DNA of 34,368 nt from a virus: positions 1 to 34,368 of IMG/VR virus record IMGVR_UViG_3300004369_000062; one strand, given 5' to 3'. Each line of letters starts with the position of its first letter. Positions within the stretch are counted from its first letter, which is position 1. Both the position numbers and the translations under genes were made by a program. Below are positions 1-34,368 of the stretch, one piece after another. Below the pieces are notes generated by a model. The model did not search any database. It saw nothing but the letters and a program-made list of their open reading frames with translations, and had not been told where the DNA came from.

Positions 1-3000
1 GAACCCATTGTAGACGAATTTGTCATCGCTGTTTATGACAACACGCTTTTAATTCCAAAAGTTGATTTTTATATTGATAAAGACTTATTCATTTTTAAAA
101 CTGCTCCTACTAATGGAAGATTCCTCTCCATATATTCTGTAGAGGCACCTGTTCCATCATTCGGTTCTTCTGCTTCTGCATTTGCTCGTGTTAATGAGAA
201 TGGGGAAATTGACAATATTGTTGTAAGCGAATTCGGAACCCAATATCGTTATGAGTATCCACCAAAGGTAACAATTCAATCTCTTAGCGGTAAGGGTGCC
301 TCTGCAACTACCCTTGTTAATGGTATTGAATCTGTTACCCTCTTAAATGGCGGACAGGGTTATAGTGACACTAATCCACCAGCAGTTGTAATTGAATCTC
401 CCGTTGAACCAGGTTCGATTCCAGCACAAATTAATGCCACCGTTTCTAACGGTAGCATCACTTCACTTACAATTGTAAGTTCTGGTAGTGGATATACATT
501 TACACCCAGAATTAGTTTTAGACAACCAGGCGGTGCTAAATTAAATCCCCCAACAATTGTAGGTGGATCAATTAGTGGAGATGTTACTGTATCTCAAACT
601 GGATTCGGATATACTACAACACCAGAAATTTATATTGATGAACCTACTGGTGAGAATCCAATTAAAGCATCTTTGAGAGCTGTTTTAACAAATGGTGAAG
701 TTACCTCTGTTGAAGTTCTAAACGCTGGTCAGGGGTATCTGACTACCCCTAGAATTGCTGTAATTGACCCTGTAGGTGCTAGCGTATTAGAAACGACAGT
801 AGACTCTAATGGAAGACTTGTTGGAATTGAATTACTTAATGGTGGCAGCGGATATACAGATGTTCCCTCTGTATATGTTGTAGACAACAGACCTAATGGT
901 GGTACTGGAGCAACTGCAGTTGCTTCTATTTTTAATGGTAGAATTACTGACATTAACATCACTAATTTTGGTAATGGATATAGTGTTACCGAACCACCAA
1001 CTATTGTAATTCAGTCTCCCCCACAAGGTAAAGCATCTGCAACTGTTGGATTAAACAAAGTTACTGGATTTACTGTAAATAAAGCAGGTTCTGGGTATAC
1101 AAAAGCTAAGTTTGAGGGTTGTGCAAGGGCAGCTAGTGGCATTGTTAATTATCTTGAAGATGGTAATGCTGTATTTTCTAATAATACTACTGCCACTGCA
1201 TCTTCTGTAGGTACTGAAGTAAAATGTTTGGATGCTCTTTTTGTCAAGAGACTTCTTGATAAGTATACTGAGCAGTTCTTACCAGATGTACCTTCTTTAG
1301 ATTATAAATCGATTGACGTTCGCACTGCAATCAAAACGATTAAAGATTTTTACTCTGCAAAGGGTACTTCTTTTAGCATTAGTTATCTCTTCAAGTTGCT
1401 CTATGGTGAGCAAGTAAGTGTTTCGTATCCAAAAGACCAAATTATTAAACCATCTGCAGCAACTTGGTCTGTTGATACAATCTTGCGTGCTACTTTAGTA
1501 AGCGGAGACCCTGCAAATATTAGAGACGCTTTGATTGTACAAGAAGCAGATATTGCAGATGTTAATGTTGGAAATGCAAGTGCTTTGGTTGAAAACTTTA
1601 TTTCAATCAAAACATCAGATGTTGAAATTTATGAGATTGTAATCTCCGAAGAAACAATTCAGGGGCAATTTACAGTACCATACAAGACAAAATTAGCAGA
1701 ACCATTAGCAACTGATACTAGTATTATCACAGTTGACTCTACTATTGGATGGCCAGAAAGAAATGGTGAATTTGTAATTGGTGGGGGTGAATTAGTACAG
1801 TACAAAGAGAAATCCTTAAACCAGTTTATTGAATGTACTCGTTCCGTAAATGGTGTTGTTGAAGATTGGGATTCGGCTACAGAAGTTACATCGAATTTCC
1901 GAGTTTACCTTAATAAGGGAACTCCTCAAGAAGTTGTAATGAACGTTGTTGGTATTGTTGATGCCCAACAAACAACCTTAACTGACACTGGTTCTTACTA
2001 TCTTCCAGGAGACAAATTAACAGTTTCTAAACTTGGTGGTACAAGCGAACGTTCTGAATTAACAACTTGGTTGTATAACGTTAAAAAGTTAATTAGTGTT
2101 ACTGATGTTCAATTTGGTGGTATTGATGATAGATTTGCAAGCGTAACCTGTCAAAATCCTCATGGTCTTCTCGTTGGAGACCAGGTTACTGTTTATGGTG
2201 CAAATCCCATCATTTATAATGGTTCTTTTCTCGTAACATCTAGAGATAGTGAAACTGTCTTTCAATATCAACTACCACAACCAGCAACGGTTGTTCCACA
2301 GGGCAATATTTTAGTTTCTGTTGATTTGAATAAGGGTAAATCAACCAATAGTGCAATTTTAAATGCCATTGGTCCTTACACTACCAATGTTCAGAACTCA
2401 TTCTTTAATGATGATTATGTTTACGTTGCTTCCACTGGTATTCCAAACTATGAAGTAGGACCTTTCCCAGGGTCTGCTTTATTGCCAGGAAACCAAAGAA
2501 AATTAAATAGATTCCCATTAACACCCGTTACAATTTCCACTAAGAATCTTATTAATCCTGGTCCAATTGGAACTTGGGTTAACGGTGTATCTATTTGGTC
2601 TTATAAGTCAACAGAAAGTAGAACTTTTGGTGCTGTCACAAGTATTGACATTACAAATGCTGGTTCGGATTATGATGCAGCATCTCCACCAAATATTACC
2701 ATTTCAAATGGTGGTGGAACTGGTGCTACTGCTAGTGTAGTTGTTGATGGTTCTGTTAGTGAAATTGCTGTAACTAATGGTGGCAGTGGATACACATCTT
2801 CTCCTTTGGTGTCTATTGTCGGTGGCGGTGGCGCAGGAGCATCGGCAACAGCAATTATCACAAAGGGAGTAGTATCACGTATTCTTATTAATAATGGTGG
2901 TATTGGATATACTTCACAACCATCTATCACTATTGTTGGAGGTGGTGGTCAAGGTGCTACTGGAACAGCGTCTGTTCGTGGTCCAGTTAAGTCTATTAGC

Positions 3001-6000
3001 GTTACTAATGGTGGTAGTTCCTATACATCTAAACCAGATATTACATTAAGTTCTGGAACTGGAGCAGTTGCTCAGGCAATTGTAAACGATGGTAGAATCA
3101 TTTCTATTGCTATCATTTCTGCTGGTCAGGGATATACCACTGCCCCAGAAGTTACAATTCAAGGAGAAGGTTTTGGTGCTGTTGCTCGAGCTGTAATTGA
3201 TACCGATGGAGAAAATGCTGGTAGAGTTACTAGTATTCAAATTATTAACAGGGGTATTGGATATTCTTCTGGAACTACTGTAATTAACTTAAATTCTATT
3301 GGTTCTGGAGCAACATTTAGTGCTAATGTTTTCCAATGGACTTATAACTTGCAAAAGACCTCTTTCTTAGATTCTTCTAAGGGTGGAGTTTTTGCGGGAT
3401 ATAATAACCAGTATGGTGGTGAATATGCACACCTTTCCAATCCCCAGAGATTGAGATATATTTTAGGTGATAACTTATTCCAAAATACTTCCAATCAAAT
3501 TCTTGAACAAGAAGACCAACTTGAGCACTCTCCTATTATTGGGTGGGCATTTGACGGCAATCCAATCTACGGTCCATATGGATATGATGACCCTACCAAT
3601 CAAAGTTCGCAAATTGCAAGACTCAATTCTTCTTACAGATTAAAGACGAATATTGTCTTTAATGACATTACCAATCCATATCCAAGTAGAGTTGCAGGAC
3701 CATTGCTCACTGAAGAATCTGCTGGAACATTTATTGAAGATTACGAATATATCTTTGGATTAGGTGATTTGGACCAATATAATGGTCGTTTTTGTAAAAC
3801 ACCAGATTTTCCAAATGGTAGATATTGCTATTTTGTTACTATTGATTCAACCGAAGCAGGAAATGCTGTTTTCCCATATGTTCTTGGACCAAGTTTCAAC
3901 TCTGTTGTTGACTCTTGGAACTTAAATTCTGATGCTGTACAGCAAAATATTCCAACAGGTGTTGTTAGATATCGTGATCCATATGAAAATGTAGATATTG
4001 ATGTAGAAAGAACTCCTAATGCATCTACAAATTCTTTAACAACTGAAGATGGTGATGTTTTATTGTTTGAGGTTGAAGATGAAAATAGAGATGGAATTAT
4101 TTCTCAAGATGAAACTGATGACCCAGATGAAATCTTTGAAGAATCTCCATTACAACTATTTGATTATTTCCCCAAAGTAAGATTTGATTCTAAGGTCGAT
4201 ATTGAAGTAGAAACTACAACCAAATTTGAAAATGCCTCTGTAACTGGATTTACAGTTGAAAATGCAGGGCAAAACTATCAAGTAAATGATAACTTAATAT
4301 TTGATAATGCAGGAACAAGTGGAACTGGAGTCTCTGCTAGGGTTTCTAGAATCAAAGGCGAAGAGATTAGTTCTCTTACTTTTGAAAATATCAGTGGAGA
4401 TAATTTTGGAGTCTTAACAACTACCAATCCACATAACCTTGAAGTTTCGGATACTATATTCTTAGATTATAGTCCAGTAATGGACAATACAAATAAACAA
4501 TTTACCGTTCGTCAATATAAAGGTATTGAAGAAATTGTTATTAATCAAGTTGGTTCTGGGTATAATGAAGATATTCCACCTACAATTATCATTGATGGTG
4601 ATGGACAATCTGCAGAATTGCAAGCAGTTGTTAGTAGCGTAGGTTCTATTGATACTGTAAATATTATTAACTCTGGTTATGGGTATACTTCAAATCCTCG
4701 TGTTATTTTAAGTCATCCCCAAATCTTTAAAAAAGCAGACTATTATGTTTCTTTAATTGAGAATAATGATTATGTTAAGGTAAATGATGTTGCAGTTAAT
4801 TCTAACAAAGAAGTATTTGTATGTGGTAAAACAAAAGATGTTAGCGGAAATACCGTTGCTTTTGTTTCAAAACTTTCTGCTACTGGCGTTAAGGAATGGG
4901 AAAAAACCTTAGAAAGTACATCTGGATTGAACTATACTGAAGCACAAAAACTCTATGTTGATGGGTCTAATGTTTGGGTTGTAGGTATTTTAAATTCGAA
5001 TAGTCTGATTCTTAATGCATATAATCCTGATATTTTCCTTGCAAAATATACTCAAAGTTCTGATGGATTGTCTGCAACTTTAGCATTCCAAAATGCTTAT
5101 TCTGGCATTTCTGGAGCTACTAGAGCAGATTATGTGACTTCTATTAAGAAGTATTCCGATACTAGATTTGTTATTGGCGGTTATACAAATACTAATTCCT
5201 CTAATCCCCATGATGCCTTTATTGCCACAATAGACACTACTGGTAATTTTGCAATTAAGAGAAAGTTAGCGTCGGCAGCAAAATCTGAAAAACTTACAGA
5301 GTTTGTAATCAGTGGTGATAACATTTACTTCTGTTTAGAAACCGCATCCAGTGATGTTTCTAATGATGTATCTGTAGCATTTGGTAAAGCTACACTTGGA
5401 GTTAGTGCGATTACTGTTGATTGGATTTACAATGTCAGTAATACTTTATATTCCTTCCTAGACACTAGTATTACGAAAGATGAATTTAATGAATACTATA
5501 TTACTGCTACTCTTAGATTAAAATCGGATAATACTACTAAAGACAGTTTTTGGGTTGGTAAATTCGATTCTACTGGAGACACTATTTGGAATAAGCGATA
5601 TCTTGTCTCTGGTGGTTCGGTAACAGTAGCAGAAAAATCTGCAATTGATATTTTTGGTGATTTAAATGTTGCATTTACTAAAGTAGCAACTTCTAATCTT
5701 AAAAAGACCGTTGAGTCTGTCAAAATTGGGTATGATGGCATTATTAAAAATCATACTTCAAATGACTTCAATTTGAATAATATTGAAGGTATTACTGTAC
5801 ATTCTTTGGATTCTGACGTTTCTGGTGACGTGCATCTGTTTGGTCAAACTTCTTGGAACCGTAATGAGTTTATTTTTGAGTTTGCCGAAACAGATGACGC
5901 TACTGACACCACAGGTCATTATACACCAACACTGATTGGAAATGATGCTACGGAGTCTCTTGCTCTTGTTGGTGATGGTGTAGCGAAACTCTTGGGTGAG

Positions 6001-9000
6001 GATATTGGAAACCCAGGTATTTGGGAAAATGCTGCAATCAAATTTGCTGCATCTGACCTTGGAACAAAACTGGGAGAGGATTGGACCGTTGAGTTTATGC
6101 TCTACAAGGACGCTGCAACGTCTCAAACACAGTCCCAAACCCAACAGACATTATTTGCAATTGGAGACGCTACAGACGCTACTGGAGGTCTCTGGCTTTA
6201 CTATGACATGGGTAATGGACAATTGGAATTGGTTGTTACTAACAACACTACCTCAATCAACGCTACTGGTTCTGGATTGACCTCTGCACAAACGAATATG
6301 TTTGCAGATAATTCCTGGCAGTTTGTTGGACTTAAAAAAGAAAACAATACCTTTACTGCGTATGTAAACGGTATTCAAATCTTTACGGGAACAATTTTAA
6401 ATACTTCTCTTGGTAATAAAGACCTTCATTTTGGTAATATTCCTGGAAAGAATGCAACTCCTGCAAGTTTTGCCGCTGCATATCAAGGGCAATATTATCT
6501 CGATAATCTTCGTTTGAGAAACAGGGCTGTAACACCTACTGTACCTACAGACATTACATCTCTTCCACCTGTTGCAACATATGCGCTCGCATTTAACTGG
6601 GTTGATGATGCATGGTTTACTACTAATTTAAACCAATATGATTATATTGATTATGCTGGTTTTGGTATTAAAGTTGATAAAAATGCAGATAGTGCAAGAT
6701 TGGGAGATAAAGGAGAGCAATCAAATACTGGCATTGGTCTCGAAAGAAGTGCTGTTAGTATCGTTACAGGTAGCACTCTTACAATTACTTCTGTAGGATA
6801 TGCTTTAGGTGATAGTGGATTCCAATCTTTAGACTTTGATGATGCTATCACTACAATGTCTCAAGGTACAGAAGCATTGGAATATTCCAATGATGTCTGG
6901 TCTTCTAGAACTGCTACGGTTCCTTCTCCTGGTTCTAAAAAATTAAGTGTTACTGCTGTTGTAAAAGACCGTTATTTCTTTAAGGTTACTGATACCGTAA
7001 AAATTGATAACGTTCAAGAATTGACAATTAATCAGTCATTTACTTTTACTCTTGGCAGTAAACTTGTTCTTAATAACAGTGGAACTTTCGTTAATAGCGG
7101 TTATATCACAAAAATTGATAATGCAAATAAGAAAATTTATCTTGCCGTAAATAACAATTCTTGGTCTAATGATTTGAATATTGGTGAGTTGTCCACCGAA
7201 CAATTCTCTGAACAAAATACTTATGGAATTGTAGGACCAATTCCAAACGATATTAATGAAATTACGGCATACAATTTTGGTCAAATTGACAATACTACAC
7301 CTGGAACTTTTGATATCGATTTGGCAAACTTTGATGCTCCCGAAGGTGGAAGTAATAATCTGGACCAATTTGCCAAATTCAAACCATACACTGAAACCGA
7401 ATATAGTATTAGAATTGACGAAGTTTCTACATCATCGTTTATTGTAGGTTCTGTAATTACTCTGAGTGGCAATGATATTAGTTTTAATAGCGATTATACT
7501 ACCGCTCAAATTACTAATTTGACTGGAGTATTAAAAATCAGTGTAGTCTCCAATTTAACAAAAGTTTTACAAGTCACTGCAGTTTCTAATAGTGATGAGG
7601 TTTATGTAATTACAGATACCAGTCATTATTTAAGTGAAGGTGAAGTAATCTTTGTTGATGGAAATCCATCCGAGCAAGTAGGTCAGATTGTTTATGATGA
7701 ATATGATGGATCTTTCTCTGTAGATAAAGTAATCAGCCCACTGGAATTTACATATAAACTTCCCCAAAATGCTGTTACATCCCCAGCAACTTCATCTGGA
7801 GACGTAAGTATTTTTGTTAAATCTCCCGTTCTGAAGATGTATTATGGTCATCAATATTTGTTTGACCTCAGTCACTCTTCTATGGTTGGTGGAAATCTGT
7901 CTTTTGCTAAGGATAATTTATACAAACTTGAGTATTCCTTTAACTCTATTGAACGTATTGGTACTCCTGGACTTACTGGAGAGGGTCAACCAACCCCCAC
8001 AGTCAAATTTAAGGTTGACGAAGATATTGTCACCAATATTTCTTATTACTTCGATCCATCGAGAACAGGTAACGATTCTCCTGTAATTCCTGGTAGCTAC
8101 TTAGATGTTACATTCTCTCCTTATAGAGGAACATTTACGATTAGTAGCATTTCTGGTGCCACAATTACTCGTGGAGCAGACACATTTAAGTTCCCATTAT
8201 TAAATGAACCCGAAGGAAATGCAGTAGTAAGTAATGCTTCTTACAGTACAAGTTCCGTAAAAGCAGTTGGTTCTATCTCTGACATTCGTATTGTTAATCC
8301 TGGTGGATTCTATCAAAAGCTCCCCATCGTAACTGGTATTCAATCAACTAGAAATATTGAAAGGGTTCAAATCAACGACCCTGGAACCGAATATGCTGTT
8401 GGTGTATACAATGGCGTTCCTATTCAAGGAGATGGTGAAGGTGGTTTTGTACAAATCACTGTTGCTGATGGAACAGATGACGAAGGAACACTTATTCCTG
8501 GTCAGATTCAGAAGGTCTTGGTAACCTCTCCTGGAAGAGGATATACCACTGCTAGTATCGATATTCCATCAATTTCTGGAATTCTTGGTGCTGGATTGAC
8601 TGGTTCTGGTGCCGACTTGGAGGTTGTTATCCCTCCATTTGGTACTGGAGCATCTATCTTTACCGTTGGTGCTAATGTTGGTAAAATCAAAAAACTGAAA
8701 AACAATAACTTTGGTTATGATTATCCTCATGACTATACATTGAGACCAGAAATTACATTCCCAATCAACTGCCAGTTAACATCTACTAGTATCTTAGATA
8801 GCATTACTGTTACAGACCCTGGTTCTGGATATACTCAGGCACCTGCAGTTGTTATTGAAGGTGGCGGCGGTTCTGGCGCTATTGCTGAAGCAACTATTAG
8901 AAATGGTAGATTAGACCAAATTATTGTCAAAGACCCTGGTGCTGGATATTCATCCACACCTACAGTAACACTAAAATCCTCGTTTAACTATGTTATCAAC

Positions 9001-12000
9001 GTTGACCTTGGATTACTTCAGTTTGCCTTCCCACATGGTATTCCTAACGGATCCGAAGTTACTCTGAATGTTGTAGATACTGGTGATGGAGCAGACTTCC
9101 CACTTGCTGCTGGCGCTTTGGGTAGATTAAACAGTTCTACCACATATTTTGCAATTACTGGTTCTGCAAACTCTCTTGAAGATGACCAGATGAAGTTGGC
9201 AATTACTGCTACTAACGCAGAACTTGGTGATGCTATTAGTTTTGTCAATGCTGGTGTTGGTCGTCAGCAAGTATTAACTGAATCATTCGGTGGTGCTGCA
9301 ACTGCTAATGTTACTACCTCGACCTTCCTCGAAGGTGAACTTGTTTATCAAGGTGATTCTCTTGCTACTTCTACAGCAACTGGATATGTTTCCACTAACA
9401 GCGGATGGCAAGTTGGTCCTAGAATCCTGAAGATTGTAAATTACATTGGAGATTTTATTGAAGGTCAAACTGTTACTGGTGTTGTATCCAAGTCCTCTGG
9501 TTTAATTAGCGACCTCAAGATTGCTAAGGGCGTTCTTGATATTGGTTCTATTACAAAGACCACAGGACAATTCATTGATGATGTTGGTAAACCCTCCGAG
9601 ATTATTCAAAAAATCCAAGACTCTTACTATTATCAAGATTTCTCTTATGCTGTTAAATCTGCGGTTTCTATCAGTGAGTGGAAGGATATTCTTATTAAGA
9701 ATGTACACCCAGCATCGTTTAAGGTATTTGGTGAATTAAATCTTAGCGAGTATTCTAATATTCCAAACAAGACAACTGATTTCCAGTTAACTAAATCTGT
9801 TGAACTGGCACAAGAAGCAATTGTTCCAAATATTCAAAACTTTGCTCTGGTTGAACCAATTTACAGTGAGTTTAATAATACTGAAGTTCTATTCCGTCAA
9901 AAACGTCTAACCTCTTCGGAGAATATTCTTACCTCGGTTGTACAAAGAGTCGATGATATCTCAAACTTGTTTGATGGTGAAAGAATTGCATTCCCTCTGA
10001 CAGTTGATGGCAACAACATCGTTGCTAATGCCAACCAATTAATGATTGTTTTGAATGGTGTTGTTCAAACTCCAAATACATCCTTTGAAATTCAGAATGA
10101 TTCTATCGTATTCAGTGAACCACCAGCACCTCCTGCTAGTGTTAAGTATGTAAACACCACAATTGAACAAATTAATACTGTTGAATTGCAGTTTATCAAT
10201 ACAAGTGGCATTTTCCCCAACATTGGTAATACCGTTGTTGGTACTGCTTCTGCTGCTCGCTTGACAGTTACCAGAGTTTCTGGAAATAGCATTTTTGGTT
10301 TTGTTACTCAAGGTACTTTCCAAAATACTGAACTTTGCACAGTAGGCGCTACTGGATTTGCTGCCAATCTTTCCGCTCAAATTGCAGTATCTAATAGTGG
10401 TTTGTTTATCTTTGGCGAGACTGTAACAGACCTTTCTGGTGATACTGCAGTTGTTGAAAGTATTAACTTGGAAACAGGACAAGAATTACCTCTTGCAAAA
10501 CTGCGTTATACCATTGGTCCTTCTACAACAACAGTTGAAGTTATTGATTATTCTGCAGCAACAGACTCTCCTGTATCGGATGGAACTTTTGTCTTGGGTG
10601 AAACCTATCAGTTTGGTTCTGAAATCTTCTTAATCAACACTATTACTAATGGTGTGGAATCTACTACGTTAAACGTAACGAGAGCACAATCTGGTACAAC
10701 TGCTGTATCTCAACAAGAAGATGCTCCTATCTATGGAACTCAGATTGCAATCAATAATGAATTGACATTAAGTAAGACTACTGGTACTTATCAGTCTACT
10801 CCTGGTCTCTTTGATATTCAACTTAACGACATTATTATTGGTGCTCAGTCTGGCGTTGTTGCTAGAATTACATCTACATCAACTTATCAGGATCCTGTAA
10901 CTCAAGAGTTTATCGGTCAAGTTAATATTTCGGAAGGTTCTTCGTTCTTTGGTCTTCTGTTCAACAGAATTACTTCAGCAACTTATCCAAATGTCGTTCT
11001 CGACGATATTTCCAAGTCTCAAGTAACTATTGTCGATTTTGAAGATAATACAACTCCATTTAACACCAATTTCCCAGCGAATGAGTTAATCAACAACTAT
11101 GTTATTCCTTATGATAATGCAAGTGGAGATTTCCAAGAAAATGAATTTATTAGAAATTATCTGATTGAATATGGTAATAGTAGTGGAGATTATGTTGCTG
11201 GTGAGGGTGCTGTAATTAGAAAAATTACTTTTAAAGACCAGCAAGGAACTGGATTCTTCTCGTCGGGTCAAATTATCAAGACTAGAGATACTAAGGCAGA
11301 AGTTATTGGATATAACCAAGCACGTAAGACAATCTATCTTGGTAAGATTGGTAGAATCTTAAATTCGGGTCAGGATTATCATACAGCAACTTTCAACAAT
11401 AGTGCTCAGTTAGATACTGCTCAGAAGAAGTTTGGTTCTTCTTCCTTACTACTGGATGATGCCACTACTGATTATCTCTTCATTCCAACTTCTACTGAAT
11501 TTGGTTTTGGAACAGGAGCATTTACTGTTGAATGCTGGATTCGTCCAGATGATGTCTCTGCTGGTGATAGACATATCTTTGATATGAGAGATGGCGGTGG
11601 TGATGCAAATGCTGGTAGACTTTATGTTGCCACAAACCAAGTACGCTTTAATATCGGTGGCAGTGACGTTGTTACGTCTGGTGCAACAACTCTTTCTGCA
11701 GATACTTGGCATCACATTGCTATCACTAGAAGTGGTACTGATTTGAAGTTATTTGTTGATGGTTCTGAAGTTGGAAGCACCACTAACAGTACCGATTTAG
11801 GTTCTACAAAACGTCTCTTTATTGGATCTAATTTTAGTGCTGCAAATAGATTCTCTGGTCACATCGATGAGTTTAGAGTTTCTAACACTGGTCGCTATAG
11901 CGCAGCATTTACACCACTTAACGGTATCTTCCAAGGTGATAGCAATACCAAACTACTTCTTCACTTAGATGGTGAAGATGCTCAAACTTACACTGAAGAC

Positions 12001-15000
12001 TGGTCTGGTGGTGAATCTCTTACTAACGGTGAAGAGTTCCACAATGATGCAATCTTAGCAACCTCTAGACTTGCTGGTGCTCCTGCTGGATTCACAGGTA
12101 ACTCCCACAGAGTCTATAACGCAGCAGAATCTATCAGACTGAACAAAGACTTTATTGCTCAAGAAACGGTATATCTGCTTCTCCAGCAATATCCTTCTTT
12201 AGTTATTCCTGGTGGTAATGTTAACTGCGAAGATGACATTCGTGATGTCTTAGACCAGATTATCGAAGACCTTAAGAATGGTTCCAACAGTCACATGTGG
12301 GATGCTGCAGCAATCTATGTTGATAGAACTCAGAATCCTGTAACTCTCAATCATATTGAGACTGAAGTTACTGAAACCATCTGGGCATTCAACAAAGTCG
12401 ATGAAATGCTTCAGTACATCATCAATAACGTTGCTTGGACTGTTCAGGGCGACCATGGATTGACTCAGACTCTCAATACCGATGCAACTAACATCTATGA
12501 GACTGGTTCTGCAAACCTTAACAACTGTGCTGACGTTTATACCACAATCAATAACTTGATTGATATCCTGACGGATACCCTTTCCGAAGCAGATACCCCC
12601 AGTGCAACTCCTGATGGCGACCATCTTGGCACCATCACTAAGGTTGAACCTGCGTTTGAGTTCTTTGGTGGAACAGTTGATGCATTCTACGAAGTAGCAT
12701 TTAATGTCGATTACCATAATGGAACTAATGATACAATTTATACAAATCAAATTGATACCGACTCTAGAAATAGATTCTATGATGCTGCAAACTTAATTCG
12801 TAAGAATCGTGCTGTTATTATTGATAAAGCATCTGCAGACCTCCTCAACAGGTATCCTGACCTTGCTCTGGACATGCCTAGAAATGAAGGAGGAACTGGT
12901 GATGGAACCCTGCGTTGTAAGACTGATTTGGGTCTCATTTTAGATGAGATTGCAACTGACATTCAAAATGGCGGTAATATCAATACCGTTGGTGCTGCTA
13001 AGTTCTATCTTGGTGCCAATGATATTCTGCTCCACATTCGTTTGCAAGTATGGCAGTCTGTTTTTGCTCATAATCGCCTTGGTTTCTACATGAAACAGGC
13101 AATTACTGGTGATTTGGATTATACTAATACCACTAATATTATTGTAGGTGATTGGGGAATTACTAATGACCCAGGTGGATGTGCTGACGTTCAGTCTGCA
13201 ATTGATACTTTAATTGATACCCTTAATGATGTCATTGCACCAACTGATAATGATTATGCAATTGCTGCAGATAGACTTTACTTCAATAGAGATTATATTC
13301 GTGATGAAATTTTTGGATTAGTCGAAGACGAATTAACATATACTTTGAATAATGTCAATTTTGTTGTATTTACTTACAATAGTGAGTTAGATATTGAAAG
13401 TTTGATTATTGCTATTATTTCCGATCTTCAAACTGGTGGTAATAATAGCAGTATTGCTGAAATGGAAAAATATTTGACTGCTGCTCTCAATTTGACCACC
13501 ATTGACAATGTTCTTCCTGCTGCAATATTTGCACTGGAGAAGTTAAAAGAACTTGGAGAATATGCAATTAATAATGTTCTTTATAATAGAGCAAGTACAG
13601 GTCCTGTTGGTAGCTATTCTGCTCTTCATGCCACTCAAGATGCATATAGAGATGGTGAGTCTCCAGTAACAATTGCAAATCCGTATGCGAGATTTGGTGT
13701 ACTTGTCGATTCTCTGAAGGGAATAATTTCTCCTGGTGGCGACGAGGCAAGACATGCCGCAAAACAAATTCAATATAATGAAAATTACTATAAAGATGAA
13801 CTAGAAACAATTGTTAATACTCAATTTGGATCTGGCTCTTGGGTTTATGATGATTTTGTTGGAACAATTGTTGACGATTTAGTACACGACTTAATCATTA
13901 CAGATACCACAGATACAAGTACTGCATACACGATTGCTATTGAAACTGTTACTGATTCGTTTATCGTTGGTGAGACAGTAACTTCTAGTGGTGGTGGAAC
14001 TGCAGATGTTCTTGAATATGATGAAGATTCTGCTAAGTTATATATTGGCGATTTTACTGGAACTGCTTGGGTTGCTGGTGATACGTTAACTGGCGGAGAA
14101 TCTGGTGCTACTGCAACTATTTCTGGTGGTGGAACTGGTTCTGTATTCTTTGATGGTTCTAATGACTACCTGAGAATTCCTTCGGTAAATGCATCGTTTG
14201 CTTTTGGTACTGGTCCAATTACCTTTGAGTGCTGGTTTAGACCTACCACTACTGGTGGAGGACATATTTCTGGCTCTACATCCGACAACTTCAATATTTT
14301 CTATGGAACTGGAAATATTGGTTTATGGGGTGGTAGTGGAACATTTATGAATTTTGGTGCAAATATTCAAATTAACACTTGGTATCATGTTGCTATTGTT
14401 AGAACTGGAACTGGATTTAATCAAACTTCATTCTATCTGAATGGCAATAGAATTGGTTTTGGTACTTGGCAAACAAACTATGGTTCTATTGAATTATTAC
14501 TCGGTCGCCCCAATCTTGGTGGTGGTAATGAGTTAGATGGTTACCTCTCTAATGTAAGACTACTTAAAGGTGTTGCATTGTATAGTGGAAGTGGATTCCA
14601 AGTCCCAACAACACCACTCTCTGCGATTTCTGGAACTTCACTTCTTACTTGTCAGGGAGCTTCCATCACAGATGCTAGCTCGTATAATCATACAATCAAT
14701 CCACAAGGTAATGTTGTTGGGGGAACAACTCCTAGCCCATTCTCTACATCTGGTGGTATAAGTGCTTCTTACGATTGGTACAATAATCCTGGTAATGTTA
14801 AAATTCTTAACACTGCTAGAAACATTATTTCGCCCATCGAAGGTTTGACTTCCACCACAAACCTTTTCCCATCACCAGAAGATTTGAGTTCTACTGGATG
14901 GTCTGGTGGCGGTATTCAGGTTGTTACCGACAACTTAGATTCCCCAGATAATACATTAACGGCAGATAAATTGGTAGCAACCAGTGGATTCTATGGATTC

Positions 15001-17754
15001 CATCAATGGTCTAAAGATTTTAGTGTAGATGCTTACACAACTTTTGATGATATTGCAGCACGCTTTGATTCTGATATTATTACTTTCGATGCTGGTACTA
15101 ATGCAACTGACGAGAATCGCACATACACCTTCTCCGCTTTCTTAAAAGCGGGCGAATCTAGTCTTATGAGATTGGAAGTTATTCTTGACCCAGCTGTAGG
15201 CGGTAAGATTGCATTTGTTGATGTCGATTTGAATTCGGGAACAGTAGGAACCATATTCACTGTAGGGAACGTTACTTCTCCTGCTGCTGGTGTCATTCCA
15301 TATGGTAATGGTTGGTATAGAGTTTATGTTAGTGTAACGTTTGGATTTGGTATTTCAGTTGTTCAAACTCGTTTTTGGGTTAGAAGTTCTACAGGAGCAT
15401 TTACATATACTGGTAATGGCATCGATGGTTTGTATGCTTGGGGCACTAAACTAAATGTTGGTCTTCTTGACCCATATGTAGCGGTTTCTGGAAGAATATT
15501 CTATTCCGATACAGATTATAATATCAAGAATTTCATTATGGATGCACTTGAAGATTATATGGGTAAATCTCTCAATAATACTTTGACTTCTCCATCCACT
15601 AATGCTGGTTTCTATAAATTCTATGATTCTACTATTGCCTCCTCTTATACAAAGGCAACAATTGATTCTTTCATTAGATATCAGTTGAATATCATTAGAA
15701 ATCAGTTGGATAATAGCAATTATTATATTGATATTAATACCAATAATGCAATTGTCGTTCCATCCAAGACTTATGGCACTCGTGATATTCCAGTAGGAAT
15801 TGGCGGTGGTATATCTAATTCGGAGTACTTCTACGGACTTCAAAGTAATGTATATGGTGAAGTTGAAAGACTTTCACTTAATGAAGGTAAGATTGTTAAG
15901 GTCTACCAGAGATTCCGTATCGATGGTGACATCACTGATGGTCCCTTCACAATGAATGAAACCGTCTTTAAACAAGGTGCTCCTAGTGTAACTGGTGTTG
16001 TTTATGGATTCTATGAAGATGAAAACTACAAATATTTGGATGTCGAAATAACTGCAGGACCATGGGCAATTACCAACACTATTATTGGCGATGAAAATTC
16101 AACTTCAGCACAAATTAGTGCTATTGAGAATCGTATTCATATAATTGATTTGTTGGGTAATTTCTCTGAGGATACTCCCTTCAGAGGTTACACCTCTACA
16201 GAAACCGCTACACCAACTGATTTCTTAAAAGTTCAAGCAGCGGTAACAAGTAATGTAGGCGGAACACTTACTGTTGATACAGAGACACTCGAAGGTCAAT
16301 TCGAAACAACTAGTGTTGTATATCCAGAAACGTCTAGAGAATATCTCGAAGTTTCCAAGTTCGCTGGTCTGGATGTTAAGATTGGAGACAGAATTGCTTC
16401 CAATGGATATATTAGACTTGGTGTTGCTTTTATTGGTGGATTAACTGATTTTACAGTAGGGAATCGTCTTTATAATGTTTCTGGAGGTGTTCAGGATAAT
16501 AATACATATGGCATTATTACTTTTGTTGATATTGATAATAACTTTATCTACATTCAGGAATATCAGGGAACTTTCCAAAATGGTGACACAGTTGGAGACT
16601 ATGGATTGGGTGAAACCTTCCCCATTGGATACGCTTCGATTTCTACCAAAGTTGCAGTAGCAGGTGCTGCAGCAGCAAGAGTTCAAGATATTCGTGCTGC
16701 TGGTTTGAATACGAGACTTTACATTTCTGATATTGATGGAGCATTTGACATTAAGGATTCTATTATTGGTCCAGATAATTATGAAGCGGTTATTGTTTCT
16801 AAGGATGAACTGAAAGCTCGTGTTCAACGCGCATTTAGAGGATTTGATGGCACTCAAACAACATTTGACCTTACCATTGATAATGGCACTGCATATTTAC
16901 CTGACCCTGCAGGTCATCTTTTGGTATTTGTTAATGGTATTCTCCAACCTCCTGGTGCAACAAATGCATTCACCGCATTCTCGAATCAAATTCAATTTAC
17001 AGAGGCACCAGATCTCGGCGCATCATTTACTGGATTCTATGTTGGTAAACTGAGACAACTTGATGATATCTCCTTTGAGTTTGACTCTTTACGTCAGTCC
17101 TTCAACCTTAAGCGTAATGATGTTTTCTACTCGCTCACGCTTACGGATGGTGTTCAGTCCAGTACAATTAGACCAGAAAATAATATCATTGTTTCTCTCA
17201 ATGGTGTTATTCAAGAACCTGGTGTTGCGTTTGAGATTGTTGGTTCTAGAATTATTTTCTCTGAAATTCCTCGCGTAGGTTCCACATTTGTTGCCTTCTC
17301 TTATGTTGGTTCTGAAGCAGACGTTGATGCTGCTGAAGTTATCCCACCAATTGAACCAGGTGATTTTATTGCAATTCAAGGTGAAACTGAAGACCGAGAA
17401 GTTGCAGTTATTGAATCTTCTAACTCTCTAATTACTTTTGATTATCTTGGCTCTGTCTTCGGACAGAAGGCTGCAGGAACAGCAGTTCTTACCAGTGGAT
17501 TTATTGATGATGTACAAGTTACATCTGGCGGTTCTGGGTATCTTTCTAGACCAACAGTTAGAATTGACTCCATTTCTGGTTTTGACGGAAACATCAAAGC
17601 TTTAATTGGTGTTGCTGGCATTGAAATCTCTAATTCTGGTACTGGATATCAAAATCCAAATATTGAAGTTGAGACTAGTGTTCCTGATGATTGGACTGCT
17701 CCTAATCTTGCTGATTATGGTGAAGAGTTGATTGACCCCGAAATAGTTTCCTAA
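1..17754 (+). CDS. Giant virion structural protein, 5'-truncated by window edge
   Basis: The frame is open from base 1 to a TAA at 17752-17754, giving 5917 visible residues; the true start is upstream. A TTG at 673 could be mistaken for the start, but in-frame coding with the same repeat type runs before it. Visible order (residues counted from base 1): beta module 1-57; GGxGY repeats 58-370; a DFYxxKGT/LYGE/YPKD motif block about 449-485; a YHYH-type domain 799-1300 split by GGxGY repeats 881-1110; an EF-hand-like loop 1360-1371; a propeller-like region 1581-1960; LamG domains at 1961-2180, 3787-3997 and 4713-4900; GGxGY repeats 2754-2997; a YYQDFSY/VHPASFKVFGE block about 3208-3245; helical repeats 4034-4640; a jelly-roll domain 4953-5155; tandem LNGVxQxP modules 5615-5774; and terminal GGxGY repeats. 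No signal peptide or membrane segment was seen. It lies just before the gp8 cluster, in the slot held by T4 gene 7, so I infer a baseplate or fibre component that displays glycan-binding domains. Structural role is likely; the exact location in the virion is unknown. Confidence 0.88.
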   Translation, partial: EPIVDEFVIAVYDNTLLIPKVDFYIDKDLFIFKTAPTNGRFLSIYSVEAPVPSFGSSASAFARVNENGEIDNIVVSEFGTQYRYEYPPKVTIQSLSGKGASATTLVNGIESVTLLNGGQGYSDTNPPAVVIESPVEPGSIPAQINATVSNGSITSLTIVSSGSGYTFTPRISFRQPGGAKLNPPTIVGGSISGDVTVSQTGFGYTTTPEIYIDEPTGENPIKASLRAVLTNGEVTSVEVLNAGQGYLTTPRIAVIDPVGASVLETTVDSNGRLVGIELLNGGSGYTDVPSVYVVDNRPNGGTGATAVASIFNGRITDINITNFGNGYSVTEPPTIVIQSPPQGKASATVGLNKVTGFTVNKAGSGYTKAKFEGCARAASGIVNYLEDGNAVFSNNTTATASSVGTEVKCLDALFVKRLLDKYTEQFLPDVPSLDYKSIDVRTAIKTIKDFYSAKGTSFSISYLFKLLYGEQVSVSYPKDQIIKPSAATWSVDTILRATLVSGDPANIRDALIVQEADIADVNVGNASALVENFISIKTSDVEIYEIVISEETIQGQFTVPYKTKLAEPLATDTSIITVDSTIGWPERNGEFVIGGGELVQYKEKSLNQFIECTRSVNGVVEDWDSATEVTSNFRVYLNKGTPQEVVMNVVGIVDAQQTTLTDTGSYYLPGDKLTVSKLGGTSERSELTTWLYNVKKLISVTDVQFGGIDDRFASVTCQNPHGLLVGDQVTVYGANPIIYNGSFLVTSRDSETVFQYQLPQPATVVPQGNILVSVDLNKGKSTNSAILNAIGPYTTNVQNSFFNDDYVYVASTGIPNYEVGPFPGSALLPGNQRKLNRFPLTPVTISTKNLINPGPIGTWVNGVSIWSYKSTESRTFGAVTSIDITNAGSDYDAASPPNITISNGGGTGATASVVVDGSVSEIAVTNGGSGYTSSPLVSIVGGGGAGASATAIITKGVVSRILINNGGIGYTSQPSITIVGGGGQGATGTASVRGPVKSISVTNGGSSYTSKPDITLSSGTGAVAQAIVNDGRIISIAIISAGQGYTTAPEVTIQGEGFGAVARAVIDTDGENAGRVTSIQIINRGIGYSSGTTVINLNSIGSGATFSANVFQWTYNLQKTSFLDSSKGGVFAGYNNQYGGEYAHLSNPQRLRYILGDNLFQNTSNQILEQEDQLEHSPIIGWAFDGNPIYGPYGYDDPTNQSSQIARLNSSYRLKTNIVFNDITNPYPSRVAGPLLTEESAGTFIEDYEYIFGLGDLDQYNGRFCKTPDFPNGRYCYFVTIDSTEAGNAVFPYVLGPSFNSVVDSWNLNSDAVQQNIPTGVVRYRDPYENVDIDVERTPNASTNSLTTEDGDVLLFEVEDENRDGIISQDETDDPDEIFEESPLQLFDYFPKVRFDSKVDIEVETTTKFENASVTGFTVENAGQNYQVNDNLIFDNAGTSGTGVSARVSRIKGEEISSLTFENISGDNFGVLTTTNPHNLEVSDTIFLDYSPVMDNTNKQFTVRQYKGIEEIVINQVGSGYNEDIPPTIIIDGDGQSAELQAVVSSVGSIDTVNIINSGYGYTSNPRVILSHPQIFKKADYYVSLIENNDYVKVNDVAVNSNKEVFVCGKTKDVSGNTVAFVSKLSATGVKEWEKTLESTSGLNYTEAQKLYVDGSNVWVVGILNSNSLILNAYNPDIFLAKYTQSSDGLSATLAFQNAYSGISGATRADYVTSIKKYSDTRFVIGGYTNTNSSNPHDAFIATIDTTGNFAIKRKLASAAKSEKLTEFVISGDNIYFCLETASSDVSNDVSVAFGKATLGVSAITVDWIYNVSNTLYSFLDTSITKDEFNEYYITATLRLKSDNTTKDSFWVGKFDSTGDTIWNKRYLVSGGSVTVAEKSAIDIFGDLNVAFTKVATSNLKKTVESVKIGYDGIIKNHTSNDFNLNNIEGITVHSLDSDVSGDVHLFGQTSWNRNEFIFEFAETDDATDTTGHYTPTLIGNDATESLALVGDGVAKLLGEDIGNPGIWENAAIKFAASDLGTKLGEDWTVEFMLYKDAATSQTQSQTQQTLFAIGDATDATGGLWLYYDMGNGQLELVVTNNTTSINATGSGLTSAQTNMFADNSWQFVGLKKENNTFTAYVNGIQIFTGTILNTSLGNKDLHFGNIPGKNATPASFAAAYQGQYYLDNLRLRNRAVTPTVPTDITSLPPVATYALAFNWVDDAWFTTNLNQYDYIDYAGFGIKVDKNADSARLGDKGEQSNTGIGLERSAVSIVTGSTLTITSVGYALGDSGFQSLDFDDAITTMSQGTEALEYSNDVWSSRTATVPSPGSKKLSVTAVVKDRYFFKVTDTVKIDNVQELTINQSFTFTLGSKLVLNNSGTFVNSGYITKIDNANKKIYLAVNNNSWSNDLNIGELSTEQFSEQNTYGIVGPIPNDINEITAYNFGQIDNTTPGTFDIDLANFDAPEGGSNNLDQFAKFKPYTETEYSIRIDEVSTSSFIVGSVITLSGNDISFNSDYTTAQITNLTGVLKISVVSNLTKVLQVTAVSNSDEVYVITDTSHYLSEGEVIFVDGNPSEQVGQIVYDEYDGSFSVDKVISPLEFTYKLPQNAVTSPATSSGDVSIFVKSPVLKMYYGHQYLFDLSHSSMVGGNLSFAKDNLYKLEYSFNSIERIGTPGLTGEGQPTPTVKFKVDEDIVTNISYYFDPSRTGNDSPVIPGSYLDVTFSPYRGTFTISSISGATITRGADTFKFPLLNEPEGNAVVSNASYSTSSVKAVGSISDIRIVNPGGFYQKLPIVTGIQSTRNIERVQINDPGTEYAVGVYNGVPIQGDGEGGFVQITVADGTDDEGTLIPGQIQKVLVTSPGRGYTTASIDIPSISGILGAGLTGSGADLEVVIPPFGTGASIFTVGANVGKIKKLKNNNFGYDYPHDYTLRPEITFPINCQLTSTSILDSITVTDPGSGYTQAPAVVIEGGGGSGAIAEATIRNGRLDQIIVKDPGAGYSSTPTVTLKSSFNYVINVDLGLLQFAFPHGIPNGSEVTLNVVDTGDGADFPLAAGALGRLNSSTTYFAITGSANSLEDDQMKLAITATNAELGDAISFVNAGVGRQQVLTESFGGAATANVTTSTFLEGELVYQGDSLATSTATGYVSTNSGWQVGPRILKIVNYIGDFIEGQTVTGVVSKSSGLISDLKIAKGVLDIGSITKTTGQFIDDVGKPSEIIQKIQDSYYYQDFSYAVKSAVSISEWKDILIKNVHPASFKVFGELNLSEYSNIPNKTTDFQLTKSVELAQEAIVPNIQNFALVEPIYSEFNNTEVLFRQKRLTSSENILTSVVQRVDDISNLFDGERIAFPLTVDGNNIVANANQLMIVLNGVVQTPNTSFEIQNDSIVFSEPPAPPASVKYVNTTIEQINTVELQFINTSGIFPNIGNTVVGTASAARLTVTRVSGNSIFGFVTQGTFQNTELCTVGATGFAANLSAQIAVSNSGLFIFGETVTDLSGDTAVVESINLETGQELPLAKLRYTIGPSTTTVEVIDYSAATDSPVSDGTFVLGETYQFGSEIFLINTITNGVESTTLNVTRAQSGTTAVSQQEDAPIYGTQIAINNELTLSKTTGTYQSTPGLFDIQLNDIIIGAQSGVVARITSTSTYQDPVTQEFIGQVNISEGSSFFGLLFNRITSATYPNVVLDDISKSQVTIVDFEDNTTPFNTNFPANELINNYVIPYDNASGDFQENEFIRNYLIEYGNSSGDYVAGEGAVIRKITFKDQQGTGFFSSGQIIKTRDTKAEVIGYNQARKTIYLGKIGRILNSGQDYHTATFNNSAQLDTAQKKFGSSSLLLDDATTDYLFIPTSTEFGFGTGAFTVECWIRPDDVSAGDRHIFDMRDGGGDANAGRLYVATNQVRFNIGGSDVVTSGATTLSADTWHHIAITRSGTDLKLFVDGSEVGSTTNSTDLGSTKRLFIGSNFSAANRFSGHIDEFRVSNTGRYSAAFTPLNGIFQGDSNTKLLLHLDGEDAQTYTEDWSGGESLTNGEEFHNDAILATSRLAGAPAGFTGNSHRVYNAAESIRLNKDFIAQETVYLLLQQYPSLVIPGGNVNCEDDIRDVLDQIIEDLKNGSNSHMWDAAAIYVDRTQNPVTLNHIETEVTETIWAFNKVDEMLQYIINNVAWTVQGDHGLTQTLNTDATNIYETGSANLNNCADVYTTINNLIDILTDTLSEADTPSATPDGDHLGTITKVEPAFEFFGGTVDAFYEVAFNVDYHNGTNDTIYTNQIDTDSRNRFYDAANLIRKNRAVIIDKASADLLNRYPDLALDMPRNEGGTGDGTLRCKTDLGLILDEIATDIQNGGNINTVGAAKFYLGANDILLHIRLQVWQSVFAHNRLGFYMKQAITGDLDYTNTTNIIVGDWGITNDPGGCADVQSAIDTLIDTLNDVIAPTDNDYAIAADRLYFNRDYIRDEIFGLVEDELTYTLNNVNFVVFTYNSELDIESLIIAIISDLQTGGNNSSIAEMEKYLTAALNLTTIDNVLPAAIFALEKLKELGEYAINNVLYNRASTGPVGSYSALHATQDAYRDGESPVTIANPYARFGVLVDSLKGIISPGGDEARHAAKQIQYNENYYKDELETIVNTQFGSGSWVYDDFVGTIVDDLVHDLIITDTTDTSTAYTIAIETVTDSFIVGETVTSSGGGTADVLEYDEDSAKLYIGDFTGTAWVAGDTLTGGESGATATISGGGTGSVFFDGSNDYLRIPSVNASFAFGTGPITFECWFRPTTTGGGHISGSTSDNFNIFYGTGNIGLWGGSGTFMNFGANIQINTWYHVAIVRTGTGFNQTSFYLNGNRIGFGTWQTNYGSIELLLGRPNLGGGNELDGYLSNVRLLKGVALYSGSGFQVPTTPLSAISGTSLLTCQGASITDASSYNHTINPQGNVVGGTTPSPFSTSGGISASYDWYNNPGNVKILNTARNIISPIEGLTSTTNLFPSPEDLSSTGWSGGGIQVVTDNLDSPDNTLTADKLVATSGFYGFHQWSKDFSVDAYTTFDDIAARFDSDIITFDAGTNATDENRTYTFSAFLKAGESSLMRLEVILDPAVGGKIAFVDVDLNSGTVGTIFTVGNVTSPAAGVIPYGNGWYRVYVSVTFGFGISVVQTRFWVRSSTGAFTYTGNGIDGLYAWGTKLNVGLLDPYVAVSGRIFYSDTDYNIKNFIMDALEDYMGKSLNNTLTSPSTNAGFYKFYDSTIASSYTKATIDSFIRYQLNIIRNQLDNSNYYIDINTNNAIVVPSKTYGTRDIPVGIGGGISNSEYFYGLQSNVYGEVERLSLNEGKIVKVYQRFRIDGDITDGPFTMNETVFKQGAPSVTGVVYGFYEDENYKYLDVEITAGPWAITNTIIGDENSTSAQISAIENRIHIIDLLGNFSEDTPFRGYTSTETATPTDFLKVQAAVTSNVGGTLTVDTETLEGQFETTSVVYPETSREYLEVSKFAGLDVKIGDRIASNGYIRLGVAFIGGLTDFTVGNRLYNVSGGVQDNNTYGIITFVDIDNNFIYIQEYQGTFQNGDTVGDYGLGETFPIGYASISTKVAVAGAAAARVQDIRAAGLNTRLYISDIDGAFDIKDSIIGPDNYEAVIVSKDELKARVQRAFRGFDGTQTTFDLTIDNGTAYLPDPAGHLLVFVNGILQPPGATNAFTAFSNQIQFTEAPDLGASFTGFYVGKLRQLDDISFEFDSLRQSFNLKRNDVFYSLTLTDGVQSSTIRPENNIIVSLNGVIQEPGVAFEIVGSRIIFSEIPRVGSTFVAFSYVGSEADVDAAEVIPPIEPGDFIAIQGETEDREVAVIESSNSLITFDYLGSVFGQKAAGTAVLTSGFIDDVQVTSGGSGYLSRPTVRIDSISGFDGNIKALIGVAGIEISNSGTGYQNPNIEVETSVPDDWTAPNLADYGEELIDPEIVS
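172..1110 (+). repeat. GGxGY beta-repeat array 1 (in giant protein)
   Basis: Encoded units of about 40-50 residues follow the pattern xxVxVxNGGxGYxxxPxVxI, then a Gly/Ala-rich turn and xAxVxxGxV. Examples are LLNGGQGYSDTNPP (from about base 340), SSGSGYTFTP, NAGQGYLTTP and LNGGSGYTDVPSV. This repeat type is common in phage fibre and baseplate proteins and is expected to form stacked beta elements. At DNA level the units share short near-identical words such as aatggtggcagcggatata. Confidence 0.8.
2395..3900 (+). other. YHYH-type domain split by a repeat insertion
   Basis: The first part has GPIGTWVNGVSIW from residue 854 and the second part has FDGNPIYGPYGY (residues 1184-1195), SSYRLK, EDYEYIFG and a PDFPNGRYCYFVT strand. 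These are the landmarks I associate with the YHYH domain family (PF14240). Between the two halves lies a GGxGY repeat array (2641-3330). The place where YHYH is expected, just before a NPxxLRYxLGDN stretch, reads YAHL (residues 1142-1145). The call rests on remembered family landmarks. Confidence 0.6.
2641..3330 (+). repeat. GGxGY beta-repeat array 2 (in giant protein)
   Basis: This is the most regular array in the window. Successive units carry TNAGSDYDAASPP, TNGGSGYTSSPLV, NNGGIGYTSQPSI, TNGGSSYTSKPDI, ISAGQGYTTAPEV and INRGIGYSSG, separated by GGGGxGA turns and spaced about 115-130 bases apart. It sits inside the YHYH-type domain. Confidence 0.85.
4225..4725 (+). repeat. GGxGY beta-repeat array 3 (in giant protein)
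   Basis: Diverged units: ENAGQNYQVNDN, NQVGSGYNEDIPP and NSGYGYTSNPRV. A HGL-type beta module (TTTNPHNLEVSDTIFL) is interleaved between the first and second units. Confidence 0.65.
4740..5880 (+). other. Beta-propeller-like (SBBP-type) region in giant protein
   Basis: Residues about 1581-1960 contain repeated blade-like strands: DVAVNSNKEVFVCGKT followed by AFVSKLSATGVKEWEKT; KLYVDGSNVWVVGI followed by IFLAKYTQ; DTRFVIGGYT followed by DAFIATIDTTGN; and YYITATLR followed by FWVGKFDSTGDTIWNKR. The scheme [AxD..N.YVxGxT]-[DAFVxKxDxxGxxxWxK] matches SBBP beta-propeller repeats (PF06739-like). I count roughly six blades by eye. It is probably a binding platform; no catalytic residues were identified. 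Confidence 0.55.
5881..6540 (+). other. LamG/concanavalin A-like domain 1 in giant protein
   Basis: The order of strands AIKFAASDLG, WTVEFMLYKDA, LFAIGDAT, GGLWLYYDM, WQFVGLKKENNTFTAYVNG and YYLDNLRLRNRAV fits the LamG_3 jelly-roll pattern (VEFWLYxxD ... WxxVxLxxxxxTxxxYxNG ... GxxDNxRxxxR). This fold commonly binds glycans; the ligand here is unknown. Confidence 0.65.
7825..8145 (+). other. Possible degenerate cupredoxin-like domain in giant protein
   Basis: The stretch YYGHQYLFDLSHSSMVGGNL, then IERIGTPG, VKFKVDED and NISYYFDPSR resembles the phage cupredoxin-like scheme (RGxTYxFDxSxxSxxGHPLxFS ... GTPG ... LYYYCxxHxxM). The Cys-x2-His-x2-Met ligand loop is absent: after YYF comes DPSRTGN. 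The identification is tentative. Confidence 0.35.
8260..8990 (+). repeat. GGxGY beta-repeat array 4 (in giant protein)
   Basis: Units include VNPGGFYQKLP, NDPGTEYAVGVY, TSPGRGYTTASI, TDPGSGYTQAPAVVIEGGGG and KDPGAGYSSTPTVTL. These favour DPGxGY over the NGGxGY of array 2, so they form a separate subfamily of the same repeat. Confidence 0.75.
11360..11990 (+). other. LamG/concanavalin A-like domain 2 in giant protein
   Basis: This is a textbook LamG_3 layout: FGSSSLLLDDATTDYLFIP, FTVECWIRPDD, HIFDMRDG, GRLYVATNQVRFNI, WHHIAITRSGTDLKLFVDG, FIGSN, FSGHIDEFRVSNTGRY and a closing LLLHLDGED. It is the best conserved of the three LamG units and probably adheres to cell-surface glycan or protein. 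Confidence 0.85.
12100..13920 (+). repeat. Alpha-helical repeats of about 155-160 residues (in giant protein)
   Basis: Diverged units begin YNAAESIRLNKDFI (12115), YDAANLIRKNRAVI (12778), IAADRLYFNRDYI (13261) and HAAKQIQYNENYY (13753). Each is followed by E/D-I-hydrophobic helices; the first two carry a Cys-containing DDIRDVLDQIIEDLKNGSN or CKTDLGLILDEIATDIQNGGN segment and a later NNCADVYT or GGCADVQS segment. This contrasts with the all-beta character of the rest. I have seen similar repeats in marine phage structural proteins, but I know of no established function. The fourth unit is interrupted by the LamG 3 and jelly-roll insertion. Confidence 0.65.
14137..14700 (+). other. LamG/concanavalin A-like domain 3 in giant protein
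   Basis: The strands VFFDGSNDYLRIP, ITFECWFRPTT, NFNIFYGTGNIGLWG, WYHVAIVRTG, FYLNGNRIG, ELLLGRP and LDGYLSNVRLLKGVALY match the LamG_3 pattern (FDGxxDYLxxP ... FExWF ... WYHVAxVRxG ... NGxxxG ... GYxSNVRxxxGxAxY). The closing LLTCQGASITDASSYNHT is also typical of this family. Confidence 0.85.
14857..15465 (+). other. Carbohydrate-binding-like jelly-roll domain in giant protein
   Basis: The order NLFPSPEDLSSTGW, PDNTLTADKL, RTYTFSAFLKAGES, VDLNSGTVG, GNGWYRVYVSVTF and GLYAWGTKLNVG matches a jelly-roll module common in phage tail fibres (LFPxSExxxxxxW ... PDGTxTADKL ... YTFSxxLKAGE ... GNGWYRxxV ... WGAQLExG). It is inferred to be glycan-binding. Together with LamG 3 it interrupts the helical repeat series. 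Confidence 0.7.
16845..17320 (+). repeat. Tandem LNGVxQxP beta modules (in giant protein)
   Basis: Two adjacent copies: LLVFVNGILQPPG ... NQIQFTEAPDLGASFTGFY, and IIVSLNGVIQEPGVAFEIVG ... IIFSEIPRVGSTFVAFSY. A third copy lies at 9946-10170 (LMIVLNGVVQTPNTSFEIQN) and a fainter one at the window start (bases 1-171). The scheme resembles a short beta-sandwich repeat used in phage fibre proteins. Confidence 0.65.
17500..17670 (+). repeat. GGxGY beta-repeat array 5 (C-terminus of giant protein)
   Basis: Two units, VTSGGSGYLSRPTVRI and ISNSGTGYQNPNIEV, close the protein before an acidic tail of about 27 residues. Confidence 0.75.
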
Positions 17755-17762
17755 ACTAATCG

Positions 17763-17770
17763 AATAAATA
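17763..17770 (+). promoter_or_regulatory. Candidate T4-like late promoter AATAAATA
   Basis: The octamer differs from the T4 late consensus TATAAATA at its first base only. It lies in the 36-base gap after the giant gene, 20 bases before the next ATG. In T4 such sites are read by RNA polymerase carrying the gp55 sigma factor with gp33 and gp45; use here is inferred from position and sequence. Confidence 0.6.
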
Positions 17771-17790
17771 ACTAAAAATCGTAGCAACTA

Positions 17791-19011
17791 ATGGCTAAGC
17801 AAACACTAGGTCTTGGTGCCACCGCTAATGATAATACAGGTGATACTCTTCGTACTGGCGGCGACAAGATTAATGACAACTTCAATGAGGTTTATGGAGC
17901 CATTGGTAATGGTTCAACCTTACAAATCAGTGTGTCTAATCCCGCTGTAGGGCAAGTACTCCGTTACAATGGCAGTACATTTCTACCTTCGGACTATAGT
18001 TTATTAACATCTGCTTTAGATGTTAATGGCAATTCTATTATTTCCAGTTCTAATGGAAATATTGCAGTTGCTCCAAATGGAACTGGAGATATCACTCTTT
18101 CTGCTGGTAGTGTAACTTCGACATTTGATGGCGCTACTGGGAACATTGATTTTCCAACTAAAATTTCGTATAAGAACGAATATGCTTCTGTTGGAGTTGC
18201 TCCTTCTGCAGTATCTTATCCTGGATTTTTCTTTACTGTAGATGGTGATGATAGTCCATATGTCAACATGAATATTACGGCTGGTGGTGTTGGTGATACT
18301 AGAGTTGCTCTTTTAACTGAATATAATGGTATTGGAGATTTATCCAACGTAGATGTAACTACTACAGCACCAACAAATAATCAAGTATTAAAGTGGAATG
18401 GAACGAATTGGGTTCCTGGAGATGATGCTGCTGGAGCTGGAGAGCAAAATATTTTTGCTACGATTGTCGCAGATACTGGCAGCACTACTGCGAATAGTGC
18501 TTCGGATACCTTAACTATTACTGGTGGCACTAATATTTCAACCTCTATTACTGGCGATGCTGTTACAATTGATTTTGATGGAACTTTAACTACTACATTT
18601 GCCGCTTTAACGGATACTAATGTTTCTGGCATCACCCAAGGCGATTCTTTATATTGGAATGGTACTTCATGGGTAGTTACAAGAAGTCCAATTACATGGT
18701 GGGAATTGGGTGCTAACGGAAGTACGGATTACACATTTAATGGTCCTGGGTTTGCTTCTGCAACAAATGACCCAACATTATATGTGCATAGAGGGTTTAC
18801 ATATGCATTTGATAATAGTGTTTCTGGTGGTGCTCATCCATTCAGAATTCAATCTACTCAAGGATTAACAGGAACACCATATACTACAGGACAAACTGGT
18901 AGTGGAACTTCCGTCCTTTATTGGACCGTTCCTATGGATGCTCCTACTACACTGTACTATCAGTGTACTATTCACGCAGCAATGCAAGGTACTATTAACG
19001 TCGTAAGTTGA
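17791..19011 (+). CDS. Virion fibre-like protein with C-terminal cupredoxin domain
   Basis: 406 residues. The N-terminus (LGLGATANDNTGD, then KINDNFNEVYGAIG) is the NDxTGDxLRxGGxKINxNFxELY motif seen at the start of many phage tail-fibre and structural proteins. The middle has short fibre-like repeats, e.g. QVLRYNGSTFLPSD, QVLKWNGTNWVPGD and DSLYWNGTSWVVTR. Residues about 300-406 form a cupredoxin-like domain: YTFNGPGF, TLYVHRGFTYAFDN, GGAHPFRI with H349, then TLYYQCTIHAAMQGTINVV with C392, H395 and M398. That is a complete His/Cys/His/Met type-1 copper set, with ligand loop spacing C-x2-H-x2-M (plastocyanin has C-x2-H-x4-M). It starts 36 bases after the giant gene behind a late promoter and ends 3 bases before the next start codon, so it is co-expressed with the 1387-residue protein. 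Structural role is confident; copper binding is not shown. Confidence 0.85.
   Translation: MAKQTLGLGATANDNTGDTLRTGGDKINDNFNEVYGAIGNGSTLQISVSNPAVGQVLRYNGSTFLPSDYSLLTSALDVNGNSIISSSNGNIAVAPNGTGDITLSAGSVTSTFDGATGNIDFPTKISYKNEYASVGVAPSAVSYPGFFFTVDGDDSPYVNMNITAGGVGDTRVALLTEYNGIGDLSNVDVTTTAPTNNQVLKWNGTNWVPGDDAAGAGEQNIFATIVADTGSTTANSASDTLTITGGTNISTSITGDAVTIDFDGTLTTTFAALTDTNVSGITQGDSLYWNGTSWVVTRSPITWWELGANGSTDYTFNGPGFASATNDPTLYVHRGFTYAFDNSVSGGAHPFRIQSTQGLTGTPYTTGQTGSGTSVLYWTVPMDAPTTLYYQCTIHAAMQGTINVVS
18690..19008 (+). other. Cupredoxin-like domain with full copper-ligand set
   Basis: Residues about 301-406 of the 406-residue protein. Putative ligands are H349, C392, H395 and M398, carried on the HPFRI strand and the YYQCTIHAAM loop. 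Cupredoxin-like domains are a known accessory of marine phage structural proteins. Confidence 0.7.
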
Positions 19012-19014
19012 TAA

Positions 19015-22000
19015 ATGGCAAGAATCGTTCCTGGGTCTGGCGCTTCAATCGAACCAATCTTTGACGAGGTTTTTGGTGTTCGTGCAGTTAAAGTTATCAA
19101 TGGTGGTAGCGGATATGACCCCGCAGATCCTCCTAGATTGACTATTACTGGTTGTGGAACTCCTGAAGTTGAAGCATTATTGTATCCAATTATTGATGCA
19201 AATTCGGGAAAAATTATTCACGTTCGTGTTTTAGAAAGAGGTAGAGGATATAATCCGTTAAGATTAAAAATTACACCTCAACAAGAAACTCCTAATATAA
19301 TTAATTCATTTGATATTAATAGGATTTGGCAAAATCACCCCAATTCTCAAACAACGGGGTCTTTTCAGGTTCAAGATAATAATATAACAGACAGACTACG
19401 TATTGTATCTGATAATCACCCCAAACCATCTCAAAATATTTTTTCGGAAAGACAACCAGGGGGTTCTAGTGAAATATTAGACAGAACTTTTGACCAAGTT
19501 TTTGTTTATAGGGGTGGAAAGGATGTTCCTACACAAGGGACTAGAGAAGTTCAATTAGATAAGACCTTAGGAATCCTAGCAAACGGTGGATTATTACACA
19601 CTCCTGATTGGGGTGTTGATGGTGGAGCTCCAGCAGGGTATCATTTAGATGCTGTAAAATATGACTACATTAAAAATACCAATGCTTATGGTGCAGTAGT
19701 AGATAACAACACATATTACTATCAAACTAGTAAAGTTATAGATGAATTTGCACTCAATAATGGTGTATTTGATTGGGGCAATTTTAGAGTATTCACCTGG
19801 AATATTCGAGTAGAATTTGATAATGTGATGATTCCAGTTGCTGATGTAGATGAAACCATTGGATCTGTAGAAGTTGGCAGAATTATTGATGAAATTGGAG
19901 GAACTGGCAGAGCAGAAATTTCTAAAGTTGTTAGAAATGAACTCAATAGAGTAACAAGAATCTATGCGCGACAAGTTACAGGAGACCCATTCTCGGAAGA
20001 TGATTTAGTTCTTGGTTCTAATGGTTTCCAGTTTAGGGTATCTGATGATATTGTTACATTTCCTAACGGTATCTTTTATATCGATTTCGGACTAGAAGCA
20101 GAGGAATTTGGTCCATTTGTTCCTGGACAATTTTACTTATCCCCAGAAAATATTAAAGTTCAGAGAAATTACATAATCCGTTGGAATCAAGAACACTCTT
20201 CTAATCAACCCTCAGATGTTCATCCAAATGGACATCCAATGCAATTTAGCACCACTCCAGATGGTCCTCTAAATCAAAATCCTGGAACTTTATATTACAA
20301 TAGTACTGGACTGAGTGCATCACCTGCTACAGACTACGAAAACGAATTTGCTCCACTATTCTTGATGAATAGTGATGAAACTAATAGAATTTATTATTAT
20401 TGCAAATTCCACAACCATATGTCTGGTTATCTTGGTGATGAAGGATATATGACTCTTGATGCTGTTAATATTGACCCACTTCCAAATATTAACACGTATT
20501 ATCAAGATATTTATTCGTATCCTGGAGATCAATCTAGACATCCAAATGGACATTCCAAAATTCTTGGTATGTCTTTTGATGGATATCCCATCTATGGTCC
20601 TTGGGGATACAATTCTTCTGGTGCAGTTGCTAGAGAAACAAGTTCCTATAGATTGAGACTTACTGAAGAACTTCCTGGAAGTCGTCCTATTGTTTCTGAT
20701 GGTGGAACGACAAACTACACCGTTACCGTATCAAATGGTAAGTTTTACATCAATGGAGTATTACAAACTTTCTTAAATTTAAAGAGAGGAAACACTTATA
20801 ATTTTATTCAGGATGATTCTAGTAATGATTCGCTCAACATTCTATTTTTCAGTGAAACTTTGAATGGTTGGCATGACGTATCTGATATTGGAAATGTAAA
20901 TTACCTATATCAAAATGGAGTTACCTATTATCTTGAAAATATTGCTGTAGATTATGTTACCTATATCAATGGTTACGAAAATGCCTTCAATAGAAAGGTT
21001 ACTATTGAAGTACGTGCTGATGCCCCAAGAATTTTATATGCGTTCTCGTATTCAACTTCAACTGCTGGGTTTAGACTTGTACAAGATGGTTACTTACTTG
21101 GTGATTTAGTAGAAGACTATATTTACGATTCTACAGTAGGTTCTTTAGATGAGTTTAATGGTAAGTTTACTAGAACTCCAGATTATCCAAATGGAACTTA
21201 TGCATATTTCTTAACAGAAGATGGTAGTGGAAATCCAACTTACCCTTATGGAGTTGGACCAAAGTACTATGGCGATCCATTATTTGAAGGAGATGATGTT
21301 CCTGAACTGGTAACAGTATTCCCGTCGGAGTCTGAAGGAAATGTTGTTCTCAATGAAGATGGCAGCATCTCATATATTAAAATGACCAAAAAGGGAGATA
21401 ATTATTTTGGTTCTGCTAGAGCAGAAATTCTTGGTGGAGGAGGGTCTGGAGCGGTTGTAAGTCCTATTGTACAGACTATTACTGGTTTATCTCTTATCAA
21501 TGCAGGTAGAAATTACGCAACACCTCCTACTTTAATTTTTGAAGGTGGTAGTGGTCAAGGTGCTCAAGGTGCAGCATCAATCGATACTTTGGGTAAAGTT
21601 TCCTCTATTACTATTGTAGATGATGGGGAATTTTATCAAGAACCTCCATACATTTTAATTAGTGGCGGTGGTGGCAGTGGTGCCAAAGCTGTTGCTAGAA
21701 TCGACCAAGGCTCTATTGTTGGTATTGATGTTACCGACCCAGGTGAAGGATATGTAAACCCACCAAATATCATCTTTACAAAATTAGTAAATCTCAAACG
21801 TAAAACTAGATCGAGACAGGCATTTAACTCTGGTGCAATTTATCTGACTGGTCTTGTTAAAAATGTTACTGCATCGGATTCTGAAATTTTTGTAGATTCT
21901 ACAGATGCATATCCTGGTTCTGGTCAGATTATTATTAATACAGAAACGATTACTTACACCAATAAGAGTTCTGGTAGATTCTCTGGATTGACAAGAGGTG

Positions 22001-23178
22001 TAAACTTTAATTATGACCAACGAGTTATTCTCGATCCTGGACAAAATGATGCCCAAGGAAATTCTACTTATGCATTTAATGTTGGTGATAGAGTTATCCG
22101 TAGGGTTGAAAATGCTAATAACAAAGTAGCAAAAGTATACGATTGGAATCCTGGAACTAGAGAACTACTTGTAACGTTTGAAGTTGATGAACTGGCATTC
22201 ATTGATGGTGGTATTCCATCTACAGAAGATGCAATTGTTCAGTTTGATGCTGGGGTTGCTAGTAGTAGTGGTCCTGGAATATTGCCACATACAGTTATTA
22301 ATGAAGTCGGTTCTACTATTTCTCTGCTGACCGTTCCTCTTTCTACATTACAAAATAGAGCATTCGAAGATGATGATGAGCAGGATGGCGCTGGCGATGG
22401 TATTCCAGATTTAATTAACACTGGAACTGATTATGCCAGTCAAATCAGTCTTGATGGTGGTATTTACAATTCTCTTTATGGTATCGAAGAGACTCAAGGT
22501 GGACAAAATACTACACTGTTCCAAATTGGAGATAACATCAAAGATGGTAGTATTCCTTTCAAATTTGCAACAATTGTTTCTGCTGGTGGACTGGGTGAGG
22601 GTGTTGAGCATACGGCATTATTGGACATTTATTTAGATGCTAATAATGGAAATGGTCAGAACTTTACCGTTAATGAAGTTGTCACTGGTGCAATTTCTGG
22701 TGTTACTGGGGTAGTTGTTTCTTGGGATCCAACTATTTCTAAGTTGACTGTTGGAAATGTAACCCCATATAACACAGGTAATGTAAATATTGGTATTGGC
22801 GGTTATTTGTATGAATTTTCTGCCAATAATACGGTTGTAGATTTCATTATTCATGACAGCGGGACAAATTATACAGCAACGCCAACAGTTTCAATTGAAA
22901 ATGTAGGCGATATTCAGGCAACTGGTACTGTTGTAATGACAGCAGCAGGAGACCAAGTTAGTTCTATTACTATCACCAATGGGGGATATGGCATAGAACA
23001 AACTGTAGACGGAACCTATAATCTTCATCCTACAGTAACATTTACAAACGACCCAGGAGATAGTACTGGTTCTGGTGCATCTGCTCAAGTAGTTCTTGGT
23101 GGAGAAACTCTCAGCGGAAACGCTGGAGCATCTTATAGAATCAAGAGAATCGAGTATTCAACAACGGTTCGTTCGTAA
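19015..23178 (+). CDS. Virion structural protein with cupredoxin and YHYH-type domains
   Basis: 1387 residues; the ATG lies 3 bases after the preceding stop. Visible parts: GGxGY repeats at about 22-95 (VINGGSGYDPADPP); a cupredoxin-like domain about 384-480 with H407 or H403, C463, H466 and M469 (YYYCKFHNHM); DGYPIYGPWGY at 522-532 and SSYRLR, typical of the YHYH family; a second, ligand-less cupredoxin-like domain 567-687; then the remaining YHYH-family strand with PDYPNGTYAYFLT near 718-730; GGxGY repeats 799-924 (INAGRNYATPP, DDGEFYQEPP, DPGEGYVNPP); a VDSTDAYPGSGQI/ETITYTN/GLTRG module near 960-1000; an acidic DDDEQDGAGDGIPDL loop near 1120; a GExVTG-type module; and C-terminal GGxGY units. 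It lies next to gp8 and is inferred to belong to the baseplate or its fibres. I do not know a T4 counterpart by sequence. Confidence 0.85.
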   Translation: MARIVPGSGASIEPIFDEVFGVRAVKVINGGSGYDPADPPRLTITGCGTPEVEALLYPIIDANSGKIIHVRVLERGRGYNPLRLKITPQQETPNIINSFDINRIWQNHPNSQTTGSFQVQDNNITDRLRIVSDNHPKPSQNIFSERQPGGSSEILDRTFDQVFVYRGGKDVPTQGTREVQLDKTLGILANGGLLHTPDWGVDGGAPAGYHLDAVKYDYIKNTNAYGAVVDNNTYYYQTSKVIDEFALNNGVFDWGNFRVFTWNIRVEFDNVMIPVADVDETIGSVEVGRIIDEIGGTGRAEISKVVRNELNRVTRIYARQVTGDPFSEDDLVLGSNGFQFRVSDDIVTFPNGIFYIDFGLEAEEFGPFVPGQFYLSPENIKVQRNYIIRWNQEHSSNQPSDVHPNGHPMQFSTTPDGPLNQNPGTLYYNSTGLSASPATDYENEFAPLFLMNSDETNRIYYYCKFHNHMSGYLGDEGYMTLDAVNIDPLPNINTYYQDIYSYPGDQSRHPNGHSKILGMSFDGYPIYGPWGYNSSGAVARETSSYRLRLTEELPGSRPIVSDGGTTNYTVTVSNGKFYINGVLQTFLNLKRGNTYNFIQDDSSNDSLNILFFSETLNGWHDVSDIGNVNYLYQNGVTYYLENIAVDYVTYINGYENAFNRKVTIEVRADAPRILYAFSYSTSTAGFRLVQDGYLLGDLVEDYIYDSTVGSLDEFNGKFTRTPDYPNGTYAYFLTEDGSGNPTYPYGVGPKYYGDPLFEGDDVPELVTVFPSESEGNVVLNEDGSISYIKMTKKGDNYFGSARAEILGGGGSGAVVSPIVQTITGLSLINAGRNYATPPTLIFEGGSGQGAQGAASIDTLGKVSSITIVDDGEFYQEPPYILISGGGGSGAKAVARIDQGSIVGIDVTDPGEGYVNPPNIIFTKLVNLKRKTRSRQAFNSGAIYLTGLVKNVTASDSEIFVDSTDAYPGSGQIIINTETITYTNKSSGRFSGLTRGVNFNYDQRVILDPGQNDAQGNSTYAFNVGDRVIRRVENANNKVAKVYDWNPGTRELLVTFEVDELAFIDGGIPSTEDAIVQFDAGVASSSGPGILPHTVINEVGSTISLLTVPLSTLQNRAFEDDDEQDGAGDGIPDLINTGTDYASQISLDGGIYNSLYGIEETQGGQNTTLFQIGDNIKDGSIPFKFATIVSAGGLGEGVEHTALLDIYLDANNGNGQNFTVNEVVTGAISGVTGVVVSWDPTISKLTVGNVTPYNTGNVNIGIGGYLYEFSANNTVVDFIIHDSGTNYTATPTVSIENVGDIQATGTVVMTAAGDQVSSITITNGGYGIEQTVDGTYNLHPTVTFTNDPGDSTGSGASAQVVLGGETLSGNAGASYRIKRIEYSTTVRS
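20164..20455 (+). other. Cupredoxin-like domain, ligands present (1387-residue protein)
   Basis: NYIIRWNQEHSS, HPNGHPMQFSTTPDG and RIYYYCKFHNHMSGYLG follow the cupredoxin order. C463, H466 and M469 give the same C-x2-H-x2-M spacing as in the neighbouring 406-residue protein; H403 and H407 are candidates for the first His. Confidence 0.6.
20713..21075 (+). other. Degenerate cupredoxin-like domain without copper ligands
   Basis: NYTVTVSNGKFYINGVLQ, LNLKRGNTYNF, DDSSNDSLNILFFSET and APRILYAFSYSTSTAGF track the phage cupredoxin scheme strand by strand. The expected GHPLxF strand reads DSLNILFF and the expected YYYCxxHxxM loop reads YAFSYSTSTAGF, so all four ligands are missing. It sits between the SSYRLR and EDYIY parts of the YHYH-type domain. 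Confidence 0.6.
21409..21786 (+). repeat. GGxGY beta-repeat array in the 1387-residue protein
   Basis: Units are INAGRNYATPPTLIFEGGSG, VDDGEFYQEPPYILISGGGG and TDPGEGYVNPPNIIF, spaced about 120 bases apart. They are of the same family as the arrays in the giant protein. Confidence 0.75.
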
Positions 23179-23182
23179 CCAT

Positions 23183-23190
23183 CATAAATA
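23183..23190 (+). promoter_or_regulatory. Candidate T4-like late promoter CATAAATA
   Basis: This octamer is one base off the T4 late consensus. It lies in the 38-base gap between the 1387-residue protein and gp8, 26 bases before the gp8 ATG. An AAGAGGA purine run at 23194-23200 is too far from the ATG (16 bases) to be a convincing ribosome binding site. Confidence 0.65.
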
Positions 23191-23216
23191 AACAAGAGGA
23201 CAATAGTACCTAAGAA

Positions 23217-24749
23217 ATGGCAGCCCTATTAACTGATCAATTTAGAATTTTTTCTGCGAAAAAATTCATTAAATCTCTTGAGGGTCCCGACCCAACTCAG
23301 AGTGATGATGCTGCAGGCGTTTCTCGTGACCGCCTGTATTTGTTTATCGGTAGACCTCAACCATGGGACAATGAAAACTCTCCTCCACAAGCAGTGGATT
23401 CATTTGGGGAGTTTTCTGCGTCTTTTGACGACATGATTTCTTTGAAAAGAGTTCTTGCTTCCGATTCAATTCAAGTTGTTCGTAGAATTGATTGGGTTTC
23501 TCCAGAACAAACTACTGGTGGACTTGGATTTACCTATGACATGTATCGTCAAGATTATTCTCCTAGTAAAACTGCTTCTTCTGGTGCTACCAAACTATAT
23601 GATTCGGATTTTTATGTTGTAAATTCTCAGTATCAAGTATACAAAGTTATTTACAATGGCACTTCTCCTTCCGACCCTAACGGAAAACCCTCTACAGTTG
23701 AACCTACTGGTACTTCTACATCTATCATTACTACTGGTGATGGATATCGTTGGAAGTATATGTACACCATTCCTGTTGCTTCCGTCCTTAAGTTTTTCTC
23801 CAATGATTACATGCCAGTCTTTACTAATGATGCAGTAAAGACGAATGCAGTCTCTGGTGAGATTGACACTGTTGTTATCAACGCTGCTGGTACTGGATAT
23901 AACAACGGTACTTATGATAATGTCGGTATTAATGGTGATGGTACTGGTGGACGTGTTTCTATTGTTGTTGACGGTGGTAAAATTATTTCTGCAACTGTGA
24001 CTTCTGGTGGTACTGGTTATACTTTTGGTAAAATTAGTATTGACAATATTACTGGTGTTGGCACTGGAAATGGCGCTCAGGTTGATGTCATCATTCCTCC
24101 TCCTGGTGGACATGGTGCCGATTCTGTCGTAGAACTTGGCGCTTTCCGAGTTATGATTAATGCCAAACTTTCTTATAATGAAGGTGCAGGCGATTTCCCG
24201 ATTGATAACGACTATCGTCGTATTGGTCTCGTTACCAATCCTCTTAAATTCGGTACAGCAGAATTAATTTCTGATTTGACAGTTTCTGCTACAAAGGCAG
24301 TAATTTTCCCACCAACTTTCCAGGGCAATTATGTTCCTGATGAAATTATTACTCAAACAAGAGTTGTCGGTGGTACAAACGTTACTGCTCGTGGTCGTGT
24401 TATTTCTTGGAATCCCACAACCAAAGTTTTGAAGTATTATCAAAACTCTGTTGACGGTATCTTCCCTGAAGTTACAGGTACACAGAATGAATTTGATGGG
24501 TCTAACGTTGTTAGTGGTGCTACTTCTGGTGCTGCTGGACAACCAGATATCAACTTCCCCGCAGTTCCTAATTCGTCTTCCAGAACTATTAATAACACTG
24601 AGTACGATTTAGGCATGAAGTTTAATAATGGTTATGCAAAACCCGAAATTGAATCAAACAGCGGTAACGTTGTTTATATAGATAATAGGAGATCAATTAG
24701 TCGTGCAAACGACCAGGTAGAAGACATCAAAATCGTAATCGAATTCTAA
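23217..24749 (+). CDS. 8: Baseplate wedge subunit gp8
   Basis: 510 residues against 334 in T4 gp8. In T4, gp8 is a wedge component that packs against gp6, gp7 and gp10. Conserved with T4 as I recall it: YLFIGRPQPWDNEN near 41-54 (T4 FITFGRSEPWSSNEN); RRIDW near 88-92; TGDGYRWKYMYTIP at 173-186 (T4 PGDGYVWEYLFEIP); SNDYMPV (T4 TNEYIVV); YRRIGLVTNPL near 329-341 (T4 FRQISIITNPL); and a C-terminus of NVVYIDNRRSI ... NDQVEDIKIVIEF (T4 GEMIYMENRPPI ... DQTEEINILFTF). The extra length is largely two insertions absent from T4: GGxGY repeats at 214-298 and a GExIT-type module near 345-448. A late promoter precedes it, and its stop overlaps the next start by one base (TAATG), implying coupled translation. 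Confidence 0.93.
   Translation: MAALLTDQFRIFSAKKFIKSLEGPDPTQSDDAAGVSRDRLYLFIGRPQPWDNENSPPQAVDSFGEFSASFDDMISLKRVLASDSIQVVRRIDWVSPEQTTGGLGFTYDMYRQDYSPSKTASSGATKLYDSDFYVVNSQYQVYKVIYNGTSPSDPNGKPSTVEPTGTSTSIITTGDGYRWKYMYTIPVASVLKFFSNDYMPVFTNDAVKTNAVSGEIDTVVINAAGTGYNNGTYDNVGINGDGTGGRVSIVVDGGKIISATVTSGGTGYTFGKISIDNITGVGTGNGAQVDVIIPPPGGHGADSVVELGAFRVMINAKLSYNEGAGDFPIDNDYRRIGLVTNPLKFGTAELISDLTVSATKAVIFPPTFQGNYVPDEIITQTRVVGGTNVTARGRVISWNPTTKVLKYYQNSVDGIFPEVTGTQNEFDGSNVVSGATSGAAGQPDINFPAVPNSSSRTINNTEYDLGMKFNNGYAKPEIESNSGNVVYIDNRRSISRANDQVEDIKIVIEF
23856..24110 (+). repeat. GGxGY beta-repeat insertion inside gp8
   Basis: INAAGTGYNNGTYDNVGI and TSGGTGYTFGKISI, followed by VDVIIPPPGG. The insertion is flanked by T4-gp8-conserved sequence (NDYMPV before, AFRVMINAKLSY after). 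Confidence 0.75.
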
Positions 24750-27700
24750 TGGCACAGAACACCAACCTCAACGTTACACCTTACTACGACGATTTCGATA
24801 AGGCGAAAAACTTTTATCGAGTATTGTTCCGTCCTGGTTTCCCGATTCAAGCAAGGGAAATTACGACGATGCAGAGCATCATGCAGAATCAGGTAGAGAG
24901 TGTAGGTTCTCACCTGTTCAAAGACGGTGCGATGGTCATTCCTGGTCAAGTGGGTTATGATTTAAATGTCGATGCAGTTATGCTCCAAGAGTCGTTCTTG
25001 GGTGCCGATGTTGAACAATATAGGTCTCAATTGACAGGTAAGATTATTACTGGTCTTACTACTGGCGTTAAAGCAAAGGTTCTTTACAGCATTTCTTCTG
25101 TTGAATCTGATAAAAATTATATTACTCTTTACGTTAAGTATATTGAGTCTGGTGGAGAGCAAAATACACAACAGACTTTTGGAAACAATGAACAGTTGGT
25201 TACCGATGCAGAAATTACTTTCGGAACTACTCTAATTGAGATTGGTTCTCCTTTTGCTCAATTATTGCCAACCGCAGCAATTCAAACTGGTTCTGTTGCT
25301 TATATTCAAAGTGGTGTTTACTACATCCGAGGATTCTTTGTAGATGTCCCATACCAGTACATTCTTCTCGATCAATATGGAAGCAATCCCTCCTATCGTA
25401 TTGGTCTCAATATTCAAGAATCCATTATCACTCCCGAGGATGACCTTAGCCTCAACGATAATGCTGCTGGAACATCAAACTATGCTGCTCCTGGTGCTCA
25501 TAGATTTAGAATCACAACATCTCTCGTAAAGAAACTTCTTACCGACGAAGCAGATAAAGATTTCTTAGAGTTACTGCGTATTAACAACTCTAAGGTAGAA
25601 AAACTTGTTGACCGTAGTGCATATGAGGAACTCGAAAAAAGTCTTGCACTAAGAACATATGAAGAATCTGGAGATTATGTAGTAAAAGATTTTGGTATTA
25701 AGGTAAGAGAAAATCTTAATGATGGATTTAATAATGGAATTTATGCCGCTGGTTCTACTACTTTCAGTGGTAGTACGGCATCTGAAGATAAGTATGCCGT
25801 AGAGTTTGGTCCTGGCACTGCATATGTTAAGGGATATAGGATTAAAACTCTCTCACCAACATATATTGATTTAGATAAACCAAGAGACACTCTGTCTGCT
25901 CAAAATACAATCATTCCATTTGAAGTTGGCAACTATAGTACTGTCAACAACGTATATGGATTCCCTAATGTTTCTGGTGGTTCTGTATCAAGTGCATATC
26001 AGACAATCGAACTTAGAGACACCGAGACTTCTTCTCCAGGAACCGCAGCAGGCAATCTGATTGGATATGCTCGTGTTGCTGCTTTTGAACACACTGGAAA
26101 TCCAGATAGTGTTTTTGGTACTGCAGATGACACTTATAAGTGCAATCTGTTTGATATTCAAATGCTCACTGTTTTGGAGCTCGCTTCTAATCAGACTATC
26201 TCTCAAGGTTCTGTCTTGATTGGTGCTTCTAGTGGAGCCAGAGCATATCTGGTTGATGCAATTGTTGCAGATGACCATATTACCGTTTATCAAGTTGAAG
26301 GACAGTTCGAACTTGGTGAAATGATTAATGTTGATGGGCAAAACCTCGACATATTAGAGGCGGCACATTATTATCAGTATTCGGATACTAGACAACTTAT
26401 TGCTAGAGACGAAAGTACTCAAGCAGTTGAATTTAGTGCAGATATTCTTCTAGAAGACATTTACATTGTTCAGGGTTCTACATTTACACTTGATACTAGT
26501 GGAACTCCATTTATCAAGGGTTTAAATTCTAACTTCGCTCTTGATTTGCGAGTTGGTGATAGAATTTATTTTAATACCACTCAGTATGTAACCGTTAATA
26601 AAGTAGATCCTACCGACTTAACAAATACGGTTTCCAGTACAGTTTTTAACTATGCAAATCAAACTGTTAATGTAACTTTACCCTCTGCTCCAGCTGCACC
26701 GTCCGCTGGAGACTATTCCGCTGCTCTTAGATATAGAGGTAAGTTATTTGATATCGAAAACGCAAACCTCTTCAGCCCAATGCCGAAGAAGTACATTAGT
26801 GCTATTTCTGACGAATCTATGGTTGTCAGAAGAACATTTGATGCACAAACTGTTGCGGCTAACTCTATTTCCATCACTTTGCCAGAAAATGAGCAGTTTC
26901 AATCCATCACTGATGAAAATTATACATTTACAGTTCTTGCGGGAACAAATGGCACACATCCTGTAGGCGACCAAATTACAATTAATACAACCAATGCAGG
27001 AACAATTGGATACACATCATTTACATCCAATGATAGAACTACCCTTCAGATTGATAATTTAACAAATATCACATCTGTTAAGGTTACTGCTACAGTTTCC
27101 AAAAACGTTGCTACCAGAAAAACTAAATCTGGCAATGAAATGTTTGTTATCAAGGTTATCAAAACTACAAAAGACCTTGATAAGCAAAACTATAATTTAG
27201 CATATTCAAATTTATACGGAACTAGAATTGAAGATAGAGATATTTCTCTTGGTCTTGCAGACGTTTATAGACTACATGCTGTCTATGAGTCCAATGATGA
27301 TAACGATCCAGTAATTCCATCGCTTATTCTCGTTGAACCCGTATTCTTTGCAAATGGTACTATTATAACTGGCAGAACTTCTAAAGCTCGTGCTAAGGTT
27401 GTAAACTTTAGTTCTGGTACACTGAAACTTTCTATTGTTTACGTATCTGGTACTTTCCAAGCTGGAGAAACCATTGATGGTTTTGATTCTAATGGGTCGG
27501 CAATTAGTGCAATTATTAATGATAGTGTCGGTTCTGTAGTTGCTGGTTCTAAAGTTATTACGGACAATTATTACTTAGAAGTCGCACAAACAGGATTTAT
27601 GTATGATTGCTCTAAGATTGTTCGTAAGAAGGGTGTATCAACTCCAATTAGAAAACTTCTTGTAGTAGTTGATTACTATACACATTCTTCTACTGGCGAT

Positions 27701-30700
27701 TACTTTGGTGGACAGTCATATTTGGATACATCATATACTGATATTCCATTTTTCGAAGTAGATTTCCTTGCAGATTATTTGGATTTCCGTCCTGCAGTAA
27801 AAAATCTATTCAGTGGAACTGGCACCGTTGCTTCTCCAGCATATGTAAACTGCTCCACATTTGATTTTAAATCTAGAGTATTCACTAATACTGGAAGCCC
27901 AACATCAACAATTTTCGATATTCCTAAACAGAATAGTAATTTCCGTTGTGATTTCTCTTGGTATCTTCCTAGAGTCGATAAGTGCTTTATCTCTCCAGCT
28001 GGCAACTTTACTGTTATCAAAGGTAAGTCTGCTGAACAACCAGTTGAACCAGATAATCTGGTTGGTGGTATGCTTCTTGCTACATTAAGTCATAAACCAT
28101 ATGGGTTTGACCCAGAAGCGGATGTTGTAATTAAACGTTCTGATAATAAACGTTATACAATGAGAGATATTGGTGCTCTTGAGCGCCGCCTCGACCAAGT
28201 TGAATACTATACTTCTCTCAACATGCTTGAGACTGATACGTTTAACACAAGAATTATTGATGCTGACGGTAAAGACCGTTTAAAGAATGGATTTATTGTT
28301 GATGATTTTACCGACCATAGTAAGTCCGATACTGCACATGAAGATTTCTCGGCTTCTTTAGATTTCCAAAGAGGTGAGTGCCGCCCTTCGCACTATACGA
28401 CAAACGTACCTCTTGTTATTAATAACAGTCTGTCTACAAATATTCAGCAGACTGGTCCTATTATCACATTACCATATACAGAGACAACTATCGTTTCTCA
28501 ACCATATGCGTCTCGTGTTGAAAATGTAAACCCATTCAACGTATTTACTTACATTGGCAGAATTACACTAAATCCATCTTCTGATGATTGGATTGATACT
28601 ACTAGACTTCCTCAAAATGTAATTCAAATTGAAGGTGATTTTGAGGCAGTTTCTTCCGAATTGAATGTAGACCAGAATGGTTTTGCCCCAATTCAATGGG
28701 GTGCTTGGAGAACTAACTGGACTGGCGAAAGTGTCATTTCTTCTAATACTACTAGAAATTCTGGATGGTTAGAAGAAGACCGTGGCAGATCTCCTCTTCC
28801 AGGTGTATGGGGTGGTCGTGGTATGCGTCGTGTTAATAGAACGACAACCATTGACAGCACCCAAAGACAAAGCAGAAGTGGAATCAGAAGTAGAGTTGTT
28901 CCTAGGATTGATAGACAATCTCTTGGAGATTCTACAGTTTCTACAAGTGTCATTCCTTGGATTCGTTCTAGAAATATTGAAATTGATGTTGCTAGACTAA
29001 AACCAAGAACTCAATTCTTTGCATTCTTCGATAATCAAAAAATTGATGGATATATCATTCCAAAATTAATTGAAATCATTAAGGACCCCGATGTTGATAA
29101 TCGTACAAACTCAACTCCTTTCGTTATTGGTGAAACAGTAGTTGGTCAAACTAGTGGTTGTAGATTTAAAGTAACTTCACCTAATGATTTTTATGAATTC
29201 AACCCATATACAGATGCAACTCTTCCTGAATCATATTCTTCTACAACAGAATATCTGAATATTGATACAGATGCTCTCGCTGAGCAAGCTGTAGGCACTT
29301 TCTATGGCAATTTCCAAATTGGTGAAGTTCTTCTTGGTTCTTCTGGTGCTCGCGCAGTTGTCAAAGATCGTAGACTTATTACTGACAGATTTGGTAAGGT
29401 TAAGTCTTCATTCTTTGTACCAAGTCCAGCATTAGATACTAATCCTCGCTGGGCAACAGGTTCTAGAACTGTTAGACTTACTACTTCTGCGACAGATTCT
29501 CGTCTTGGTGGCGCAGTTGCATCTTCTGCAGAAACCATTTATGAAGCAAGCGGTACTCTGAATACTGTTCAGGAAAATGTTCTTGCGGTTCGTAATGCTG
29601 AGGTTGTTCGTGATACTGTTACATCCGATAGAACTATTCGTTCTACTAGAACAGAAAGTCGTCAGATTGGTTGGTATGACCCCCTGGCACAATCCTTTAT
29701 TACTGACGAGACTGGCGGTGTGTTCTTGACATCTGTCGATGTTTTCTTCTTTGCTAAAGATGAAAACATTCCTATCTCTATGCAAATCAGAACAATGGAG
29801 AATGGTTATCCAACTACGAACATTCTTCCATTCTCGGACGTTACATTAGAACCATCTCAGGTTCTTCTTTCCGAAACTGCTGCAGTTGCAACCCGATTTA
29901 CATTTGCTGCTCCTGTTTATATTCCCCAATCAGTTGAACATTGCTTTGTTCTTCTGTCCGATTCTAACTCTTATCAGGTTTGGATTTCTAGAATGGGAGA
30001 AATTGATATTACTGGAGATAGAACAATTTCTGAGCAACCTTATGCTGGTGTTCTGTTTAAGTCACAGAACGCATCTACTTGGACTGCTGACCAGTATGAA
30101 GACCTTAAGTTTAATATTCAAAGAGCATCATTCACAACTACAGAGAATTCCACTCTCATCTTGAATAACTCTTCACTTGATATTGGTAATGGTGGTAAGT
30201 TGAACTTACGTCGTGATGCAATTCAAACTTTTGTTCCTTCAATTCAACTCCAATTAAATTCCACTACGCTTCCATATACAAATGGTGCTCGTATCTACCA
30301 AAAGACTACTTTAGCGGAAGGTACTATTACCAATGTTACTGTAGGTGTTAGTGGCGTCATTTTGACCGTAGACGATATTACAGGTACTTTTTCTGCTGGT
30401 TCTAATACTGGTGGTATTATTACCAATCGTATTGTTTCGTCAAAAACAACTGCAACTATGGTAGTAAGTTCTCCTACAGGAGACTTTACAGTCGGTGAAA
30501 CAATCACTGGTAGTTCTGCAAGCGCACCAACTGCTGAAGTTGTAACTTGGAATAATGGTACGAATACATTAACTCTCCGCTATGTTTCTACAGATTTTGA
30601 TGCAGTATCTCCCGAATCAGTTAGTGGTGGTGAATCTGGAGTTTCAGCATCTGTAAGTTCTGTCACTTATTCTGGTGATGCTATTGAAGCAAGTGCAGTT

Positions 30701-31960
30701 AGTGATTCCTATCCAACTGCTACACCAACTTATTCTAGCGCACAGAGAAAAGTTAAGGTTTTGCATAGTAATCACTGTATGCATAGCACTTCTAATAATG
30801 TTACTGTTGAGGGTGTTATATCCGAGATTTCGGATACCTATCTGACAGCATCAATTTCAGACTCTGACACTAGCGTTAGTGTTAATGATGCAACTGCATT
30901 CCACAAAACCATTAATGGTATTACCATTAGTGCAAGTAATGTTGGATATATCAAGATTGGTGATGAAATTATGTCATACTCTGCAATTAGTAATGACGGT
31001 AAGACTATTACAGTACACGAAAGAGGATTGGATGGAACGACTGCAGTTTCTCACTCAGATGAAAGTGTTGTTGAATGTTATAACTTAGATGGAATTCCTC
31101 TTGTAGAAATCAATAAAACACATACTGGTATCTTAAATCCAACTCTTGATAGTTATGAGTTAGCGACAAGTTCTATTGCAAGACTAGGAATTAGAGGTGG
31201 TGGAATATCTATAGTTGCTTCTCAAAATATTCAATATTCCACTTTAGTTCCATCCATCGAAAAACTTATTCTTCCTGGAACGGCATTAAATGCAAGAATT
31301 AATGTAATTAGCGGAACTTCTATTAATGATGGTTCTTCATTGAATCAGGCATCATTTGCTAACGATGGTGTTTTTACTGATGTGATTTTAAGCGAAGATA
31401 ATTACTTAGAATATCCCGCTTTGATTTGTTCTAATATCAATGAATCTTCTGAACTTAGTGGTGCTAAGTCTTTTAGAATGGATGTTTCTCTCATTAGTAA
31501 TGATGAGAAACTTTCTCCAGTCATTGACACTGATAGAATGTCGGCTATCCTAGTAAGTAACAGAATTAATAATCCATCTAATTTTAATTCTGCAAAACTT
31601 TCAGTCGGTGATGAGCATGATGCGGTATATGTTTCTCGTGTTGCTAATCTTGTAAATCCATCTGGTTCAATCAAGGTCATTTTTGCGGGTTACCGTCCAC
31701 CCAACACTCAAATTAAAGTGCTATATAGAACACGACCAGTTGGTTCTACGGCATCGATTGAAACTTATGGTTTCGAATTTATGCCTACAGAGGGAGCCTC
31801 TATTCCATCGACTACAGAGAGAATCATTTTCTCTGACTATGAATATGAAATAACTGGTTTAAACTTTAATCAGTACCAGATTAAGATTTTGTTTGTCTCT
31901 CCAGACCAAGCAAAAGTACCAGTCATTCAAGATTTGAGAGTAATCGCACTTGCTGTCTAA
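24749..31960 (+). CDS. DUF4815-type giant virion structural protein
   Basis: 2403 residues. The N-terminus (NVTPYYDDFD, NFYRVLFRPGFPIQARE, LFKDGAMVIPGQ within residues 1-70) is the signature of DUF4815 proteins of T4-like marine phages. A second conserved block at about 1644-1800 has DPLAQSFITDETGGVFLTSVD, RTMENGYPTTNILP and LFKSQNASTWTADQYEDLKF. The C-terminus holds GYRPPNTQIKVLYRTRPVG (from about 2314). Between these lie several GExVxG modules (480-533, 867-912, 1457-1476, 1521-1540, 1855-1973) and an EIMSYS/ERGLDGT module (2029-2106). An Arg/Ser-rich stretch lies near 1340-1420. Its start overlaps the gp8 stop (TAATG) and its own stop overlaps the next start in the same way. Its position after gp8 is where T4 has genes 9 and 10, so a baseplate or short-fibre role is likely; the match to a named T4 protein is not established. 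Confidence 0.85.
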   Translation: MAQNTNLNVTPYYDDFDKAKNFYRVLFRPGFPIQAREITTMQSIMQNQVESVGSHLFKDGAMVIPGQVGYDLNVDAVMLQESFLGADVEQYRSQLTGKIITGLTTGVKAKVLYSISSVESDKNYITLYVKYIESGGEQNTQQTFGNNEQLVTDAEITFGTTLIEIGSPFAQLLPTAAIQTGSVAYIQSGVYYIRGFFVDVPYQYILLDQYGSNPSYRIGLNIQESIITPEDDLSLNDNAAGTSNYAAPGAHRFRITTSLVKKLLTDEADKDFLELLRINNSKVEKLVDRSAYEELEKSLALRTYEESGDYVVKDFGIKVRENLNDGFNNGIYAAGSTTFSGSTASEDKYAVEFGPGTAYVKGYRIKTLSPTYIDLDKPRDTLSAQNTIIPFEVGNYSTVNNVYGFPNVSGGSVSSAYQTIELRDTETSSPGTAAGNLIGYARVAAFEHTGNPDSVFGTADDTYKCNLFDIQMLTVLELASNQTISQGSVLIGASSGARAYLVDAIVADDHITVYQVEGQFELGEMINVDGQNLDILEAAHYYQYSDTRQLIARDESTQAVEFSADILLEDIYIVQGSTFTLDTSGTPFIKGLNSNFALDLRVGDRIYFNTTQYVTVNKVDPTDLTNTVSSTVFNYANQTVNVTLPSAPAAPSAGDYSAALRYRGKLFDIENANLFSPMPKKYISAISDESMVVRRTFDAQTVAANSISITLPENEQFQSITDENYTFTVLAGTNGTHPVGDQITINTTNAGTIGYTSFTSNDRTTLQIDNLTNITSVKVTATVSKNVATRKTKSGNEMFVIKVIKTTKDLDKQNYNLAYSNLYGTRIEDRDISLGLADVYRLHAVYESNDDNDPVIPSLILVEPVFFANGTIITGRTSKARAKVVNFSSGTLKLSIVYVSGTFQAGETIDGFDSNGSAISAIINDSVGSVVAGSKVITDNYYLEVAQTGFMYDCSKIVRKKGVSTPIRKLLVVVDYYTHSSTGDYFGGQSYLDTSYTDIPFFEVDFLADYLDFRPAVKNLFSGTGTVASPAYVNCSTFDFKSRVFTNTGSPTSTIFDIPKQNSNFRCDFSWYLPRVDKCFISPAGNFTVIKGKSAEQPVEPDNLVGGMLLATLSHKPYGFDPEADVVIKRSDNKRYTMRDIGALERRLDQVEYYTSLNMLETDTFNTRIIDADGKDRLKNGFIVDDFTDHSKSDTAHEDFSASLDFQRGECRPSHYTTNVPLVINNSLSTNIQQTGPIITLPYTETTIVSQPYASRVENVNPFNVFTYIGRITLNPSSDDWIDTTRLPQNVIQIEGDFEAVSSELNVDQNGFAPIQWGAWRTNWTGESVISSNTTRNSGWLEEDRGRSPLPGVWGGRGMRRVNRTTTIDSTQRQSRSGIRSRVVPRIDRQSLGDSTVSTSVIPWIRSRNIEIDVARLKPRTQFFAFFDNQKIDGYIIPKLIEIIKDPDVDNRTNSTPFVIGETVVGQTSGCRFKVTSPNDFYEFNPYTDATLPESYSSTTEYLNIDTDALAEQAVGTFYGNFQIGEVLLGSSGARAVVKDRRLITDRFGKVKSSFFVPSPALDTNPRWATGSRTVRLTTSATDSRLGGAVASSAETIYEASGTLNTVQENVLAVRNAEVVRDTVTSDRTIRSTRTESRQIGWYDPLAQSFITDETGGVFLTSVDVFFFAKDENIPISMQIRTMENGYPTTNILPFSDVTLEPSQVLLSETAAVATRFTFAAPVYIPQSVEHCFVLLSDSNSYQVWISRMGEIDITGDRTISEQPYAGVLFKSQNASTWTADQYEDLKFNIQRASFTTTENSTLILNNSSLDIGNGGKLNLRRDAIQTFVPSIQLQLNSTTLPYTNGARIYQKTTLAEGTITNVTVGVSGVILTVDDITGTFSAGSNTGGIITNRIVSSKTTATMVVSSPTGDFTVGETITGSSASAPTAEVVTWNNGTNTLTLRYVSTDFDAVSPESVSGGESGVSASVSSVTYSGDAIEASAVSDSYPTATPTYSSAQRKVKVLHSNHCMHSTSNNVTVEGVISEISDTYLTASISDSDTSVSVNDATAFHKTINGITISASNVGYIKIGDEIMSYSAISNDGKTITVHERGLDGTTAVSHSDESVVECYNLDGIPLVEINKTHTGILNPTLDSYELATSSIARLGIRGGGISIVASQNIQYSTLVPSIEKLILPGTALNARINVISGTSINDGSSLNQASFANDGVFTDVILSEDNYLEYPALICSNINESSELSGAKSFRMDVSLISNDEKLSPVIDTDRMSAILVSNRINNPSNFNSAKLSVGDEHDAVYVSRVANLVNPSGSIKVIFAGYRPPNTQIKVLYRTRPVGSTASIETYGFEFMPTEGASIPSTTERIIFSDYEYEITGLNFNQYQIKILFVSPDQAKVPVIQDLRVIALAV

Positions 31961-32196
31961 TGCCTAATATTCCTGTAAAAGATGCAGACCATTGGTTTAG
32001 AGACTCAAATTCTGGGTCTCTACAATGTTCGAATAAAACAGAATATGAAAAGTACATGGCAGCATACAAATCTTCAAAGGTAAAAGAAGGAGAGTTCAGG
32101 ACTTTACAAAATGAAGTTTCTGAGTTAAAATCTGAACTGGGTGATATCAAGTCACTTCTACTAACGTTAGTCCAAAATAAAAATCATGACAGTTGA
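31960..32196 (+). CDS. Small conserved protein with C-terminal coiled coil
   Basis: 78 residues, translationally coupled to the DUF4815 gene by a TAATG overlap. The N-terminal half has DHWFRDSNSGSLQCSN and YEKYMAAYKSS; the C-terminal half (about 45-70) is a heptad-like coiled coil (FRTLQNEVSELKSELGDIKSLLL). I do not recognise a named family. Its size, charge and place at the end of the baseplate operon would suit a small assembly factor or minor structural protein, but that is inference. Confidence 0.75.
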   Translation: MPNIPVKDADHWFRDSNSGSLQCSNKTEYEKYMAAYKSSKVKEGEFRTLQNEVSELKSELGDIKSLLLTLVQNKNHDS

Positions 32197-32398
32197 AAAA
32201 GTTTCGCAAGAGGACATGCTTGCACAATTTAAGCAGCGTTATGCTGCAATTATTGAAGAAAATCAAAAACTTGCAGCAAAAATTAAAGAGAACGAGGTTA
32301 CAGCACTTAAACTCCAAGGTGCTATCGAAACTCTAGAATACTATGGAACTGCTGCAGAAGAAACGGAAACTATAGACGAAGTTAATTCTGAAGAGTGA
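32186..32398 (+). CDS. Small acidic coiled-coil protein
   Basis: 70 residues, overlapping the previous gene by 11 bases in another frame; the next feature is a terminator, so it is the last gene of the operon. Residues about 8-50 are a predicted helix or coiled coil (FKQRYAAIIEENQKLAAKIK), followed by an acidic tail (EETETIDEVNSEE). The overlap, the in-operon position and the coiled-coil composition support a real gene. The function is unknown; a partner of the preceding small protein is possible. Confidence 0.7.
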   Translation: MTVEKVSQEDMLAQFKQRYAAIIEENQKLAAKIKENEVTALKLQGAIETLEYYGTAAEETETIDEVNSEE

Positions 32399-32403
32399 TT
32401 CTT

Positions 32404-32425
32404 GGGGGCAAGTGCCCCCTTTTTT
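32404..32425 (+). terminator. Rho-independent terminator
   Basis: A perfect 6-bp GC stem (GGGGGC at 32404-32409 with GCCCCC at 32414-32419), a 4-base loop AAGT and an immediately following run of six T. It lies six bases after the stop of the small acidic protein and closes the baseplate transcription unit. Confidence 0.9.
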
Positions 32426-32431
32426 AATACG

Positions 32432-32439
32432 CATAAATA
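32432..32439 (+). promoter_or_regulatory. Candidate T4-like late promoter CATAAATA
   Basis: It has the same octamer as the site before gp8 and lies 6 bases after the terminator T-run and 37 bases before the ATG of the tail-fibre gene. A terminator followed at once by a late promoter is the expected unit boundary. Confidence 0.7.
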
Positions 32440-32476
32440 ACTTGGAAGCATTATCTCAAACGAGTTGTCGTAAAAA

Positions 32477-34368
32477 ATGGCAAATAGAATTCAATTAAGA
32501 CGAGGTGGCGCTCAGGAATGGGCAAACGCTAACCCAACCCTTGCTCAGGGTGAACTCGGAATCGAACTTGATACGGGTCGTATCAAAATCGGTGATGGTG
32601 TTTCGCCATGGAACACTTTGAGATATGAACGTCCTGTTGAGTCTACTTCAAATACCGCTAACACTCTTGTACAAAGAGATGCTGATGGTAATTTTTCTGC
32701 AGGAACAATTACTGCAACTATTATCGGTAATTCTTCCACTGCTGCTCGTCTTGCATCTACTCGTCAGATTCAATTATCTGGAGATGTTACCGCTTCTGGT
32801 GTATTCGATGGTTCTCAAAACCTAAACTTAAACGCAATCTTAGGATTAGTTTCTACCCTTCCCCATTACGACGGTACAAACGTTCCTACAGCAACTTATA
32901 CAAAAGTTGAAGTTGATGCGAAGGGTCGTATTGTTAATGCTTCCAATCCGACGACCCTTGCCGATTATGGTCTTAATGGAACCGTAGAAGGGTCTAGTGC
33001 TCAACCATATGACTTAGACCTTGTTTCTTTTGCTGGATTGACCACTACTGGTATGGTCTCTAGAACCAGTAATGGTAATATTCAAACAAGAACTATTACA
33101 GGTACTGCAACTCGTATTGAAATCAGTAATGGTGGTGGTATTGCTGGTAACCCAATTATTGACCTCATTGCTACAGCCGTAGTACCAGGAAATTATAATA
33201 CAGAATCTTTAACTTCGGTAAGTGCTCTTGGTGGTAACAATGAACCTTTTGGCACGGAAACTGTAAACGCTACGAAATTTACAGTTGATGCATATGGTCG
33301 TTTAACATCTGCTACAAATGTACCTATCGCTACTGCTACTGAAGGTAGTAAGTATGCTACATATAGTGCTGGGACAGCATATTCCCGATATGACATCATC
33401 GAAGAGGGTGGCAACGTCTATCAAGCCATTCAAGATATTCTTGCGGGTAGTGGTGCCCCAGCTCATACTGATGCTAGCGATACTGGAGGATGGAGGTTCC
33501 TCGCGGCTGCGGCAACAGAGCAGAAGGGATTGGCTTCCTTTGCACAGGAAGATTTCGACGTTGACAACAACGGGCACGTCACCATTGCCGCCCTTGGTGT
33601 AGATAATACTCAACTTCAAAATAACCGTATTTCTTTTGCTGATGGAAATACTAAAGAAGATTTTGAGTTAGACCAAGAACTTACTGCTACAACTGGATAT
33701 AGAGGTTTTAATTACCTTAACTATTTGAAGGTAAATGATACATCGGGCAATCTCCTCTTTGGTGCTAATAATACTGGAGACAGTGGAGATGGTGAAGTCG
33801 ATATTAATGTAAGAACTTACTTTAGCGATGCTGATATTACTTTTGATGGTGCTCTAGACCAAACTATTGATAAAACTGCTGATGGTAACTTTACTATTCA
33901 GACAACTCAAAATAGTGCATCTGCAAGAGCATTTAATTTAGCAATTACTAACGCAGGTGCTGGTTCCAGCACATTAAATGTCACTGCTGAAGATGTTGTT
34001 AATATACAGGCAAGTGATGCAAATGGTAAAGTCCATGTTGAAGACGCTCGTTTCCAAAGCAACTATATTGCTACAACTAATGCGACCCTCAACCTTGATC
34101 CTGGCGATGACCGTGCCACTACTGGCACCGTTAGAATCTGGGGCGATTTACAGGTTGACGGCACCACGACGACAGTCAATTCGACTACCCTTCAAGTTGA
34201 TGACCCCATTGTTACTCTTGGTGGTGATACTGCTCCTATTGCTAACGATAATCTCGATAGAGGTGTTGAGTTCAGATATTATGATAGTGCAGCAAAGCTT
34301 GGATTCTACGGTTACGATGCTTCGTATTCTGATCTCGCAGGTCATACAGGAGGATACAGATTCCTCTA
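32477..34368 (+). CDS. Tail fibre-like protein, 3'-truncated by window edge
   Basis: The frame stays open from the ATG to the last base (630 codons visible). The N-terminus (IQLRRGGAQEWANANPTLAQ, GELGIELDTGRIKIGDG, PWNTL) is the Mtd-like N-terminal module (PF18454 type) found in phage receptor-binding proteins. Residues about 292-342 (YSAGTAYSRYDII, NVYQAIQD, TGGWRFL) resemble a CBM5/12-like carbohydrate-binding module. Later parts (NNRISFADGNTKEDFELDQE, YLNYLKVND, and DLQVDGTTTTVNSTTLQVDD with PIVTLGGD near the end) resemble repeated elements of cyanophage tail fibres. It has its own late promoter behind a terminator. The likely role is host recognition. The segment at 33421-33600 is clearly more GC-rich than its downstream flank. 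Confidence 0.85.
   Translation, partial: MANRIQLRRGGAQEWANANPTLAQGELGIELDTGRIKIGDGVSPWNTLRYERPVESTSNTANTLVQRDADGNFSAGTITATIIGNSSTAARLASTRQIQLSGDVTASGVFDGSQNLNLNAILGLVSTLPHYDGTNVPTATYTKVEVDAKGRIVNASNPTTLADYGLNGTVEGSSAQPYDLDLVSFAGLTTTGMVSRTSNGNIQTRTITGTATRIEISNGGGIAGNPIIDLIATAVVPGNYNTESLTSVSALGGNNEPFGTETVNATKFTVDAYGRLTSATNVPIATATEGSKYATYSAGTAYSRYDIIEEGGNVYQAIQDILAGSGAPAHTDASDTGGWRFLAAAATEQKGLASFAQEDFDVDNNGHVTIAALGVDNTQLQNNRISFADGNTKEDFELDQELTATTGYRGFNYLNYLKVNDTSGNLLFGANNTGDSGDGEVDINVRTYFSDADITFDGALDQTIDKTADGNFTIQTTQNSASARAFNLAITNAGAGSSTLNVTAEDVVNIQASDANGKVHVEDARFQSNYIATTNATLNLDPGDDRATTGTVRIWGDLQVDGTTTTVNSTTLQVDDPIVTLGGDTAPIANDNLDRGVEFRYYDSAAKLGFYGYDASYSDLAGHTGGYRFL
33350..33500 (+). other. CBM5/12-like glycan-binding module in tail fibre
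   Basis: The aromatic pattern YSAGTAYSRYDIIEEGGNVY, then QAIQD, a Gly/Pro-rich loop and GGWRFL fits the small chitin/cellulose-binding fold (AxxYxxGDxVxxxGxxYxAxxxxxxxxPxxxxxWxxL). This is a pattern match by eye only. Confidence 0.5.

Follow-up and report, generated by a model that had tools for sequence, protein, structure and literature searches.

A giant gene of a T4-like marine cyanophage very probably encodes gp7, a baseplate wedge protein enlarged around a small three-piece core

Gene content of the locus

The window, meaning the whole stretch of DNA that was analysed, corresponds to a whole linear IMG/VR record (34,368 bases) and is a fragment of a T4-like cyanophage of the Kyanoviridae, its closest annotated relative being Synechococcus phage S-8S29 (Kyanoviridae). 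Half of it is occupied by a single frame, followed by genes of the tail baseplate:

1..17754, plus strand: giant gp7 (baseplate wedge initiator; very probable), 5,917 codons (open frame, phrog_701, complete relatives)
Upstream of position 1, outside the window: about 241 N-terminal residues of giant gp7, including core piece 1
17791..19011, plus strand: gp9-like wedge/tail-fibre connector (PF07880, E 3.3e-9; phrog_677)
23217..24749, plus strand: gp8 wedge subunit (PF09215, E 2.4e-18; phrog_438)

Units of the GGxGY type, which abound in the giant, are also present in the phrog_708 protein encoded at 19015-23178 (4 units) and in gp8 (1 unit), and the repeat is therefore shared within the baseplate module. 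Positions 24749-31960 encode a 2,403-aa DUF4815 protein (phrog_358), named VrlC or neck protein in related records; the entire baseplate module is enlarged. A further large virion gene starts at 32477-34366, where it is cut by the window end (Mtd_N, PF18454; phrog_697, 2,079 columns). The giant exceeds all other window genes together, as the original prediction had stated (5,917 versus 5,484 aa, with the last gene cut by the window end).

Extent and integrity of the frame

Frame 1 is free of stops over bases 1-17751, the stop codon being 17752-17754, while the longest stop-free run in 30 first-order Markov simulations of the window was 169 codons. The earliest in-frame start codons are TTG 673, ATG 1939 and GTG 2809. 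Since GGxGY units detected by a unit HMM are continuous over residues 115-399 (bases 343-1197) and thus cross base 673, TTG 673 is not the gene start, and the proposal that the first Met/TTG codon is internal and that the protein begins upstream holds: 241-244 N-terminal residues lie upstream of the window edge in 27/27 complete relatives aligned. The nearest complete relative, L006, is about 92% identical to the window gene and comprises 6,158 residues in full, and a 6,157-codon frame was found in L007; L006 and L007 are independent assemblies from different samples. The open frame of the window is the C-terminal 96% of the gene, set against the 6,158 residues of L006.

Values of dN/dS against L006 were 0.05-0.12 in 12/12 blocks, and against L007 0.05-0.14 in 12/12 blocks; being low in every block, they indicate purifying selection across the entire frame. 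In the stretch covered, the frame is unbroken in 76/80 loci of a first set of relatives and in 80/80 loci of a second set, with some contigs common to both. The interrupted copies of the first set are L016, L035, L049 and L054, the last of these having a stop at its first codon, at the contig edge. The break in L035 is a one-base indel relative to L067, for which reason gene fission was rejected as a sign of separable domains; the break in L049 is a single in-frame stop. The window contains a single 42-base tandem array (TRF). The frame is a real, single, translated gene.

Gene slot and family

The frame matches phrog_701 (6,136 columns) in all four of its quarters with E 0, over columns 242-6135, residues about 4164-4898 being poorly covered. 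The label of this family, 'head and packaging, virion structural protein', is unsuited to a baseplate gene, and across records the same gene is called structural protein, hypothetical protein, putative fiber, YadA domain protein, VrlC, baseplate wedge subunit or baseplate wedge initiator. That it encodes a very large virion protein, as originally proposed, agrees with the detection of phrog_701 members in two published virion proteomes: virions of S-SM1 gave peptides of T4-GC969 (PMC3037559), which is SSM1_102, a 6,180-aa protein located between gp6 and gp9 in the S-SM1 record, and S-SZBM1_208, a 'baseplate wedge initiator' of 6,619 aa and 724 kDa, was reported with 71 virion peptides and 13.5% coverage (PMC9146016).

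Every annotated relative compared has the gene slot directly after gp6, the cyanophage order being gp25-gp6-giant gene-(gp9)-...-gp8. In L087, which is the same contig as L006, gp6 is immediately upstream of the ATG of the giant gene, and in S-8S29 the gene begins directly after gp6 and encodes 6,279 aa. Small proteins fill this slot in X1 (498 aa), Yut2 (503), Melnitz-3 (896), phiN3 (1,006), HTVC008M (1,016) and T4 (1,032); the record of pf16 is devoid of gene names, and the gene preceding its 523-aa gp7-like protein was taken as gp6. Proteins of middle size are found in S-CRM01 (1,454 aa), S-CREM2 (1,937), S-CAM3 (3,045), S-SM2 (4,156) and P-HM2 (4,454), and giants in the cultured phages syn9 (6,076 aa), S-CAM8 (6,167), S-SSM5 (6,171), S-SM1 (6,180) and S-8S29, the largest being those of S-TIM4 (6,603 aa), S-SZBM1 (6,619) and P-TIM40 (7,351).

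Sequence and structural relationship to T4 gp7

An HMM built from seven short gp7-like proteins, with T4 left out, recognized T4 gp7 at residues 646-759 (domain E 1.8e-10) and 865-905 (0.0029) in a set of 25 sequences, and matched 11/11 long relatives; shuffled and reversed giants gave E 0.27 or worse. The same model also matches the window gene at 19015-23178, in its repeats only (best: model columns 273-391). When 177,635 distinct PDB sequences were scanned with a profile of 52 small gp7-like proteins, just two matched at E<=1, both of them gp7: 9f4a from a Klebsiella phage (E 1.6e-5) and T4 gp7 (0.0064). With a profile of the giants' N-terminus (45 giants and 4 small proteins), 9f4a gp7 was again the top PDB match (E 0.012), followed by chance matches; core piece 3, searched against the PDB with its flanking sequence only, gave no match. 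The homology of the giant to T4 gp7 is strong through intermediates and weak by direct BLAST.

PF23786, a Pfam wedge model of 284 columns, is met in the giant in three collinear pieces (columns 5-53, 164-221 and 235-280) that score 14.3, 24.3 and 16.7 bits each, the curated cut-off of 27 not being reached; the short relative of pf16 passes with 40.8 bits. The T4 gp7 domain families PF21427, PF21428 and PF21456 did not appear when the two halves of the giant were searched at E<=0.01. These models match T4 gp7, four other gp7-like proteins miss them too, and they seem to be narrow.

Structure comparison with Foldseek alone gave low TM-scores, and VIA-align was then used as a second look. Residues 728-901 of a model of L087 align to T4 gp7 760-850, which is domain V, with Z 8.2-8.3 (only just above the level that VIA-align calls common), an rmsd of 4.2-4.4 over 86-88 residues, and ranks 1 and 2. 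A small protein of the Melnitz type matches the same domain with Z 10.4-10.5 and an rmsd of 2.8-3.3 over 88 residues. This match, to T4 763-852, spans model residues 233-616, and insert B therefore seems, in the model and as read from the range ends only, to be located inside domain V. In the AlphaFold model of L087 1-960 confidence is low for the core helices (pLDDT under 50 at 662-733), and the GGxGY region is predicted as well-folded beta structure (pLDDT about 90 at 340-610). Taken with the gene slot, these data indicate that the giant frame is, very probably, the gp7 of a T4-like marine cyanophage.

A three-piece core and its outgrowths

Sub-HMMs place the core in L006 at residues 4-48, 655-728 and 3427-3491, in collinear order, with gaps of 606 and 2,698 residues between the pieces and a tail of 2,667 behind piece 3; the window residue number is the L006 number minus 241. 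The three collinear pieces were found in 19/19 non-T4 proteins tested, E-values of the piece sub-models being computed on a set of 20 sequences. In T4, piece 1 is found by the full short-gp7 model, and the piece-1 sub-model gives only a chance match (112-125, -3 bits), owing to which T4 insert lengths were left out of the comparison. Core piece 2 is equivalent to T4 gp7 up to residue 759, and core piece 3 to about 862-905. The large size of the protein, about 6,158 residues, is thus due to very large extra domains inside and behind a small, ordinary gp7 core, which are arranged along the window as follows:

1..1239, plus strand: part of outgrowth A, between core pieces 1 and 2 (piece limits; GGxGY units at 343-1197)
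1240..1461, plus strand: core piece 2, window residues 414-487 (sub-HMM 62 bits in L006; PF23786 columns 164-221; T4 733-759 match)
1459..1980, plus strand: putative T4 gp7 domain V equivalent, at least its first part, window residues 487-660 (L087 model match)
1981..9555, plus strand: outgrowth B, from domain V to core piece 3 (piece limits; GGxGY blocks 2650-3336, 4540-4779, 8521-9042)
9556..9750, plus strand: core piece 3, window residues 3186-3250 (sub-HMM 68 bits in L006; PF23786 columns 235-280; T4 866-902 match)
9751..17751, plus strand: C-terminal outgrowth, 2,667 residues (piece limits)

The outgrowths carry GGxGY repeats, a total of 20 units, each about 40 residues long, that fall into five blocks (the unit HMM found none in reversed sequences), as well as recognizable domains and regions of differing conservation:

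3409..3852, plus strand: YHYH domain (PF14240, E 5.1e-32)
6040..6537, plus strand: laminin G / ConA-like lectin-fold domain 1 (PF13385, 31.9 bits, cut-off 27.6)
11461..11889, plus strand: laminin G / ConA-like domain 2 (PF13385, 96.7 bits)
11461..15750, plus strand: length-variable block, about residues 3821-5250 (alignment of 27 complete relatives)
12028-12450, 12757-13107 and 13252-13587, plus strand: three copies of a 110-140-residue repeat (jackhmmer from the first copy)
14152..14568, plus strand: laminin G / ConA-like domain 3 (PF13385, 60.7 bits), within the module of residues 4711-4918
16801..17751, plus strand: conserved C-terminal end, residues 5601-5917 (alignment; GGxGY units 17518-17724)

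Within outgrowth A, residues 214-291 of the L087 model, which partly correspond to window residues 1-50, are predicted to form a small domain like those of phage tail proteins, with Z 7.8 to the tailspike TSP4 of CBA120 and 6.5 to a 607-residue chain of a Klebsiella phage baseplate; on this modelled likeness, the domain may be a docking site for another virion protein.

Giant gp7s are already known in marine cyanobacterial T4-like phages; the three-piece core with fixed insertion points is new here, in that no description of it was found in the open-access literature searched. The phrog_701 / T4-GC969 proteins of S-8S29, S-SSM5 and S-SM1 represent the same gene, in the same gene order and at full length (81% identity over the first 1,000 residues in S-8S29), and differ from the window gene mainly in the variable block. 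S-SZBM1_208 is homologous, with 44% identity across the two longest stretches of the alignment and with the same slot and core pieces; it exceeds L006 by 461 residues, most of them in the tail. T4 gp7 shares with the giant the slot after gp6, the core (646-759 and 865-905) and the domain V fold; its residues 1-640 and domain VI were not found in the giant, and T4 in turn is devoid of the outgrowths. The short gp7-like proteins of X1, Yut2, pf16, Melnitz-3, phiN3 and HTVC008M (498-1,016 aa) display the same three pieces in the same order, with inserts A of a few to about 150 residues, B of 226-788 and tails of 16-222, compared with about 606, 2,698 and 2,667 in the giant; in X1, Yut2 and pf16, the gaps between the core pieces are 4-5 and 226-243 residues.

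Length variation among relatives

In the alignment of the 27 complete relatives, conservation is higher over window residues 1-3400 and 5600-5917, and residues 3820-5250 vary. The module that contains the third lectin domain (4711-4918) is missing in 19/27, while inserts of about 90-410 residues follow residue 4174 in 21/27 and inserts of about 77-107 follow 3823 in 17/27. A search of 23 relatives' records found the conserved C-terminal end in all of them (23/23), and in 19/23 frames of 7,305-9,131 codons whose matched part is free of stops; the remaining four (L014, L035, L054, L069) are broken or ended by the contig edge. The longest gp7 frame, 9,131 codons or about 27.4 kb, is that of L028 (the same contig as L297), where the core pieces are located at 5-51, 663-736 and 3446-3509 and the extra residues sit in the variable block, between repeat copies 1 and 2; no Pfam family matched these residues. 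A gp6 tree of 20 phages groups all eight sampled phages whose gp7 exceeds 6,000 aa in a single clade with support 100/100, so that the growth of a structural protein is traceable. A pelagiphage-type gp7 copy with one in-frame stop was also observed (L185:4001-7036).

Alternative explanations

A protein of this size had been expected to be either one long fibre or a precursor cut during assembly. The first of these is consistent with its great length, its beta repeats and its three lectin-fold domains, with a 'putative fiber' note in the syn9 record and with the matching of single domains by several fibre PHROGs; it is at odds with the gp7 core and the gp7 gene slot, and, unlike in a fibre with a variable tip, the variation lies within the chain and the C-terminal end is conserved. 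Position, core motifs and the PDB profile search lead instead to T4 gp7, a monomeric baseplate wedge protein, with lectin-like and repeat domains built in, and a single long tail fibre thus seems improbable. An even smaller probability is assigned to the proposal that the real gp7 is the phrog_708 gene at 19015-23178 and that the giant is something else; the S-CAM8 record does label the homologue in this manner, and YHYH and GGxGY domains are common to both proteins, but the short-gp7 HMM meets the phrog_708 protein in its repeat part only, not in the three core pieces.

Cleavage of a precursor into several virion proteins at assembly would suit the size of the protein and the conserved ends that flank a variable block, and isolate KJ019030 is annotated with two genes, of 3,901 and 2,124 aa. 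No cleavage evidence was found, however; S-SZBM1_208 is reported as one 724-kDa entry, by peptides only (PMC9146016), the split in L035 is a one-base indel, and the published peptide counts of relatives do not decide the matter. We judge a precursor to be about as improbable as a fibre. Finally, an assembly error that joined genes through the repeats, a doubt raised in the original prediction, could draw on the presence of repeats and on the four interrupted loci of the first set, but is practically refuted by the unbroken copies in both sets, by the single tandem array and by the complete genomes of cultured phages, which carry the same gene and so answer the doubt.

Proposed architecture and host contact

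In T4, gp7 is a monomer, present in six copies per tail, that takes part in a strictly ordered wedge pathway, contacts gp6, gp8, gp9 and gp10, and on triggering moves one of its domains outward through about 45 degrees (PMC3004832). The likely overall reading is that the giant is a wedge scaffold gp7; its outgrowths may also build the outer, host-facing part of the baseplate. The gp7 core, roughly 200-300 residues in three distant pieces, would fold together, bind gp6 and thereby start each wedge, as T4 gp7 does, the contact with gp6 and the six copies being assigned by homology with T4 gp7. From this core would hang outgrowth A (about 600 residues, with GGxGY units), outgrowth B (about 2,700) and the C-terminal outgrowth (about 2,670), the last consisting of the lectin-bearing, length-variable block capped by the conserved end. 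The outgrowths would project from each wedge to form the outer baseplate surface, where they could bind adjacent proteins such as gp9 and make contact with the host, standing in for T4 components that are missing from cyanomyoviruses. If the T4 copy number is assumed, six chains of 6,158 residues would weigh about 4 MDa, taking the 109 Da per residue that follows from S-SZBM1_208 (724 kDa, 6,619 aa).

That the outgrowths, with the lectin-bearing variable block, face the host is a possibility to which we give somewhat less than even chances. It is suggested by the absence from cyanomyoviruses of T4 wac, g10, g11, g12, g34, g35 and g37, as reported in PMC2984593, and by the electron microscopy of S-SZBM1, in which PMC9146016 describes no long tail fibres. 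S-CREM2 has both a long tail fibre and a 1,937-residue gp7 (PMC10665884), which calls for caution with regard to a simple trade of fibre for gp7. Experimental evolution has yielded baseplate and fibre mutations, which the available text of PMC6224464 and PMC9910659 does not tie to giant gp7.

Implications

The labels of this family conflict (head and packaging, fibre, YadA, VrlC, hypothetical), and its placement as gp7, with mass added at fixed points around a small core, provides a guide for virion maps; the fixed-point layout also indicates which part to test for host recognition. The slot presents one baseplate protein in a graded series, from 498 to over 9,000 residues. Tentatively, in this cyanophage clade the wedge scaffold may have taken over the job of the fibres, the variable lectin block, on all six wedges, serving as the host-recognition surface. 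If this were true, adsorption and the trigger of tail contraction would be combined on one chain, in which the block grows among relatives until the protein exceeds 9,000 residues.

Follow-up and report, generated by a model that had tools for sequence, protein, structure and literature searches.

Two neighbouring genes in the structural region of a marine cyanophage encode proteins in which an earlier note had recognised cupredoxin domains with full His/Cys/His/Met sets. Are these domains genuine relatives of the type-1 (blue) copper proteins, and what could such a domain do on a phage tail? The window analysed here is a 34,368-base viral record, in which all positions are numbered from base 1. 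It covers a structural region of a T4-like phage, with Synechococcus phages S-RS29 and S-SSM5 as the top matches among annotated phages. Both open reading frames, and the residue numbers given for them, were confirmed:

17791..19011, + strand: 406-residue gp9-like baseplate wedge/tail-fibre connector protein (Pfam T4_gp9_10_N, PHROG 677)
19015..23178, + strand: 1387-residue baseplate wedge/putative fibre protein (PHROG 708)

The N-terminal gp9/10 domain of the 406-residue protein scores 37.5 bits against T4_gp9_10_N (cut-off 25), and PHROG 677 ("baseplate wedge tail fiber protein connector") matches the protein over its full length (E 1.9e-197). PHROG 708, a "baseplate wedge subunit" family, spans the whole 1387-residue protein (2362.7 bits). 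The same gene pair occurs in Syn9, in unchanged order. The family assignments (Pfam, PHROG) support the virion or baseplate location claimed for both proteins, which are probably components of the tail. A search of PDB sequences with both full proteins found no relative past the gp9/gp10 N-terminus, and thus no solved structure covers either of them. Upstream, one open frame of 5917 codons or more runs through positions 1-17754; it contains many short repeats and is VrlC-like in related phages.

The two domains and their putative ligands are located as follows:

18691..19008, + strand: cupredoxin domain 1 (residues 301-406 of the 406-residue protein), ligands intact; from the predicted fold, structural matches and ligand invariance
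18835..18837, + strand: codon of ligand H349, read from the sequence; invariant
18964..18984, + strand: codons of C392-x2-H395-x2-M398, read from the sequence; invariant
20056..20460, + strand: predicted cupredoxin domain 2 (residues 348-482 of the 1387-residue protein), ligands intact; from an independent profile (E 2e-7) and ligand invariance
20233..20235, + strand: codon of ligand H407, read from the sequence; invariant
20401..20421, + strand: codons of C463-x2-H466-x2-M469, read from the sequence; invariant

Structure prediction, one of the checks proposed for the cupredoxin fold, gives domain 1 a pLDDT of ~90, the remainder of the 406-residue model being poor. Foldseek matches the domain foremost to copper nitrite reductase, pseudoazurin and amicyanin, and the best VIA-align match is to a three-domain copper nitrite reductase, at the first of its domains (Z 10.2, rmsd 2.1 Å, 91 residues). 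Domain 1 is therefore confidently predicted to adopt the fold of type-1 copper proteins. Its superposition on copper proteins also lends indirect support to a convergence of the four ligands on one site. The 406-residue model also matches two BFVD entries annotated "beta-sandwich protein" (A0A481Z6J5 and A0A481YWX9, from pithovirus- and marseillevirus-like metagenomic viruses), which may be small cupredoxins of giant viruses.

Sequence comparison points the same way. When a profile of 12 diverse copies was searched against the PDB, the first 16 matches were all type-1 copper proteins, each weak (E 0.005 to 0.4) yet unanimous. All four phage ligands align with the H, C, H and M of nitrite reductase; the amicyanin matches are weak (E 0.025-0.2), one being a mutant aligned with the loop C-T-F-H-P-F-M, and the phage domains are not classed as amicyanins. 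A profile of the close relatives of domain 1 alone returned mostly noise besides nitrite reductase. The proposed comparison with curated cupredoxin families did not succeed: no Pfam or NCBIfam cupredoxin model exceeds its cut-off on the window domains, and the best curated score (Copper-bind, E 0.0048) belongs to one distant member of the module. The assignment to the cupredoxins thus rests on fold and ligands.

An independent profile excluded both window families and drew on six distant phage proteins only. It finds the 406-residue protein at domain 1 (E 2.5e-30), the 1387-residue protein (E 6.8e-11, with domain 2 as the best single domain) and, in the latter, a third domain (E 2.2e-4), whereas the best match to the reversed window proteins has an E of 0.06. 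This rules out a chance motif. Aligned directly by hhalign, the two window families pair at 31.8% probability (E 0.0005) with C, H and M in register; this is weak, so the link between domains 1 and 2 rests on the wider family. Judged by these profile matches, domain 2 is homologous to domain 1 and probably a cupredoxin.

The ligand residues are the most conserved feature of the module. H349, C392, H395 and M398 are invariant at 80/80 orthologue loci of the 406-residue protein, most x positions being variable, and H407, C463, H466 and M469 in all 70 orthologues of the 1387-residue protein that cover the site; the conservation that had been asked of homologues is therefore complete for both domains. 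The first histidine of domain 2 had been given as H403/H407. H407 holds in 70/70 sequences, but H403 is ruled out as a ligand, since the loop around it shows gaps in 39/75 aligned sequences and varies in others. Among 20 diverse copies with less than 60% identity to one another (mean 35%, lowest 16%), no column is invariant except those of the four ligands. The odds that four invariant columns placed at random would be the four predicted ones are near 4e-7, an approximate figure that assumes about 90 columns; the profile itself was built from intact copies. In the main survey, each of the 255 profile matches covering the site reads HCHM.

The set follows the type-1 (blue) copper order and aligns with the nitrite reductase ligands. 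The C-x2-H-x2-M loop is indeed shorter than the C-x2-H-x4-M of plastocyanin, as had been remarked, and equals the spacing of amicyanin. Asn is the usual residue after the first His in many blue copper proteins. In the phage domains this His is directly followed by Pro, so the phage site may not be classical.

The 1387-residue protein contains a third copy, absent from the earlier note, which is inserted into a YHYH domain:

20542..20679, + strand: YHYH domain, first part (Pfam PF14240 profile positions 90-134, E 3.2e-7)
20686..21090, + strand: cupredoxin-fold domain 3 (residues 558-692), nested in YHYH, with no C/H/M loop aligned (profile, VIA-align)
21097..21222, + strand: YHYH domain, second part (Pfam PF14240 profile positions 142-183, E 5e-10)

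Domain 3 enters between YHYH profile positions 134 and 142 and splits that domain in two; in the giant protein encoded upstream (frame 1-17754) an uninterrupted YHYH domain lies near 3409-3852. The profile match of domain 3 covers 20704-20925 (E 2.7e-7), and its VIA-align match is rusticyanin (Z 9.4, rmsd 2.9 over 99 residues). The position of the first ligand is occupied by Asn, Glu, Gln, Phe, Asp and others, His being kept in 11/66 copies. Other copies without the full set read DATM in PSS2 and KDHV or KDHT in P-HM1 and P-HM2. In P-HM2 and P-HM1 (L213 and L214, frames of about 4450 residues) the KDHT/KDHV copy stands directly before an intact HCHM copy, which indicates that ligands are lost in some duplicates. 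The last open reading frame (32477-34366), which is truncated, has a weak profile match (whole-frame E 0.006) that is either a further degenerate copy or chance.

Domain 3 retains the fold without the C/H/M loop, and the cupredoxin fold therefore does not need its ligands. This bears on the reading in which no metal is bound in life and the four residues persist solely because the fold needs them for packing. The ligand-less sister copies do indicate that the fold is used metal-free in some positions; the same copies, however, show that packing is independent of the ligands, and none of the main-survey copies covering the site has lost one, which makes that reading extremely improbable. Since the fold survives ligand loss and the intact copies are invariant, the intact sites appear to be under selection for metal. 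The suggestion of such selection was made from two genes; hundreds of sequences now support it, with the ligand-less copies as a control. From these sequence patterns, the intact domains are predicted, with high confidence, to bind metal.

Type-1 sites can take zinc in vitro. The virion might thus hold another metal, such as zinc, with copper incidental; the adjacent YHYH domain is itself predicted to bind zinc (PMC7824862). Against this, a strictly kept axial Met would be needless in a zinc site, and we consider another metal very unlikely. Copper accords with the unvarying axial Met better than zinc or iron does and is the likeliest metal; that the bound metal is copper is predicted as probable.

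The distribution of the module gives further guidance on its role. Several hundred of 50,697 phage records carry it, nearly all of them marine, and the carriers include phages of Synechococcus and Prochlorococcus, the siphovirus-like PSS2, and phages of Pelagibacter and Methylophilales (viral-contig scans were run with single-protein queries). The gp9-like protein carries it at its C-terminus, and proteins annotated as proximal tail fibre (S-SCSM1, P-SSM2) close to their N-terminus; it is also found in phage peptidase S8 (subtilase) proteins, and repeated or tandem copies occur. The peptidase S8 carriers are found in S-BM3 (L183) and AG-345-P14 (L084), the latter with its copy at the C-terminus of a 726-codon frame. 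Counted over whole genomes at E 0.001, Syn9 has 4 matches, two with intact sites and two without, P-SSM2 4, S-BM3 and PSS2 2 each, and S-TIM66, S-SCSM1 and Melnitz-3 1 each; P-HM2 has five module matches. At the same threshold, the module was not found in the whole genomes of S-PM2, HTVC008M, the freshwater S-CRM01, T4 or P-SSP7, and is therefore accessory rather than core machinery. A necessary role at gp9 in particular is ruled out, given that S-PM2, S-CRM01 and HTVC008M have no copy and that the S-SCSM1 copy sits on the proximal tail fibre protein; a separate 264-residue frame of S-SCSM1 has a match to the gp9-like profile that is limited to its first 47 profile residues. In bacterial genomes, a single pattern-based scan, which reaches close relatives only, found matches on four contigs, all marine and non-cyanobacterial; among them were a protein with a cadherin-like domain and another with DUF4214. 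The module is thus a mobile accessory of marine phage tail and baseplate proteins and of a few marine bacterial proteins.

The data give no support to mimicry of a host cupredoxin, which had been raised as one possible function. In the PDB search, nitrite reductase and amicyanin rank ahead of plastocyanin, and the bacterial matches are marine and non-cyanobacterial. A mimic of host plastocyanin is set aside, as neither the PDB profile search nor the bacterial scan yields similarity that would support it.

A redox or light sensor would use the oxidation state of the copper, near a photosynthetic host, to gate adsorption or baseplate triggering. The axial Met tunes the redox potential of type-1 sites, and in the phage domains the type-1 set is complete, axial Met included. 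P-HM2, which is reported to be unable to adsorb in the dark (PMC7112961), has its five module matches, against none in P-SSP7, which is infective in the dark. On the other hand, Methylophilales and Pelagibacter are non-photosynthetic, yet their phages have the module too, and a free particle has no known electron partner. Adsorption of S-PM2 is reportedly light-dependent as well, yet this phage has no copy, which weakens light-dependent adsorption as the reason for the module. Taken together, a sensor seems unlikely.

By analogy with the Ferrojan Horse hypothesis, an established idea for iron in phage tails, the displayed copper might instead be a lure recognised by a copper-binding or copper-uptake protein of the host surface. 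Cupredoxin sites largely bury their metal, which speaks against display, and no receptor is known. The module is located on tail and fibre proteins, as a lure would be, but its carriers are of several kinds, proteases included. Published work does describe phage tail fibres with potential iron-binding domains (PMC11705849). For copper, we regard a lure as distinctly unlikely.

The cupredoxin fold itself is old knowledge, and the phage domains can be set beside several known systems. The best structural match to domain 1, at 23% identity, is the N-terminal cupredoxin domain of the three-domain copper nitrite reductase of Hyphomicrobium denitrificans; this is an enzyme with further copper domains, whereas the phage proteins show no enzyme partner. 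Amicyanin of Paracoccus, among the best PDB profile and Foldseek matches, shares the fold and the H...C-x2-H-x2-M spacing; it differs in being a free periplasmic electron carrier rather than a domain of a tail protein, sequence similarity is very low, and the His followed by Pro sets the phage domains apart. Plastocyanin, including cyanophage petE, belongs to the same superfamily and gives weak profile matches, but it has the C-x2-H-x4-M spacing, and phage petE is a metabolic gene of host photosynthesis, not of the tail (PMC3037559). T4 gp9, the baseplate socket of the long tail fibre, is related to the 406-residue protein through a gp9/gp10 match confined to the N-terminal part; no counterpart of the C-terminal cupredoxin domain was found anywhere in the T4 genome. 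The YHYH domain, which sits beside the cupredoxin domains in the 1387-residue protein, is also predicted to bind metal but is a different domain; it has been described in phage tails as a predicted zinc hydrolase, with cupredoxins and copper unmentioned (PMC7824862). Searches of the open literature yielded no description of cupredoxin or copper binding in a phage tail, virion or cyanophage.

As a whole, the data are best explained by a mobile extracellular cupredoxin module with a copper-stabilised surface or adhesion role, a reading to which we give about an even chance. In each intact domain the two His, the Cys and the Met would coordinate a single copper ion, with amicyanin-like loop spacing. 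The proteins would be made in the reducing, copper-poor cytosol of the host, and copper would be taken up at or after lysis. The metal would then lock a disulphide-free beta-sandwich on the outer face of the baseplate/fibre joint, and the domain, so stabilised, could act in surface contact (adhesion) and be likened to the Ig-like decorations of other phages. That the main role is structural or adhesive and not redox is a proposition on which we stand evenly divided. There is a small chance that genuine type-1 copper centres are built into marine phage tails in such a way that their redox state or availability affects attachment or the triggering of infection.

To our knowledge, a blue-copper site has not been described in any virus particle. 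From four ligands unchanged in hundreds of relatives we would expect copper to be bound in the tails of many marine phages. Cyanophages rank among the most abundant viruses of the sea; if there is copper in their tails, they would amount to a store of protein-bound copper that has so far gone uncounted, and infection could be influenced by copper status.
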